DNA of 64,000 nucleotides from Nitrospira defluvii. Lineage in GTDB: Bacteria; Nitrospirota; Nitrospiria; Nitrospirales; Nitrospiraceae. Below the pieces are notes generated by a model. It saw nothing but the letters and a program-made list of their open reading frames with translations, did no database searches and was not told where the DNA came from. A program made the translations under genes and the position numbers. This document shows, piece by piece, positions 1 through 64,000 of the stretch; position 1 is the first letter of the stretch, and each line of letters begins with the position of its first letter. The stretch lies in NCBI GenBank assembly GCA_000196815.1, contig FP929003.1:806001-870000 (forward strand). Reading direction: 5' to 3'.

Positions 1-1129
1 ATTGCTCAAGGTCATGGTCGAGGATGGGCCGTCCATTGCAAAGTGGTTGATTGAATTGGGTGTGCTGTTTGATCGACAGGCCGACGGAAATCTCCACGTA
101 AAGAAAGGGGGCGGAAGTTCTAAGCCTCGCCTTCTGACTTGTTCAGACTATACCGGCTTAGAGATCATGCGTGTCCTCAAAGACGAGGTCCTGAATCAAA
201 AGATTCAGCTCCTGGAATTCTGCGCGGCCGTTGAATTGCTCAGCGACGACAACGGGCATTGCACAGGCGCCATATTTAAGGATCTCGACAATCACAGACA
301 GGTGGTGGTGGCTGCGAAGTCTGTGATTCTCGCGACCGGTGGAATCGGCCGGTTGCACATCCAAGGATTTCCTACCAGCAATCACTATGGCGCGACGGGC
401 GACGGGTTGTGCCTCTCCTACCGAATCGGAGCGAAGCTGGATCACATTGATACGTTCCAGTATCATCCTTCAGGCGCAGTCTATCCAGAGCAATTGATCG
501 GGGCGTTGGTGACTGAGGGCATCCGGTCGGAAGGCGGTCACTTGGTCAACGCCAAGGGTGAAAGGTTCGTAAACGAATTGGATACTCGTGATGTTGTGTC
601 TTCCTCGATTATTCGTGAGTGCGAGGAGGGCCGTGGTATTCGCACCATGTCCGGTCGCGTCGGGGTGTGGTTGGACACGCCGTTGCTCGATGCAGAGCAT
701 GGGCCCGGAACGGTGGAGAAGCACTTTCCAGCCATGATGATGCAGTTTGAGCGGTTCGGCATCGACATCAGCAAGGATCCTGTCCTCATTTATCCGACGT
801 TGCACTATCAGAACGGCGGAGTGAAAATCGATGCCAACTCAGAAACCAACGTGAAGAATCTCTTCGTGGCCGGAGAAGCTTCCGGTGGATTGCACGGACG
901 GAATCGCTTGATGGGGAATTCGCTACTAGACCTCATGGTGTTTGGAAAGCGCTCTGGGTTGACAGCGGCGTCGCGCGCTGGATCCATGTCACAAGGCAAG
1001 CTCACTCTCCAACATCTGCGACGATTCCGGGCGGAGGCCAAGCAGCACGGCAGCTCCAGTGGTGTGATCTCTCCGATGATTCTCCCTGCCTATACGCGAA
1101 AAGAACCAGAGCGTACGGCGAATAGCTAA
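1..1129 (+). CDS. Fumarate reductase/succinate dehydrogenase flavoprotein subunit, 5' truncated by window edge
   Basis: This is the C-terminal part of an FAD-dependent fumarate reductase/succinate dehydrogenase (FrdA/SdhA) flavoprotein; the reading frame is open to the first base, so the N-terminal FAD-binding start lies outside the window. Family features visible are the FAD-domain segment ILATGGIGR, the substrate-domain segment VTEGIRSEGGHLVNAKGERF, and the FAD-binding C-terminal block FVAGEASGGLHGRNRLMGNS. The product ends only about 70 residues after that block, so the helical C-terminal domain usual in classical SdhA is short or missing. It converts fumarate and succinate with an iron-sulfur subunit that is not in view. 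It is followed by sucC and sucD, which fits a TCA or reverse TCA gene group. The family is clear; the direction of the reaction in vivo cannot be read from sequence. Confidence 0.85.
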   Translation, partial: LLKVMVEDGPSIAKWLIELGVLFDRQADGNLHVKKGGGSSKPRLLTCSDYTGLEIMRVLKDEVLNQKIQLLEFCAAVELLSDDNGHCTGAIFKDLDNHRQVVVAAKSVILATGGIGRLHIQGFPTSNHYGATGDGLCLSYRIGAKLDHIDTFQYHPSGAVYPEQLIGALVTEGIRSEGGHLVNAKGERFVNELDTRDVVSSSIIRECEEGRGIRTMSGRVGVWLDTPLLDAEHGPGTVEKHFPAMMMQFERFGIDISKDPVLIYPTLHYQNGGVKIDANSETNVKNLFVAGEASGGLHGRNRLMGNSLLDLMVFGKRSGLTAASRAGSMSQGKLTLQHLRRFRAEAKQHGSSSGVISPMILPAYTRKEPERTANS

Positions 1130-1216
1130 TAATGGCGGCTGGTTCTGTAAGAGGACTCCGCCGATAGTCACGCTCTACGCCATTTGTCATGAGCCAATAG
1201 CTCTTATGAGGTTTCG

Positions 1217-2395
1217 ATGAACGTTCATGAGTTTCAAGCCAAGCAATTGTTCGCACAGTTCGGGGTACCAGTGCCACGGGGCAAGGAAATTACCTCGCCC
1301 GAAGCAGCCGCTGCTTGGGCAAGTGAACTGAATACGCCGGTCTTCGTAGTGAAAGCTCAGATCCATGCAGGCGGACGTGGTAAGGCCGGCGGGGTCAAGA
1401 TTACGAAGGAGAAGGGGGCAGTCGCAGGGATCGCCAAGGAATTAATAGGCAAAACCTTGATCACCCACCAGACCGGACCCAAGGGGAGAAAGGTTCATCG
1501 GCTGTTGCTCGAAGAAGGCGCCAATATTGCAAAAGAGTTGTATCTAAGCATTCTTGTTGATCGCGACACCGGTTGGCCGACGTTCATCGCCAGCACCGAA
1601 GGCGGGATGGAAATCGAAGAGGTGGCTGAAAAGACTCCCGAGAAGATCATCAAGGAAGCGATCGATCCTGCTGTTGGATTTCAGGGGCACAATGGGCGCA
1701 ATGTTGCTTTCGCATTGGGCCTCCAGGCGATGGAACCGGCCGTCATCAATCCATTCGTGCAGATGCTCGGCAATCTCTATCGACTGTTCATGGAAAAACA
1801 TGCCGCGCTCGTGGAAATCAATCCTTTGATTATCACGAAGGAAAAGACGTTGGTGGCGTTGGATGGCAAAGTTTCATTTGACGACAACGGCGTTTTTAAG
1901 CATGACGATGTGCAGAAAATGCGAGATCTTAATGAAGAGGATCCGCTGGAGATCGAAGCCACGGCGAATAATCTGAATTACGTCAAGCTTGACGGCAACA
2001 TCGGCTGCATGGTGAACGGTGCCGGTCTTGCGATGGCCACTATGGATGTCATCAAACTGGCGGGCAGTGAGCCGGCGAACTTCCTGGATGTGGGCGGCGG
2101 AGCCACGAAGGACACGGTGGCAGCGGGATTCCGGATTCTGCTCAAGGATCCGAACGTGAAGGGCATCTTTATCAATATCTTCGGTGGCATTGTACGATGT
2201 GAGCGCATTGCGCATGGTGTGATCGAGGCTGCCAAGGAAGTAAAGATTACCGTGCCGTTAGTGGTGCGTCTCCAGGGTACGAATGCGGATGAAGGCCGAA
2301 AACTATTGGCGGAGTCTGGCCTCAAGTTGGAAGTTGCCAACGATCTGTGGGAAGCGGCGCAGAAAATTGTGAAGCTGACCGGCAAGGCGGCGTAA
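1217..2395 (+). CDS. sucC: Succinate--CoA ligase (ADP-forming), beta subunit
   Basis: Beta subunit of succinyl-CoA synthetase (392 residues, normal length). It interconverts succinyl-CoA plus ADP and phosphate with succinate, CoA and ATP, together with SucD. The N-terminal ATP-grasp domain (about residues 1-205) shows the conserved [16 protein letters not shown] segment and ALVEINPLI; the C-terminal CoA-ligase domain carries [15 protein letters not shown] and [17 protein letters not shown]. The ATG start has a short purine-rich stretch upstream. sucD begins 11 bases after the stop codon, so the two are co-transcribed. In autotrophs using the reverse TCA cycle this enzyme also works in the succinyl-CoA-forming direction; that role here is inferred. 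Confidence 0.97.
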
Positions 2396-2406
2396 AGGAG
2401 AAGACC

Positions 2407-3279
2407 GTGAGCATTCTCGTCAATAAGAATACCCGGGTGGTAGTACAGGGGATCACAGGGAAGGAAGGGTCCTTTCACGCGACGCAGTGTAAAGCGTATG
2501 GCACGAAGATGGTCGCCGGAGTGACCCCTGGCAAGGCCGGACAGGAAGTTGAGGGCATCCCCGTCTTCAATACCGTGGCCGATGCTGTAAAGAAGACTGA
2601 CTGCGATACTTCTTTGATTTTTGTGCCGCCGCCATTTTGTGCGGATGCGATCCTGGAAGCCGCTGATGCGGGTGTCAAGCTGATCATCTGCATCACCGAA
2701 GGCATTCCCGTGAACGATATGGTGAAGGTGAAACGCGCGTTGCATGGCCGTGATGTCCGATTAATCGGCCCCAATTGCCCCGGTGTCATCACAGTGGATG
2801 AAGCCAAGATCGGGATCATGCCCGGATTCATCCATAAACGTGGTGTGGTTGGCGTAGTGTCACGCAGCGGCACCTTGACGTATGAAGCCGTTCATCAACT
2901 GTCGACGTTGGGGCTTGGAGAAACGACTTGTGTGGGAATCGGCGGGGACCCCGTCAACGGCACGGGATTCGTGGATGTCTTGCCCTTGTTCGAGCAAGAT
3001 TCTGAAACACAGGCCGTCGTGATGATCGGCGAAATCGGCGGCGACGCAGAAGAGAAGGCGGCCGAATATATTAAGAAGCACGTCAAGAAGCCAGTGATCA
3101 GTTTCATTGCCGGGATCACGGCACCGCCGGGGCGCCGCATGGGGCATGCAGGCGCCATCATTTCAGGCGGCAAGGGGACGGCAACGGAAAAAATGAAGGC
3201 GCTGGAAGCTGCTGGTGTACGCGTCGTAAAAAATCCTGCTGAGATCGGGCATGCCGTGAAGGCGGCACTCGGTCGCTAG
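2407..3279 (+). CDS. sucD: Succinate--CoA ligase (ADP-forming), alpha subunit
   Basis: Alpha subunit of succinyl-CoA synthetase (290 residues). GTG at 2407 is preferred as the start because AAGGAG lies at 2395-2400 and the family begins with [17 protein letters not shown]; the frame is open further upstream inside sucC, but that part has no family similarity. The N-terminal CoA-binding Rossmann domain contains [15 protein letters not shown]. The phosphohistidine loop [14 protein letters not shown] places the active-site histidine at about residue 247, and the segment [17 protein letters not shown] is also typical. It pairs with the upstream sucC product. A strong hairpin follows the stop codon and closes the unit. 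Confidence 0.97.
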
Positions 3280-3297
3280 CCAGGTGTCTCTTTTGGA

Positions 3298-3329
3298 GAG
3301 GGCGTCGGATCAGATCCGACGCCCTCTTT
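3298..3329 (+). terminator. Intrinsic terminator after sucD
   Basis: A near-perfect inverted repeat (GAGGGCGTCGG at 3298-3308 pairing with CCGACGCCCTC at 3316-3326, short AT-containing loop) is followed by TTT. It stands 18 bases after the sucD stop. Confidence 0.85.
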
Positions 3330-3580
3330 GCGTTTGTAGCGCTCAAGTCATACTGCCGGTCAATGGCTGAGGATTGCCCATATCACCGGTGGTCCTTTCT
3401 CTTTGTCAGAATCTTCCCTTTTTCCCTCCAGCGAGACGTGGTACTGTATGACGCCTCACGGGGGTCGAATGGCCTGAGTGATTCGGCCTCACTGCAATTC
3501 GAGCCTGGATTCTCCGCTCCCAAAGCGACTTGATGCCAGTCTGAGGAATCCGGTTACTGTCCCGATGAAAGGACGTTACT
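3330..3580. other. Intergenic region, no gene seen
   Basis: About 250 bases between the sucD terminator and the radical SAM gene. I see no open reading frame with coding character, no RNA-gene fold and no convincing promoter. The downstream gene has AAAGGACG a few bases before its ATG. Confidence 0.5.
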
Positions 3581-5215
3581 ATGCTGGTGTTTCTTATTCA
3601 TGTGCGTGATCCCCAGTTTTATGCCCTCCCTGCCAAGACTCGAGCCAAGAACGGGCGTATCCGGGTCATGGGGTTTCCGCCCATCGGCATTATGTCATTA
3701 TCGTCGGTATTGAAGCGGTCGGGTCATGAATGCGTGATGTTCGATCAGGCGCATCCTGAGACCCCCAATGAGTTCATAATCGAAGAGATCAAACGGCGCA
3801 AGCCGGCCTTGGTTGGTCTGAGCTTCCTCAGCACCACCAGCTATCCCTATGCCAAAATTCTTGCTCGCCAGATCCGAGCGGCCGATACCACCGTCAAGCT
3901 AGCCTTCGGCGGAGTATTTGCCAGTCTCAACGCGGGCTTGGTCAAGCTCCAGTGTCCAGAAGTCGACTTTGTGTGTCGGGGAGACGGGGAGCAGTTGTTG
4001 CTTGATTTGCTCGATCGTCTTGATGATCCGCAAGAGGTGGGAGGGGTCACCTGGGCGAAGGACGGCAAGGTGATCAATAATCCAAACAGGACGATGGAGC
4101 GCCACCTGGACCAGTGGCCGTTTCCTGACCGCGAAAGCCTGGAACTAGACTTTGTCGAGTCGATGCCGCTGGATGTACCGGCCGTGCTGTCGATGGAGCG
4201 ATTTACGACCATGCAGACTTCGCGGGGCTGTCCGTGGCCCTGTGTCTTCTGTGACATCCCGATTTTCAATGAGGGGAAGTGGCGGGCGCGTAGCGCGCAA
4301 CACGTCGTTGATGAGCTGAAGTACCTCGAGGCGAACGGGTATGGGTCTGTCTACTTCGTTGATGATCACTTTTTACTACAGCCGAAGCGGATCGATGCGA
4401 TTTGTAAAGGGATCATCGATGCCAAACTGACAATCCAATGGGGAATCGAGGGCCGTGTTGATTCGGTGGCCCAACACCTCTTCCCCGCGATGGCTCAGGC
4501 GCATTGCCGGACGGTGATGTTCGGCATCGAAAGCGGCAGTCAGAAAATTCTGGATCGCCTCCAGAAGGAGCAGACGCTCGCCGAAGTTGAGACCGCCGTT
4601 AGAAACGCCAAAAAGGCCGGGATTGAAATCGTTCACGGTTTCTTTACTGTGGGCAATCCCGACGAAACAGTCGAGGACATGCAGAAGACGTTCGATTTCG
4701 CCTCGAAATTGCCTTTGGACACGTTTGGATTCAATCGGCTGTGCGTTTATCGGGGCACGCCTCTGTGGCAGGAATATATCAAGCGTGGATTGGTGAGCGA
4801 CGCCAAGGATTGGTATAAGTATTTTAAGTGTTCGGAGATTGATCCGACCTGTTTGCCGGGGGCGGTCATTAATTCCGTTCGCCAAGAGGGGCTAAAGAAG
4901 CTGTTTATCTATAAGCTCACTCGATACCCGATTCAGACCTTCAAGTTGCTGCGCCGATTCCTGCGTTTCATGCCGTTCCGTGATGTGGCCTATCTCATCA
5001 TTAAGCCGTTCTTGGGCCAGAAGAAGGGGGCGACGAAGGCCGAAGTATTGTCGCGGGCGGTGGAGCATGCGGAGATGAAAGACGCCGCAGCGCAATTGAC
5101 CCAGCTGAGCGATGAGTTGCTGCACAGTGTGCTGGAAGAGTCAAAAGCCGAGCGTCAGCGAATTCAGCAGGAAGCCGAAGGATCCCGCGAACTTCCCATG
5201 GTCAACTCACGTTAG
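3581..5215 (+). CDS. B12-binding domain radical SAM protein of unknown substrate
   Basis: A 544-residue class B radical SAM enzyme. The N-terminal cobalamin-binding-type domain (about residues 1-150) has MGFPPIGIMSLSSVLKRSGH and GLSFLSTTSYPYAKILAR. The radical SAM core carries the CxxxCxxC cluster motif TSRGCPWPCVFC, cysteines about 217, 221 and 224, followed by ARSAQHVVDELKYL and MFGIESGSQKILDRLQK. The C-terminal 100 residues are basic and helical, with an amphipathic stretch (about 445-480) that may lie on the membrane. Relatives include BchE-like cyclases, hopanoid HpnJ/HpnP enzymes and many methyltransferases; I cannot assign it to one of these. The typical B12-ligand histidine motif DxHxxG is not obvious. 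It is a single-gene unit, convergent to ahcY. Confidence 0.85.
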   Translation: MLVFLIHVRDPQFYALPAKTRAKNGRIRVMGFPPIGIMSLSSVLKRSGHECVMFDQAHPETPNEFIIEEIKRRKPALVGLSFLSTTSYPYAKILARQIRAADTTVKLAFGGVFASLNAGLVKLQCPEVDFVCRGDGEQLLLDLLDRLDDPQEVGGVTWAKDGKVINNPNRTMERHLDQWPFPDRESLELDFVESMPLDVPAVLSMERFTTMQTSRGCPWPCVFCDIPIFNEGKWRARSAQHVVDELKYLEANGYGSVYFVDDHFLLQPKRIDAICKGIIDAKLTIQWGIEGRVDSVAQHLFPAMAQAHCRTVMFGIESGSQKILDRLQKEQTLAEVETAVRNAKKAGIEIVHGFFTVGNPDETVEDMQKTFDFASKLPLDTFGFNRLCVYRGTPLWQEYIKRGLVSDAKDWYKYFKCSEIDPTCLPGAVINSVRQEGLKKLFIYKLTRYPIQTFKLLRRFLRFMPFRDVAYLIIKPFLGQKKGATKAEVLSRAVEHAEMKDAAAQLTQLSDELLHSVLEESKAERQRIQQEAEGSRELPMVNSR

Positions 5216-5611
5216 TCTGCGCAAGGTTCACCATGTTCTGTCAGCTGTCCCCGTGCTTCAGCAAGTGAGGCGTGGGGGCTCGACTTGACGCTTTCTGTAT
5301 CTACTTGGCCGGAGTTGCACCTGCGCCTACTGGGCTCCGATGTTAGGCCGTCTGTTCTCAGGTTCCACAACGACTATTCCTAATATCCCGCAAGCCCAAG
5401 GCCTATGGTGTAGTCGTTTCATGACGATCAACCTCCAGTACTTGTCGGAGGTCACGCCAGGTATTCGGTATCATTGCGAGAAAGTTATAGCGAGCAGAGA
5501 AAAAGCGTAGGAGCGTCCGGAGTGACTTGGGGAGTTCGTGTAGCCGCTTAGAGTTGCGCGGTGGATGGGCCGGAGCCGCCACGAGAGCAGCTCCGGCCTT
5601 CTCCGATAAAA
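5216..5611. other. Convergent intergenic region with two hairpins
   Basis: About 400 bases between the 3' ends of the radical SAM gene and ahcY. Two inverted repeats are visible: an 11-pair G-U-rich hairpin at 5249-5277 and a 9-pair GGCCGGAGC/GCTCCGGCC hairpin at 5568-5598. No reading frame in between looks like a gene. Confidence 0.5.
5568..5598 (-). terminator. Candidate terminator after ahcY
   Basis: Perfect GGCCGGAGC/GCTCCGGCC stem with a 13-base loop, 14 bases beyond the ahcY stop codon. There is no T tract, so rho-independent function is uncertain. Confidence 0.45.
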
Positions 5612-8123
<2,512 letters not shown>

Positions 8124-8521
8124 TGTTCCCCCTGGAATTGAAGTGATACGAGGATGCGGCGGTTGAAGTCAGGTGGCACGGCGACTGATTGTGGACGACG
8201 CGACGCTTAAGATGATCAGGCAACTCCGCAAAAAACTAAGGCAATAGTAGCTGACCGGTCTGTTTTTGTCCACCGTTCTGGTGGAATTGATTGAGTCGCG
8301 CGCCGGACAAGCGTCTTGCTTGACAGTCCTTTAAGACGACTTGTAAGATAGCTTACTTTTCGCGTATTTGGAACATTTTTCATCATAAACGCTCCGCCCC
8401 GGCACTTCCAGCCTCGTGGTATTGACCTGCATTGGCGCAGGATTCCACACGCAGCTCGTCATTGGGTATGATGATGGGATTTGTATGACAGCCAGGTCGA
8501 AGCAGCTAGGTATGTTGATTC
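8124..8521. other. Divergent intergenic region between metK and resB
   Basis: About 400 bases that should hold promoters for both directions. A plus-strand promoter candidate is at 8320-8349. A small CCACC/GGTGG hairpin is at 8270-8284. No coding sequence or riboswitch was recognised. Confidence 0.5.
8320..8349 (+). promoter_or_regulatory. Candidate sigma70-type promoter for the cytochrome c maturation operon
   Basis: TTGACA at 8320-8325, an 18-base spacer, then TAAGAT at 8344-8349, on the strand that reads into resB. It would leave a leader of about 165 bases. Confidence 0.5.
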
Positions 8522-9958
8522 ATGAACGATAAACCCGATGCAGCATCCGATGTGAGCGCATCCGCTCCGCGCACTTCCGGCCTTGGCTGGGAAGAGTTTT
8601 CGCGCGAGGTCGTGGATTTTTTTGCTTCGATCAAGCTGGCGATGTTTCTGTTCATTGTGCTCGCCATGACTGCGACGATCGGCACGGTCATTCAGCAGGG
8701 CGAGCGCCCGGAAACCTATGTGCAGGAATATGGCGAAGAAGCCTATCGCTGGTTCCTACGATTGGGTTTCACCGATGTCTATCACACCTGGTGGTTTACC
8801 AGTCTTCTGGGGCTCCTGTGCGTCAATTCGCTCACGTGTTTCCATAAACGGTTTCCCAGTGTATGGCGGTCCATGCGTCAGGATAAGGTCAGTGTGTCGC
8901 TGGCCTTTATCCAGGGTATGAAGCAGCAGACCACCCTCTCGCTCAATCAATCGAGAGACGCTGTGGCTGAGCGACTTGTAAAGCTCTTCGCTGAAAAAGG
9001 TTATCGGGTGCTGGCCAAGAGCGATCCCGGCGAGGTGACGGTCTACGCCACCAAGGGGATTATGGGCCGGGTCGGCGCGCATGTGGCCCACCTCAGCGCC
9101 ACGGTCATCGTGCTCGGGGGGTTACTAGGTAGCTACTATGGATTTCAGGAGTTCGGGGTGTGTCTCGAAGGCCAGACCTACCACATTCCGCGAGGCAACT
9201 TCGATCTTCGTGTCGATAAGTTCTGGATCGATTACCATGAGAACGGATCGGTAAAATCCTACAACAGCACCTTGACCGTGATCGATCAAGGCACTCCCAC
9301 CACAACCAAGACGATTACGGTGAACGATCCCCTAGTCTACAAAGGGATCTGGTTTTACCAATCCAGCTATGGGGATGCGTGGGATCAAATCGAGGCGGCT
9401 CGAATCAATATTAAGGAGAAGGGCAGCGACAAGATTATCGCGACGGTCGATCTGGAATGGAACAAGGAGAAAGCCGTCGACGGTCTTCCATTGAAGATGA
9501 AGATGACGGATTTTGTGGCCGACTTCGCGTTTAATTCGACCGAGAAGAAAGTGTTTTCAAAAACCGCGGAGCATGCCAATCCCGCCATTCGGCTGGCGGT
9601 CGATGAGCGGAGTAGTGTGCAGTCCACTCCCTGGGTGTTCTATCACTATCCCGACCTCTTTGAGATCAAGGACTCCGCATACCAATTCGAATTCATCGGC
9701 TATCAGCCGAAGAAGTTTACCGGCCTGCAGATTGCCAGAAATCCGGGCATCAATATGGTCTGGATTGGGTGTACCATGCTGGTGGTGGGCATGACTCTGT
9801 CGTCGCTGATTTATCATCGGCGGTTATGGGCGAAGATCATTCCCGGCGAGTCCGGCGTCACGCTTCACCTTGGCGGAACAACGCACAAAAGCCAGATCGA
9901 TTTCCAGAAAGAGTTCAGGAAGTTGACGGAGAAAATTAACGCTCAGGCTCAATCCTGA
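8522..9958 (+). CDS. resB: Cytochrome c biogenesis protein ResB (CcsB/Ccs1 type)
   Basis: Membrane component of system II cytochrome c maturation (478 residues). ResB works with the CcsA/ResC protein to carry haem across the membrane and attach it to apocytochromes. Hydrophobic segments are visible near residues 38-58 (LAMFLFIVLAMTATIGTVIQ), 88-105, 178-200 and 415-435; the region between the third and fourth is a large periplasmic domain with the family-like YKGIWFYQSSYGDAW. It is the first gene of a five-gene operon with ccsA, two tlpA-like genes and ccdA. Note that gene naming for ResB and CcsA differs among organisms. Confidence 0.93.
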   Translation: MNDKPDAASDVSASAPRTSGLGWEEFSREVVDFFASIKLAMFLFIVLAMTATIGTVIQQGERPETYVQEYGEEAYRWFLRLGFTDVYHTWWFTSLLGLLCVNSLTCFHKRFPSVWRSMRQDKVSVSLAFIQGMKQQTTLSLNQSRDAVAERLVKLFAEKGYRVLAKSDPGEVTVYATKGIMGRVGAHVAHLSATVIVLGGLLGSYYGFQEFGVCLEGQTYHIPRGNFDLRVDKFWIDYHENGSVKSYNSTLTVIDQGTPTTTKTITVNDPLVYKGIWFYQSSYGDAWDQIEAARINIKEKGSDKIIATVDLEWNKEKAVDGLPLKMKMTDFVADFAFNSTEKKVFSKTAEHANPAIRLAVDERSSVQSTPWVFYHYPDLFEIKDSAYQFEFIGYQPKKFTGLQIARNPGINMVWIGCTMLVVGMTLSSLIYHRRLWAKIIPGESGVTLHLGGTTHKSQIDFQKEFRKLTEKINAQAQS

Positions 9959-10035
9959 AGATCGCTGCCGCGCGACGGAGAGCAACGTTTCATTCGGTCT
10001 GCGCTGCACGCTAGGATAGATAGACGGAGGTCCGT

Positions 10036-10950
10036 ATGATGCGATCACTGTTCCTCTTCGATATGACGTTCTGGCTGTATTTAGCCGCGTTGGGGCTGTA
10101 TGTGGCCTATCTGTTCGCAAAACGTCCTGCCATGCAGATGGTTCCGGCCGGGCATCCGATTGAGGACCTTGAAGAACGTGATGGCGCATGGGCCACACAA
10201 TTGGGGCAGGTGGCGACGCTCGTCACCGTGTTCGGGTGGCTGCTGAACACGTTGGCCCTCACGACGCGGGCATTTGAGCGAATGGAGCATTCAGGCACCT
10301 TCGCGCCCTGGTCCAACCAGTTCGAGGCCATGGCCTATGTGTCCTGGGCGATCATCCTGGGATATGTGCTTCTCGAATTCCGTTACAGGATCAAGGCCGT
10401 CGGAGCCTTTGTGGTGGGAATCGGGTTTATTGCCATGGGCGCGGCGTCGCTCTTGCCCTATCGATACCAGACGGCAGAGCCGCTCGTTCCGGCCCTGAAC
10501 AGCTACTGGATCTACATCCATGTCTCCGTCACGTTGACCAGTTATGCGGCGTTTGCCATGGCCGGTGGATTGGGCCTGATGTATCTCTTCAAAGAACGGG
10601 CGGTCAATCGTGGCAGTCGGTCGCGGTTTTATGCCGCCTTTCCAGACCTCGAGACCATCGATGAGCTGGGCTATAAAGCGATCATGCTCGGGTTTCCGCT
10701 GCTGGCTTTCGGGATCATCCTCGGCGCCATGTGGGCGAACTATGCCTGGGGCGGGTACTGGAGTTGGGATCCCAAGGAGACTTGGTCGTTGATCGTATGG
10801 CTGATCTATGGCGCCTATATTCATGCTCGTATGACACGAGGGTGGGAAGGCCATAAAGCGGCGATCTACGCGATCTTTGGTTTTCTCATGGTTATTTTCT
10901 GTTTCTGGGGGGTGAATTTTCTACTCTCCGGTCTGCATGCTTACGCCTAG
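10036..10950 (+). CDS. ccsA: Cytochrome c assembly protein CcsA/ResC (haem-handling)
   Basis: A 304-residue polytopic membrane protein of the CcmC/CcmF/CcsA family, partner of ResB in system II. The tryptophan-rich haem-binding WWD motif is seen as WGGYWSWDPKETW near residues 236-248, and conserved histidines flank it (in IHVSVTLTSYAAF and in YIHARMTRGWEGHK). About eight transmembrane segments are apparent. GGAGG lies 5 bases before the ATG. It ends 3 bases before the first thioredoxin-like gene, which supports translation from one mRNA. This protein is often annotated CcsB in genomes where the ResB homologue is called ResB. Confidence 0.93.
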   Translation: MMRSLFLFDMTFWLYLAALGLYVAYLFAKRPAMQMVPAGHPIEDLEERDGAWATQLGQVATLVTVFGWLLNTLALTTRAFERMEHSGTFAPWSNQFEAMAYVSWAIILGYVLLEFRYRIKAVGAFVVGIGFIAMGAASLLPYRYQTAEPLVPALNSYWIYIHVSVTLTSYAAFAMAGGLGLMYLFKERAVNRGSRSRFYAAFPDLETIDELGYKAIMLGFPLLAFGIILGAMWANYAWGGYWSWDPKETWSLIVWLIYGAYIHARMTRGWEGHKAAIYAIFGFLMVIFCFWGVNFLLSGLHAYA

Positions 10951-10953
10951 ACC

Positions 10954-11577
10954 ATGACAGATCACATCAATCAGAGCCCTGCTCATACTGCGCCGCGAAC
11001 CGGCCCTTCCCGGATCGTGGTGGTGATTGCCGCTGCGGCCATTCTTGGCGTGATGTTTCTCGTAGTCTGGCTACAGAGTTCCAAGTACGAACCATTGGTG
11101 GTGGGAAAAGAGGCGCCGGATTTCCAGCTGCCCGACCTGAACGAGAAGCAACTGCGGTTATCGGACTATCGCGGCAAAGTGGTCTTCTTGAATTTCTGGG
11201 CGACCTGGTGCAAGCCGTGCCGTGAAGAAATGCCCTCAATGGAAGTGTTGTACAAAAACTTTGAGAAGGACGGCTTGGTCATTCTGGCGGTCAGTATTGA
11301 CCGGGTGACGACAAAGAAAGAAATACCCCCGTTCGTGAAGGGTTTGAACCTCACATTTCCCGTACTGGTTGATTCCTGGGGTCAGACCGACAAGCGCTAC
11401 AAATTGATGGGTGTCCCTGAAACCTACATTATTGATCAGCAGGGTGTCCTGCGTGAAAAAGTGATCGGGCCTCGGGATTGGACACGATTGGATAATCTCA
11501 AGGTGTTGACCCAACTCCTCAAGCCCGCGGAGAAGGCCGCCCATGCGACCCCTGCTCAGGCGCTCCCAATGATGTAA
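10954..11577 (+). CDS. Membrane-anchored TlpA/ResA-family thioredoxin (first copy)
   Basis: A 207-residue periplasmic thioredoxin-like protein. One N-terminal membrane anchor (about residues 23-45, VVVIAAAAILGVMFLVVWLQ) precedes an AhpC/TSA-Redoxin domain with the redox motif WATWCKPC (cysteines about 86 and 89) and the cis-proline region GVPETYIID. Members reduce the CxxCH cysteines of apocytochrome c before haem attachment, receiving electrons from CcdA. It sits between ccsA and a second paralogue; the two CxxC dipeptides differ (KP here, GP in the second), which may give them different redox potentials. Confidence 0.92.
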   Translation: MTDHINQSPAHTAPRTGPSRIVVVIAAAAILGVMFLVVWLQSSKYEPLVVGKEAPDFQLPDLNEKQLRLSDYRGKVVFLNFWATWCKPCREEMPSMEVLYKNFEKDGLVILAVSIDRVTTKKEIPPFVKGLNLTFPVLVDSWGQTDKRYKLMGVPETYIIDQQGVLREKVIGPRDWTRLDNLKVLTQLLKPAEKAAHATPAQALPMM

Positions 11578-11582
11578 CGGTA

Positions 11583-12146
11583 ATGATGAGACGCGGTTCA
11601 ATAATATCTATGGTCGGTGCCGTCATGATGCTCTGTGGAGGGGTTTCTGCCGACGCTCGCGAGGCGTTGCCTGCCTCGCCGGCTGTGCCGATGCTTGTCG
11701 TCGAGCGCATTCCTCAGGTCGATGAAGAGGCTCCGAATTTCCTGTTGAGGGACTCCGAGGGGTTCAACGTCACACTCGATCAGTTCCGGGGGAAAGTCGT
11801 GCTCTTAAATTTCTGGGCGACCTGGTGCGGGCCCTGCAAAATCGAGATGCCGGCGATGGAGCGACTGTATCGAAGCTTCAGCCGCAAGGATTTTGAGATT
11901 CTTGCGGTCTCGACCGACGCCCAGGGTGCCGCCGTGACCCGTCCCTTTCAGCGCGAAGTCGGTTTTACCTTCCCCGTGCTCCACGACGCCGATTTTCGCA
12001 TCGGGCTTCAGTACGGGGCCCGCCAGCTCCCGATGACGTTTCTGATCGATCGCAAGGGCATCATTCGCAATCGGATTCCAGGGGCCAGAGACTGGAGTGC
12101 TCCTGCGGGGAAGCGTCTGGTTGAATCGCTGTTGCAGGGGTCCTAA
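11583..12146 (+). CDS. TlpA/ResA-family thioredoxin (second copy)
   Basis: A 187-residue thioredoxin-like protein with an N-terminal signal sequence (about residues 1-24, ending near VSADA) rather than an obvious retained anchor. The redox motif is WATWCGPC (cysteines about 82 and 85), the cis-proline region is QLPMTFLID, and the fold resembles its upstream neighbour closely (FRGKVVLLNFWATWC versus YRGKVVFLNFWATWC). It begins 5 bases after the stop of the first copy and ends 2 bases before ccdA. It is probably exported and may act in apocytochrome reduction or general periplasmic disulfide exchange. Confidence 0.92.
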   Translation: MMRRGSIISMVGAVMMLCGGVSADAREALPASPAVPMLVVERIPQVDEEAPNFLLRDSEGFNVTLDQFRGKVVLLNFWATWCGPCKIEMPAMERLYRSFSRKDFEILAVSTDAQGAAVTRPFQREVGFTFPVLHDADFRIGLQYGARQLPMTFLIDRKGIIRNRIPGARDWSAPAGKRLVESLLQGS

Positions 12147-12148
12147 GT

Positions 12149-12895
12149 ATGACCGACTCGGTGCAGTCGATTTCATTGGTTGCCGCATTCTCTGCCGGGC
12201 TGCTGTCCTTCGTGTCGCCCTGCGTGCTGCCGCTCGTCCCCTCGTACATTTCCTACATTACAGGACTTTCGATTGAACAGCTCACGGACGTTTCTGAACG
12301 GAATCGCTTCCGGAAAGCGATCATTCTGAATTCCCTGCTGTTCATCGCCGGGTTTTCGACGGTGTTTGTCGCGTTCGGGGCATCGGCCAGTCTCTTGGGG
12401 CAGGCGTTGATTACCTACCAGGAGCATCTGCGCCGGTTCGGTGGCATCGTTGTGATTATCTTCGGCCTCTATCTGCTCGGTATTTTGAATTTAAATTTTT
12501 TGAAAATGGAGCACCGGTATCAATTCCGAAACCGCCCAGCCGGGTTTTTGGGTTCGTTTCTGATCGGCATCGCGTTTGCGGCAGGCTGGACTCCTTGCGT
12601 GGGACCTGTCCTGGGGACGATCCTGCTCTATGCCAGTACGACTGAATCGATGCTCAGTGGTGTGGTCTTGCTTACGTTTTATTCGCTGGGGTTAGCGCTA
12701 CCGCTGTTTCTCACCGCGCTCGGCGTCGATCGATTTCTCAGTTACTTTAAAGAAGTGCGCGCATATCTCTGGGGTGTGTCGACGGTGAGCGGAGTGCTGC
12801 TCATTGTGGTGGGTGTCATGATCTATGCCAATTCGCTGACCATGATCACGAGTTTTCTCGAACGGTATGGGATCGGCTGGTATCTCGGTCAGTAG
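12149..12895 (+). CDS. ccdA: Cytochrome c biogenesis protein CcdA (DsbD transmembrane type)
   Basis: A 248-residue, six-helix thiol-disulfide electron carrier of the CcdA/DsbD-beta family. It passes reducing equivalents from cytoplasmic thioredoxin across the membrane to the TlpA-like proteins encoded just upstream. The paired redox cysteines are seen in SPCVLPLVPSYISYITG (helix 1) and AAGWTPCVGPVLGT (helix 4), each with the typical flanking prolines. It is the last gene of the resB operon; the next gene starts about 120 bases on. Confidence 0.95.
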   Translation: MTDSVQSISLVAAFSAGLLSFVSPCVLPLVPSYISYITGLSIEQLTDVSERNRFRKAIILNSLLFIAGFSTVFVAFGASASLLGQALITYQEHLRRFGGIVVIIFGLYLLGILNLNFLKMEHRYQFRNRPAGFLGSFLIGIAFAAGWTPCVGPVLGTILLYASTTESMLSGVVLLTFYSLGLALPLFLTALGVDRFLSYFKEVRAYLWGVSTVSGVLLIVVGVMIYANSLTMITSFLERYGIGWYLGQ

Positions 12896-13014
12896 CTCCG
12901 TCCCGTCTCTTCCTTTCCTCTCGGGCTCCCCCTTGACGTCTGCCATGCAGTGCGTGTTCTATCCATGGCTAATTCCAGGTCGGAGCTGTGTGTCTTTCAA
13001 CTGGGGGTTGAGGC

Positions 13015-14223
13015 ATGGCGGATAGACAATTGGCCACAACCTACGATGTGATTATCGTCGGAATGGGGCCGGCGGGAGCGGTTGCCGCTGCGGCTCTCTG
13101 TCGTGAGGGCTTGACCGTACTCGGTTTCGACAAGGACGCCCATCCCCGTTACAAGGTGTGCGGCGGGGGACTCTCGGCGCGTATCGACCGGCTCCTCGAG
13201 CCCGGCTTCAAATCGGTTGTCGAGCAAACGGTCAATGGGGTCCAGTTTGTCTATCGTGGGCAGGATCCGCTGCTCATTGAATCCTCCCAACCCATCGCCT
13301 ACATGGTCATGCGCGATCGTTTCGATCACTATCTTGTGCAACAAGCGATTCACGCCGGAGCTGAACTCCGGACCGGTGAGGGGGTAGTCGAGATCACTCA
13401 GAATTCCGATCGTGTGGGCGTGGTGACGCAGGAGGGGCGTTATCAGTCAAGGATGGTGATCGGTGCGGATGGCGCCAATAGTCTGGTCGCGCGGCAGCTG
13501 TTTCCCAACCGTTCCCTGTATCGGGCGCCTGCGCTTGAAAGTGAAGTGCGGCTCGGGAATAGCCGTCACTATCCGAGTGCCTCCACGATCCTTGTCGATG
13601 TGGGGGCCGCCCGTCAGGGGTATGGATGGATTTTTCCCAAGGAGAATGGCTTGTCCGTGGGGGTAGGAGAGTTTCGTCGCAAGTCGAGCGGTTTGCGTTC
13701 GACTTTCGATCGGTTTGTCAGCGATGCGCGGGGGCTGTCCGGCCGGACGGTGCCGCGGCCGATCGGGCATCCAATCCCTGCCTATTCAGATTCTGAAGGC
13801 GGGCATCGTGAGGGCATTGGCTCCCCGTTCATCAGTGGACGAGCGGCACTGGTGGGTGATGCCGGTCACTTGGTCGACCCGCTGTTCGGGGAAGGAATTT
13901 ATTATGCAGTTCGATCGGGACAGCTCGTTGCCAGTGCGATACTGGGGAATCGTCATGATCATCGCGGATCGTTAGCCGAGTATGCGGCCGCACTCGAGCG
14001 GGAGATCTTGCCGGATTTCAGAATCACAGCGAGAATCGCCCGGGTGATTTATGCCTTCCCACGACTCGGCTTCAGGCTTCTCCGCCGCTACCAGGATGTG
14101 GTGCAGTCCTATTTTGAAGTTCTGCAGGGACGTACCACGGCCGCACAATTCTTGCCCGACGCGAAGAAGCGCCTCAAGGCGTCGGTCAACGACCTGCTGC
14201 TCGAAGCATTACATCTACGATAA
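13015..14223 (+). CDS. Geranylgeranyl reductase family FAD-dependent oxidoreductase
   Basis: A 402-residue flavoprotein of the geranylgeranyl reductase/PHBH-like group. The N-terminal dinucleotide-binding motif is IIVGMGPAGAVAAAAL, followed by the family hallmark YKVCGGGLSARI; the second FAD motif is ALVGDAGHLVDPLFGEGIYYAVRSG near residue 280, and VIGADGANS lies near residue 150. Members saturate isoprenoid chains in archaeal lipids, chlorophyll and some quinones; the bacterial substrates are mostly unknown. It has its own spacing from the cytochrome operon and may form a single-gene unit. Given the isoprenoid genes elsewhere in the window, an isoprenoid substrate is plausible but not shown. 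Confidence 0.85.
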   Translation: MADRQLATTYDVIIVGMGPAGAVAAAALCREGLTVLGFDKDAHPRYKVCGGGLSARIDRLLEPGFKSVVEQTVNGVQFVYRGQDPLLIESSQPIAYMVMRDRFDHYLVQQAIHAGAELRTGEGVVEITQNSDRVGVVTQEGRYQSRMVIGADGANSLVARQLFPNRSLYRAPALESEVRLGNSRHYPSASTILVDVGAARQGYGWIFPKENGLSVGVGEFRRKSSGLRSTFDRFVSDARGLSGRTVPRPIGHPIPAYSDSEGGHREGIGSPFISGRAALVGDAGHLVDPLFGEGIYYAVRSGQLVASAILGNRHDHRGSLAEYAAALEREILPDFRITARIARVIYAFPRLGFRLLRRYQDVVQSYFEVLQGRTTAAQFLPDAKKRLKASVNDLLLEALHLR

Positions 14224-14385
14224 CAGGAAGGTGGCCCTGCTAATGGCGGTCTCACATGACACTGCCGCCTCACCGTCCCGGCGGAGCTACTCACTATTCC
14301 TCGCGCCGTCGACCTCGCGGCAGTACTGTGGGATGCCTCGTGAACGGCTTGTACATGAGTGGATGAACGGGAGGCTCGTTGCCTG

Positions 14386-15306
14386 TCAGCACCAGGCGCC
14401 GAGCCGGCAGGAAACGAAAGGCTGTCCAAGGGAGAGCGCCGGCGAATTCTTGAGGTTGGGGATGCTTGGTGGAGCAGAAGCCGCGAAGCTCGACGACGGG
14501 ACCGAGGCCGCAAGCAGCGTTGTCGAAGATTGATTCTGCGAAGTCGGTGTGTCGGTCTTGGCCGCGACGGTCGGCGCAGGTGGCGACGATTTTTTCTCCA
14601 GCTTGGCCAGCAAGCGGCGGCCATCACCCGTGTTTTCGCTGTTCGGATACTTCTCGGCTAGAAGTTGCAGCTTTTCCATTGCCCAATCATCCGCCCCGAG
14701 CTCCTGATAGGTGAGGGCCAGATAGTACAAGGCCTCCGGCGCCACCTTCTTATCCGGATAGTCTTTCATAATCTGATCGAATCGATGCGCGGCTGCCAGA
14801 TAGGAGGCACGGCGATAGTAAAACTGACCGACGAACAGGTGTGTCTGAGCGAGCCAATCGTGGCAATCGGCAATACGCTGGAGTGCCTGCGCTTCGTACT
14901 TGCTGCCGGGGAACTCCTTCCGCAGTTTTTCAAACGAGGCGATGGCCTTCTGGATCGGTTCCGGGTCCCGGTCGATCGACTTGGCCATCCGGAGATGGCT
15001 TTCCGCTAACCGGAGCTGGGCATAGACGGCCAGTTGGTGGGCCCGATGCAATTCCAGGAAATGCTGGTATTCGACGATGGCCTCGGCAAACTCCTCCTTG
15101 TCGAAGAATGCCTCGCCGCGCTTCATGATGACGTTGGGATCGTAGTTCTTCTCGATCGTGTCGCCGAGGAAGATCTGTTCATCCGTGCCGCTTACGGGTT
15201 TGGCGTCGGCGGTCGTCTTCGGTTTGCTGGAGCATCCGGCTGCAAACCATACCATACACACCATCATGGTGAGACCGACACACAACCCCCTTGAATGCCT
15301 GTGCAT
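14386..15306 (-). CDS. bamD: Outer membrane protein assembly factor BamD-like lipoprotein
   Basis: A 306-residue lipoprotein with TPR-type repeats, matching BamD/YfiO. The signal peptide ends in the lipobox FAAGC, lipidated cysteine about residue 25. The body has the usual helical repeats with YDPNVIMKRGEAFFDKEEFAEAI, YAQLRLAESH, EFPGSKYEAQALQRIADCH and LVGQFYYRRASYLAA. The C-terminal 70 residues are Ser/Pro/Ala-rich low-complexity sequence absent from most BamD proteins. BamD joins BamA in inserting beta-barrels in the outer membrane, and the window encodes several barrel proteins. It is divergent from the FabH-type gene. Confidence 0.88.
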   Translation of the reverse strand: MHRHSRGLCVGLTMMVCMVWFAAGCSSKPKTTADAKPVSGTDEQIFLGDTIEKNYDPNVIMKRGEAFFDKEEFAEAIVEYQHFLELHRAHQLAVYAQLRLAESHLRMAKSIDRDPEPIQKAIASFEKLRKEFPGSKYEAQALQRIADCHDWLAQTHLFVGQFYYRRASYLAAAHRFDQIMKDYPDKKVAPEALYYLALTYQELGADDWAMEKLQLLAEKYPNSENTGDGRRLLAKLEKKSSPPAPTVAAKTDTPTSQNQSSTTLLAASVPSSSFAASAPPSIPNLKNSPALSLGQPFVSCRLGAWC

Positions 15307-15511
15307 CCAGCGACTCCTTCGGTGAATACTCGAAACATGGACTGATCGTAACTACACAATTTTTCTAGCAGATCGGGAGGCGAAAAGCAACGAATTCGGC
15401 TTGTGGAGGTTGACCCTCCTGGGTCCGGGTCCTATAATCTCGCCGCATCTTGTGAGACCGTCTGACGGCTGATCCCTGACGGTCTTCAACGACGAGTGAG
15501 TTAGGAACCTC

Positions 15512-16504
15512 GTGAAGCGCAGTCGCATTGTCGGAACCGGTTCGTATGTCCCCTCCCGGGTTGTAGACAACCAGGAGGTAGCGGCTCCGCTCGGCCTGGA
15601 TCCGGACCAGATTGTGGCCTTAACCGGGATTCGGACCAGGCATTGGGTAGAGCAGGGCCAGGCGTCGTCGGACTTGGCGGTGGTCGCCGGGCAACGTGCG
15701 TGCGAGGCGGCCGGGATGACGCCACAGTCTGTCGATGCGATTCTTGTTTCAACGACCTCCCCCGACAGCGCCTTTCCCTCGACGGCGTGCCATGTCCAAC
15801 GTGCGCTGGGCGTGAATCCGGTCATGGCATTCGACCTGTCGGCTTCCTGCTCGGGGTTTCTCTATGGGGTATCGATGGCGGATGTCATGATTCGGAGCGG
15901 GCAGGTTCGCTCCTGCCTGGTCATTGCCGCCGAGGTGAAATCACGGTCTCTCGATGCGAGGGACAGAGAGACCGCCCTGCTCTTCGGTGATGGAGCCGGA
16001 GCGGTGCTGGTTGTGCAGGAGGACTCGGCCCAACCGGACGCGCCGGGCATCCTTGGTGTGCGCCTCCATGCCGACGGCTCGGGCCATGGCCTGATTACGA
16101 TTCCCGCCGGGGGGTCGCGGAAGCCCGTCGGGGTGGACACCGTCCGTGCGAGCGAGCACATGCTGCGTATGCAAGGCCGCGCGGTGTTTCGATCGGCGGT
16201 ACGTCGCCTGGAGCAGGCAATGATCGATCTCTTGAAGGAATTCGGACTGGCGGCCGGCGATGTGACAAGGGTCATTGCCCATCAGGCCAATGCGCGGATC
16301 TTGGAGCAGCTGCGTCGTCGTCTCGGCCTCTCGCCGGAGGCGGTCTATTCGGTGATCGAACAGTATGGGAATACATCGTCGGCCTCCCTGCCGATCGCGC
16401 TGGATCAGGCGGTTCGGACACAGCGACTTGCGGCAGGGGATCTGGTGTTGTTGGGCGCATTCGGCGGGGGCTTGACCTGGGCGACAGGACTGGTGCGCTG
16501 GTAA
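15512..16504 (+). CDS. fabH: Beta-ketoacyl-ACP synthase III family protein
   Basis: A 330-residue FabH-family condensing enzyme. The GTG start at 15512 is supported by AGGAA about 5 bases upstream and by the family beginning RIVGTGSYVPSRVVDN. The catalytic triad is complete: Cys113 in LSASCSGFLYG, His257 in IAHQANARI and Asn287 in EQYGNTSSAS. FabH condenses acetyl-CoA with malonyl-ACP to start fatty acid synthesis; close relatives act on other acyl groups. It stands alone, without plsX, fabD or acpP nearby, so a role outside the main fatty acid operon is possible. Confidence 0.88.
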   Translation: MKRSRIVGTGSYVPSRVVDNQEVAAPLGLDPDQIVALTGIRTRHWVEQGQASSDLAVVAGQRACEAAGMTPQSVDAILVSTTSPDSAFPSTACHVQRALGVNPVMAFDLSASCSGFLYGVSMADVMIRSGQVRSCLVIAAEVKSRSLDARDRETALLFGDGAGAVLVVQEDSAQPDAPGILGVRLHADGSGHGLITIPAGGSRKPVGVDTVRASEHMLRMQGRAVFRSAVRRLEQAMIDLLKEFGLAAGDVTRVIAHQANARILEQLRRRLGLSPEAVYSVIEQYGNTSSASLPIALDQAVRTQRLAAGDLVLLGAFGGGLTWATGLVRW

Positions 16505-16528
16505 TCCCTCGCAGCTAGAAAGGACGTT

Positions 16529-17146
16529 ATGTTCGGTCTCATTCCTCGGGAAGAAGCGTTTTTCGATTTGTTCAAGAATGCGGCGCACAACATGATCGAG
16601 GGGAGTCGTCTTCTGAAAGACATGACGGAGGATTTCCGGAATCCCGTCGAAAAGGCCAAACGCATCAAGGACGTTGAGCATGTCGGGGACGGTATTACCC
16701 ATGAGATTGCCAGGAAGCTGAACCAGACATTCATCACGCCCATTGACCGGGAGGATATTCATGATCTCGCGAGTGCCCTCGACGATATCCTGGATGTGGT
16801 CGAAGCCATCGCCGACCGATTTGTCCTCTACAAGGTGACGGCGCCCACCGAGTCGGCGATCCGTCTGGCGAACGTGTTGTATCAGGCGGCAGTGGAGGTC
16901 GGGGCGACCGTGGACTTGCTGGGCAAGTCGCACCAGGCCGTCACGGAGTGCAGCGTGCGGGTCAATAGCTTGGAGAACGAAGCCGACCGCATTTCCCGCG
17001 ATGCCATCTCTCTGCTGTTCGAGAAGGAGACGGACCCGATCGCCGTGATCAAATGGAAAGAGATCTACGAAAACTTCGAAGCGGGGACGGATCGGTGCGA
17101 AGATGTCGCCAATATTCTTGAGCGCATCGCGCTCAAGCACACGTGA
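16529..17146 (+). CDS. DUF47 (PhoU-like) family protein, phosphate transport accessory
   Basis: A 205-residue all-helical protein of the DUF47/TIGR00153 family, distant relatives of PhoU. Its beginning, FGLIPREEAFFDLFKNAAHN, and the segment IDREDIHDLASALDDILDVVEAIADR are diagnostic. AAAGGA lies 6 bases before the start. Such genes almost always precede pit, as here (64 bases to the next start), and the product is thought to regulate Pit activity. No enzymatic motif is seen. Confidence 0.92.
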   Translation: MFGLIPREEAFFDLFKNAAHNMIEGSRLLKDMTEDFRNPVEKAKRIKDVEHVGDGITHEIARKLNQTFITPIDREDIHDLASALDDILDVVEAIADRFVLYKVTAPTESAIRLANVLYQAAVEVGATVDLLGKSHQAVTECSVRVNSLENEADRISRDAISLLFEKETDPIAVIKWKEIYENFEAGTDRCEDVANILERIALKHT

Positions 17147-17209
17147 GCGTCCTCCGCGTCTCCCTCGACACCACTCCTGATCACTATTCAAGGGTAGGAA
17201 TCGGCATTC

Positions 17210-18202
17210 ATGGCTGAATTGAGCGGGTTGTTGTTGGTCGTCGTGATTCTGGCATTGCTCTTTGATTTTTCCAACGGCTGGCACGACAGCGCCAATGCCA
17301 TTGCGACCGTGGTATCGACGCGCGTGGTAAGTCCGTCCACAGCTGTGCTGGTGGCGGGCGTGCTCAATGTGGCCGGGGCGTTCATGTCGACTGCCGTCGC
17401 CAAGATGGTGGGAACCGGGATCGTGGATCCGCAGTCGGTGACGCAGGCGGTGGTGGCCTCGGCATTGGCCGGGGCGATTGTGTGGAATTTTCTGACCCTG
17501 TTACTGGGACTTCCGACCAGCTCCTCGCATGCGCTGATCGGGGGGCTGGTCGGTGCTGCGCTGACCCACGGCGGCACGGCGGCCGTCAAGTTCTCAGGCC
17601 TGCGCTCGGTGCTTGAGGCGATGGTGTTGTCGCCGTTTTTCGGGTTTGCCATCGGACTGGTGCTGATGGTGATCCTGAGTTGGGTCTTTTTCCGGGTGCC
17701 GCGCGCCCTGGCCTTGCGGCTGTTCTCACGCATGCAGCTGGTCTCGGCCAGTTTCATGGCATTCAGCCACGGGGCAAACGATGCGCAGAAAGCCATGGGC
17801 ATCATCACGCTGGCGTTGGTGTCCGCCGGAGTGCTTCCTACTGCGGAGGTGCCCACCTGGGTGATCGGTTCCTGCGCCCTGGCGATGGGGCTCGGCACGG
17901 CGGTCGGCGGGTGGCGGATCGTTCGTACCCTCGGCATGCGAATCGTGAAATTAGAACCGGTCCATGGCTTCGCGGCTGAAACCGGAGCCGCCATTGTGCT
18001 GCTGGCGACCGCTCATATAGGCCTGCCGGTCAGCACGACCCATACCATCACCTCCACCGTCATGGGTGTCGGGGCGGTCAAGCGGCTCTCGGCGGTGCGA
18101 TGGGGTGTGACCAGGCGGATCCTGTCGGCATGGCTCTTCACGCTGCCGGGGGCTGCGCTGCTGGCGACTATCTGCTACCTGTTTCTGTCGAAACTGCAGT
18201 AG
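17210..18202 (+). CDS. pit: Inorganic phosphate transporter, Pit family
   Basis: A 330-residue polytopic PiT-family transporter for phosphate (as a metal-phosphate complex) driven by an ion gradient. Both internal signature repeats are present: FDFSNGWHDSANAIATVVSTRV near the N terminus and SHGANDAQKAMGIITLAL near residue 185, together with GLPTSSSHALIGGLVGAAL and GLPVSTTHTITSTVMGVG. About ten hydrophobic segments are apparent. It is the second gene after the DUF47 gene. Its last 35 bases overlap the 3' end of the convergent histidine kinase gene. Confidence 0.96.
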   Translation: MAELSGLLLVVVILALLFDFSNGWHDSANAIATVVSTRVVSPSTAVLVAGVLNVAGAFMSTAVAKMVGTGIVDPQSVTQAVVASALAGAIVWNFLTLLLGLPTSSSHALIGGLVGAALTHGGTAAVKFSGLRSVLEAMVLSPFFGFAIGLVLMVILSWVFFRVPRALALRLFSRMQLVSASFMAFSHGANDAQKAMGIITLALVSAGVLPTAEVPTWVIGSCALAMGLGTAVGGWRIVRTLGMRIVKLEPVHGFAAETGAAIVLLATAHIGLPVSTTHTITSTVMGVGAVKRLSAVRWGVTRRILSAWLFTLPGAALLATICYLFLSKLQ

Positions 18203-20027
18203 ACGAGTCCTGCGCGACGGGGAGGTGGACCACGAATCGACTCCCTCTGGGCGTATTACCTTCTACCCAGACCTGCCCGCTATGGGCTTCCACGATATGC
18301 TTGACGATGGCGAGGCCCAACCCGGTCCCGCCGAGTTCGCGCGAGCGGGCTTTATCGACCCGGTAGAATCGCTCGAAGACACGCGGCCGGTCCGCTTCAG
18401 GGATGCCGATTCCTGAGTCGGCCACGACGATCTCGATCATCGGGCGGGGTGTCGCTGCCCGCATGTGTGTGGCATTGCGGATGGCCATGGAGATCCGTCC
18501 CTGATCCGGGGTGTATTTCACCGCGTTTTCGAGCAGGTTGATGAAGACCTGTACCAGCCGTTCCTCGTCACCCTCGACCACCCAATATTCGTCCGGAAGC
18601 GACAACTCGATCGTGTGATGCTTCTTGTCCGCGAGGGGTTTGATCACTGCCACGGTGCGTTCCAATAACGCGCGCAAATCGACCGGTTCACGGCGGAACA
18701 GCACCTGTCCGGACTCAATTTGCGATAACTGCAGCAGGTCATCCAGGATCAGATTGAGCCGGTTGCTCTGGCGCATGATGATTTCCAGGAAGGCCGTCGC
18801 CGTCGCCGGCTCGTCTTTGCCTCCATCCAGCAACGCCTCGACATAGCCCTTGATGGACGTCAGCGGCGTGCGCAGTTCGTGCGACACGTTGGCGACGAAA
18901 TCTTTCCGGATTTTTTCCAGCCGGCGCAGTTCCGTGATGTCGTGAAACACAAACACGGCGCAGGCTTCCTGCTCGCGGCTGCCTCCGGCGATCGAGGCTT
19001 CGACCCGCAGGCATCGCCCGCTGGGTGAGAGGGTGATTTCGCCGCCTTGCCCGGATCGGGTCTGCAGCACGGAGGAGACAAGGGCGGTGAGCCCTTCGTG
19101 GCGGATGAGTTCGGCATAGTGCCGGCCCCGCGATTCCGTCAGTTCCAGAGAGAACATCCGTTCCAGCGCCGGATTCACCTGGACGACGGTGCCGCGATAG
19201 TCCAGCACCATGACGCCCTCGACCATGGCGATCAACATAGCCAACAGTTGCGCGCGGTCGTCCGAAACCTCTTTGATTTTGGTTTCCAGCTGGTCGGTCA
19301 TCTCGTTGAGGGTCTGCGCGAGCAGGCCGACTTCGTCCGTCGAGGAGACCACCAGTCGGACGCCGGGCGTCCCGCCGGCAAGTTGGCGGGCGGCGGCGGC
19401 CATCTCTGAGAGCGGTTTTGTGAGATTGCGCGACACCCAGAGGCTCAAGGTCATGGCCAGCAGGAAGGCCGCGCCGAACGCCGTCGCTAAGTCCTGCTGA
19501 ATGTGCCGCACGCGCTCATCGATCGAGGTCAGCGGAAGCCCGAGTCTGATAACGGGAATGCTGGGCTGCGCCGGCGTCGAGGCCGACAGCAGGCGGGCGA
19601 CATAATACGTGCGTTCTCCCGTGGTCTGGCTGGCCCGGATATCCATCCCGCGTCCCGATCTCAGGGCCTGCGCGACTTCCGGCCGCGAGAGATGGTTTTC
19701 GACGTGAGCCAGCCCTTCGGTCGGCACGGCACTGTCGGCGACGACGGTGCCGTCCTGCCTGATCACGGTGATGCGGAGGTGAGCCTGCTGGCTGAGATCG
19801 CGAACGGTGGCGTGGAGCAGGGAGCCTGGTACGGTCGATCCGGACTGATCGAATAACGGCCGGAGGGTCATGGCGGCCAAGCCGCTGCTGGTCTCCAGCG
19901 TCTCCGCCATGCGGCTGAGTTCGGTTTGCTCCACCGAGCGGATGACCAGCCACCCCGCGACGGCCAAGCCGACGAAGACGGCGGCGAGGGTGCCCAGGGC
20001 GACTTTCCACCGGATGCCGAGGTTCAT
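18168..20027 (-). CDS. phoR: PhoR-type membrane sensor histidine kinase
   Basis: A 619-residue sensor kinase. ATG at 20027 is chosen as start because it overlaps the stop of the response-regulator gene (ATGA) and begins a clean membrane anchor. Layout: transmembrane segment 7-30, periplasmic domain 31-175, transmembrane segment about 178-200, HAMP 200-253, PAS 258-370, HisKA with phosphorylated His383 in VSHELRTPLTSIKGY, and a HATPase domain with NLLENAVKYTPDQG, DSGIGIPEADRPRVFERFYR and GGTGLGLAIVKHIVEAHSG. It is coded with a PhoB-type regulator and faces a Pit phosphate transporter, so phosphate sensing is likely; the ligand is inferred from context only. Confidence 0.9.
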   Translation of the reverse strand: MNLGIRWKVALGTLAAVFVGLAVAGWLVIRSVEQTELSRMAETLETSSGLAAMTLRPLFDQSGSTVPGSLLHATVRDLSQQAHLRITVIRQDGTVVADSAVPTEGLAHVENHLSRPEVAQALRSGRGMDIRASQTTGERTYYVARLLSASTPAQPSIPVIRLGLPLTSIDERVRHIQQDLATAFGAAFLLAMTLSLWVSRNLTKPLSEMAAAARQLAGGTPGVRLVVSSTDEVGLLAQTLNEMTDQLETKIKEVSDDRAQLLAMLIAMVEGVMVLDYRGTVVQVNPALERMFSLELTESRGRHYAELIRHEGLTALVSSVLQTRSGQGGEITLSPSGRCLRVEASIAGGSREQEACAVFVFHDITELRRLEKIRKDFVANVSHELRTPLTSIKGYVEALLDGGKDEPATATAFLEIIMRQSNRLNLILDDLLQLSQIESGQVLFRREPVDLRALLERTVAVIKPLADKKHHTIELSLPDEYWVVEGDEERLVQVFINLLENAVKYTPDQGRISMAIRNATHMRAATPRPMIEIVVADSGIGIPEADRPRVFERFYRVDKARSRELGGTGLGLAIVKHIVEAHSGQVWVEGNTPRGSRFVVHLPVAQDSSTAVSTETGSR

Positions 20028-20740
20028 GCAGGTACGTCGGATTCGCGGAGTTTGTATCCGAGCGATTTGATCGAAATGATGGCGTCGTCCAGAAGCGGAA
20101 GTTTTTGTTTGAGCCGGCGCACGTGGACATCGACCGTGCGGGTGGTGCCGTAGTAGTCGTACCCCCACACGGCGCTGAGCAGCACGTCGCGCGTCAGCAC
20201 CCGCCCGATGTTGCGCAGCAGGTGTTCCAGCAGGCCGAACTCTTTGGCCGTGAGCGCGACTTCCTGTCCATCCAGCCGGACTTCATGCCGCGAGAGATCC
20301 ACGGTCAAGGGGCCGTAGTGATATTGCGTCTGGGGGCTGTTCGCGTTCCGTTCCAGCCGTCGGAGAAGCGCCTTGACGCGCGCCACCAGCGCCTTGGGGC
20401 TGAAGGGTTTGGTGACGTAGTCGTCGGCGCCCAGTTCGAGGCCGATGACCGTGTCGGATTCCTCCGCTTTGGCGGTCAGCATCAGAATGGGAAGCAGGGC
20501 GGTCTCTTGATTGAGCCGGATTCGTTTGCAGACTTCCAGCCCGTCCAGCTCAGGCAACATGAGGTCGAGAATGATCAGGTCGGGATGCTCGGCTTTGACC
20601 TGGCGGAGCCCCTCTGTGCCGGTCATGGCGGAGACGGTGCGGAACCCTTCCTTCTCCAGATAGAGCTTGACGAGTTGGAGAATATCCTTCTCATCTTCGA
20701 CGATCAGGATTTTTTTATGTGTCGTTGAGGAGGGAGGCAT
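20024..20740 (-). CDS. phoB: PhoB/OmpR-family response regulator
   Basis: A 238-residue two-domain response regulator. The start at 20740 is preferred over a longer in-frame start because GGGAGA lies 8 bases upstream. Receiver domain: acidic pocket VEDEKD, phosphorylated Asp59 in LIILDLMLPELDG, and KPFSPKALVARVKALLRR. The C-terminal winged helix shows RVLTRDVLLSAVWGYDYYGT followed by RTVDVHVRRLKQKL, typical of PhoB. The gene overlaps the kinase gene by 4 bases, so they form one unit. Assignment to the phosphate regulon rests on sequence resemblance and the adjacent pit genes; no Pho box was identified with confidence. Confidence 0.9.
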   Translation of the reverse strand: MPPSSTTHKKILIVEDEKDILQLVKLYLEKEGFRTVSAMTGTEGLRQVKAEHPDLIILDLMLPELDGLEVCKRIRLNQETALLPILMLTAKAEESDTVIGLELGADDYVTKPFSPKALVARVKALLRRLERNANSPQTQYHYGPLTVDLSRHEVRLDGQEVALTAKEFGLLEHLLRNIGRVLTRDVLLSAVWGYDYYGTTRTVDVHVRRLKQKLPLLDDAIISIKSLGYKLRESDVPA

Positions 20741-20912
20741 GGCGGGATTCTCCCACAATGGTTCCGCGGCCTCAACTGCTTTTGCGGAGGAACGGGGCCG
20801 ATGATCCGGTTGACGACAAGGGCGGGTCTGACGTAAGGTGACCGTTCAGTGAGCTACGCGCTTTTCCCGGCAGACCGGGCGGCCCTTCATGAGCGTGAGA
20901 GGGAATCAGCAG

Positions 20913-21875
20913 ATGAAGATTTATTTAGCCAATCCTCGTGGATTCTGCGCGGGTGTCGACCGCGCCATCGATATCGTCGATCTTTCACTCAAGAAATACG
21001 GGGCGCCGATTTATGTGCGCCATGAGATCGTCCACAGCCGGCACGTCGTGAACTCGCTGCGGCATAAGGGCGCCGTGTTTGTGGAAGAGCTGAATGAAGT
21101 GCCGGAAGGATCGGTCGTGATCTTCAGTGCCCACGGTGTGGCGAAATCGGTGTGGGAGGAGGCGCAGAGCCGCCGCCTGCACGTGATCGATGCCACCTGT
21201 CCGCTGGTGATCAAGGTGCATAACGAAGTGAACCGCGACTATACGCAAGGGTATGAATTGATCCTCATCGGCCATGCGGGACACCCGGAGGTGATCGGGA
21301 CCTTGGGGCAGATCCCGGACAAGTTCCACCTGGTGTCCTCGGTCCGGGACGTGGAGAGCCTTCATGTCGAGAAGACACAGAATCTCTCCTATGTGACCCA
21401 GACCACGCTGAGCGTCGACGAATGTCGGGACATTGTCGAGGCGCTGCACCGGCGGTTCCCGAATATCAAGGGACCGCATCAGGAAGATATCTGTTACGCC
21501 ACCCAGAATCGCCAGAATGCGGTCAAGTCCCTGTCGAAGCTGGTCGATGTGATTCTCGTGATCGGGTCACCGAACAGCTCGAACTCAAATCGGCTTCGCG
21601 AATTGGGCGAGCATTGCGGCATTCCCTCCTACCTCATTGATGCGGCGTCGGACATCAATCCCGACTGGCTGAAAGATGCCAAGAGTGTGGGACTGTCCGC
21701 CGGGGCTTCGGCTCCCGAGGTCCTGGTCACCGAAGTGGTGGCCTATCTCAAGCGTCTTGGCTCTTCGGAAGAGGTCGAGGAACTGACGGTCATCGAAGAA
21801 GATGTGGAGTTTCTTCTTCCCAAAGAATTGGTCACGATCGAATCGGCTTCGCGCGCGTCGGCTTCGGCGAACTAG
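20913..21875 (+). CDS. ispH: 4-hydroxy-3-methylbut-2-enyl diphosphate reductase
   Basis: IspH (LytB), 320 residues, the last step of the MEP pathway: HMBPP is reduced to IPP and DMAPP by a [4Fe-4S] enzyme. The three cluster cysteines are at about residues 12 ([13 protein letters not shown]), 96 ([11 protein letters not shown]) and 194 ([10 protein letters not shown]), matching the family spacing; the HEIVH and SAHG histidine motifs and [11 protein letters not shown] are present. ATG 20913 gives the canonical N terminus [12 protein letters not shown]; an in-frame ATG 24 bases upstream is less likely. It has a weak promoter-like TTGACG-N18-TAAGGT about 75 bases upstream. dxs and ispG of the same pathway lie 13 kb downstream. 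Confidence 0.97.
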
Positions 21876-21984
21876 CTCCGCCGGCTGCCTTCCGCTCTTC
21901 CTCCATACCGTTTCCGCCACTCCTCCATATGTTGGGGGAGTGGCGCCATTATTCCCCCATATCAGGTGTTTTTCTTTGCATTGA

Positions 21985-22003
21985 TTCTATCGCTGTGATA
22001 GAA
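21985..22003. repeat. Perfect inverted repeat upstream of smc
   Basis: TTCTATC and GATAGAA arms (7 bases each) around GCTGT, followed by a T-rich stretch. It could be an operator for smc or a weak terminator for ispH; position alone does not decide. Confidence 0.45.
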
Positions 22004-22064
22004 GATTTTCGTTTTATTCCTCACAATCCGTCCCATCTCAACCTTCTTGCTCTGGAGGTCGCCG

Positions 22065-25000
22065 GTGTATCTGAAGTCATTGGAAATGCTCGGCTTCAAG
22101 TCGTTCGCGGAGGCGAAGATCCAATTTCCGAAAGGCATCACGGCCATCGTGGGGCCGAACGGGAGCGGCAAAAGTAATGTCGTGGACTCCATCCTCTGGG
22201 TACTGGGCGAGCAAAGTACGAAGACGCTTCGAAGCGAGAAGATGGAAGACGTCATCTTCAACGGCACCGAGGTTCGCAAACCCTTGGGGCTGGTGGAGGT
22301 GTCGCTGGTTATCGGCGGGCTGGGAGAATTACGGCTGGATGCGATCTCCGGGCTACCAAGCGAACTGAGCGAATATCAGGAACTGATGATCACCCGCCGA
22401 CTGTATCGAAACGGGGACAGCGAGTATCTCATCAATAAGACTCCCTGTCGGCTCAAAGACATTCGAAACGTGCTGATTGAAACCAGGGCCGGGTCCAAGG
22501 GCCATACCGTCATCGAGCAGGGACGGATTGAGCAGATCCTGCAGGCTTCGCCGCAGGATCGCCGGGAGTTGATCGAGGAAACCGCCGGCATTGTCCGCTA
22601 CAAAAAACAAAAGGCCGAAGCCCTCCGCAAGCTTGAAGCGACACAGCAGAATCTGGTGCGTGTACGGGACATTGTGGCCGAGGTCAAAAAACAACTGAAC
22701 TCACTGGAGCGCCAGGCCCGCCAGGCGCGTTCGTACCAAACATTGCAGCAGGAAGCTCGCGGCCTCGAAATCGAGCTCTTGTCCCGCGACTATCGCACCA
22801 TGCATGCCGACCTGGAATCCGTCGATCACGAAGCGCGTGAGGTGGAAGCACAGGAAGCGGAACAGGTGGCCGAACAAGCCCGCCTGGATTCTGAACAGGA
22901 ATCGATCCGGCTGCGCATGAACGACGCGGCGGAGGCTATTGCGCGCGTGCGGGACACGTTGGCCGGTACTGAACAGCGGCAGTCGCAGGCCTTGACGGCG
23001 GCGGAGGTTGAACGAAACCGGACCGAGTTGTTTGAACGTCAACGCATGCAGGCCGCGCAGGAGAAGGAGCGGCTGGCGACGGATCAGGAGCAGGCGCAGT
23101 CGGAAATCGAGACTCTTCGGGCGATGTTGCTTCAGCTGGAAGGGGACATCGTCGAACAGGAGGCGCAATTCCAACAGGCGGATGTCGAGGCAAAGTCGTT
23201 GGCCGGCCATCGCGCGTCTGCGGTGGCGGAGGAAGAGCGTGCGAGGAAAGATGTGTTGAACCTGGCCGTCCTCGTGGCCAATACGGAGCAGAGCCTGACG
23301 CAGGTAACGGCCCGTCAACAGGAAACCGCCGCCCGGGCGGAGCGGGTCTCGCGGGAGCAGGAACAGCTGACGGCGCAGGTGGCCGGGTTGGATCAACAGC
23401 GCGACTTGCTTGCCGCACAGCGGGAAGAGGCCGGCGGGCGGATTCAAGAACTCATGGCAGAGCGGCAGGCGGCGATCGAGCGAATCGAAGGGCTGGGCGG
23501 GCAGATTACCGGGTTGGACCGCGATATCGTGAAGTTTTCCGAAGATGTCGCCGGCGTGGAATCGCGTCTCGGCGCCCTGCAGGGCGTCGTACGTGAGGAA
23601 ATGGGATATGGCCGGGAAGGTGAGGAGGAAGGCACGGCGTTGAAAACGTGCGACGGCGTGCGCGAGGCGCTCGCCGAGTGGCTCGTGATTCCGTCGGGAC
23701 TGGACCGGGCCGTGGAGACGATTCTCGGGGAGCGTGTGCGCGGCTGGCTGGTGGATGAGCCATCGGCGGCTTGTCGCGCGGTGGAGTTCTTGAAGGGCAA
23801 AGAGCTGGGGCGTGGCGCCTTTCTCCCGCAGCAGTTGCGATGGGCTCCCGAGCAGGCGGCGCTTGATTCGTCGGCCTCGTGGTGGCCGACGCTGAACGGG
23901 CAGCCGGGCGTAGTGGGACGCGCGACGGATTTGATCCGCGCGGAAGGCGCCTCCGCCGCGACATTAAGCTATCTGTTCGACGGGATTGTGTTTGTGGAGT
24001 CGTTGGACGTGGCGCTGCAGCTCTGGCAGCAGCATCAATGGGCGGCCCCCGCCGGTCCAACCTACGTCACGTTATCCGGTGAAACGCTGGACGCCGCGGG
24101 GGTGATGACCGGGGGCGGCAGCAGTGCCAGCGGGGGTTTGCTCCAACGCCGACGCGAAGTCTTGGAACTGGAAGCCCGGAGGACTGCCGCGGTTCAGGCT
24201 CTTGAGCAGGCGCGGGCCGCGCGGGAAGAGGCAGCGGCCGAGTTGGGGCTCGGACGTGAAGATGAACAGCGCCTCGGCCGGGCGATCCGCGAAGCGGAGA
24301 TGCTGGAGCTGTCGCTACAGAAAGACGATGCCGGCGTGGAACGCCAGCGCGGAGAATTGCACCGGCGAATGGATGTGTTGGCAGAGGAACAACAGCGGAG
24401 CCTGGCCGAGCAGGCGCGGCTTCAGGAACAGTTTCAGTCCAGCCAGGCGCAGTTGGGGCAATGGGTGGCGGAAAAGGCCGGGCAGGAAAGCGGGCTGCTG
24501 CAAGTGCGAGAACGGCTGGTGGTGATCGAAAGCCAAAGCCTTGCGATCCAGCAACGATTGACCGAAGTCCGGTTATCGCTGGAGAGCATGCGCGGGCGCC
24601 GGGAGCATGCCACGAACGACATCGCACGATTTACACAGCGCCTGGATGCCGCGCAACGCCGGGCGACCGATTTGGAAGAGCAGGTGGCCGGGTTGGTTGA
24701 AGCGACGGAAAATAGCCGCGAAGAGCAGACCAGGCAGGAAGCACTGTGCCGCGAATTGGGCGCAGAGGTGGACGGAATCAAGGCGGAGTTAGTGGCGGCC
24801 CAGGAGCAGCAGGCGCAGGAAATGGCCGGGTTGCATGCGGTGGAGGAAACCCTCAGCCAGGTGCGGCAGAGTCTCTCCGCCTTGCACGATCGGCGGATGA
24901 GGGCGGAAGTGCGAAAGGCAGAGGTGAAGGCGCATCTCTCCACGATTGAGAGCACGCTCGCCGGTACCTATCAAATCGATCCGGCCACGCTACTCATGCC

Positions 25001-25748
25001 ACCGGTGGATGATCAGCCGGTCCCGGAGGGCGAAGAGCCGCCGGCCCCGGTCTCGATTCTCGAAACACCGCAATTGCGTGAGCAGATTCAAAAAATCCGT
25101 GAACGGCTGGACCGGATGGGTGCCATCAATCTGGCGGCCATCGACGAGCATCGTGAGCTGGAAGAGCGGTATCAGTTCCTCACGACGCAGGAGCAGGACC
25201 TTTCGACCTCCATCGCGTCCCTCAAGGAAATCATTCAGCGGATCAACCGGACGACGAAGGACATGTTCGTGGAGACGTTCAACGAGTTGCAGCAGAAATT
25301 CCGGGACGTCTTTTCCCAGTTCTTCCCCGGTGGCCGCGCCGAGTTGCAATTGGTCGAGGAGCCGCTGGAAGAAGGGGTGGAGGACAATGGTGCGCGCGAG
25401 CCCGGTGTGGAGATCGTGGCCCAGCCGCCGGGGAAACGTTTGAAGAGCATTACCATGTTGTCCGGCGGAGAGAAGACCCTGACCGCGATGGCGCTGCTCA
25501 TCGCCAGCTTCCTGATCCGCCCGACGCCGTTCTGCATCCTGGACGAAATCGACGCGCCGCTCGACGAAGAAAATATCGGGCGCTTCACGAGCGTGCTGCG
25601 CAGCCTGTCGTCGACCGCCCAATTCATGGTCATCACGCACAATAAGCGGACGATGGCGATGGCGGACTCGCTGTTCGGAGTGACGATGGAAGAGCCGGGC
25701 GTGTCGACGTTGATCTCGGTCAAGCTCGGTGATCTCCAGCCGGCGTAA
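22065..25748 (+). CDS. smc: Chromosome segregation protein SMC
   Basis: A 1227-residue SMC ATPase that, with ScpA and ScpB, loops and compacts chromosomal DNA. GTG 22065 is chosen because GGAGGT lies at 22054-22059 and the family starts [15 protein letters not shown]. Walker A is [20 protein letters not shown] near residue 31; long coiled coils (about 165-500 and 680-1020) are rich in Glu, Gln and Arg; the hinge lies around 515-675; the C-terminal head has the signature [17 protein letters not shown] and Walker [20 protein letters not shown]. Length is at the upper end of normal. No scpA or scpB is in the window. Confidence 0.97.
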
Positions 25749-25819
25749 TCCCGGCGGGTATGAGTACGTAGGGGGCTGTTTCGGGGGGACCGTTCGGCGC
25801 CCGGAGGGAGGCGCTTCTC

Positions 25820-25848
25820 TTGACTGCCCAGAAACAGTTTGTTATACA
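25820..25848 (+). promoter_or_regulatory. Candidate strong promoter of the shc-hpnG-mla group
   Basis: TTGACT at 25820-25825, an exact 17-base spacer and TATACA at 25843-25848, just upstream of the squalene-hopene cyclase gene. Transcription would begin near 25855. Confidence 0.65.
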
Positions 25849-25905
25849 GTTCTGCTAATGGTTATAACTGGTACTGTGCGGTTTCATGTGATCGCTGCCT
25901 GATCG

Positions 25906-28137
25906 ATGGAACCGTCTCGACTATCAATCCCGCCGTCTTTTTCAGATTCACGGCATCACGTTATGCAACTTCTCAAGAACCTGTTCAATCGTTTGTCCGA
26001 CAGCCTGCTGGTGTCGGTGCCGAGCCGGATCAGGGCGGCGCGCGACTTCGCCTCGGCTCCGGTGTTGCGACTCGTCTCCAACAAACCAGACGCCCCGGTC
26101 GGTGACAGTGCCGCCAAGCGGGCCCCGGCTCATTCCACGGGCCAGGTTGAAGCGCTGGAAGAGGCGCTGCGGAAAAGCCAGGCCTGGTTCCTAGCGCGGC
26201 AAGACGCGTCCGAAGGATACTGGGTTGCCGAGTTGGAAGCCGATACCACGTTGACGTCGGAATATCTGATGTTACGCCGCTTCCTGGACTGCATCGATCC
26301 CGAGCGTGAGCGCAAAGCGGTTCGGTACTTAAAATCCGCTCAGTTGCCCGACGGTGGATGGCCGATTTATCACGGAGGTCCGGCGGAGATCAGCGCCTCG
26401 GTGAAGGCCTACTTCGCCTTGAAGCTCTCCGGCGTCTCGGCCGACGAGCCTTTCATGGTGAATGCCCGCACCTGCATTCTGGACAAGGGTGGAGTGGTGG
26501 CGGCGAATGTCTTCACGAAAATCGCCCTGGCCCTCTTCGGTCAATATGACTGGCGCGGCGTTCCCAGCATGCCTCCGGAAATCATGCTGTTGCCGAAGCG
26601 GTTCTATTTCAGCATTTACGCGATTTCCTACTGGTCCCGTGCGGTGCTGATTCCGTTGTTGATCATCTTCGCCAAACGGCCGATGTGCCATGTTCCCAGC
26701 GAGCAGGGCATTGATGAGCTGTATACGCAGCCTCCGGCAGAGATCGACTACGGCACGGTGCCTCCGTTTAGGAAGGACCGGACGTGGTTTACGGCCAGAA
26801 ATTTTTTCATCAATCTCGATGCACTGCTCAAGATTTATGATCGCTCGCCCGTTGAGTGGGTTCGGCAGAAGGCGCTCAAGTGCGCTGAAAATTGGATGCT
26901 CGATCACATGAAGGGCAGCGGAGGCCTCGGCGCGATTTATCCGGCCATGGCCAACTCTGTCATGGCGCTGCATTGCCTCGGATACAAAAACGATGATCCC
27001 CTTATGGTCAAGGCCATGCGTGAGATCGAGGAACTCGAGATTCACGACACGGTGCAGGACAACGGCCAATGCGTCGATGCGATGCATTTGCAGCCCTGCC
27101 ACTCTCCGATCTGGGACACGGCTCTGCTCATCAATGCTCTGATCGAGGCCGGTATGCCGCAGGATCATCCGGCGCTGCAGAAGGCTTCGACCTGGTTGTT
27201 GTTCAAGCAGACCAAGACCGTCGGCGATTGGATTATTTCCTCCCCCGGTGCCGAACCGGGCGGATGGTATTTCCAGTTCGAGAATGAACTGTTCCCCGAT
27301 GTGGACGATTCCGCGGTGGTCTTGATGGCCCTGGCGAAAGTGCATCTGTCCGACGAAGCCCAGCAACGTCTGGCGATTCGTCGCGGTTGCCGCTGGGTGA
27401 CCGCCATGCAGGGATCGGATGGGGGATGGGGCGCCTACGACGTCGACAACAATCGGATCGTCTTCAACTACATTCCCTTCGCCGACCATCGGGCCCTGCT
27501 CGACCCCAGTACGGCTGACCTTGCGGGACGTTGCCTGGAGATGCTCGCGACGCTGGGATACGACTGGACCCATCCCGCTGTGGCCTCCGCGCTCACGTTT
27601 GTGAAAAACGATCAGGAGCAGGACGGCAGTTGGTACGGGCGCTGGGGCGTGAACTACATTTACGGCACCTGGTCGGTCCTGTCCGGCCTGCGAGCGATCG
27701 GGGAGGATCTTTCATCGCCCTATATCCGTCGCGCGGTCAGCTGGGTCGAGTCCAAGCAAAACCCTGATGGCGGGTGGGGCGAATCCTGTCTCTCGTACGG
27801 AGATGTCTCGCAGAGCGGTCGCGGTGACAGCACGCCATCGCAAACAGCCTGGGCGCTGTTGGCCCTGATGGCAGGCGGAGTGACGGACTCCTTCAGCCTG
27901 GCCAGGGGGATCCATTACCTCATTCGGAATCAGCGGAAGGATGGGTCATGGGAAGAGGTGCGCCATACCGGAACTGGTTTCCCGCGCGTGTTTTACCTTC
28001 GTTATCATTGGTATTGCCAATACTTCCCCCTCTGGGCGCTGGCCATGTACCGCAATCTCAAAACTCGTGGAACGACGAGGGCCGATGAATTGCGTCTGCA
28101 GGCCTATCAATCAGGACAATTCCGGTCGCCACGCTGA
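25906..28137 (+). CDS. shc: Squalene--hopene cyclase
   Basis: A class II triterpene cyclase (743 residues from the first ATG; ATG 25963, giving 724 residues, is an alternative, and neither has a clear ribosome-binding site). It cyclises squalene to hopene at the membrane. The catalytic DxDD motif is present as DVDD at residues 465-468 in LFPDVDDSAVVLMAL. Several QW-type repeats are seen, such as QLPDGGWPIYHGG, QGSDGGWGAYDVD, QEQDGSWYGRWGVNYIYGTW and QNPDGGWGESC. The N terminus is some 60 residues longer than in many family members. It heads a gene group with hpnG and Mla-type transport genes and has a good promoter upstream. Confidence 0.97.
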   Translation: MEPSRLSIPPSFSDSRHHVMQLLKNLFNRLSDSLLVSVPSRIRAARDFASAPVLRLVSNKPDAPVGDSAAKRAPAHSTGQVEALEEALRKSQAWFLARQDASEGYWVAELEADTTLTSEYLMLRRFLDCIDPERERKAVRYLKSAQLPDGGWPIYHGGPAEISASVKAYFALKLSGVSADEPFMVNARTCILDKGGVVAANVFTKIALALFGQYDWRGVPSMPPEIMLLPKRFYFSIYAISYWSRAVLIPLLIIFAKRPMCHVPSEQGIDELYTQPPAEIDYGTVPPFRKDRTWFTARNFFINLDALLKIYDRSPVEWVRQKALKCAENWMLDHMKGSGGLGAIYPAMANSVMALHCLGYKNDDPLMVKAMREIEELEIHDTVQDNGQCVDAMHLQPCHSPIWDTALLINALIEAGMPQDHPALQKASTWLLFKQTKTVGDWIISSPGAEPGGWYFQFENELFPDVDDSAVVLMALAKVHLSDEAQQRLAIRRGCRWVTAMQGSDGGWGAYDVDNNRIVFNYIPFADHRALLDPSTADLAGRCLEMLATLGYDWTHPAVASALTFVKNDQEQDGSWYGRWGVNYIYGTWSVLSGLRAIGEDLSSPYIRRAVSWVESKQNPDGGWGESCLSYGDVSQSGRGDSTPSQTAWALLALMAGGVTDSFSLARGIHYLIRNQRKDGSWEEVRHTGTGFPRVFYLRYHWYCQYFPLWALAMYRNLKTRGTTRADELRLQAYQSGQFRSPR

Positions 28138-28191
28138 CCGTGGATGTTCATCGAGTTCAGCTTCTCCTGTTATTGTCCCTCGGGAGTCATT

Positions 28192-28947
28192 GTGACCGCG
28201 ATCGGAGTCTTCGTGGCAACCCGGTGGGAGTTGGCTGCCGTGCGTCAGGCGTTTGCCGCGAGCGAGATGCGGGTCGTCGGAGGGATTCGTTGCGTCGTTG
28301 CGCAGCAGGGGCAGGTCGAGTGGTGGCTCATTCCGATGGGGGTCGGTCCCGAGTGGGCCACTGCGACTGCCAGACGGGTGCTCGCGGAGCAGTCATTTGC
28401 TGCGGTGTGGTCGACGGGGTTTGCCTGTGCCTTGGGTCCGGCAGGGATCGGCGAGGTGTTGATCGGCACTCAGGTGACGATGGAGGATGGACGCGAGGCA
28501 GGGCGGCCCGTGCCCTGTGCGCCGGTGTTCGTCGACTGGCTGCGCCAGGCCGTGCAGGAACAGCGCCTGCCGGTGCAGTCCGGCCGGTTCGTGACGGTTC
28601 CACGGGTCCTCTGTCGGGCGGAAGAGAAACAGGAGATCGCGCGTCGAGCGGGTGGGATCGGGCTCGATATGGAGAGTGCGGCCTTGGGGTTCGTGACCTT
28701 GGAGCGCAACATCCCATTTGTCATCGTGCGTACGACCTCGGATCTTGTCGATGAAAGCCTTCCGCTTGACTTCAATCTGTTTCTCAGGCCATCTGGGTGG
28801 GTGAAGGGTGTCGCCGCTTGTCTGGCTCATCCGACGAGTCTGATCGGGCTTAATCGACTTCGTGTGCAAAGCCGCGTCGCAGGAACACAACTGACGGCGG
28901 TTTTTAGAGCCTGCGCCGATAAGGCGTTACGCGAGGGACTGGCCTGA
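28192..28947 (+). CDS. hpnG: Hopanoid-associated nucleoside phosphorylase-like protein HpnG
   Basis: A 251-residue protein of the purine nucleoside phosphorylase/MTA-SAH nucleosidase fold. GTG 28192 is preferred as start (GGGAG 5 bases upstream, then TAIGVFVATRWELAAVRQAF); an ATG 48 bases upstream would add residues unlike the family. Motifs: VWSTGFACALGPAGIGEVLIG, DMESAALGFVTLERNIPFVIVRTTSD (nucleobase and ribose-binding Glu and Asp region). In hopanoid producers HpnG removes adenine from adenosylhopane to give ribosylhopane, the step after HpnH. Its position directly after shc supports this role; the HpnH gene of the pathway is at the far end of the window. Confidence 0.85.
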   Translation: MTAIGVFVATRWELAAVRQAFAASEMRVVGGIRCVVAQQGQVEWWLIPMGVGPEWATATARRVLAEQSFAAVWSTGFACALGPAGIGEVLIGTQVTMEDGREAGRPVPCAPVFVDWLRQAVQEQRLPVQSGRFVTVPRVLCRAEEKQEIARRAGGIGLDMESAALGFVTLERNIPFVIVRTTSDLVDESLPLDFNLFLRPSGWVKGVAACLAHPTSLIGLNRLRVQSRVAGTQLTAVFRACADKALREGLA

Positions 28948-29007
28948 CCGGGCTCAACGTGTTTCGACGGCTGTATGCAGGGCCGGTGGACGAGAGGAGA
29001 GCGTGGC

Positions 29008-29775
29008 ATGGAAGGCATTGCTCGTATCGGACGGTATACGATCGACCTGACTGAGCAGATGGGACGGATGATGTTGTTTGTCCTCTCCTCCTTTGCCTGG
29101 TTGACGCGTCCGCCGTTCCGGGTCTACCAAATCGTCAAGCAGCTGAATTTCATCGGCTACAAGTCCACGTTTGTTGTCGTCCTCACGGCCGTCTTTACCG
29201 GCATGGTCCTGGCCCTGCAGGGACATTACACGCTACGCAAATTCGGTTCTGAAGCGGTGCTCGGCTCTGCCGTGGCGCTCAGCATCATCCGGGAACTGGG
29301 GCCTGTTCTGGCAGCGCTGATGGTGACGGCTCGGGCCGGATCCGCCATGACCGCGGAAATCGGCATCATGCGGATTACGGAACAGATCGATGCGCTGGAC
29401 ACGATGGCCATCAATCCACTGCAATATCTGATCGGACCTAAACTCGTCGCCAGTCTCATCGCTGTGCCGCTGCTGGTCGCGCTCTTTGACGTCGTCGGGA
29501 TTTACGGGGGGTACGTCGTCGGCGTGCAACTGCTGAACGGGAATGAAGGCGCCTACTGGAGTTCGATTGAGTCGGCGGTCGAGTGGAAGGATGTCTACGG
29601 AGGCATTTTGAAATCTATCAGCTTCGGCCTGCTGATCAGTTGGGTCTGTTGTTACAAAGGTTTTCACACCAAGCACAGCGCCGAAGGGTTGGGGACCGCG
29701 ACAACCGAAGCGGTGGTGCTCTCGGCAGTCTTGATTCTGGTGTGGGATTATTTTCTGACGTCGGTGCTGCTCTAG
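29008..29775 (+). CDS. mlaE: MlaE-type ABC transporter permease
   Basis: A 255-residue permease of the MlaE family, part of an inner-membrane lipid transporter. ATG 29008 is chosen because GAGGAG lies about 9 bases upstream; a longer frame from 28975 lacks a site. Conserved family segments are FTGMVLALQGHYTLRKFGSE, ELGPVLAALMVTARAGSAM, the EIGIMRITEQIDALDTMAIN coupling region and GPKLVASLIAVPLLVALFDV. Five or six hydrophobic segments are apparent. It starts the set mlaE-mlaF-mlaD-mlaC immediately after hpnG. Confidence 0.95.
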   Translation: MEGIARIGRYTIDLTEQMGRMMLFVLSSFAWLTRPPFRVYQIVKQLNFIGYKSTFVVVLTAVFTGMVLALQGHYTLRKFGSEAVLGSAVALSIIRELGPVLAALMVTARAGSAMTAEIGIMRITEQIDALDTMAINPLQYLIGPKLVASLIAVPLLVALFDVVGIYGGYVVGVQLLNGNEGAYWSSIESAVEWKDVYGGILKSISFGLLISWVCCYKGFHTKHSAEGLGTATTEAVVLSAVLILVWDYFLTSVLL

Positions 29776-29864
29776 CGTCGTGAAGTATGAAGGATGAAGT
29801 GTGACGGCCATGAGGAGAATGCGGCTGCGACGGCAGGGGACAGCGTCGGCCTGGATGAGGCTCC

Positions 29865-30626
29865 ATGATTAAACTGGTCGGCGTTGAAAAGACATTGGGT
29901 GGGCAGCCGGTCTTGCGAGGGGTGGACCTGACGATCCCGGAGGGAAAACTCACTACCGTCATCGGGGGAAGCGGCTCGGGGAAGAGCGTGCTGCTGAAGC
30001 ACATGATCGGCCTTATGCAGCCTGATCGGGGGGAGATCTGGATCGATGGGACCGACATCGCCCATCTCAAGGGGAAGGCGCTCAATGAGGTCCGCAAGAA
30101 GTTCGCCATGTTATTTCAAAGCGCGGCGCTGTTCGATTCGATGACGGTGTTTGAAAACGTCGCCTTCCCCCTGCGAGAAAAGCTCCGGTTGAAGGGCGAG
30201 GTTGTCACCCGGCGGGTTGAGGAAAAGCTAGGGCAGGTGGGATTGGCGGGCATGGGGCACAAGTTCCCGGCCGAACTGAGCGGAGGCATGCGCAAACGCG
30301 CCGGGTTGGCGCGCGCCTTGGTGATGGAGCCGGAGATCATTCTGTTCGACGAGCCGACGACCGGACTCGATCCCTTGCTGGCCAAGTCTATTCACGATTT
30401 GATCGTGGCGATGCAGCAACAATTTAAATTCACCGCTGTCATGGTCAGTCATGAGATCCCCGAGATTTTCGGGCTTTCCGATTATGTGGCGATGCTCAAG
30501 AACGGGCGGATTATTGAAATGGCGCCATCGAACGAGTTTGTGAAGACGACGGACGAAGAGATTCGGGAGTTTATTTTTGTCGCCGGGACCGTCACGCCGA
30601 AGGGGTTGCCGACCGCATCCCTCTGA
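29865..30626 (+). CDS. mlaF: MlaF-type ABC transporter ATP-binding protein
   Basis: A 253-residue ATPase that powers the Mla lipid transporter. Walker A is GGSGSGKSVLLKHMIGLMQP, the Q-loop FAMLFQSAALFDSMTVFENV is typical of MlaF, the signature is LSGGMRKRAGLARALV, Walker B is IILFDEPTTGLDP and the switch histidine is in VMVSHEIPEIFGLSD. The start at 29865 follows GAGG. It lies between the permease and the MCE-domain gene, as in other Mla operons; no MlaB (STAS) gene is present. Confidence 0.96.
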   Translation: MIKLVGVEKTLGGQPVLRGVDLTIPEGKLTTVIGGSGSGKSVLLKHMIGLMQPDRGEIWIDGTDIAHLKGKALNEVRKKFAMLFQSAALFDSMTVFENVAFPLREKLRLKGEVVTRRVEEKLGQVGLAGMGHKFPAELSGGMRKRAGLARALVMEPEIILFDEPTTGLDPLLAKSIHDLIVAMQQQFKFTAVMVSHEIPEIFGLSDYVAMLKNGRIIEMAPSNEFVKTTDEEIREFIFVAGTVTPKGLPTASL

Positions 30627-30637
30627 TAGGAGACGTT

Positions 30638-31081
30638 ATGGAACGCGCAAAGCTGGAATTGATGGTGGGAGTCTTTGTGCTCGTCGGGATCGCCTGCCTC
30701 GGGTATCTGTCCATCAAGTTGGGGAAGCTGGAAGTCATCGGGGGGCATAATTATCCGGTCGAGGCGGAGTTTACGTCTGCGTCGGGACTCAAACCGGGGG
30801 CGTCGGTCGAAATCGCCGGTGTCGAGGTCGGACGTGTCCGGCATATCGGCCTGAGCAGCGACCGTGCCCTGGTGGCATTGGCCATTCAAGACGGCGTGAA
30901 GTTGTATTCCGATACGATCGCCTCGATCAAGACCCGCGGGATCATCGGTGACAAGTATCTCGCTCTGTCGGTGGGGGGAGGGGGCGATCCGTTGAAGCCC
31001 GGCGACAAGATTCGCGATACCGAGGCCGGACTTGATCTCGAAGAATTGGTCAGCCAGTATGTACACGGGAAGGTCAACTAG
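30638..31081 (+). CDS. mlaD: MlaD-type MCE domain protein
   Basis: A 147-residue periplasmic-facing substrate-binding subunit. One N-terminal transmembrane helix (about residues 5-27) is followed by a single MCE domain with FTSASGLKPGASVEIAGVEV, VGRVRHIGLSSDRALVALAI and SIKTRGIIGDKYLALSVGG. Six MlaD copies normally form a ring on MlaE that passes lipids. AGGAGA stands a few bases before the ATG. It is short, lacking the C-terminal extension of some homologues. Confidence 0.95.
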   Translation: MERAKLELMVGVFVLVGIACLGYLSIKLGKLEVIGGHNYPVEAEFTSASGLKPGASVEIAGVEVGRVRHIGLSSDRALVALAIQDGVKLYSDTIASIKTRGIIGDKYLALSVGGGGDPLKPGDKIRDTEAGLDLEELVSQYVHGKVN

Positions 31082-31168
31082 TCTAATCGCGTCAGTTGTC
31101 AGGACATGGACGTGAACAAGCCAGGCCGGTGGGGAACGGAACTCACCACTCAAAGGAGAGGTGTTGGA

Positions 31169-31783
31169 ATGCAGACAAGCCGTTGGATGATGATCGGGGT
31201 CGTGCTGGCCCTGCAGATAGTGATGGGCGGGCTCTCGTCCGCTATGGCCGGACCGGCGACTGATTCGATCAAGGGCACCATCGACGAGGTGCTCAGAATC
31301 CTGAACGATAAAGAGTTGAAAGCCCCGGCCCGCCTGGAGGACCGGCGGCAGCGCTTGGAAAAAGTGGTGGCCCAGCGGTTCGACTATCCGGAGATGTCCC
31401 GGCGTTCGTTGGGTGCGCAGTGGAATCAATTGTCCGACAAGGACAAGCAGGAGTTTGTCGATCTGTTCCGGACGCTCTTGACCAATACGTACGCGGATCG
31501 GGTGGAGACCTATTCCGGCGAGGGGGTGCAGTATCTGAACGAGCGGACGGAGAAAGAGTATGCGGAAGTCCGCACCAAGGTACTTTCCGGGAAAACTGAA
31601 ATCCCCATGGATTACCGGTTGCTGAACAAGAGCAACGATTGGCATGTGTACGATGTCGTGGTTGATGGCGTCAGTCTGGTGAACAATTACCGCGGACAAT
31701 TCACAAAGATCCTCCATACCTCCTCGTATCCCGAACTCGTCGATCAACTCCGCAAGAAATCCGACAAGATCAAAGCTCCGTAG
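31169..31783 (+). CDS. mlaC: MlaC-type periplasmic lipid-binding protein (Ttg2D family)
   Basis: A 204-residue exported protein that would shuttle lipid between MlaD and the outer membrane. ATG 31169 is chosen because AAAGGAGAGG lies upstream and it begins a signal peptide (MQTSRWMMIGVVLALQIVMG, cleavage near SAMAGPA). Family features are FDYPEMSRRSLGAQWNQL, FRTLLTNTYADRVETYSGE, VLSGKTEIPMDYRLL, WHVYDVVVDGVSLVNNYRGQ and the C-terminal helix. It ends the core Mla set; two outer-membrane protein genes follow in the same direction. Confidence 0.93.
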   Translation: MQTSRWMMIGVVLALQIVMGGLSSAMAGPATDSIKGTIDEVLRILNDKELKAPARLEDRRQRLEKVVAQRFDYPEMSRRSLGAQWNQLSDKDKQEFVDLFRTLLTNTYADRVETYSGEGVQYLNERTEKEYAEVRTKVLSGKTEIPMDYRLLNKSNDWHVYDVVVDGVSLVNNYRGQFTKILHTSSYPELVDQLRKKSDKIKAP

Positions 31784-31817
31784 GTCCGGTAGGGAGCGAG
31801 CGATTCCGGCGAGCGCC

Positions 31818-33023
31818 ATGCAGTGTCACTATTTGTCGTCGATTCGAAGCTGTCTGGCGCTGGCCGGCCTGCTGCTCCTGAGCCTTCCGGCTCCGGCAGG
31901 CGCCGACACGCAGATTTTCCCGGTTCCCTCTGTCTCGACCAGCCGGAACGACGGCAACGACGCCGGCTTGATTGCGCCGATCCTGATTGCGGATCCGGAC
32001 GGAGAACTGAAGTATCTGATGGCGCCCATGCTCATTCAGAACTCGATCGTGGGGACACGCGGGGTCTTCAATCTATTCAAGTACGATCCTGGTGGTCGCC
32101 AGATGCGATTCATCGCCTCGTTGACCGAACGGATCGAACGCAAGGTGTTGTTCGATTATGTCGATCCGGCTTTCGGCAACGGGCAATATTCACTCAATTT
32201 CGGCGGCACCTTTTTTAAAAACGCGACCTCCCGGTTCTTCGGCCTCGGCCAGGCGACGACCCAGGCCGCCGAGTCCAACTATACGGCCAGGGAAGCGCGC
32301 GCCTACTGGCGGCTCGGTCTCTACGCGAATGAAGTGACGCAGATTTCCGTCGGGCAGCGGGTCCGGCAGGTGCAGCTTCAGCGAGGGGCGATCGATCTGC
32401 CCTTTTCGGTCGAGCAATTTCCCACGGTTGACGGTATTCAAGGCGAGTCCATCATCGTGGGCCACCGCGCCTCGTTTTATTACGACACCCGTGACAGTCT
32501 GGTGACTCCGACAGACGGCGTGGCCATCACCGCCTATGCCGAACTGAATCAAAATGTGAAAAACGGCGACCACCCGGTCTATTCGCGATACGAACTCGAG
32601 GTCAAGAAATTATTCCCCAGCGAGTCCAAGCGCGCCATTCTGGTCGTCCGCGCCGACCTGCAGGCGACCCTTGGATCTCAGGTGCCGTTTTTCGAACAGT
32701 CGTCGCTCGGAGGGCAGAACAATCTGCGCGGGTTCGGCTTGGACCGGTACATCGACAAACATCTGATTGCCTTTAGTATCGAAGAGCGGATTCACATCTT
32801 GAGGACGAAACTGGCCGGGGTGACTGCGGATTTCGAGGTGGCGCCGTTTCTCGACACGGGGCAGGTCTTCAACTCCTTCAAAGACGTCAGTTTTCAAGAT
32901 TATCGAATGACGCCGGGGTTGGGGTTTCGCGCCATTGTTCGTCCCAATGTCGTCGGCCGGGTCGACTACGGGTACAGTCGCGAGGGGGGAGCGGTCTTCG
33001 CTGGGTTAGACTTCCCCTATTAA
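31818..33023 (+). CDS. Omp85-type surface antigen barrel protein without POTRA domains
   Basis: A 401-residue outer-membrane protein. An N-terminal signal peptide (cleavage near PAGADT) leads directly into a beta-barrel of the bacterial surface antigen (BamA/TamA C-terminal) family; the hallmark lid-loop motif is visible as LGGQNNLRGFGLDRY, and the end is a barrel strand finishing in FAGLDFPY. There is no room for POTRA domains. It lies 35 bases after mlaC and abuts the next gene. In this context it could serve as the outer-membrane partner of the Mla system in place of MlaA; that is inference from position. Confidence 0.82.
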   Translation: MQCHYLSSIRSCLALAGLLLLSLPAPAGADTQIFPVPSVSTSRNDGNDAGLIAPILIADPDGELKYLMAPMLIQNSIVGTRGVFNLFKYDPGGRQMRFIASLTERIERKVLFDYVDPAFGNGQYSLNFGGTFFKNATSRFFGLGQATTQAAESNYTAREARAYWRLGLYANEVTQISVGQRVRQVQLQRGAIDLPFSVEQFPTVDGIQGESIIVGHRASFYYDTRDSLVTPTDGVAITAYAELNQNVKNGDHPVYSRYELEVKKLFPSESKRAILVVRADLQATLGSQVPFFEQSSLGGQNNLRGFGLDRYIDKHLIAFSIEERIHILRTKLAGVTADFEVAPFLDTGQVFNSFKDVSFQDYRMTPGLGFRAIVRPNVVGRVDYGYSREGGAVFAGLDFPY

Positions 33024-34052
33024 GTGCCATTGAGTGAACGGCCGGGGTTACTCTTGCGGTACACCATTCATTGTTTCTGCCTCTTTGCACTCCTGAGTGT
33101 GCTGCCGCGTGCTGCCGGAGCGGAAGGCTTCGGTCCGTTTCCAGTCAGAAACTTTCAAGCGCTGGATCAACTGGTCCTGGCTATGCCGGGCGAGCGGGCG
33201 ACGGTGCTTCGCAAGGGCGAGTTCGATGTGCGGCTGGAAGCGGCGAATACGGCCAGCATTGCCAGGGACAGTGAGGCGCAGGCCGAGGTGGCGATGAAGT
33301 TTGAAACGATCCGGGCCGGCCTGTTCCTCCGATACGGTCTCACCGATCGATTGGAACTCGGCGCAGAGATTCCGGGCTATCATCGGTACCGTGGCTTCAT
33401 GGAGGGGGCGATCATCGGGGTGGAACGGGGCACGACCGGTGTGGCGCCGGCGCGCAAAGCTCTGCGGGAGGCCGGGTATGCGTTTAATATTACGAGTGGC
33501 TCCCGCACGTTGTTTCAAGGATCCGAAGGCGCGACTGGATTGGGAGACATCTCGTTCTACGGCAAGTACCAGATTCTCAAAGAAACCTCGAGCCTTCCGG
33601 CCCTCTCAGTCCGGGTTGGGGTCAAGGCTCCGACCGGAGACACCGGCGAAGTGTTCGGCAGCGGGCATCCTGACGCCGGCATCGGCTTGGCGCTGGATAA
33701 GAAATTCGCGGGTAACTGGATCCTGTACGCGAATCTCAACGGGGTGTTTCCCACGGGACGGATTGCCGGGTTGGGACTCCAGCCGGTGGTGAGCGGGTTG
33801 GTTGCAGTGGAATATCTCTGGACGGAGAATTTTTCCATCACCGCACAGTTCGATTATTATTCCCCGCCGTTTCACGGGACAGGCACGCGAGTCCTGGATA
33901 AGGGCGTGACGGAGTCGGTGCTGGGGGTGAGTTATCGAATCCTTCCCGGTCTGCTCTGGCAGCTCTATGGAGTGGAGAATCTGGATTTCATCACCGGGAG
34001 CGCGGCGGATTTTACCCTCTCCACCGTCCTCACCTACCGGTTCCGGTCGTAG
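33024..34052 (+). CDS. Putative outer-membrane protein, DUF3187-like
   Basis: A 342-residue exported barrel-like protein. The GTG at 33024 follows the previous stop codon without a gap; a TTG at 33054 just before the hydrophobic leader (RYTIHCFCLFALLSVLPRAAG) is an alternative start. The mature part opens GFGPFPVRNFQALDQLVL, resembling DUF3187 proteins, and then alternates amphipathic strands (RYGLTDRLELGAEIP, GDISFYGKYQILKE, FSITAQFDYYSPPF, LSTVLTYRFRS at the end), as expected for a barrel. Function is unknown. It is probably co-transcribed with the Mla-type genes. Confidence 0.7.
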   Translation: MPLSERPGLLLRYTIHCFCLFALLSVLPRAAGAEGFGPFPVRNFQALDQLVLAMPGERATVLRKGEFDVRLEAANTASIARDSEAQAEVAMKFETIRAGLFLRYGLTDRLELGAEIPGYHRYRGFMEGAIIGVERGTTGVAPARKALREAGYAFNITSGSRTLFQGSEGATGLGDISFYGKYQILKETSSLPALSVRVGVKAPTGDTGEVFGSGHPDAGIGLALDKKFAGNWILYANLNGVFPTGRIAGLGLQPVVSGLVAVEYLWTENFSITAQFDYYSPPFHGTGTRVLDKGVTESVLGVSYRILPGLLWQLYGVENLDFITGSAADFTLSTVLTYRFRS

Positions 34053-34235
34053 TCGGGACGGCGAAGTTTTTGGTGCCGGGGAAGGCGAAATCTTGACACA
34101 GGCAGTGCCATATGTGAGGATGAGCCGATTATACGAAACTTCTTCGCTGCTTCGTCGCGACCTTCTCTATACGGCTTGTTCCCACTGAATGAATACCTGC
34201 GCCCAATTGTCATCATTTGACAAGGAGATTGTGCA

Positions 34236-36182
34236 ATGTCTCTGCTGAAAAATATCCACAGTCCCGCTGATTTGAAACGCCTCTCCCCTGAGCAGTTTCC
34301 GGAACTGTGCCAGGAGATCCGTGAGCAGATCCTTACGGTGGTTTCGAATGTCGGGGGGCACCTGGCCTCCAATCTGGGTGTGGTGGAGCTGACGGTCGCG
34401 CTGCAATATCTCCTGGATACGCCGAAAGACAAAATCGTGTGGGATACCAGCAATCAAGCCTATACCCACAAACTGCTGACCGGACGACGGGAGCAGTTCC
34501 ACACGCTTCGGCAGTACGGCGGGTTGAGCGGATTTTGTAAACGCGAAGAGAGTGTCTACGACACCTTCAATGCCGGGCATGCCGGCACCGGAGTCTCCGC
34601 CGCATTCGGCATGGTGGAGGCGCGGGAGCAGCGGAACGAAAAACACAAAGTGGTCTGCGTAGTCGGTGACGGTGCCATGACCGCCGGAATGACCCTTGAA
34701 GGGTTGCATCACGCCGGCGGCACCAATAAAGATTTCATCGTTGTCTTGAATGACAATCAGATGTCCATCTCCAAGAACGTCGGGGCGATTTCGGCCTACC
34801 TGAACCGGACCTTCACCGGCGAATTCTATGCGCGCATGCGGGAAGAAACCGGCCAACTGTTGCGGAAGATCCCCCACATCGGCCTTGAGGTGCAGAAAAT
34901 CGCCCGACGGGCTGAGGAATTGGCCAAGGGGGCGATTCTCCCGGGTCTGTTGTTCGAGGAGTTGGGCTTCCAGTACGCCGGACCGATCGATGGACATAAT
35001 TTCGAGCACCTGTTGCCGACTTTGGAGAACGTGCTGAAAATGAAGGGCCCGGTCCTGCTGCACGTGATTACGAAGAAGGGCTTGGGCTATCAGGCGGCCA
35101 TGGATAATCCCGTCTGGTTCCACGCCTGTCCGCCGTTCGTGCGTGAAACGGGTGTGCCGGCCAAGAAGGCAGTGCGTCCCAGCTATACGAGTCTGGCGAT
35201 CGATGCGCTGATCAAAGTCGCTCACCAGGACAAGCGGGTCGTGGCCATTACCGCCGCCATGTGCGAGGGCACGGGTCTCAACGCGTTTGAGAAGGTGTTC
35301 CCTGATCGGATTTATGACGTGGGCATCGCCGAGCAACATGCCGTCACCTTCGCGGCCGGTATGGCTGCGCAGGGCATGAAGCCGGTGGTCGCGCTCTACT
35401 CCACATTCTTGCAGCGGGCCTATGACCAGGTGGTGCACGATGTGGCGACCCAGAATTTGCCGGTGACCTTCTGCATCGACCGGGGCGGTCTGGTGGCCGA
35501 GGATGGCACGACGCACCACGGCGCATTCGACTTTGCCTTCCTGCGCCATGTGCCGAATATGGTGGTGGCGGCACCGAAGGACGAAAACGAGCTGCAGCAC
35601 ATGATGAAAACCTGTGTGACGCATGACGGGCCCGCCTCGGTGCGGTACGCCCGCGGGGTCAGTCTCGGGGTGCCGATGGACCCGGAACCGACGGCGTTGC
35701 CGATCGGCAAGGGCGAGTTGTTGCGGGAAGGCACGGATGTGGCGATTGTGGCGATCGGAGTCACCGTCTGGCCGGCCATGAAAGCAGCCGAACGGTTGGC
35801 GCAGGAAGGGATCTCCGCCGCGGTGGTCAACGCCCGTTTCGTGAAACCTCTCGACACAGAATTGATCATCAAGACGGCGAAGAACGTGCGCTGCCTGGTG
35901 ACCGTTGAGGAAGGCTGCAAGATGGGCGGGTTCGGTTCCGCCGTCTTGGAAGCCCTGTCCGAAGAGGGTATTACGAACCTGAGAACGAAGGTGATCGGTC
36001 TTCCCGATTGGTACATCGAGCAGGGTCCGCAAGACCTGCTGCGCGAACGGTATGGCCTGACAGCCGATGGCATTTACAACAACGTGAAGGCGTTGTTCGG
36101 AGCCAGTGTGGCTACCGATGATGCCGCCCGGTTGGCATCGCTGGTGGGGAGTTTGCCGCACGGCGATGAGCAGGGCAGCTAG
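34236..36182 (+). CDS. dxs: 1-deoxy-D-xylulose-5-phosphate synthase
   Basis: Dxs, 648 residues, the thiamine-diphosphate enzyme that starts the MEP pathway by joining pyruvate and glyceraldehyde 3-phosphate. Motifs: GGHLASNLGVVELTVALQY, the GDGAMTAGMTLEGLHHAG metal/ThDP motif, NDNQMSISKNVGA, the catalytic glutamate in DVGIAEQHAVTFAAGMA, and DRGGLVAEDGTTHHGAFD. AAGGAG precedes the ATG by 6 bases. ispG of the same pathway follows 44 bases downstream, so the two are likely co-transcribed. A possible -35 element TTGACA lies about 160 bases upstream, but no good -10 accompanies it. Confidence 0.98.
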   Translation: MSLLKNIHSPADLKRLSPEQFPELCQEIREQILTVVSNVGGHLASNLGVVELTVALQYLLDTPKDKIVWDTSNQAYTHKLLTGRREQFHTLRQYGGLSGFCKREESVYDTFNAGHAGTGVSAAFGMVEAREQRNEKHKVVCVVGDGAMTAGMTLEGLHHAGGTNKDFIVVLNDNQMSISKNVGAISAYLNRTFTGEFYARMREETGQLLRKIPHIGLEVQKIARRAEELAKGAILPGLLFEELGFQYAGPIDGHNFEHLLPTLENVLKMKGPVLLHVITKKGLGYQAAMDNPVWFHACPPFVRETGVPAKKAVRPSYTSLAIDALIKVAHQDKRVVAITAAMCEGTGLNAFEKVFPDRIYDVGIAEQHAVTFAAGMAAQGMKPVVALYSTFLQRAYDQVVHDVATQNLPVTFCIDRGGLVAEDGTTHHGAFDFAFLRHVPNMVVAAPKDENELQHMMKTCVTHDGPASVRYARGVSLGVPMDPEPTALPIGKGELLREGTDVAIVAIGVTVWPAMKAAERLAQEGISAAVVNARFVKPLDTELIIKTAKNVRCLVTVEEGCKMGGFGSAVLEALSEEGITNLRTKVIGLPDWYIEQGPQDLLRERYGLTADGIYNNVKALFGASVATDDAARLASLVGSLPHGDEQGS

Positions 36183-36226
36183 TTGATGTCGGGGCGTACC
36201 GAAACAGGACATACACCGAGAAGCTG

Positions 36227-37432
36227 ATGCATATCACAAGGAAAAAGACGCGGCAGATTCAGGCGGGATCGGTCAAGATCGGCGGAGATGCGCCGATTTC
36301 AGTCCAGTCGATGTGCTCGACGGATACACGCGATGTGAAGGCCACGGTGGCCCAGATCCGTCAACTGGAAGAGGCAGGGTGTGAAATCATCCGTGTTGCC
36401 GTCCCTGATGACGAGGCGGCAGCCGCACTTCCCCAGATCAAAGCCGCGATGACGGTTCCGCTGATCGCCGACATTCACTTCGACCACCGCTTAGCCCTCA
36501 AGGCGGCGGAGGTGGTAGATTGCGTCCGCATCAATCCGGGCAACATCGGGGCCTGGTGGAAGGTGCAGGAAGTCATCAAGGCCGTCAACGAGCGGGGGAT
36601 TCCCCTGCGCGTGGGCGTGAACGGCGGCTCGCTCGAACGTCCGCTGTTGGACAAGTATGGCTGGCCCTCTCCCGAAGCCCTGTCGGAATCGGCTTTAAAT
36701 GCAGTCCATGCCTTGGAAGACGAGGGTTTCACCAATATGAAGGTGTCGCTCAAAGCTTCCGACGTGCATCATGCCATCGATGCCTACTATTTGTTCTCCA
36801 CCCAGTCCAACTATCCCCTGCATATCGGAATCACAGAAGCCGGTACGGCCATGACGGGCGCGGTGAAGTCTGCGATCGGCCTCGGCTGGCTCTTGTCGCA
36901 AGGCATCGGTGACACCCTGCGAGTCTCATTGGCGGCTGATCCGGTGGAGGAAGTCAAAGTCGGGTTTGAGATTCTCAAGTCGCTGGAGTTGCGCCATCGC
37001 GGCATCAATGTCATTGCCTGCCCGACCTGCGGCCGGGTTGAGATCGACGTGGTGCGCATGGCGAATGAACTGGAAAAGAAGCTCGGCCATATCAAGACGC
37101 CGCTGAACGTCTCCGTGCTCGGCTGTGTCGTGAACGGCATCGGTGAAGGCAAGGAAGCGGATATCGGCATTGCCGGTGGAGAAGGCAAGGGCATTCTCTT
37201 CAAAAAGGGCAAGCTGATGCGGAAGGTACCGCTTGAAGAACTCATGGACACGCTGATCCATGAGGTCGAGCTGTTGGCCAAGGAAAAGGAAGCCGAGGCC
37301 GCTGGAGTGACTCACGAAACGGCAGCGTCGTCAGATGGGCATGCGGAGCCTGGGTGGGAATTGATCGGTCATGCGCCGGATGAACATTCGACCATCGTCC
37401 GCGATATTCCTGTGCTTCCGACGAAACGCTAG
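36227..37432 (+). CDS. ispG: 4-hydroxy-3-methylbut-2-en-1-yl diphosphate synthase
   Basis: IspG (GcpE), 401 residues, which converts MEcPP to HMBPP using a [4Fe-4S] cluster. Motifs: SVQSMCSTDTRDVKATVAQI, PLIADIHFDHRLAL, CVRINPGNIG, and the cluster-binding region CPTCGRVEIDVV with LGCVVNGIGEGKEADIGIAGG. The product has a hydrophilic C-terminal tail of about 50 residues (from KEKEAEAAGVTHETAASSDG onwards) beyond the catalytic fold. It is downstream of dxs; with ispH at 21 kb three of the MEP enzymes are in this window. Confidence 0.98.
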   Translation: MHITRKKTRQIQAGSVKIGGDAPISVQSMCSTDTRDVKATVAQIRQLEEAGCEIIRVAVPDDEAAAALPQIKAAMTVPLIADIHFDHRLALKAAEVVDCVRINPGNIGAWWKVQEVIKAVNERGIPLRVGVNGGSLERPLLDKYGWPSPEALSESALNAVHALEDEGFTNMKVSLKASDVHHAIDAYYLFSTQSNYPLHIGITEAGTAMTGAVKSAIGLGWLLSQGIGDTLRVSLAADPVEEVKVGFEILKSLELRHRGINVIACPTCGRVEIDVVRMANELEKKLGHIKTPLNVSVLGCVVNGIGEGKEADIGIAGGEGKGILFKKGKLMRKVPLEELMDTLIHEVELLAKEKEAEAAGVTHETAASSDGHAEPGWELIGHAPDEHSTIVRDIPVLPTKR

Positions 37433-37496
37433 CCGATGTGGTGTATTTGCTAAGAGCGCCCCTCAGAATATTCCTCTCTTTCTCCGCTCTTCGCGG

Positions 37497-37526
37497 TTGA
37501 GTTCCTGAAGCTCCCCCTTCTATAAT
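37497..37526 (+). promoter_or_regulatory. Promoter of tRNA-Cys
   Basis: TTGAGT at 37497-37502, an 18-base spacer and a perfect TATAAT at 37521-37526, ten bases before the tRNA 5' end. Confidence 0.75.
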
Positions 37527-37535
37527 CCGATCCGT

Positions 37536-37611
37536 GGCGCCGTACCCAAGTGGCTAAGGGAGCAGTCTGCAAAACTGCGATGCGGCGGTTCGAACCCGCC
37601 CGGCGCCTCCA
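37536..37611 (+). tRNA. tRNA-Cys (anticodon GCA)
   Basis: A full cloverleaf can be folded: acceptor stem GGCGCCG (37536-37542) with CGGCGCC (37601-37607), discriminator T typical of tRNA-Cys, and encoded CCA (37609-37611). The anticodon stem GCAGT/ACTGC carries loop CTGCAAA with anticodon GCA at 37569-37571, and the T-arm has GGCGG-TTCGAAC-CCGCC. A degraded copy of its 3' half is found about 2.4 kb downstream. Confidence 0.97.
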
Positions 37612-37615
37612 AACC
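37574..37615 (+). repeat. Direct repeat, copy 1 (inside tRNA-Cys 3' half)
   Basis: A 42-base stretch from the anticodon stem through the tRNA 3' end and four bases beyond. It recurs at 40029-40069 in the same orientation with one deletion and about one or two substitutions. Such pairs mark tRNA integration sites (att sites). Confidence 0.8.
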
Positions 37616-38247
37616 CTGCTTGATCCGACCGCGAGCCTAGTGATCGCGTCTTCGTTACGAAGGTGAGCGGATAAACCCGTCCGGTGATTCGGCAGGAAAT
37701 AGTTCTCGTCCTTCGTCATCCCCTTTGTATCCGACTACTCCCGGTTTTACGTCCGGTTTCGATCAGACTGTTCCCTCCGACCGCTTTCCAACTGGCTCGA
37801 TTCTACGGGGCTCACGCGGTGGCGATCAGGCTTAGCCCACCTTTTTAATTTGTCCCTGTCGCCCTCCCTTTATCCGACACAGGTGAGAGAGAATAATGCT
37901 CACTTTATGTGCACGGCGGCAATGCGTCCGATCCCACTCCCGGTGTTGCTCCCGCTTTGATATCCTAGGCTGTTTCAATTGGGTGCAATCGCGAGCGGTA
38001 AATCGTTGATTCCCTAGCGGCCCTCTCTCTATCCATCGTTCTTGGCCGTCGTCGGTCGTCGAGCACTCAGGCAAGCTGCCTTACAGCACGATTGGAGAAT
38101 AAAAACGGGGAAAGCTTCGCAACATCACACCGCTAGTCGCCGCCACCTGCCGAACATTTGACGTGTGTGTCTCGACTTCTCGCGTCAACCAGCGTTCGTT
38201 CATGTTAGTCTGCAGCCTAGAGGACGATCTTCTGTCTGAGAGGACTC
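37616..38247. other. Non-coding stretch between tRNA-Cys and antiporter gene
   Basis: About 630 bases with lower apparent coding character than its surroundings. The reading frames present (for example 80 codons on the minus strand at 37832-38074) show no recognisable protein features. It lies inside the interval bounded by the tRNA-derived repeats. No integrase remnant was recognised. Confidence 0.5.
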
Positions 38248-39984
38248 ATGACTCCTGATCCAATTTTTTTTAGAGATCTCGCTTATGTCTTTGTCGCTGC
38301 GGTCATCGGCGGGGCCTCCGCCTATCTACTTCGTCAACCGTTGATTCTGGGATATGTCTTCGGCGGCATTCTGATCAGTCCGTTTACCCCCGGTCCCTCC
38401 ATTTCGGATGTCCATAGCTTCGAATTGTTCGCCGAGATCGGTGTGATCCTCTTGATGTTCTGCATCGGGATCGAATTTTCTCTGAATGACTTGTTACGAG
38501 TCCGTTGGGTGGCCCTGCTGGGAGGGCCACTCGGTATTTTCCTCTCCATTCTCCTCGCCGTCGGGCTGGGCCATGTGGTGGGATGGAGTGGGATTCAAAG
38601 CGTGGTGATCGGGTCGGTGGTATCCGTCGCCAGCACGATGGTTCTGGCGCGCTTGCTGCTGGACAGCGGAGATTTGCGTGCCAAGCATGGCCGGGTGATG
38701 ATCGGGATCACCCTCGTGGAAGATCTCGCGGTGGTCGTGCTGACGGTTCTGCTACCTGCGCTCGGGGCTTTGGAACCGGGCCGTTTCGCCACCATAGGAA
38801 AGGCCTTGTGGCTCGCGGTCCTCATCTTGGTTCCCTTCGCGTATCTCGCGGCGAAAGCCATTCCGCCGTTGTTGACACGCATTGCGAAGACACAAAATGC
38901 CGAACTCTTTCTCCTGGTCGCGTTGTCCCTGGGAATCGGCACGGCAGCCGTCACACAGATGGCAGGGCTGTCCCTGGCGCTCGGCGCGTTTCTGGCAGGA
39001 TTGATCATCAGCGGGTCAGAATATGGTCACGAAACCTTAGCCCGCCTCCTGTCGCTCCGGGACGCGTTCGTGGCCCTGTTTTTTGTGACGATCGGTGTCC
39101 TCATCGATCCGCGCGTGGTCTGGGCCAATCTCCCGTTGCTCGGTCTCATGCTCGGACTGATTATCGTCGGGAAATTCGTCATTTGGACGCTGGTCGTGAG
39201 GTTGTTTCGTTATGCCTGGGGCACGGCACTACTCGTGGGCGCCGGTCTCACGCAGATCGGCGAGTTTTCTTTCGTGTTGGTTCAGGTCGCGAAAACGGCG
39301 GGCCATGTGAGCGAGGATGTGTACAATGCCACCCTGGCCGCTTCGCTGCTGAGTATTCTCCTCAACGCGCCTCTCGTTCGGTATGCGCCGGGGTGGATCG
39401 CTACACTACATTTCAAGATGGGGCGAGCTGCCCTGCCGATTCAAGGCGGGGTTCCTGAGGATCAAGCCGGACATGTGGTGCTGTGTGGGTTTGGTCGCAT
39501 GGGCAGCGCGGTGGGGCTCGCCCTCGATCATTTTCAACTGCCGTACACCGTGATTGAGCGCGATCCGGACATCGTTCGACAGCTGCGTCGACGCGGAATT
39601 TCTTGCGTCTACGGGGACGCCTCGCAAACTGAACTATTGAAAGCGGCCGGCGCCCAACATGCCGCGCTGGTGATCGTGGCGCTTCCCGTCATTCACGAGA
39701 CGTCGCTTACCGTTCGACGATTCCGAGGGCTGAACGAAAAGATCCCCCTTCTTGCCCGGGCGCATGGGTTTAGGGAGGCTGAGGACTTGAAGGCCGTGGG
39801 GGCAACGGAAGTCATCCTGCCTGAGGTCGAAGGGGCGCACACCTTGATCCGACATGCCTTCCAGGCCTTGAAGATCTCGAAGTCGAGCATCCTCGATTAT
39901 CTAAAGTCCTGCCAGGCGTTTCGATCGTCCGGTGAGGGACCTGATGCAGGGAACGTGGAGGCCGGGAAGGCCGGCGCTGGGTGA
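38248..39984 (+). CDS. KefB/KefC-type monovalent cation:proton antiporter (CPA2) with TrkA-N domain
   Basis: A 578-residue membrane protein. The N-terminal part (about residues 1-390) is a CPA2 sodium/potassium-proton exchanger with about 12 hydrophobic segments, including LRQPLILGYVFGGILISPFT, ASTMVLARLLLDSG and ALSLGIGTAAVTQMAGLSLALG. The C-terminal part (about 405-530) is a TrkA-N NAD-binding domain with VVLCGFGRMGSAVGLALDH and VIERDPDIVRQLRRRGISCVYGDA. It resembles YbaL/KefB-like systems for potassium efflux. GAGAGGA lies just before the ATG. It is the only gene between the two tRNA-Cys-derived repeats. Confidence 0.92.
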   Translation: MTPDPIFFRDLAYVFVAAVIGGASAYLLRQPLILGYVFGGILISPFTPGPSISDVHSFELFAEIGVILLMFCIGIEFSLNDLLRVRWVALLGGPLGIFLSILLAVGLGHVVGWSGIQSVVIGSVVSVASTMVLARLLLDSGDLRAKHGRVMIGITLVEDLAVVVLTVLLPALGALEPGRFATIGKALWLAVLILVPFAYLAAKAIPPLLTRIAKTQNAELFLLVALSLGIGTAAVTQMAGLSLALGAFLAGLIISGSEYGHETLARLLSLRDAFVALFFVTIGVLIDPRVVWANLPLLGLMLGLIIVGKFVIWTLVVRLFRYAWGTALLVGAGLTQIGEFSFVLVQVAKTAGHVSEDVYNATLAASLLSILLNAPLVRYAPGWIATLHFKMGRAALPIQGGVPEDQAGHVVLCGFGRMGSAVGLALDHFQLPYTVIERDPDIVRQLRRRGISCVYGDASQTELLKAAGAQHAALVIVALPVIHETSLTVRRFRGLNEKIPLLARAHGFREAEDLKAVGATEVILPEVEGAHTLIRHAFQALKISKSSILDYLKSCQAFRSSGEGPDAGNVEAGKAGAG

Positions 39985-40028
39985 AGTCTGTGAATGTCTG
40001 AATTCACTGCGGCGTCATCCAGTCGTGT

Positions 40029-40069
40029 ACTGCGATGCGGCGGTTCGATCCCCCCGGCGCCTCCAAACC
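40029..40069 (+). repeat. Direct repeat, copy 2: degraded 3' fragment of tRNA-Cys
   Basis: A 41-base near copy of 37574-37615, starting at the anticodon stem ACTGCGATGCGGCGGTTCGA and running through the acceptor 3' strand CGGCGCCTCCAAACC. The upstream half of a tRNA is absent and the T-stem no longer pairs perfectly, so it is not a functional tRNA. It fits a decayed attachment site. Confidence 0.8.
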
Positions 40070-40182
40070 GAGCTGGCTCGACGCGGAGCTTGTATGATTG
40101 TTCTTGGTCACGCGATCACCCGGTCATGACTTTCTCGTTCATTTTGTTTCTGTCTTCCGGCAGGCCGTGCTGATACCGGCGT

Positions 40183-40729
40183 TCAGCGGCTCACCTCGGC
40201 GATTCGCCGTTCCTCCTCTTTGAATTTCCGACTTGCGGCAAGGGTGTCCGGATCCAGCAGGCCATGGAGAATCTCCTGTCTCAATTGCACGAACAGCGGC
40301 TCGTGCCTGACGACTGCCGTCTGACCGCCTTGCAGCAGGGTAAACCAGCGAGTGCTGGAAGCGGCATAGCGGCCGTTTGGCGCGGTGGTGCGCAATTCTT
40401 GGAAGGCGTGGATCGCATCCTCGCGGTTCTCAAATAACGCGACCAGGCCTCTGAGGTACGTCACCTCTTCACAGTTGGCGTTCTGTTGGCCATTCGCCCG
40501 CCGCGCTTCCTGGGTTCGGCACACCACCTGCAATGCCTCTCGCTCTTTCACATCGGTCTCAAAAAAAGCGCTGCTCGGCCTCGACATTCGATGTGAAGGA
40601 CGTGAGGGCTGCGTCCCGCTTGGTGCGGATATCCGACTCAGATTGCCCGGTGGTTTCTAAGGACAGACTCGATACGACGGTGGCTGAATTCGAGGGGATG
40701 GCAACAGGACCGTTGCGGCGCATGAGCAT
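40183..40729 (-). pseudogene. Small helical-repeat-like gene broken by a T7 frameshift
   Basis: Two minus-strand reading frames adjoin at a run of seven T (seven A on the plus strand, 40561-40567). The upstream frame begins at 40729 and stops at 40559 right after EAEQRFF; the downstream frame continues ...FFETDVKEREALQVVCRTQE... to the stop at 40183. Removing one T joins them into a single product of about 182 residues. The downstream part (ANCEEVTYLRGLVALFENRE, SSTRWFTLLQGG) is helical and TPR-like; the family is not recognised. The N terminus has no signal peptide and the true start is uncertain. It may be a pseudogene, a sequencing error in the homopolymer, or slippage-controlled. Confidence 0.6.
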
Positions 40730-41002
40730 CCCTGGATTCTATGCTGACGCGTCAGCGAGGGAAGCCGACTTTCGAGCGTTGTCGGCAGTGGCAGACCGCA
40801 GGCAGTTGGGGGCAGAGTGTGGAGGATGGCCATCTCTGGCCGTACGCCTTCCGGCCGGCAATAGTAAAGATCGGCTCTGATCCGGAGTCTGCCACTGTGC
40901 GTGTGATGCCGTGGGAGGGCACCTTGGACCGACGCTGTTAAATGGAGGTCCGTGCCTGAGCCGGAGATCTGGGGAGTCGTTCTATCGGGCAAGTCACGAG
41001 GG

Positions 41003-41629
41003 CTATCGTCCGAAATGGAAGGCAACGCCGAACATGAAGAGGTTGGCGCGGTAGTCAGCCGTGATATTGCTGCGACTGAAGCTGAAATGGGCGAAATTGT
41101 ACTTGTATTCAATGAAGGGGGCGATCTTCGGCGTCATGAAATATTTGATGCCGGCTAACACGTTAAAGCTCGGGGCAAACGACGCTTCGGGCCTGAAGTT
41201 TCCATCCGAGATATTCCCCACATTGAGTCCGATGCCGAGACCCGCATAGGGTTCTACTTTGTATTGGTAACCGGTGACGCGGACCAGTGCGTTGAATGCG
41301 AGCGAATGCACCAGGAAATCCGCGCCGGGGACTTTTTGCGACAGAAAGCGATTGGTGGAGGCGGGAACGTTTTGCTGCTTAATGTCAGGCGCCGACCGAT
41401 ACATGTCGACTTCGAGGCCGAACCAGTTGAAGCCACGATCGTCGAAATAGTGGCCCAATTTCGCGCCATAAGCCAGATTGTTCGCGAGGTCGAGTTTGCC
41501 GACATCCGTGGTATCGAGGGTGGCGATATTCGGCCCAATGGCAAATGCAGCATAGTTTTCGGCCTGCCCAAGCGAGGGGAGGCAGAGCGCCACGATTCCG
41601 AACAAAACCGCCAACTTCCTACGGAACAT
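41003..41629 (-). CDS. Small outer-membrane beta-barrel protein (OmpW/OmpA-barrel-like)
   Basis: A 208-residue exported barrel. The start at 41629 has GGAGGG about 6 bases upstream and begins a signal peptide (FRRKLAVLFGIVALCLPSLG, cleavage near AENYA). The mature part shows alternating strands typical of eight-stranded barrels: AAFAIGPNIATLDT, YGAKLGHYFDDRGFNWFGLE, YKVEPYAGLGIGLNVGNI, FNVLAGIKYFMTPKIAPFIE and a final strand NLFMFGVAFHFGR ending in aromatic-basic residues. Function is unknown. It lies 86 bases after the end of the duplicated outer-membrane protein gene and reads in the same direction. Confidence 0.82.
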   Translation of the reverse strand: MFRRKLAVLFGIVALCLPSLGQAENYAAFAIGPNIATLDTTDVGKLDLANNLAYGAKLGHYFDDRGFNWFGLEVDMYRSAPDIKQQNVPASTNRFLSQKVPGADFLVHSLAFNALVRVTGYQYKVEPYAGLGIGLNVGNISDGNFRPEASFAPSFNVLAGIKYFMTPKIAPFIEYKYNFAHFSFSRSNITADYRANLFMFGVAFHFGR

Positions 41630-41715
41630 ACACCCTCCACCATGAACGAACCGTCTGCCTGTCGCTGGTGCTACTCTAACGGGCTTGATGCGGGGTGGCA
41701 AGAGAGAAGTGTATC

Positions 41716-43968
41716 TCAAGGCTGGTTGCAGGACGACTCGCTTCGATGCAGTAGCGTCGGTCGCAAGCAGAACCCGCGCCACGGTGATTGATCCCAGGAC
41801 CAGTTGAGTAACGCATACTCGGTATGGGTCATGCGATTGTCGATCACGCGTCCGAACCCGCCGACCCGCAGGGAGAACCCGGCCGGCAGCAAGAAATCGC
41901 GCAAGAGCCCGAACTCCGTGAAGTTTCCGGCGTAGTAGGCCGGGTCGCCCTGCTCATTCACGAAATGCTCGCCTCGCCAGATCGTGACGTAGGGCCGCCA
42001 ACCGTCCAGATCCACACCGGCCGTCAGTTGATAGCCCCGGCCGCGAACGATCGGCGCACCGCTCTGGGTCGGTTCGTTTTGGCTGGTGAGATACAACGCC
42101 ATCACGTCGATTTCACGAAACCACGACAGGGCGGACGAATAGCGATTAGGCTGGAATGTGAATTGCGGTCCGACGGCCGTCAGGAAATTGTTTGAGGCCG
42201 GCCGGTCTCTCGGCAGGCCGACTCCGAAAAACGTGCGGGATTCCGAGTACTGCGCCCCGCCGCTGTGGGTCCAGTAGACTTGGCCGTTCAAGGAAAAGAA
42301 TCCGGCGCTCGCGCGCCCTGCATATCCCACGTCGAACCGCTCCGCTTTTTGGAACGTCTCGAGCTGGTTCCAGTTGATGAACAGATCCTGCTGGTAATGT
42401 TCCCGGTTCACCAGGAGTTGGAACCCTTGTTCGAGAGGGCGTGAAAACAGGGAGGCGTCGTTGAACAGCGCATCCACGAAGGGGTGGTTCCGCTTGATCG
42501 TGCCGGCGATCACCGACACCGCCGGCCAGATTTCGTACTCCGCCGACAGGATCGGCTGCACCGTGTGGAATCGCTGCGTATCCCCGACGGGCAACCCTGC
42601 AAAGACGCCGATGTCCAGATTCAACCTGGACGAAGGGCTGTATCTGAGCACGGGCGCAAGGTATTGACCGGCGAGGGTGCTGTTCGCGACCGGTCGCCCT
42701 CCGATTTGCCGGAGGCCGGAATAGGCGATGTTATACACATAGGTCAGGGTGTCGAGTTTGGCCGTGAATCGAGGCGCGGAATCTGGGGGCTCTGTGGCGG
42801 CCGGGTTGTTCTGCGCGGGGAACAAGTCTCTCATGAACTGACCATCTGCGGTATCCCAGTTCCAGTTGAAGACGAGATATTGCTGGTTCACCCATTTGGT
42901 CCCTTGCGGGATAAATTCATTGACCGCATTGCGCAGGCGCCTTGCTTGCACCCCGAACTCGATGGAGGCATTCTCCCCGAGCGCATACACTTTGGAGAGC
43001 CCCACTTCCATGAAATTCCCTGCAACGAATTCAGGATCGCCCTGTTGGCCAAGGAAGTTCACGCCGCGCCAGAATCCTATGCGCGGTCGCCAGCCTGCGA
43101 TATCCAGCCAGGCTTGAACATCGTAGCCGCGTCCCTGGTCATAAGGGACGGCGCGAGCCGCTTGATTGAAGCTGTTGAGATACGTCAAGCGGATGCCAAG
43201 TTCATTCCACCATCGGAGGGAACTGAAGTACCGTGCCGGTTCGAAAACGAGTTCGGGGCCGAAGGCGGTTACCAGATTGTTGCCGGTAGTGAAGGAACGG
43301 TCGAGTTTGAGAAGGGCTTGGCCGTGATGGACCCAGTGCGCCTGCCCATTAAAGCGGAAGAGGCCGGCTCGAAGTTGTCCCGCATAACCCACATCGTACC
43401 GATTGGTGGCGGAGCCGCGGAAGGCCTGCTCCCAGTTGATAAACAGGTCTTGTCGGTAATACTCTGAGTTCACCGTCACTTGCGCACCCTGTTCGATCGG
43501 TCGCACAAACCGGTTGGCATTGTCGAAGACCGCATCGTGAAAGTCCCGGTGCGGGACCGCAAGGGTGCCGAGCAGCGCCGTGATTTCCTCAGTGGGGCGG
43601 TATTGAAGGCGGATAATCGGCCGGACTTGCGACACCTCCGTGTCATGGCCGTACGGCATATTGGCGAACACTCCAAGGTCCAAGTCTACGGAGGATAGCA
43701 GGCGTTTCCGCAGATACACGTTCAGCAGATTGCCCATCAGGGTCGTGTCCCGGCCCAGACCATTCGTGAACGTGTTGTCCTCGAGCCCTTGTTTTTCAAG
43801 GTTCAGGAGGAAGGTTGTGGTTTCGACATGCAGGTCAAGCGCATGCGGGGCGGAGGCGGAATCCCCTGTGCTGTCCGCCGAGGCCGGGAGTGTGTCAAAT
43901 AGCGCCAGGAGCGTCCAAACGACGATCAGTGGAAGCGCGCGCCATGTGAGGGGGGTGGGCTGAAGCAC
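41716..43968 (-). CDS. Large outer-membrane protein made of two homologous halves
   Basis: A 750-residue exported protein of unrecognised family. GTG 43968 starts a signal peptide (cleavage near LPASADS). The sequence is an internal tandem duplication: half 1 (about residues 94-375) and half 2 (about 447-740) share, in the same order, VDLDLGVFANMPYG/LNLDIGVFAGLPVG, RPIEQGAQVTVNSEYYRQDL/RPLEQGFQLLVNREHYQQDL, FINWEQ/FINWNQ, RYDVGYAG/RFDVGYAG, VTAFGPELVFEPARY/LTAVGPQFTFQPNRY, WRPRIGFWRG/WRPYVTIWRG and QQGDPEFVAGNFMEVGL/EQGDPAYYAGNFTEFGL. Amphipathic strands suggest one large or two consecutive beta-barrels. The C terminus after the last strand is odd, with RPTLLHRSESSCNQP. Confidence 0.75.
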   Translation of the reverse strand: MLQPTPLTWRALPLIVVWTLLALFDTLPASADSTGDSASAPHALDLHVETTTFLLNLEKQGLEDNTFTNGLGRDTTLMGNLLNVYLRKRLLSSVDLDLGVFANMPYGHDTEVSQVRPIIRLQYRPTEEITALLGTLAVPHRDFHDAVFDNANRFVRPIEQGAQVTVNSEYYRQDLFINWEQAFRGSATNRYDVGYAGQLRAGLFRFNGQAHWVHHGQALLKLDRSFTTGNNLVTAFGPELVFEPARYFSSLRWWNELGIRLTYLNSFNQAARAVPYDQGRGYDVQAWLDIAGWRPRIGFWRGVNFLGQQGDPEFVAGNFMEVGLSKVYALGENASIEFGVQARRLRNAVNEFIPQGTKWVNQQYLVFNWNWDTADGQFMRDLFPAQNNPAATEPPDSAPRFTAKLDTLTYVYNIAYSGLRQIGGRPVANSTLAGQYLAPVLRYSPSSRLNLDIGVFAGLPVGDTQRFHTVQPILSAEYEIWPAVSVIAGTIKRNHPFVDALFNDASLFSRPLEQGFQLLVNREHYQQDLFINWNQLETFQKAERFDVGYAGRASAGFFSLNGQVYWTHSGGAQYSESRTFFGVGLPRDRPASNNFLTAVGPQFTFQPNRYSSALSWFREIDVMALYLTSQNEPTQSGAPIVRGRGYQLTAGVDLDGWRPYVTIWRGEHFVNEQGDPAYYAGNFTEFGLLRDFLLPAGFSLRVGGFGRVIDNRMTHTEYALLNWSWDQSPWRGFCLRPTLLHRSESSCNQP

Positions 43969-44086
43969 AATGGGAGCGGATCATAAGTGGGAGCGGTGTA
44001 AAACGTCAATGTTCGGGAACCTATTACGCAAGTCGTTGCCTGGGTGATCTGTAAAGGAACGCAGCAGTAGACGAACAAGTCTCTGC

Positions 44087-45511
44087 ATGCTGCAGAGACA
44101 GATCCACTGGATCATGATTGAGTCGCGCATGTCAGTTGAGAATAAGTCTGCTTGTGAATTGCATCCTCGGCATCTTCGCGTGAGCGCAGCTCTCTCGGCG
44201 ATCACCCTTGCCCAAATCTTCAGTGCATTTGGCATTCAATGGTATACCGTGGCGCATCTTGGCGTTGGTGTACAGACTGATGCATTGTATGCAGGGGCAA
44301 CGCTTTCACAGATCGCCATCGCGCTCCTCATTGAGCCGCTTGGGTTGGTGTTAATCCCCTTCTTCTCTTCAAGGGTGGAAATCGATCAGGACTGGGCGGG
44401 TTGGCCCCTCCTCTGCGTCATCGGAGCGGCCTCATCAATAAGTGTCGCCATATTGTTCTTGCTCGCACCGATCGTAGTCCCCATTCTTGCGCCTGGCTTA
44501 GCTGAACCCACCGCCAACCTCGCCGTGGGATTGGCACAGGTTCAGATAGTCGGCCTGATAGGTGTTGGCTGCGGAACGGTGCTGACTTGCCTCTCGCAAG
44601 CCCAAGGCCGTTTTGTCTGGCCCGCCTTGTCGGTCCTGATCTGTGTGAGCGGCGGATGGGTGCTCTTAGTATTCGGACTTGATAGATGGGGCGTTCGACT
44701 TGCTGCCTGGGCACAAGTATTCATTGTCACAGGACCAGCACTCCTAATTTTTCCCGCCGTCAAGAAGGGTGGGGGCGGTTCATACTCTGATGTTGTGTCT
44801 CTCGGGAAGGCAGTCTGGGGTCAGATGCGCCCCCTCGTGATAAGTGCCTCCTATAATCGCACGAGCTTCTTGGTTGACCGGCTGCTGGCATCCCTCCTCA
44901 TGCCAGGGAGTATTGTGATTCTTGAATTGGTCTGGCGGATACATTCGGCCATCGTTCGAGTCATAAATCAGGGATTGATTACTCCTATTCTGCCTCAACT
45001 TACTTCATTGAGCCACCGGAGGGAATGGCCTCAGTTGGTGGGGTTATGCAAAGAGAGATTGTTGTGGATTTGCGGTTTGAGTGTGATGACAGTCGGTTTG
45101 TTAGGTGGGACCGGATTGCTCTGCCGCATTACGGTGCTGCAAGATGTATGTAAATCGCTGCTTGGCTCTCTCCATGTAGATGACTTAAGCAGAATATGGA
45201 TTGTGCTGATGAGTTGCTCAGGGGTTTTGCTAAGCGCAAGTATCAACCATTTATTGGTGAGTGTGTTCTATGCGCAAGGAGATACGAAGACTCCAGCAAA
45301 GATTGAGGCTCTTGCCAATACGATCGGATTGATATTGAAATCTGTTGGGTGCCTGCTTGGCGGACTCATCGGCATTGCGATTGGGGTCAGCTGCTATTAT
45401 GCGCTAAATGCACTTCTTCTCGGAATAGTTCTACGAAGACGTTTGTCAGCCCAGCGCCTGGAGCGCGATTCGAGGGATGGCAAATCCCTTGCTCCGGTCG
45501 CAATCTACTAA
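44087..45511 (+). CDS. MurJ/MviN-superfamily flippase, probably for surface polysaccharide
   Basis: A 474-residue polytopic membrane protein of the MOP exporter superfamily, closest in appearance to MurJ/MviN. Segments such as VGVQTDALYAGATLSQIAIALLIEPLG and the late VFYAQGDTKTPAKIEALAN (typical of MurJ helix 10-11 region) are visible, with about 12-14 hydrophobic stretches. The start may be at a later ATG (44117), since the first residues are hydrophilic. It opens the polysaccharide cluster, so it likely flips lipid-linked glycan units rather than lipid II. Base composition is clearly more A/T-rich than genes before 44 kb. Confidence 0.85.
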   Translation: MLQRQIHWIMIESRMSVENKSACELHPRHLRVSAALSAITLAQIFSAFGIQWYTVAHLGVGVQTDALYAGATLSQIAIALLIEPLGLVLIPFFSSRVEIDQDWAGWPLLCVIGAASSISVAILFLLAPIVVPILAPGLAEPTANLAVGLAQVQIVGLIGVGCGTVLTCLSQAQGRFVWPALSVLICVSGGWVLLVFGLDRWGVRLAAWAQVFIVTGPALLIFPAVKKGGGGSYSDVVSLGKAVWGQMRPLVISASYNRTSFLVDRLLASLLMPGSIVILELVWRIHSAIVRVINQGLITPILPQLTSLSHRREWPQLVGLCKERLLWICGLSVMTVGLLGGTGLLCRITVLQDVCKSLLGSLHVDDLSRIWIVLMSCSGVLLSASINHLLVSVFYAQGDTKTPAKIEALANTIGLILKSVGCLLGGLIGIAIGVSCYYALNALLLGIVLRRRLSAQRLERDSRDGKSLAPVAIY

Positions 45512-45697
45512 TTCCACGTCATGATTGTTGAGAATCTCGAAAGAGACAGATTCTCTTAGCGAGGTGAGAGTTCTTGGTTGGAGGAGATTTGGAATCCCCC
45601 TATTCGAAGCAGCGAGCTTGTCCCCGATGGTGAAGACTATGGATGGTGCCATGAGCGTTCAGCATTGGTGCATGAGTAGTGTGGAGAACGGCTGACG
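45512..45697. other. Intergenic gap in polysaccharide cluster
   Basis: About 190 bases, A/T-rich for this genome. No gene or clear promoter seen. The following ATG is preceded by GAACGGCTGACG without a strong ribosome-binding site. Confidence 0.4.
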
Positions 45698-46819
45698 ATG
45701 TGTCAACGATCAACATCATTGGCTCTCATAGTCATGTTGCTCACGGTCGTTGGAATAGTTTTGTTTCTGGAGTTGATACTGCGGCTGTTCCCTGTGAACG
45801 AAGGGTTACGTTCAATGGCAGTCACCGAGAATAGTCCGATTTTCCGATATACTCCACACCGAAAGTCGATTTGGTCGAAGGGGTGGAACTTCTCTATTGT
45901 GAATGAAGTCCACACCAACAATTTTGGATTCATCAGCGAAATTGATTACGATCCAGCTGCTCCGGGGCCATTATTGGCGATTGTCGGAGATAGCTATATC
46001 GAGGCAGCAATGGTGCCGCATCACGAAACAGCCCCAGCGCTTCTCAACAAGGAACTAGTTGGTAAAGGCCGTGTCTATGGCTTTGGTGCTTCTGGATCCG
46101 CGCTCAGTCAGTATCTGGCATATGCCGAGTATGCCAGAGACATTTTTCACCCTGAAGCCTTGGTAGTCCTAGTGGTAGGAAACGATTTTGACGAGAGCCT
46201 TCTTCGTTACAAGAGCGTCCCTGGATTTCATTATTTTGCTGAACAGGCGAGTGGTGAGTTGCGGCTCATACGCATCGATCGTGAAGTACCTCCTTGGAGG
46301 GAGGTCTTCACCCGATCGTCGCTTGCCATGTATCTCGCTGCAAACCTTGAAATTGGTCACGTTTTTGAACGCGTGAAGGAGCTCGTGCAATCCTCGCCAA
46401 GCAGAGCGGGAAGATATGTCGGGAATACATCAGCCAGCGCCAACCCTATCCGCATTGCAGAATCCCTGCGGGGGGTTGACGCGTTTATCAACATGCTGCC
46501 CGTGAAAGCTGGGCTTATGCCCAAGAAAATTTTGCTCGTGATTGATGCTGTCAGGCCTGACATGTACGATCCTGCAGCTCGGCAAGATGCGGAGAGCACC
46601 TACTTTGGTCTCATGAGGCGCCATTTTCTAGCGAAAGCATCGGCCGCCGGGTTTGAAGTCATTGATATGGAGACTGAGTTTCGTGAGGATCATACGGTGA
46701 CGGGACGTCGCTACGAATACCCAACCGACACCCATTGGAACAATGCTGGTCATGAGGTGTTCGCGAGGGCGGTGCAGAGATCTGCTGTGTATCGATCGTT
46801 TTATGCGGCTGCCCAATAA
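45698..46819 (+). CDS. Membrane-anchored SGNH/GDSL-hydrolase-like protein
   Basis: A 373-residue protein with one N-terminal membrane segment (about residues 8-30) and an SGNH-type domain outside the cytoplasm. Block I is seen as IVGDSYIEAAMV (serine about residue 99), a block III-like motif is VVGNDFDES, and the C-terminal DxxH-type block is PTDTHWNNAGH (Asp about 344, His about 346). Such proteins in polysaccharide loci add or remove O-acetyl groups, as in the AlgJ/AlgX and PatB-type families. It lies in an A/T-rich block of the cluster. The exact substrate is unknown. Confidence 0.75.
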   Translation: MCQRSTSLALIVMLLTVVGIVLFLELILRLFPVNEGLRSMAVTENSPIFRYTPHRKSIWSKGWNFSIVNEVHTNNFGFISEIDYDPAAPGPLLAIVGDSYIEAAMVPHHETAPALLNKELVGKGRVYGFGASGSALSQYLAYAEYARDIFHPEALVVLVVGNDFDESLLRYKSVPGFHYFAEQASGELRLIRIDREVPPWREVFTRSSLAMYLAANLEIGHVFERVKELVQSSPSRAGRYVGNTSASANPIRIAESLRGVDAFINMLPVKAGLMPKKILLVIDAVRPDMYDPAARQDAESTYFGLMRRHFLAKASAAGFEVIDMETEFREDHTVTGRRYEYPTDTHWNNAGHEVFARAVQRSAVYRSFYAAAQ

Positions 46820-46931
46820 ATGCACCTGCAGGCGTTGCCCATTTGAACTTCTGCTTTTCGTTAGTAATCCATCGCCTCTCCATTTAGCAATGGGGCAGAT
46901 TGGTGTTCCGCTACATCGGGAGGAGATAGTC

Positions 46932-47909
46932 TTGGACCCACTTCGCATATTGTCCGTAATCCCCGGCGATCCACATGGAACCTCAATGATCTTTGCGAGA
47001 AACCAAGTGGATTCACTCGCAAAAGCAGGAATGATTTGCCGCACATTTTTTCTCCGTTCGCGGACCGCTCCCTTCCAGCTCCTTGTCGAAGCGCAAGAAT
47101 TTCGACGCAAGATGGTCGAGTTCAGGCCTGATGTGCTGCATGTCCATTATGGAAGTATGACGGCATTGTTTTGCGCTCTCCTAACGACCTGTCCGCTTGT
47201 GGTGAGTTATCAGGGGAGTGACCTTAACCCATGCCCCAGTATCAACGCCGCCAGGTCATTTGTCGGGAGAGTCTTTTCTCAGCTGGTGGCCATTCGCGCC
47301 AAGCGCATCATCTGCGTTAGTCAGGGGTTGAGGGATAGACTATGGTGGAACAGATCCCGTGCAGCCGTCATACCATCAGGTGTTGACTTAGGGGTATTCC
47401 ATCCAATGCCCAAGAATGAAATGCGATCTGAGCTACGGTGGGGTGAGCGAGAGATGATAGTAATTTTTAGCGCGGGAGCGGAGCCCCGGGTTAAACGTCT
47501 TGACCTTGCTCAGCTAGCTGTGAAAAAAGCCGAAACTTTGTGCGGCGGTATCAGGTTTGTTGTGCTTGACGGTAGGACGGAGCAGCGAATGTTAGCTATC
47601 TTATTCAATGCCGCCGATTGCTTTCTCATGACCAGTGATTGGGAAGGTTCTCCGAACATTGTGAAGGAGGCCATCGCTTGTAATCTGCCAATTGTTTCAG
47701 TAGATGTCGGCGATGTCAAAGAGCGGCTGGCCCATGTTCGTCCGTCGAGGATAGTTGGTCGAGATCCAGCCGAACTCGGAATGGCCTTGGCTGATCTATT
47801 GCGGAAGCCCGGGCGGTCTAATGGCCATGAGATCATTCAAGAGCTGTCCTCTGAGAGGGTCGCCGAGCGAGTTGTGGCGCTGTATCGTGAAGCTCTGGGC
47901 AACTGGTGA
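46932..47909 (+). CDS. Glycosyltransferase, GT4-like (GT-B fold)
   Basis: A 325-residue glycosyltransferase. TTG 46932 is chosen because AGGAG at 46921-46925 stands 6 bases upstream and DPLRILSVIPGDPHGTSMIF is a natural N terminus; the frame is open further upstream over the end of the preceding gene without family similarity. GT-B features: a C-terminal donor-binding domain with AVIPSGVDLGVFHPM, GAEPRVKRLDLA and the E-x7-E-type motif WEGSPNIVKEAIACNLPIVS. It would transfer a sugar to the growing lipid-linked glycan at the cytoplasmic face. It starts about 110 bases after the SGNH gene. Confidence 0.85.
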   Translation: MDPLRILSVIPGDPHGTSMIFARNQVDSLAKAGMICRTFFLRSRTAPFQLLVEAQEFRRKMVEFRPDVLHVHYGSMTALFCALLTTCPLVVSYQGSDLNPCPSINAARSFVGRVFSQLVAIRAKRIICVSQGLRDRLWWNRSRAAVIPSGVDLGVFHPMPKNEMRSELRWGEREMIVIFSAGAEPRVKRLDLAQLAVKKAETLCGGIRFVVLDGRTEQRMLAILFNAADCFLMTSDWEGSPNIVKEAIACNLPIVSVDVGDVKERLAHVRPSRIVGRDPAELGMALADLLRKPGRSNGHEIIQELSSERVAERVVALYREALGNW

Positions 47910-47939
47910 TGTCCTGCGAAACGTCATGAGGCCAGGGCA

Positions 47940-49754
47940 GTGAACAAGAGAAGTCACGATTCGGCTTGTATGATTCTGGGTATCAATGAAGGTATTGATG
48001 CGGCTGTTGTTTTGTGTCGCAATGGAAGAATCATTTTCGCTTTGCAGGAGGAGCGGCTAAACGGGCAGAAGGGTTACATCGGATTCCCCGTGCAGGCCGT
48101 CGCGTATTGTTCAAGAGCATTTTCCCTTCATGCTGGAAATGTCTCCCATGTGTGCTTCAGCAACCTCCATAGTCCTCCGAATGAAACTCGCGCTGACCTC
48201 CTTGGGTATTATGCCAGGAGTCTCAGTCCCTGGTATGAGGGACTTGCTGCGGGAGATGTCCGGGGGGTAACGAGATTGATCTCAAGCTGCATTCCGACCA
48301 GCGCGGAGTCTGCACTCACAAAATGGCGCTTGGAGCGTCGCAGTGTCGGTCAAAATAAAATCGTCGAGCACAAGCTGGCTAATCTCGGCCTGGACGGCGT
48401 ACCCATACAGCGGTATCACCATCACTCTAATCACGCGGCTTCGGCATATTATGGCCTTCGGAAAAACGGAGAGGCTCCGCACCTCGTTTTTACTTCTGAT
48501 GGAGGCGGAGACGATGCCTGTTCGCACGTGTATCTGGCTCAAGGCGAGAGCTTGCGGCTGATCGCCTCCACGCCTAGCGGGCATTCGCTGGGAAATCTGT
48601 ACGCCTGCACCACATATCTGATGGGTATGCGTCCGCATGAGCATGAGTACAAACTCATGGGACTTGCGCCTTATTGCAAGGTGGGACAGGCTGATGTGGT
48701 CAAGAAACGGTTTTCCACCTATCTGGATCTGGATCCTCGAAATCCACTGTGTTTTAAGCGAATGATTCCAGAACGGACATCGATGATTCTTCCTCGATTG
48801 GCAACGGATTTCAGTTGTGTCCGGTTCGACGCGCTCGCCGCCGGTTTGCAGGACTTCACGGAAGAGCTGTTGCTCCGTTGGATTTCCAGTGCCATCGAAC
48901 AGACCGGTGTGAAGAATATCCTTGTGGCGGGCGGTGTGTTTATGAACGTCAAGGCTAACAAGCGAATTGCAGAGTTTCCCGCAGTCGAGTTCTTCGAGGT
49001 CTTTCCTTCATGTGGCGATGAGACACTACCTTTTGGCGCTGTCTGGCAATGTCATGTTCAGAACGGCGGAATTTCAACTGAGATCAAGTTCGATGGAATG
49101 TGTCTCGGGCCAGAAGCGACCCTTGATGTCGCTGAGGCAAAAAGGCGATATGCCGAACGGGTGCAGATCGAGCATGTAGAGGACCCAGAGGCTAAAATCG
49201 CTGAATTACTTGCGGTCGGGCACGTTGTCGCCCGGTGCACGGGGCCCATGGAGTTTGGCGCGAGAGGGCTTGGCAATCGATCAATCCTGGCCGACCCCAG
49301 CCATCCGCAGGTTGTCGGCACTATCAACCGGCTTATCAAACGACGGGATTTCTGGATGCCGTTCGCACCGGCCATTCTAGAGGAAAAAGCGGATGACTAT
49401 GTACGGATTCCTGAGTCGTTACGACATGGGAAGTCTTTGTGCTCTATGATGCATGCCTTCGACACGACTGCGCGAAGGCAGGAGCTGATCGCCGGGGTGC
49501 ATCCTGCGGATGGGACGGCACGCGCACAGATTGTTCGGCAGCATGACAATCCTCGTTTCCACTCCTTGATTACGCACTTCGGCCGGCTGACTGGGCGATG
49601 GGCGATTCTTAATACCTCATTTAATCTTCACGGGTCGCCAATGGTGATGGGATTGTGTGATGCGATCGATGTCTTGTTGGCATCCGATCTTCAATATCTC
49701 GTCGCCGATCACTATCTGGTGACCAAGCGGACGATGACGCAGCGAGATAGCTAA
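47940..49754 (+). CDS. Carbamoyltransferase, NodU/CmcH family
   Basis: A 604-residue O-carbamoyltransferase. Such enzymes use carbamoyl phosphate and ATP to add a carbamoyl group to a sugar hydroxyl (NodU on Nod factors). N-terminal Kae1-like domain: ILGINEGIDAAVVLCRNGRI, QEERLNGQKGYIGFP, HHHSNHAASAYYGL and the metal/ATP region FTSDGGGDD; C-terminal domain: VARCTGPMEFGARGLGNRSI, FWMPFAPAILEE and WAILNTSFNLHGSPMV. GTG 47940 is used as start; ATG 47970 is also possible. It suggests a carbamoylated sugar in the surface polysaccharide. The following gene starts directly after the stop codon. Confidence 0.93.
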   Translation: MNKRSHDSACMILGINEGIDAAVVLCRNGRIIFALQEERLNGQKGYIGFPVQAVAYCSRAFSLHAGNVSHVCFSNLHSPPNETRADLLGYYARSLSPWYEGLAAGDVRGVTRLISSCIPTSAESALTKWRLERRSVGQNKIVEHKLANLGLDGVPIQRYHHHSNHAASAYYGLRKNGEAPHLVFTSDGGGDDACSHVYLAQGESLRLIASTPSGHSLGNLYACTTYLMGMRPHEHEYKLMGLAPYCKVGQADVVKKRFSTYLDLDPRNPLCFKRMIPERTSMILPRLATDFSCVRFDALAAGLQDFTEELLLRWISSAIEQTGVKNILVAGGVFMNVKANKRIAEFPAVEFFEVFPSCGDETLPFGAVWQCHVQNGGISTEIKFDGMCLGPEATLDVAEAKRRYAERVQIEHVEDPEAKIAELLAVGHVVARCTGPMEFGARGLGNRSILADPSHPQVVGTINRLIKRRDFWMPFAPAILEEKADDYVRIPESLRHGKSLCSMMHAFDTTARRQELIAGVHPADGTARAQIVRQHDNPRFHSLITHFGRLTGRWAILNTSFNLHGSPMVMGLCDAIDVLLASDLQYLVADHYLVTKRTMTQRDS

Positions 49755-49755
49755 G

Positions 49756-51171
49756 GTGGAATTTTACGTTCTTCTGACATCCGCCACTGGCGCAATTGTT
49801 CTTCTGGGATGGCTCGTGTGGAGCAGAGCCCACCATCTTTCGTTCCCGCTCGGTATCGGCCTGATCTATTACTGGTCTCTGTTCGGAGCCTGGTCCATTG
49901 TGCAAGACCGGCTCGGCGGCGAGAGTGGGAAACGGTACGACTATCTGGAAGCGAAATTGTTTCCGGTCATGCTCGACGACAACTACCTGATGACATTGTT
50001 GCTCTATGCGGCGTTCATCATTCTGATCGAGATCGCGCTGCTCCTGTTTTTGAAGCCAGGGCCTCTGCCGGATGACACCTGGCCGGCCCCGATCGATGTG
50101 TCCCATGGAGTCTTGCTGTGCCTGGCGGTGCTGTGTGGAATCGGCAGTTATGCGCTTATCCGAGAGCCCTTGGAAATGGCCGACAGCATGAACCTCTCCA
50201 CTTACATGGTGACGCGAGGAGGATTGGGGGAATTGCCGCCCTATTTCACCATCCATCAGTTGTTGAGCCGCGGAGCGCTGCTGTCAACCGCCATCGGGTT
50301 GAGCATTGTGAGCAGCGGCAGAGAGGCTCGTCTGTTCGTCGGTTCAGACGGATGGGCCGTACGGGCCGGATATCTGGCCGTTGCGGCCGGCCTCTTCTGG
50401 TTCGCGCTCATCCTGGGGAACAAGAATGAATTGTTGTTCGTCGGCATCGGAGGCGGCCTCCTATACCTCGCCAATGCACGGCGTCCTCGATTGGCTGCGT
50501 TGACGCTCACCGGTGCGGTCGGTTTTGTCGGGCTGTGGCTCGTCGACACGTTGCGCGGCTTGCCGCTGGCGGCGGTTGCGGGAGGCCTCCAGGATCTCGA
50601 GCCGGCTCATTGGTTGAACGCCGCACAGTTTGTCGCGTCAAGCAATGAAGCCTTCGCGGCTCATTTTTCCTTGTACGGGGCGCTGGCTCTCAACGTGCCG
50701 CTGACCTATGGAGAGAGTGTGCTCAGCATGCTCGCCTCGGTGATTCCACGATTTGCATGGCCGAACCGGCCGCCGGATATTTATCTGCACTATGCCGATA
50801 GTATCGGGGTGGCTGAAGGACAGGGCTTTACCATTCACCATGCGACAGGGTGGTATCTCAACTTCGGCGTGCTTGGCATTCTCGCCGGAGCGCTGCTGTG
50901 GGGGTGGGTGTGGGCCAGATGTTCTGTTGATGCCCATCCTGTCGGCCCACACCGATCGCGTTTTTGGATCTTGTGGGGACGCGTGCTGCCCTGGATGTTC
51001 GTGGCCAGTATCCCGATGCTAATTCGAGCTGGATTCGAAGGGTATAAGGCGCTTCTCGTCGAAGCCTTCTTGCTCCCCACGGTCATTCTGCTCCTGGCCT
51101 CGACCGACGGAACATTCTGCCGTGTGCTTCGTCTGAATCCCGACCGCCGGACGCCTCTGCTTGCGGAGTGA
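49756..51171 (+). CDS. Polytopic membrane protein, putative O-antigen/EPS polymerase (Wzy-like)
   Basis: A 471-residue protein with about 11-12 hydrophobic segments and few charged residues between them. It has no catalytic signature, which is usual for Wzy polymerases and O-antigen ligases; a sizeable external loop with NVPLTYGESVLSMLASVIPR and FAWPNRPPDIYLHY is present, comparable to the oligosaccharide repeat unit polymerase family. The GTG start overlaps the purine-rich end of the previous gene. Position between a carbamoyltransferase and a glycosyltransferase supports the role; the assignment rests on topology and context only. From here on, base composition returns to the G/C-rich background. 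Confidence 0.6.
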   Translation: MEFYVLLTSATGAIVLLGWLVWSRAHHLSFPLGIGLIYYWSLFGAWSIVQDRLGGESGKRYDYLEAKLFPVMLDDNYLMTLLLYAAFIILIEIALLLFLKPGPLPDDTWPAPIDVSHGVLLCLAVLCGIGSYALIREPLEMADSMNLSTYMVTRGGLGELPPYFTIHQLLSRGALLSTAIGLSIVSSGREARLFVGSDGWAVRAGYLAVAAGLFWFALILGNKNELLFVGIGGGLLYLANARRPRLAALTLTGAVGFVGLWLVDTLRGLPLAAVAGGLQDLEPAHWLNAAQFVASSNEAFAAHFSLYGALALNVPLTYGESVLSMLASVIPRFAWPNRPPDIYLHYADSIGVAEGQGFTIHHATGWYLNFGVLGILAGALLWGWVWARCSVDAHPVGPHRSRFWILWGRVLPWMFVASIPMLIRAGFEGYKALLVEAFLLPTVILLLASTDGTFCRVLRLNPDRRTPLLAE

Positions 51172-51181
51172 AAGGCTGCAG

Positions 51182-52228
51182 ATGAGTGATACATCGCAAC
51201 CTGCCGTGACCGTCCTGGTTCCCTGCCGCGATGAGGAACGGTTCATCGGCGCGTGCCTCGATTCGATCCTCAACAACGACTACCCAAAAGATCGTCTCGA
51301 GATCCTGGTTATCGACGGCATGAGTCAGGATGGGACGAGGGCAAGTGTCTCCCGCTACAGCGCGAATCATCCCTCAATACGACTCCTAGACAATCTCAAG
51401 CAGGATACTCCCCACGGGTTGAATTTGGGTATTGCAGCGGCAATCGGTGACATCATCGTGAGGATGGATGCACACAGCATGTATCCAAAGAACTACATTT
51501 CAAGGCTTGTGGCGTGGCTTTCAAAAACTGGAGCGGACAATGTCGGCGGCGTGTGCATGACCGTGCCCGCGAATGACAGTCCCGTGGCGCGCGCGATTGC
51601 CCGGGGTCTTTCGCACCCGTTCGGTGTGGGCACGTCGTATTTCCGGATCGGGACCTCCACGCCGCGATGGGTCGATACGGTGTTCGGAGGCTGTTACAGG
51701 AGAGACGTGTTTGCGCGAATCGGGTTGTTCGATGAGCAACTCATCAGAAATCAGGACGATGAATTCAATCACCGATTGATCGCTCGCGGGGGGCGGATTT
51801 TGTTGGTCCCGGACGTGGTCTCCTACTATTATCCCCGGTCGTCGCTCGCGCAGCTCTGGAGGATGTTTTATCAGTACGGGTACTTCAAACCGCTGGTCGC
51901 CTTGAAGCTCGGCAGGATCGGCACCGGACGGCAAGTGGTTCCTATGGTGTGCCTGGGGTTGCTCGTCGGCCTCTCCGTCGCCTCGATCGCTTCCCCCGTC
52001 GCCAGATTCATGCTCATGCTGCTCGTCGCCCTGTACCTGTCGGCAGATTTTGCCGTCTCGTTTGCGGTAGGATTGTCGAGCGGTCTTCGTTGCGCCGGCT
52101 GGCTGATGCTGGTGTTTCCGACCCTCCATGTCAGTTACGGCATGGGCTATATGCGCGGGATATTCGATTTTGTGATCCGTCGGAAGCGGCCCGACATCGC
52201 CACGAACGCGATCCCACTGTCCAGATGA
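51182..52228 (+). CDS. Glycosyltransferase family 2 with C-terminal membrane segments
   Basis: A 348-residue GT-A enzyme. ATG 51182 gives the typical start VTVLVPCRDEERFIGACLDS; it lies 8 bases after the stop of the putative polymerase. The catalytic domain shows ILVIDGMSQDGT, IVRMDAHSMYPKNYI (the DxD-like metal site), VDTVFGGCYRRDVF and NQDDEFNHRLIARGGR. Two or three transmembrane helices (about residues 250-330) anchor it. It resembles ExoA-type succinoglycan glycosyltransferases. Its stop codon overlaps the start of the methyltransferase gene (ATGA). Confidence 0.88.
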   Translation: MSDTSQPAVTVLVPCRDEERFIGACLDSILNNDYPKDRLEILVIDGMSQDGTRASVSRYSANHPSIRLLDNLKQDTPHGLNLGIAAAIGDIIVRMDAHSMYPKNYISRLVAWLSKTGADNVGGVCMTVPANDSPVARAIARGLSHPFGVGTSYFRIGTSTPRWVDTVFGGCYRRDVFARIGLFDEQLIRNQDDEFNHRLIARGGRILLVPDVVSYYYPRSSLAQLWRMFYQYGYFKPLVALKLGRIGTGRQVVPMVCLGLLVGLSVASIASPVARFMLMLLVALYLSADFAVSFAVGLSSGLRCAGWLMLVFPTLHVSYGMGYMRGIFDFVIRRKRPDIATNAIPLSR

Positions 52229-52983
52229 TGCCTGTGGAACTCTCACGGAAGAAATGTACGACCGATGCCGCGGATCTCGAACGGGAAGCGGCTCGGATTC
52301 GTGACGCCTATGCGCGCCGCACGACCGGCTCGTGTGCCGGACTGTATTCCTTCTTCAATCGCGGCAACCTGTTCCTGCTTCAGGAGCGGGAGCGCCGTGT
52401 CCTGTCCGTCCTGGAACGGGCCGGTTGGTCGTCGCTTCAGGCCGTTCGCATTCTTGACGTGGGGTGTGGCGCAGGGTTCTGGATTCGAGATCTCATTCGT
52501 TGGGGTGCCGATCCACGACACATCACCGGCGTGGACCTTCTGGAACAACGTGTTGAGGAAGCCCGATGCCTGAGTCCGGAGGGGGTGACCATCCATTGTC
52601 GGAACGCGGCCGCACTCGAGTTTCCCGATGAAAGCTTCGACCTCATCATCCAGTCGACGGTGTTTACGTCCATTCTGAACCGGGACGTACAACAACGGCT
52701 CGCCCGTGAAATGGTGCGCGTACTGAGGCCGAATGGGTTGATCCTGTGGTATGACTTTCACATGAATAATCCCCGCAATCCCGATGTTCGCGGGGTCACG
52801 GCGCGCGAGATCCACCGGCTGTTTGGGGACTGTACCATCGAGCTGAGCCGCATAACTCTCGCCCCACCGGTCACGCGGATGCTGGCACCGCTTTCCTGGT
52901 TTGCCTGTCAGCTGTTGAGCGCAGTGCCGTGGCTATGCACCCATTATCTCGGAACCATTCGAAAGTCAGCGCGCTATGAGTGA
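52225..52983 (+). CDS. Class I SAM-dependent methyltransferase
   Basis: A 252-residue methyltransferase. The ATG at 52225 overlaps the stop of the glycosyltransferase gene. The SAM-binding motif I is ILDVGCGAGFW (about residue 75), followed by ITGVDLLEQRVEEAR (motif II acidic residue), FDLIIQSTVFTSIL and VLRPNGLILWYDFHMNNPRN. It likely adds a methyl group to a sugar of the surface glycan or to a lipid-linked intermediate. It overlaps the aminotransferase gene by 8 bases, indicating translational coupling. Confidence 0.87.
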   Translation: MMPVELSRKKCTTDAADLEREAARIRDAYARRTTGSCAGLYSFFNRGNLFLLQERERRVLSVLERAGWSSLQAVRILDVGCGAGFWIRDLIRWGADPRHITGVDLLEQRVEEARCLSPEGVTIHCRNAAALEFPDESFDLIIQSTVFTSILNRDVQQRLAREMVRVLRPNGLILWYDFHMNNPRNPDVRGVTAREIHRLFGDCTIELSRITLAPPVTRMLAPLSWFACQLLSAVPWLCTHYLGTIRKSARYE

Positions 52984-54136
52984 ACACGCGGTTCCGTTTC
53001 ATCTTCCGGAGATCGGCGAAGAGGAAATTCGCGCGGTCACTGAGACGCTGCGCTCCGGCTGGTTGACGACGGGGCAGCGGACGAAGCAATTCGAGCAGGA
53101 GTTTGCACAGGCCGTGCACGCAACGCATGCGGTGGCCACGAATTCCGGCACGGCTGCGCTGCACCTGGCCCTGGAAGCGGTCGGAGTCAAAGAAGGCGAT
53201 GAAGTCATTCTGCCGACCATGACGTTTGCCGCCACGGCTGAAGTGGTGTCGTATCTCAGAGCAAAACCGGTTCTGGTGGACAGTGAACCTGACACCTTGA
53301 ACCTCGATCCCGACGCGGTGAAGCAGGCCATTACCCCGCGGACCAAGGTGATCATGCCCGTTCACTTTGCCGGGCATCCCTGCGCGATGGATCGGCTGTT
53401 GTCATTGGCGACGGAGTACGAGTTGAAGGTGGTCGAAGATGCCGCGCATGCGCTGCCGGCGGCAGATCACGGTCGGATGGTCGGCGCGATCGGTGACATC
53501 ACCTGCTTCTCTTTCTACGCGACCAAGTCCATTACGACCGGGGAAGGCGGGATGGCCACCACCCACCATGCCCACTACGCCGAGCGCATGCGGAGCATGA
53601 GTCTGCATGGGATTACGAAGGATGCGTGGAGCCGCTACGCGGGGACCGGATCCTGGTATTACGAGATTCGCGAGCCTGGATTCAAATACAACCTGACCGA
53701 TATCGCGGCGTCGATCGGCATCGAACAGCTCAGGAAATCTCGCCGGTTCTGGACGGCGCGCGCTCGAATCGCCGCGGCCTATCACGATGCGTTCAACGAA
53801 CTGCCGGAGATTCAGCGACCTCTGTGCCGTCCCGGCTATGAACATGCCTGGCATTTGTATGTGATTCAATTGAATCCCGAACGTCTTCGTATTACCCGGG
53901 ATGATTTTATCGAGGCCTTGAAGAAGGAACAGATCGGAACGTCCGTACATTTTATGCCCCTGCACATGCATCCGTATTATCGGGAGCGGTACGGATACCA
54001 TCGCGATGATTTCCCGCATGCCTGCGCAGCTTTCGAACGCAGCATCTCTCTGCCGATTTACTCGCGCATGAGCGAGGCCGATATCCGGCACGTCATCGAT
54101 GTGGTTCGATCACTGATTACGCAGTATCGGCGGTGA
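52976..54136 (+). CDS. DegT/DnrJ/EryC1/StrS-family sugar aminotransferase
   Basis: A 386-residue PLP enzyme that aminates an NDP-keto-sugar. Motifs: LRSGWLTTGQRTKQFEQEFA at the N terminus, TNSGTAALHLALEAVGVKEG, and PLP lysine 184 in CFSFYATKSITTGEGGM, with EDAAHALPA carrying the cofactor-binding acidic residue. It resembles PglE/WecE-type enzymes making 4-amino-4,6-dideoxy sugars. The 4-keto substrate would come from the CapD/PglF-type dehydratase encoded further down, and the downstream sugar transferase is PglC-like, so a PglF-PglE-PglC set for a diNAcBac-like sugar is conceivable, though no PglD acetyltransferase is seen. Confidence 0.92.
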   Translation: MSEHAVPFHLPEIGEEEIRAVTETLRSGWLTTGQRTKQFEQEFAQAVHATHAVATNSGTAALHLALEAVGVKEGDEVILPTMTFAATAEVVSYLRAKPVLVDSEPDTLNLDPDAVKQAITPRTKVIMPVHFAGHPCAMDRLLSLATEYELKVVEDAAHALPAADHGRMVGAIGDITCFSFYATKSITTGEGGMATTHHAHYAERMRSMSLHGITKDAWSRYAGTGSWYYEIREPGFKYNLTDIAASIGIEQLRKSRRFWTARARIAAAYHDAFNELPEIQRPLCRPGYEHAWHLYVIQLNPERLRITRDDFIEALKKEQIGTSVHFMPLHMHPYYRERYGYHRDDFPHACAAFERSISLPIYSRMSEADIRHVIDVVRSLITQYRR

Positions 54137-54735
54137 TCAAACGGTTGGTCGATATCGCGGGCGCGAGTCTCGGCCTGTTGCTGTTCAGTCCGCTCTTTCT
54201 GATCCTCGCCGCGCTGGTCAAGCTCGACTCCTCCGGCCCGGTGTTGTTCCGGCAGGAGCGGATCGGCCGGGGATTCACCCCGTTCCTCATCTATAAATTC
54301 AGAACCATGGCGGCCGATCGGGCGAACGAGGGGTTGTGCATCACCAGTCGTAATGATGCACGCATCACCCGCGTCGGGCGATGGTTGCGTGCGACGAAGC
54401 TTGACGAGCTCCCGCAACTCCTCAATGTGCTGATCGGAGACATGAGTCTGGTGGGCCCTCGGCCGGAGGTTCGGCGCTACGTCGAACTCTTTCGATCCGA
54501 GTATGAACAGCTGCTCTCGATTCGGCCCGGCATGACCGACCTGGCGTCACTGAAGTATCACGATGAAGGGGATGTGCTGGCTCAGGTTGAAGACCCCGAA
54601 GCCGAATATGTGACCCGTATTTTGCCGGACAAGATTGAACTGGGGAACCTGTATCTCCGACGAGCCTCTCTACTCTTCGACCTCTCCCTGATCCTGAAAA
54701 CAGTGCTGAGGCTCGTCCGGCCAGCCAAGAAGTAA
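54133..54735 (+). CDS. Priming sugar-phosphate transferase (PglC/WbaP-core type)
   Basis: A 200-residue polyprenyl-phosphate sugar-1-phosphate transferase. It loads the first sugar phosphate on undecaprenyl phosphate at the inner membrane. It has one N-terminal hydrophobic re-entrant helix (about 8-30), then [39 protein letters not shown] and the signature [13 protein letters not shown]. It is the minimal monotopic form without the N-terminal four-helix extension. The GTG start overlaps the aminotransferase stop (GTGA). The preceding aminotransferase suggests the first sugar is an amino sugar. Confidence 0.93.
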
Positions 54736-54871
54736 TTCTCCTGCGATCCTCGGCGTCTGAATTCCCTCCGAGGGCCCCTGCCGGCAGTTCGCCTCCGCAT
54801 GCCTGGGATTTATCCTAGGGCTGGATTCGGCGATTGGAGACGGGGTATGTTCGTGAGTATGGCTTGAGGCA

Positions 54872-56878
54872 ATGGCCCTCAGGAGATCTTCTTGTCCGGA
54901 CCGAGTCATGCCGATCCTGTTTCCCACAGTCTTCTCCGCGGTTCAGCGGCGCCTACTGCTGTTTATCGGCCACTTGGGATTGGCTGCGCTTTCGAACTGG
55001 GTGGCGTTTCTGCTTCGCTTCGATGGAAACATTCCTGCGCAGGAATGGGACCTGCTCGTGGCGATGTTGCCGCTGCTGCTGACGATCAGGGCGTTCACCT
55101 TCTACCCCTTTCGGCTCTATGACGGCATCTGGCGATACACCGGTCTGTGGGACCTCCGCAATCTTGCGTTGAGTATCGCCGTCAGCTCGTTGGCCTTTGC
55201 CGGGGTGGTGCGATTCGGGCTGGGTACGCGAGCCTATCCATCTTCCATCTTTGTCATCGACGCCTTGCTGCTGTGGTGCCTGCTGGCCGGGTTGCGGGTG
55301 GTTCCCCGGTTGATTCGGGAAGCAGGTTGGTTTCGGACCGACCGGAAGCGGGTGTTGATCGTCGGCGCCGGGGACGCCGGGGCCATGATTGTGCGGGAAA
55401 TGCGCAACAATCCTTCCTGCGGCTACCGTCCCATCGGGTTTGTGGACGACAATCCGGCGAAAGTCGGGCACCGCATTCATGGGGTGAGAGTCCTGGGAAA
55501 CCGGGATTGCCTGTCCCGCATCATCGCTCGACAGGCTCCCGACGTGGTGCTCGTCGCAATGCCGAGTGCCAAGCCTGCCGCGATTCGGGCGGTGGTGAAG
55601 GCGTTGGAACCGTTCCATCTCCCCATTCAAACCCTGCCGAACTTGCGGGATCTGTTGCAGTGCCGGGTGGAGGTGAGCCAGATTCGGAATCTGTCCATCG
55701 AAGACCTGTTGGAACGGGTTCCGGTCGATCTTGATCCTGAACCGCTTCGCGCGTTGGTGCAGGGGGAGCGGGTGTTGGTGACCGGAGCCGGAGGGTCGAT
55801 CGGCGCGGAATTGTGCCGGCAGGTCGCCGGTCTGGCTCCTGCGTCCCTGGTGTTGCTGGATCGCTCTGAGAACGGGTTGTTTGCGGTGGCGAACGAGTTG
55901 GCGGCGGCCGGTAAGACGTTCGTCGCGCCGGTGATCGGCGACGTCACCGAGGTCGGCCAGATGAACCGGTTGTTTGCCGAGTATCGCCCGACGCTGGTGT
56001 TTCATGCCGCCGCGCATAAGCATGTGCCGCTTATGGAGGGAAATCCCTGCGAGGCCGTCTTGAACAATGTCGGCGGGACCAGGGTGGTCGCGGAGGCCGC
56101 CCATCGGCATGAAGTCGACCGTTTCATCCTGATCTCCACGGACAAGGCGGTGAATCCGGTCAGTGTGATGGGCGCAAGCAAGGGAGTTGCGGAGCTGCTT
56201 GTGCAGAGGCTGGCCCGAACGTCCCGGACCCTGTTTGCCACCGTGCGATTCGGGAATGTGTTGGGCAGCAACGGCAGCGTGGTCCCGCTGTTTCTGGAGC
56301 AGATCAAGGCGGGCGGACCCGTGACGATCACGGACCCGAACATGCGCCGCTATTTCATGCTGACGACGGAGGCCGTGCATCTGGTGCTCCAGGCGGCGCG
56401 GTTGGCCAGGGGAGGGGAACTGTTCGTGTTGGAGATGGGCGAGCAGATCAGCGTGCTCGAGATGGCGCGCAACCTGATTCGTCTCTCCGGATTGGTCCCC
56501 GACCAAGACATTCCCTTGACCTATCTTGGTTGCAGGCCGGGCGAGAAACTGACGGAGGAACTGGTCGCCGGTCACGAAACGGTGGAGTCGACTGCGGTTC
56601 AGAAAGTTCTCTGCATCCGGCCCGACCCTGCGCGCAATTTCGCTCAGTTGTCCGGGCTCGTGGCCAGACTGGAGGAGTCTGCTGCGGAGGGCAATGTGTC
56701 GAAGGTGCTGGCCCTCCTCTGCGCCATCCTTCCCACCTATTGCCCCGCCGGCACATCGTTGATTCAGGAGCGGGGAGGCGAGACTGATGCTCTCCTGCCC
56801 GAAGACCCTGCGCAGTCCCCAGCCGGCATAGAAACGGTCGCCGGCCTTGCGCCGACCGCTCCGCACAGGCGGAAATGA
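54872..56878 (+). CDS. CapD/PglF-type polysaccharide biosynthesis protein (UDP-sugar 4,6-dehydratase)
   Basis: A 668-residue membrane protein. Four N-terminal transmembrane helices (about residues 20-130) precede a CoA-binding-like Rossmann domain (VLIVGAGDAGAMIVREMRNN) and a C-terminal SDR-type dehydratase with VTGAGGSIGAELCRQVAG, FHAAAHKHVPLMEGNP, ILISTDKAVNPVSVMGASKG and RFGNVLGSNGSVVPLF. Members remove water from UDP-GlcNAc to give 4-keto-6-deoxy sugars. The start is uncertain; ATG 54908 gives a cleaner N terminus. The C-terminal 60 residues are low-complexity. It probably feeds the sugar aminotransferase encoded upstream. Confidence 0.92.
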   Translation: MALRRSSCPDRVMPILFPTVFSAVQRRLLLFIGHLGLAALSNWVAFLLRFDGNIPAQEWDLLVAMLPLLLTIRAFTFYPFRLYDGIWRYTGLWDLRNLALSIAVSSLAFAGVVRFGLGTRAYPSSIFVIDALLLWCLLAGLRVVPRLIREAGWFRTDRKRVLIVGAGDAGAMIVREMRNNPSCGYRPIGFVDDNPAKVGHRIHGVRVLGNRDCLSRIIARQAPDVVLVAMPSAKPAAIRAVVKALEPFHLPIQTLPNLRDLLQCRVEVSQIRNLSIEDLLERVPVDLDPEPLRALVQGERVLVTGAGGSIGAELCRQVAGLAPASLVLLDRSENGLFAVANELAAAGKTFVAPVIGDVTEVGQMNRLFAEYRPTLVFHAAAHKHVPLMEGNPCEAVLNNVGGTRVVAEAAHRHEVDRFILISTDKAVNPVSVMGASKGVAELLVQRLARTSRTLFATVRFGNVLGSNGSVVPLFLEQIKAGGPVTITDPNMRRYFMLTTEAVHLVLQAARLARGGELFVLEMGEQISVLEMARNLIRLSGLVPDQDIPLTYLGCRPGEKLTEELVAGHETVESTAVQKVLCIRPDPARNFAQLSGLVARLEESAAEGNVSKVLALLCAILPTYCPAGTSLIQERGGETDALLPEDPAQSPAGIETVAGLAPTAPHRRK

Positions 56879-56963
56879 TGCGTCGCCGCTGTTCTCTGCC
56901 GGAGATTCCGGCCGCACGGCTCATTCCCACACTCTCTCGTTCCGCTCCGGTCCGGCCTGCCTT

Positions 56964-58598
56964 GTGAAGATCCGTCGCCGTCCATTTGCGCTCAGTCTCG
57001 GTCTGGCTCTGTGGCTCCTCCTCAACGGGATTGCCCTGGCCTCCAGCAATGTGCCGCTGCACCATTGGAGTTATGACGCCATTGAGCGCTTGATCGGATT
57101 GGGCGTGATCGACCGCACGTTAATCGGCGCGAAGCCGTTCAGCCGCATGCAGGCGGCCCAGTATGTGGCGCGGGCGGTCGAGCGGGTCCGTGCGGATCAG
57201 GTCGAATTGGACGGTCGGGAGGCGATTGCCGAACCACTCCTGGAACGATTGCTCGCGGAGTTCCGTCCGGAACTCATTCGCCTAGGTACCGTCCGTGCGC
57301 GCCTCGACGATAAAACCGGCGCCTTGCGGTTCGGCGCCCGTGTCACGTCGGAGTTCGATGCCTCCTCGATCGGCGGTGGCCAAACCGTGCGGTTTCGAGA
57401 AAATCGAGGCGGAGAATACTCGGTGAACGGCGTTCAGAATCAAACCGATGTGCGTGCATGGGCGGAGTTGAGCGACTGGGCCGCGGTCATGGTGCAGCCG
57501 AAGTTCATCAGTAATCGCCATCTCTTGGGACTGGGTGCGACGAACAATAGCGAAAATTTCTACCTGCGTGAATTCAGTCTCAAATTGAGTTATGCCAATG
57601 TCGCGCTGGAGGTGGGGCGGGGGACGCAGTGGTGGGGGCCCGGCTATCACGGGTCGTTGCTGCTCACCGACCACGCGTTCCCGATGGAAATGATCAAGCT
57701 TGGAACGGAACGCCCGTTTCAATTGCCGGGATTTCTCAGCGGGCTCGGGGACTGGAAGGTCAATGCGTTTCTGGGGCGGTTGGAGGAGAATCGGGATTTC
57801 CCGCGCGCGAAACTGTTCGGGCTGCGGCTCAGTTACCTGCCGGCATCCTGGCTGGAGTTCGGACTCACCCGTCTGACGCAGTTCGGCGGCCGCGGGCGTG
57901 ACCAGTCATTTCCCGGAGTGGTGTTCGATGCCTATATCTCGGAGCCCAATCAAACCGGCAATCGGGATGTGAATGAGCAGGCAATGGCCGATTTCCGGCT
58001 CCGGATCCCGTCGATTCCCTATTTGATTCCGTTTCCGGCCGGGCTTCAGCTGTACGGCGAAGCCGGAACGGAGGACAAGTGGTCGCAACTTCCCGTTCCA
58101 AGCCGCACCGCCTTTCTGGGCGGGATCTACATCCCGCAGGTGTTCCAGGGCGATACGCTGGATTTGCGCATTGAGTATGCCGACACAGACTACGGCCGGC
58201 GCCGGCACCCCGAGTTACGGCAGGTTTGGTACAACAATTCGCCCTATATCAGCGGCATGCGGTACCGCGGATTTCCGCTCGGGCACCATATGGGAACCGA
58301 CGGGACCGACTTTTTTGTCCGCACCACGCGATATCTGACTGACACATTGCAGTTGGGCGCGAATTTTAACCTGCAGGAGCGGGACCGTGGGCAACCGGTG
58401 CATGAGAAGAAACGGGAGGCGGCTGTGGATCTCACCTGGTGGTGGTCGAACCGGACCCAGTTCACGGTGGGCTATACATTTCAGCGTCTTAAGAATCCCG
58501 GGCAGGTTTCTCAGATTACCCCGTTTGTCGAATCGTTCGCCGCCGGCGTCGAAGCCCAGAACCATTTGTTCTGGACTTCTCTAGCCATGCAGTTTTAG
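56964..58598 (+). CDS. Capsule assembly Wzi family outer-membrane protein
   Basis: A 544-residue protein of the Wzi group. GTG 56964 is taken as start because the signal peptide (KIRRRPFALSLGLALWLLLNG, cleavage near ALASS) follows directly; the frame upstream overlaps the end of the CapD-type gene. After HHWSYDAIERLIGLGVIDRT (an S-layer-homology-like stretch that may bind the cell wall or fold on the barrel), amphipathic strands build a barrel: FYLREFSLKLSYANVALEVG, GRGTQWWGPGYHGSLLLTDH and LEFGLTRLTQFGG. Wzi retains capsule at the surface in Escherichia coli. It is located just upstream of the export gene. Confidence 0.85.
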   Translation: MKIRRRPFALSLGLALWLLLNGIALASSNVPLHHWSYDAIERLIGLGVIDRTLIGAKPFSRMQAAQYVARAVERVRADQVELDGREAIAEPLLERLLAEFRPELIRLGTVRARLDDKTGALRFGARVTSEFDASSIGGGQTVRFRENRGGEYSVNGVQNQTDVRAWAELSDWAAVMVQPKFISNRHLLGLGATNNSENFYLREFSLKLSYANVALEVGRGTQWWGPGYHGSLLLTDHAFPMEMIKLGTERPFQLPGFLSGLGDWKVNAFLGRLEENRDFPRAKLFGLRLSYLPASWLEFGLTRLTQFGGRGRDQSFPGVVFDAYISEPNQTGNRDVNEQAMADFRLRIPSIPYLIPFPAGLQLYGEAGTEDKWSQLPVPSRTAFLGGIYIPQVFQGDTLDLRIEYADTDYGRRRHPELRQVWYNNSPYISGMRYRGFPLGHHMGTDGTDFFVRTTRYLTDTLQLGANFNLQERDRGQPVHEKKREAAVDLTWWWSNRTQFTVGYTFQRLKNPGQVSQITPFVESFAAGVEAQNHLFWTSLAMQF

Positions 58599-58698
58599 GC
58601 TACCGGGTTGGCTGCCCGGCTATCGCTTGGCCGGAGGACCGCTCGCGGTGTCGACAGTCTGTCGAGTCTCGGCCTCGTGCAGGAGGGATTAAGAAGTT

Positions 58699-61332
58699 AT
58701 GGTCGTGAGTATGATCCCCCATCACCGTGCCACTCTCCCTGCGCGCCAGGTTGCCCTCTCCCACGCCTTGATTTGGATGTTGGTGCTGTCCTTTATCCTG
58801 CCGCCGTCGCTATTGGCCCAGAATCTTCCGCCTCAAGCCGTGCCACCCGGCATGATGCAGCAAGCGGCGCCTGGTACTCCCGGTAGTCTGTTCACGCCCG
58901 GCGGATTTAACGCTCCCGGGGCCGGAGGCGGTTTCGGACAGGCCATTGTCACGAATCCCACCGCGTTGCAGCCGATTGTGCCGCCCCAAACTCCTTGTCC
59001 GATTCCTCTCTCCTCCGATCTCAGTTCGAAGGGAACGGTTCCCAACTTGAACGACTATTGGCCCGTCGAGCCGAGCAGCCTGTTGCCCAGTTCGATCGAG
59101 CAGCGGATGAAGCAGGAACAGGAAGAGCGCGACCGCCGGCAGGAAAAGCTGCAAGCCGAGAAGGAAAAATCGAGTATCGAATATCAGGTTCAGGTCGAAC
59201 GTGAGAAAAAAGGTGTCTCACAGTTGCCATTTGGGCAGGGAGTCGTTCCCAGTCTTCAACAGCCTGCCCCTCAAACTCAGGGCCAGCCGGGGAATCCGCC
59301 CGGAGGCCAACCGGGCGGGGTGCGTCCCTTGCCCGAAAAGAAGGTCTTCACCGCTGAATTGCTCCGTCAGCAGGACTTTAATGTCGAAGAGGCGTTCGCT
59401 GAGTTTTCCGTGTTGCACGGCGTGAAGAGCCGTGTGCGACAGTTCGGCTACGACTTTTTCGAAGCGCAGGCCAATACCTTTTCACCGATTCAGGATGTCC
59501 CGGTCGGGCCGGACTTCATCGTCGGGCCGCAAGACTCGATTGCCGTCCATATTTGGAATGTCCCCGACCCGAGCTTCAATCGCAGCTTCATCGTGCCGGT
59601 CGAGCGTGACGGCATGATGGTGATCCCGCAGGTCGGGGCCATTGCTGTCGGCGGCCAGACCTTCTCACAGGTCGAGCAGATCGTGCGGTCCAGACTGAGC
59701 AATCTCCTGAAGCGATTCGAGTTGCACGTGTCGATGGCACGGATCCGGACGATCAAAGTGTATGTCGTCGGCGAAGTCATCCGGCCGGGGGCCTACGAAA
59801 TCAGTGCGTTGGCCACCACGTCGAATGCGCTCTATGCTGCCTGCGGCCCGGCCCGTTCGGGGTCGTTGCGCCAGGTCAAGGTGATGCGCGAGGGGAAGAC
59901 CGTCGCGGAATTGGATCTGTATGATTTTCTGCTGCGGGGAGACCGGCGTTTCGATCAGCGCTTACAGTCAGGAGACGTCGTGTTGGTTCCGCCGCTCGGT
60001 CCGGTGGTGGCGGTCAGCGGATCGATCAAGCGCCCGGCGATCTACGAAGTGAAGCCCGGGGTGCGCTTGACGGAACTCCTGACTCTCGCCGGAGGTCTCA
60101 CGCCGCTTTCCGACCGACAACGGTGCCATCTGTTCCGGCTTGATCCTGAACGTGGTCGGATTATGGTGGATGTGGATCTGGTCGGCGCGCTGGCGTCTCA
60201 GGGGCATGAAAAAAGCCGGCCCGGTGTGGCAGGAGGCGATCCGGTTTTGCTCGATGGGGACTATGTGCGCATCGGCATTCTCCCGACGCAGATCACCAAT
60301 GTGGTGAGTCTTGTCGGGGCGGTGAAAAGCCCGGGCCCGTATGAATATCGCCCCGGCATGAAGGTGAAGGATCTCTTGCTCCACGAGCAGCTCACGATGG
60401 ATGCCTATGCCGATCGTGCCGAAATCGTGAGGACCGATCCGGTCACCTATCAAACCAAAGTCATTCAATTCAGCCCCCGGGCATTGCTGGAAGGGAACGA
60501 GGCCGACAATCACGTGCTTCAACGGCTGGACCAGGTAGTGGTGGCCAGCCAACATCGGCCCCCGAATCTGGTGCTGGTTGAGGGGGAGCTGAAGAGACCG
60601 GGGTACTTCACGATTGAAATGGGTGAGCGCCTCAGCTCGGTCTTGAAGCGAGCCGGCGGGGTGACCCAGAACGCGTTTCCCGCGGGGCTGGTGTTGTCGC
60701 GGGAATCCGTCAAGCTGCGGCAACAGGCCGAGCTGGAGCGATTTGTGGCGTCAGAACGTCAACGGTTGACGGCGCAGGCGGCGGGAGGAGCGGCAGGCGC
60801 CTCCGGACTGAGCACAGCCGCAGTGTTATCCACTGGCGGAGGATTGGCCGAGCAACAGGTGTTGTCATTGCGTCTCCAGCAATTGGAAGCGATCACTTCC
60901 CGCCTGGAATTGGGGCGTGTGGTCATTCGAATGGACTCCATCGAGCAACTCGAAGGCACTGAAGACGATATCATCCTGGAGGCGCGGGATCGGATTTTGA
61001 TGCCGACCCCGTCGCAAACGGTCAGTATCATCGGGTCGGTGAAGAATCCCAGTACGGTGGTGTATCGGCCGAGCCTGGGATTGGAAGACTACCTGCGTCA
61101 GGCCGGCGGACTGACCGAGGATGCGAATAAGAAAGAGATGTATGTGATGCGGGCCAACGGAACCACCGACTCCGCCTACCTGGCTGTGAAGGAATTGCGC
61201 TCCGGAGATACGATCGTGGTGCCTCAAAAGATCGAGGCCCGGACACCACAACTGGCCTTGTGGCAGACCGTGGCCAGTATTATCGGCAGCGTGGCCCTCA
61301 CGGCCGCCGGTATCGCCGTTGTCGGTCGATAA
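58699..61332 (+). CDS. Wza-like polysaccharide export protein with five SLBB units
   Basis: An 877-residue exported protein. Signal region about 1-41 (LIWMLVLSFILPPSLLAQN); a proline/glutamine-rich region with a charged coiled-coil-like stretch (MKQEQEERDRRQEKLQAEKE); a Poly_export domain from about 265 (DFIVGPQDSIAVHIWNVPDP). Five SLBB-type beta-grasp units follow, recognised by VYVVGEVIRPGAYEI, VAVSGSIKRPAIYEV, VSLVGAVKSPGPYEY, VLVEGELKRPGYFTI and VSIIGSVKNPSTVVY. A hydrophobic helix (LWQTVASIIGSVALTAAGIAV) ends the protein. Wza forms the outer-membrane channel and has three or fewer such units, so this is a long variant. No lipobox cysteine is seen. AGGAGGG lies upstream of the ATG. Confidence 0.92.
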   Translation: MVVSMIPHHRATLPARQVALSHALIWMLVLSFILPPSLLAQNLPPQAVPPGMMQQAAPGTPGSLFTPGGFNAPGAGGGFGQAIVTNPTALQPIVPPQTPCPIPLSSDLSSKGTVPNLNDYWPVEPSSLLPSSIEQRMKQEQEERDRRQEKLQAEKEKSSIEYQVQVEREKKGVSQLPFGQGVVPSLQQPAPQTQGQPGNPPGGQPGGVRPLPEKKVFTAELLRQQDFNVEEAFAEFSVLHGVKSRVRQFGYDFFEAQANTFSPIQDVPVGPDFIVGPQDSIAVHIWNVPDPSFNRSFIVPVERDGMMVIPQVGAIAVGGQTFSQVEQIVRSRLSNLLKRFELHVSMARIRTIKVYVVGEVIRPGAYEISALATTSNALYAACGPARSGSLRQVKVMREGKTVAELDLYDFLLRGDRRFDQRLQSGDVVLVPPLGPVVAVSGSIKRPAIYEVKPGVRLTELLTLAGGLTPLSDRQRCHLFRLDPERGRIMVDVDLVGALASQGHEKSRPGVAGGDPVLLDGDYVRIGILPTQITNVVSLVGAVKSPGPYEYRPGMKVKDLLLHEQLTMDAYADRAEIVRTDPVTYQTKVIQFSPRALLEGNEADNHVLQRLDQVVVASQHRPPNLVLVEGELKRPGYFTIEMGERLSSVLKRAGGVTQNAFPAGLVLSRESVKLRQQAELERFVASERQRLTAQAAGGAAGASGLSTAAVLSTGGGLAEQQVLSLRLQQLEAITSRLELGRVVIRMDSIEQLEGTEDDIILEARDRILMPTPSQTVSIIGSVKNPSTVVYRPSLGLEDYLRQAGGLTEDANKKEMYVMRANGTTDSAYLAVKELRSGDTIVVPQKIEARTPQLALWQTVASIIGSVALTAAGIAVVGR

Positions 61333-61350
61333 GCGGGATGTGAGCACATC

Positions 61351-62577
61351 ATGAGTCGGTTGTTGGATACTCCTCAGGTGGTCATGACTCCTTCGCGCGG
61401 TCACGGGGCGAACCTATTGAGCCGCGACGGGATGGTGCCGCAGGATCTCTTGTCGGTGGTCTCGCGGCGCCGTGGGCTGGTGGCCACGGTCCTAATGGTC
61501 TCGCTGCTGGGCGCCTTCGCCGTCAGTGCCTTCGTTCTCCCGAAAGCGTATGAGTCGACCGCGACCCTGCTGCCGCAGCTGGACTCGAAGGAAGGCGGGA
61601 GTCTGGCGGCCCTATTGGCGACCACCGGAGCCGCCGGCATGGCCCAGAATCTCGGGGTGGGGATGCCCAGCATGCCGACGACGCCTACCGACGTCTTTGT
61701 GGCAATCCTCAAGTCGCGGGTGATGGCGGACGAGGTGATTGCCAGGTTCGGCCTGATGGCGGTGTACAACGAGCGGACGATGCACGATACCCGTGTCGAA
61801 CTGGCAGAGCGGGTCCGGGTCAGCGTCTCCAAAGAAAAAGTCATCAAGGTGACGGTGGAAGATGCGGATCCTCAGCGGGCTGCCGAGATCGCAGCCTTTT
61901 TCGTGAGCAGTCTGGATCGTCTGAACCGCACATTGAATGTCAGCAAGGCGAGCTATAATCGCGCGTTCATCGAGCGGCGTCTGGCGGAGACGCAAACAGG
62001 ACTGGTGAAAACCGAGGAGGCCTTGCGGGACTTTCAGCGAAATAATAAAGCGGTGGCCGTCGAGGCGCAGTCCAAGGCCATGATCGAGGCTGCAGCCATG
62101 ATCCAGGGGCAGATCACCGGCTACGAAGTGCAGCTGCAGGTGATGAGTGCGTACCTTTCTCCGGACAATCCCGATCTCTCGCGGGTCCGTTCCAGCATCG
62201 AAGAGTTGAAGAAGCAGCTGGCCTTGCTGGAGTTCGGGAAAGGCTCGAAGGGCGCCTCGCCGGGAGACCGCCTGCATCCGGCCATGGTGACGGTGCCGGA
62301 TCTGGCCCTGCAATACGGGCGATTGTTCCGTGAGTTGAAGGTACAGGAGACGCTCTATGCGTTGCTTACCTCGCAATATGAGCAGGCGAAAATTACCGAA
62401 GCTCGTGATACGCCCACGGTTCAGGTGCTGGACCCGCCTGTCCCCGCCGACAAGCAGATCAAGCCGCGGGTCGTCTTCAATACGGCCGTGGCCGGTCTGT
62501 TGGGGGCGTGTCTTGCGATCATCCTGGCCTATGGGCTGGAGGCGCGCGCCGGAAGAACTGCCGGTCTGCCCGGTTGA
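61351..62577 (+). CDS. Wzz/GumC-type chain-length determinant protein
   Basis: A 408-residue polysaccharide copolymerase. Two transmembrane helices (about residues 45-68 and 378-398) flank a periplasmic domain with PKAYESTATLLPQLD near the first helix, coiled-coil sequence (about 190-330; LAETQTGLVKTEEALRDFQR, IEELKKQLALLE) and the proline-rich VQVLDPPVPADKQIKPRVVF before the second helix, as in Wzz. There is no cytoplasmic tyrosine-kinase domain. It controls chain length and couples to the exporter encoded 18 bases upstream. It ends the polysaccharide cluster. Confidence 0.92.
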   Translation: MSRLLDTPQVVMTPSRGHGANLLSRDGMVPQDLLSVVSRRRGLVATVLMVSLLGAFAVSAFVLPKAYESTATLLPQLDSKEGGSLAALLATTGAAGMAQNLGVGMPSMPTTPTDVFVAILKSRVMADEVIARFGLMAVYNERTMHDTRVELAERVRVSVSKEKVIKVTVEDADPQRAAEIAAFFVSSLDRLNRTLNVSKASYNRAFIERRLAETQTGLVKTEEALRDFQRNNKAVAVEAQSKAMIEAAAMIQGQITGYEVQLQVMSAYLSPDNPDLSRVRSSIEELKKQLALLEFGKGSKGASPGDRLHPAMVTVPDLALQYGRLFRELKVQETLYALLTSQYEQAKITEARDTPTVQVLDPPVPADKQIKPRVVFNTAVAGLLGACLAIILAYGLEARAGRTAGLPG

Positions 62578-62695
62578 TCCCGCCGAAATTGACGATTTTT
62601 CAATCGCAATGGTAGAATCCGCGCGGTTTGTCTGCTAGAAGGCCGGCAGTCTCAGTCGTACGGTACATTCACATTCACCAGAATAGGAGAGAGGG

Positions 62696-63712
62696 ATGGC
62701 TGTTCCAGTCTCCCAGATGTATACAGTGACCAAGTACGTGTTGACCCAGAAACTCCGGGGGGTCAAACGGTATCCGCTCGTGCTCATGCTCGAGCCCCTG
62801 TTTCGTTGCAACCTCGCCTGCGCGGGGTGCGGCAAGATTCAATATCCTGATCATGTCCTGGATAAGCGGTTGACCCCGGCGCAATGTTGGGCTGCGGCCG
62901 ACGAATGCGCCGCGCCCATCATCAGTATTCCGGGCGGTGAACCGTTGATCCATCCCGAGATGCCCGAGATCGTGCGCGGGCTCGTGGAGCGTCAGAAATA
63001 CGTCTATCTGTGCACGAATGCGATTTTGATGGAACGGAAGCTCGATGAGTATCCCGCGTCGAAATTTCTGACGTTCAGTGTGCACATGGACGGCCTGCGG
63101 GACGAACACGACCTGGCGGTCTGCCGGGACGGGGTCTACGATGTGGCGGTGAAGGCGATCAAGGCGGCGCTCAAGCGGGGGCATCGTGTCACGACCAACA
63201 CGACGTTGTTCGACGACGCAAATCCCGAACGTGTCCGGAAGTTTTTCGATGAAATGATGGGGCTGGGCGTCGAAGGGATGATGATCTCACCCGGATATAG
63301 CTATCAGAAGGCCCCGGATCAACAACATTTTCTCAAGCGCAGTCGCACCACGGAATTGTTCTCCAAGATTCTGGGCAATCGGAAGCGCGGGTGGCAGTTT
63401 AACCAGTCGCCGCTGTTCCTGGAGTTCCTGATGGGCAAGCGCGAGTATCAATGCACCCCCTGGGGGAACCCCACGTACAACGTCTTCGGCTGGCAGCGCC
63501 CCTGTTATTTGCTGCAGGAGGGCTATGCGTCGAGCTTCCGGGAGTTGATGGAACAGACGAACTGGGATTCCTATGGCACCGGGCGCAACGAGAAGTGCGC
63601 GGATTGCATGGTCCATTGCGGGTACGAGGCTTCGGCGGTGGAAGATACGTTCGGGTCGTTCTCCGGCTTTGCCAAGACCGTGAAGATCACCCTGTTGCCG
63701 AATGCGCGCTAG
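62696..63712 (+). CDS. hpnH: Adenosyl-hopene transferase HpnH
   Basis: A 338-residue radical SAM enzyme that adds the 5'-deoxyadenosyl group to hopene, making adenosylhopane, the first step in extended (C35) hopanoids. The cluster motif CNLACAGC gives cysteines 38, 42 and 45. Family features: the N terminus AVPVSQMYTVTKYVLTQKLR, IPGGEPLIHPEMPEIVRGLV, TFSVHMDGLRDEHD and MMISPGYSYQKAPDQQHFL. The C-terminal region has further cysteines (RPCYLLQEGY, CADCMVHCGYEASA) as in HpnH. AGGAGAGAGG precedes the ATG. It is separated from shc and hpnG by 34 kb and lies next to the polysaccharide export genes. Confidence 0.96.
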   Translation: MAVPVSQMYTVTKYVLTQKLRGVKRYPLVLMLEPLFRCNLACAGCGKIQYPDHVLDKRLTPAQCWAAADECAAPIISIPGGEPLIHPEMPEIVRGLVERQKYVYLCTNAILMERKLDEYPASKFLTFSVHMDGLRDEHDLAVCRDGVYDVAVKAIKAALKRGHRVTTNTTLFDDANPERVRKFFDEMMGLGVEGMMISPGYSYQKAPDQQHFLKRSRTTELFSKILGNRKRGWQFNQSPLFLEFLMGKREYQCTPWGNPTYNVFGWQRPCYLLQEGYASSFRELMEQTNWDSYGTGRNEKCADCMVHCGYEASAVEDTFGSFSGFAKTVKITLLPNAR

Positions 63713-63744
63713 CCGGAGCGAAGACGATCGTGATTCCTGCAGCT

Positions 63745-63783
63745 GTGAAGCGGTTCGGTCGCTGAGCCGGCCGAACGCTTCAC
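63745..63783 (+). terminator. Hairpin after hpnH
   Basis: GTGAAGC-GTTCGG arms pair with CCGAAC-GCTTCAC, with one bulged G and a 12-base loop, 32 bases after the hpnH stop. No T tract follows, so termination is uncertain. Confidence 0.4.
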
Positions 63784-63813
63784 GCATCACCCTCTAGACG
63801 ATACGAGATACCT

Positions 63814-64000
63814 ATGACCGACGCGAAATACCATGCGCCGGAGACCGGCAGCCTTGAAGGCCGGGTCTTTCGGCCGGCCTCCCTTACGGAACTGGCGGAG
63901 GCGATCGAGCTGGCATTTGATTACCGTGGCGATATCACCGTGGAATTGAAGTCGGGTGGGCAGGTGACGGGATATCTCTTCAATCGCACCGCGACGGGTG
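63814..64000 (+). CDS. Hypothetical protein, 3' truncated by window edge
   Basis: The frame opens with ATG 63814 and is still open at the last base (62 codons visible). The product begins TDAKYHAPETGSLEGRVFRP and continues with ELAEAIELAFDYRGDITVEL then KSGGQVTGYLFNRTATG. The short beta-strand-like pattern around VTVELKSGGQVTGYLFN recalls small SH3/Sm-like folds that bind ligands, but this is only an impression. It follows hpnH in the same direction after a hairpin. Codon use matches the neighbours, which supports it being real. No family was recognised. Confidence 0.65.
   Translation, partial: MTDAKYHAPETGSLEGRVFRPASLTELAEAIELAFDYRGDITVELKSGGQVTGYLFNRTATG

Follow-up and report, generated by a model that had tools for sequence, protein, structure and literature searches.

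Fusions of complete outer-membrane barrels within a single polypeptide chain are known from alpha-proteobacteria, MnoP being one of several examples, and are described there as rare and as mostly combining different families (PMC4827864). Repeats within prototypical barrels have also been reported, and the account given of them concerns shifts by one hairpin or by a double hairpin (PMC6340704). Among lipid A-modifying proteins, LpxZ has been named for PGN_1123 of P. gingivalis, the deletion of which leaves lipid A penta-acylated (PMC11784228), and a further publication, citing the 2019 study of PGN_1123, names the deacylase of this organism LpxR/PG1333 (PMC12704123). The protein described here is encoded within a 64,000-nucleotide stretch of the Nitrospira defluvii genome, the whole of which is referred to as the window. 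The tandem duplication that it carries is real, old and conserved, and what is duplicated appears to be an entire outer-membrane barrel with 16 predicted strands and LpxZ-like ancestry. Since fused complete barrels have already been described in alpha-proteobacteria, the window protein varies a known theme; a survey of the literature by title and start of the abstract turned up neither a description of the protein nor a case in which one entire outer-membrane barrel recurs head to tail.

The initial annotation of the gene had claimed a duplication within its reading frame, and this is borne out by an alignment of residues 39-372 with residues 397-726, in which 129 of 317 aligned residues are identical (41%). 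The BLOSUM62 score of this alignment amounts to 591, whereas 500 shuffled versions of the second half scored 37.5 on average (s.d. 5.7) and 66 at most. The motif pairs FINWEQ/FINWNQ and RYDVGYAG/RFDVGYAG, which had been put forward as examples, are found in register across both halves. While the two homologous halves are thereby established, the length of 280-300 residues ascribed to them has to be corrected, as the units comprise about 330-350 residues. At the codon level the halves are 51% identical overall and 39% identical at third positions, the latter value indicating that the duplication is old and neither recent nor the product of misassembly. In addition, the presence of the two-unit frame in 28 of 100 genomes shows that it is no artefact of the window's assembly. 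The features of the locus are compiled in Table 1. The tail cysteines Cys702 and Cys715, located beyond the last strand and without exception in the two-unit proteins, perhaps form a disulphide. The promoter-like match (TTGACG-18-TATGAT, within 43968-44009) ends just ahead of the GTG codon, so that the mRNA may be nearly leaderless.

Table 1. Positions of the two-unit gene, its segments and its conserved neighbour within the window.
Feature	Position	Strand	Basis
Two-unit outer-membrane protein gene, 750 aa	41716..43968	-	ORF, GTG start; orthologues with two units in 28/100 genomes
Signal-peptide-like N-terminus, residues 1-32	43873..43968	-	Judgement of the sequence by eye
N-terminal unit (16 strands predicted), residues 39-372	42853..43854	-	Self-alignment; DSSP of the low-confidence full-length model
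Stretch between N-unit strands 5 and 6, with invariant His140 and Glu159	43489..43566	-	Conservation; full-length model
Inter-unit linker, 28 residues in the window protein, poorly conserved	42769..42852	-	Column conservation
C-terminal unit, residues 401-726, predicted 16-stranded barrel	41791..42768	-	AlphaFold2 (pLDDT 81, pTM 0.80); PDB porin matches
C-unit loop 3, predicted to be extracellular and containing invariant His495 and Asp499; Glu513 next, at the start of strand 6	42433..42495	-	Conservation
C-terminal tail with two invariant cysteines	41719..41790	-	C702 and C715 (mature numbering), 28/28 rows
Sigma-70-like promoter match, close 5' of the GTG start	43980..44009	-	Consensus match only
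Small OMP_b-brl barrel gene, conserved downstream neighbour	41003..41632	-	Pfam PF13505, E 1.7e-10

An AlphaFold2 prediction of the full-length protein from 28 close rows reached a pLDDT of 52.3 and a pTM of 0.37. It contains 16 strands per half, not counting one additional small hairpin of the N half, and, being poor, was kept out of the fold searches. The C unit alone, predicted from 63 rows, yielded 16 strands with a pLDDT of 81.0 and a pTM of 0.80. Upon searching with Foldseek and VIA-align this model matched 16-stranded porins end to end (model residues about 7-331) at a sequence identity of roughly 10%, among them V. cholerae OmpT (Z 18.8, 262 residues), OmpM1 (Z 18.1) and the R. blastica porin (Z 16.4, 251 of 289 residues). 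As judged from these porin alignments, the 16 strands of the C unit are predicted to close on themselves. The outer-membrane barrel proposed in the initial annotation is thus supported by the strand content of both halves and by the full-length correspondence of the C unit to solved porins. No lipid A deacylase appears among the Foldseek and VIA-align matches listed, which does not constitute evidence against one. Sequence searches of the PDB gave no match for either the protein or the unit profile; likewise, none was obtained for the protein in PHROGs or for the surroundings of the gene in Rfam.

Whether the chain folds into two barrels or into one of double size had been raised in the initial annotation as well. 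A single giant barrel of 32 strands, built from both halves, would accord with the 16 strands predicted for each of them, and larger single-chain barrels do exist, as exemplified by SprA with its 36 strands; the full-length model could not decide the matter. We nevertheless consider such a barrel very improbable, given that single-unit proteins stand alone, that the model of the lone unit is a barrel whose strands, from the first to the last, align with those of closed porins, and that the junction is a variable linker rather than a tight turn. In all 28 rows this linker comprises 28-29 residues, while the remaining turns which the model places on the periplasmic side have 2-11, and its mean column conservation is 0.53 versus 0.83 and 0.88 for the units. 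The inter-strand gaps of the model amount to 100 residues for the odd and 32 residues for the even ones. This asymmetry, along with the even number of strands and the length and variability of the linker, is in keeping with two barrels joined in the periplasm. We therefore infer two tandem 16-stranded barrels instead of one of 32 strands. Neither a soluble repeat protein nor a single barrel with repeats at the level of strands was seen; going by the models, what is repeated is a whole 16-strand barrel.

The two-unit form occurs in 27 of 29 genomes of the window's genus and in one genome of another genus of the same family (G042); it is absent from G002 (89% complete) and G012 (99% complete), both belonging to the window's genus. 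Within these 28 proteins the N and C units are 36-43% identical to each other. With respect to the units of the window protein, identity in the two-unit relatives ranges from 75% to 97% for C units and from 64% to 99% for N units; in 23 of 27 relatives the C unit is the more strongly conserved of the two. The search for single-unit homologues which the initial annotation had recommended was successful, as such proteins exist elsewhere in the phylum. Three further genera of the family harbour them (G054, G038 and G041, the last one apparently split by contig ends), as do G356, G471, G472 and G250. The G250 gene, which is apparently frame-shifted, is divergently oriented to the LptF/LptG genes of LPS export (L115:3058-4150 and 4263-6426). 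The unit profile matched 17 of 295 genomes of the phylum, all of them two-unit genomes of the window's genus except G038 and G250, while the LpxZ profile matched 24 of 395 Nitrospirota genomes, adding G356 and G354, and a wider unit profile matched 5 of 230 genomes of the class of G356. In G354, single-unit genes encoding 374 and 387 residues lie next to each other and overlap by four bases (L114:3935-6219).

To describe the relationship of these units, a tree was calculated from 28 N units, 28 C units, seven single units and one Parabacteroides LpxZ. The N units form one clade and the C units another (supports 100/100 and 100/98). The two G354 proteins are sisters (support 100/100), and by this placement the pair represents a second, independent doubling of the same barrel which is unfused. 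For a set thinned to 30 of the 56 half-units plus the seven single units, with Parabacteroides left out, the best tree joins the single units of G054 and G038 to the N units with a support of 49/8. AU tests on this set rejected neither the grouping of N with C units (p 0.51) nor that of C units with the G054/G038 single units (p 0.41). These single units may thus have split off either before or after the duplication.

A connection to a named family is provided by the NCBIfam model LpxZ_fam (NF052651), which matches the window protein in two stretches (E 3.3e-19, 69 bits) and each half separately (E 3.9e-11 and 5.1e-9), with hmmscan covering positions about 99-311 of the 371 positions of the profile. 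The curated cut-off of this model is 460 bits; the window protein lies below it, and no protein from the 395 Nitrospirota genomes lies above it. By that rule the name LpxZ is not transferable and the protein is no member of the family. When plasmid records were searched by tblastn with the unit of G356, one protein of Parabacteroides distasonis was hit (E 6e-3). It passes the cut-off with 567 bits, and no Pfam family matches it at E values of up to 5, although the P. gingivalis deacylase has elsewhere been called LpxR. Comparison of the unit profile with this bona fide LpxZ by hhalign extends over 276 columns with a probability of 98.2 and an E value of 3.4e-14. Profile comparison thus shows homology with LpxZ over most of the domain, even though the units are only about 18-22% identical to the Parabacteroides protein.

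An alignment of Parabacteroides LpxZ with ten units contains 11 invariant columns, one of them occupied by His and the others by Gly, Pro, Asn or Trp. The shared His, located in loop 3 of the model, is present in all 28 N units and all 28 C units. In a further alignment two of the seven single units, namely the G354 pair, lack it in the corresponding column, although the alignment with Parabacteroides LpxZ places one there. The conserved Asp that belongs to the His motif is replaced by Glu in Parabacteroides LpxZ and, in 9 of 28 N units, by Asn. This last replacement could indicate that just one half is active while its copy serves structure, substrate binding or regulation, the faster-evolving N half possibly being the changed one; in farther relatives the N units are 64-67% identical to that of the window protein, as opposed to 75-89% for the C units. 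We consider this unlikely, as almost every row retains in each of its halves the His, the Glu, the Asn-Trp pair and the majority of the remaining invariant positions.

The main rival to an enzymatic role is a covalent pair of channels, i.e. a two-pore porin composed of 16-stranded diffusion channels, whose likeness to LpxZ would reflect nothing but shared barrel descent. The best fold matches from the PDB all belong to porins or exporters (OmpT, OmpM1, OmpF, AlgE), the conserved loop corresponds to loop 3, which is the constriction loop of classical porins, and the score of the protein misses the LpxZ cut-off. Yet no Pfam family, porins included, was matched by the whole protein at E up to 1, nor did any of 17 units match a porin or other barrel family at E up to 10, one unit showing a weak match to a single unrelated family (E 0.088). 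Furthermore, LpxZ is the sole named family matched, and the His and the Glu are retained in both halves as well as in bona fide LpxZ. Taken together, we regard the porin as doubtful, though more probable than a protein with just one active half.

Our main reading, to which we assign a probability of roughly 0.45 and hence somewhat less than even odds, is that of a secreted tandem pair of 16-stranded barrels which derives from an LpxZ-related single-barrel ancestor and most likely acts on lipid A or descends from sites that did so. Duplication and fusion of the ancestral gene would have produced two barrels connected by a long and flexible periplasmic linker. Each of them keeps an invariant His (His140 and His495) and a Glu (Glu159 and Glu513) in or beside loop 3, whose extracellular position, and thus its location on the side of the outer leaflet, is suggested by the model. 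Each barrel may accordingly represent a site acting on the acyl chains of lipid A or the descendant of such a site, and our best guess is a two-site enzyme for outer-leaflet lipid A. The conserved His and Glu could act on an ester-linked acyl chain, which is also the action proposed for other lipid A deacylases of the outer membrane. With two sites linked, two acyl positions might be served, or else two lipids lying side by side. That they operate in concert, acting on both halves of the lipid A disaccharide or on neighbouring lipid A molecules, with such a pairing having arisen separately in G354 as overlapping genes, seems to us an improbable extension of this reading. The genome itself encodes LpxC, meaning that it makes lipid A, and it contains no match to LpxR.

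The linked barrels perhaps work with the small barrel encoded next to them, whose gene lies 86-330 bases downstream on the same strand in all 28 two-unit genomes. A strong orthologue of this small barrel is also present in G012, a genome devoid of the two-unit gene; no C-terminus of a two-unit protein is encoded by the 262 bases that remain upstream of it on the contig. Hence, the neighbour can stand without the two-unit gene. At a greater distance, homologues of it are widespread, occurring in 60 of 100 genomes at E 1e-5; at the single-unit loci searched, the small barrel was not found. An assignment of the small barrel as PagL, which a weak Pfam PagL match (E 0.016) and an H-x-S motif in N. 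defluvii might suggest, was rejected since the His is replaced by Gln in many orthologues. On its other side the two-unit gene is flanked by a divergently transcribed MurJ-type flippase gene and a polysaccharide cluster. This cluster (44087-54136, plus strand) comprises the MurJ-type flippase gene as well as genes of the AlgX-like, glycosyltransferase, carbamoyltransferase and DegT aminotransferase types; its G+C content is lowered over 44-50 kb (0.51-0.54) and its gene content differs among relatives. Other outer-membrane lipid and barrel genes of the window are located at 28975-34052 (plus strand), where an MlaE permease (28975-29775), a protein of the Omp85 type (31818-33023) and one with DUF3187 (33024-34052) are encoded.

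On the usual view, barrel proteins grow hairpin by hairpin. A whole 16-stranded barrel that is apparently repeated within one chain, and kept so across a genus, raises a question of folding, namely how the Bam machine inserts two complete barrels from one chain. Beyond that, the protein is an LpxZ-like candidate for lipid A remodelling in nitrite oxidisers, which are only remotely related to the host-associated Bacteroidota that gave rise to the name LpxZ.

PagL and LpxR, the latter with 12 strands, are outer-membrane barrel enzymes acting on lipid A and in this respect comparable to the role proposed here; searched with a limit of E 1, the two-unit protein matches neither of the corresponding Pfam families, PF09411 (PagL) and PF09982 (LpxR). 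With the 16-stranded porins (Vibrio OmpT, the R. blastica porin, OmpF and OmpM1) the window protein shares the fold of one unit and its number of strands, but it differs from them in its sequence, which is about 10% identical and matches no porin family, and in its proposed two barrels per chain. The LpxZ family (NF052651), which includes the P. gingivalis lipid A deacylase PGN_1123, is homologous to each unit and has the invariant His and the Asn-Trp signature in common with it. In contrast to that family, the window protein carries two units per chain at a low level of identity and belongs to a different phylum. The fused pore proteins of alpha-proteobacteria, whose chains combine two or three complete barrels (Reddy and Saier 2016, PMC4827864), would resemble it in this architecture. 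As described in that survey, however, these fusions join different families, one three-domain case consisting of an alginate-exporter domain flanked by 1.B.4 domains, whereas in the Nitrospirota protein one and the same 16-stranded barrel appears to be repeated head to tail.
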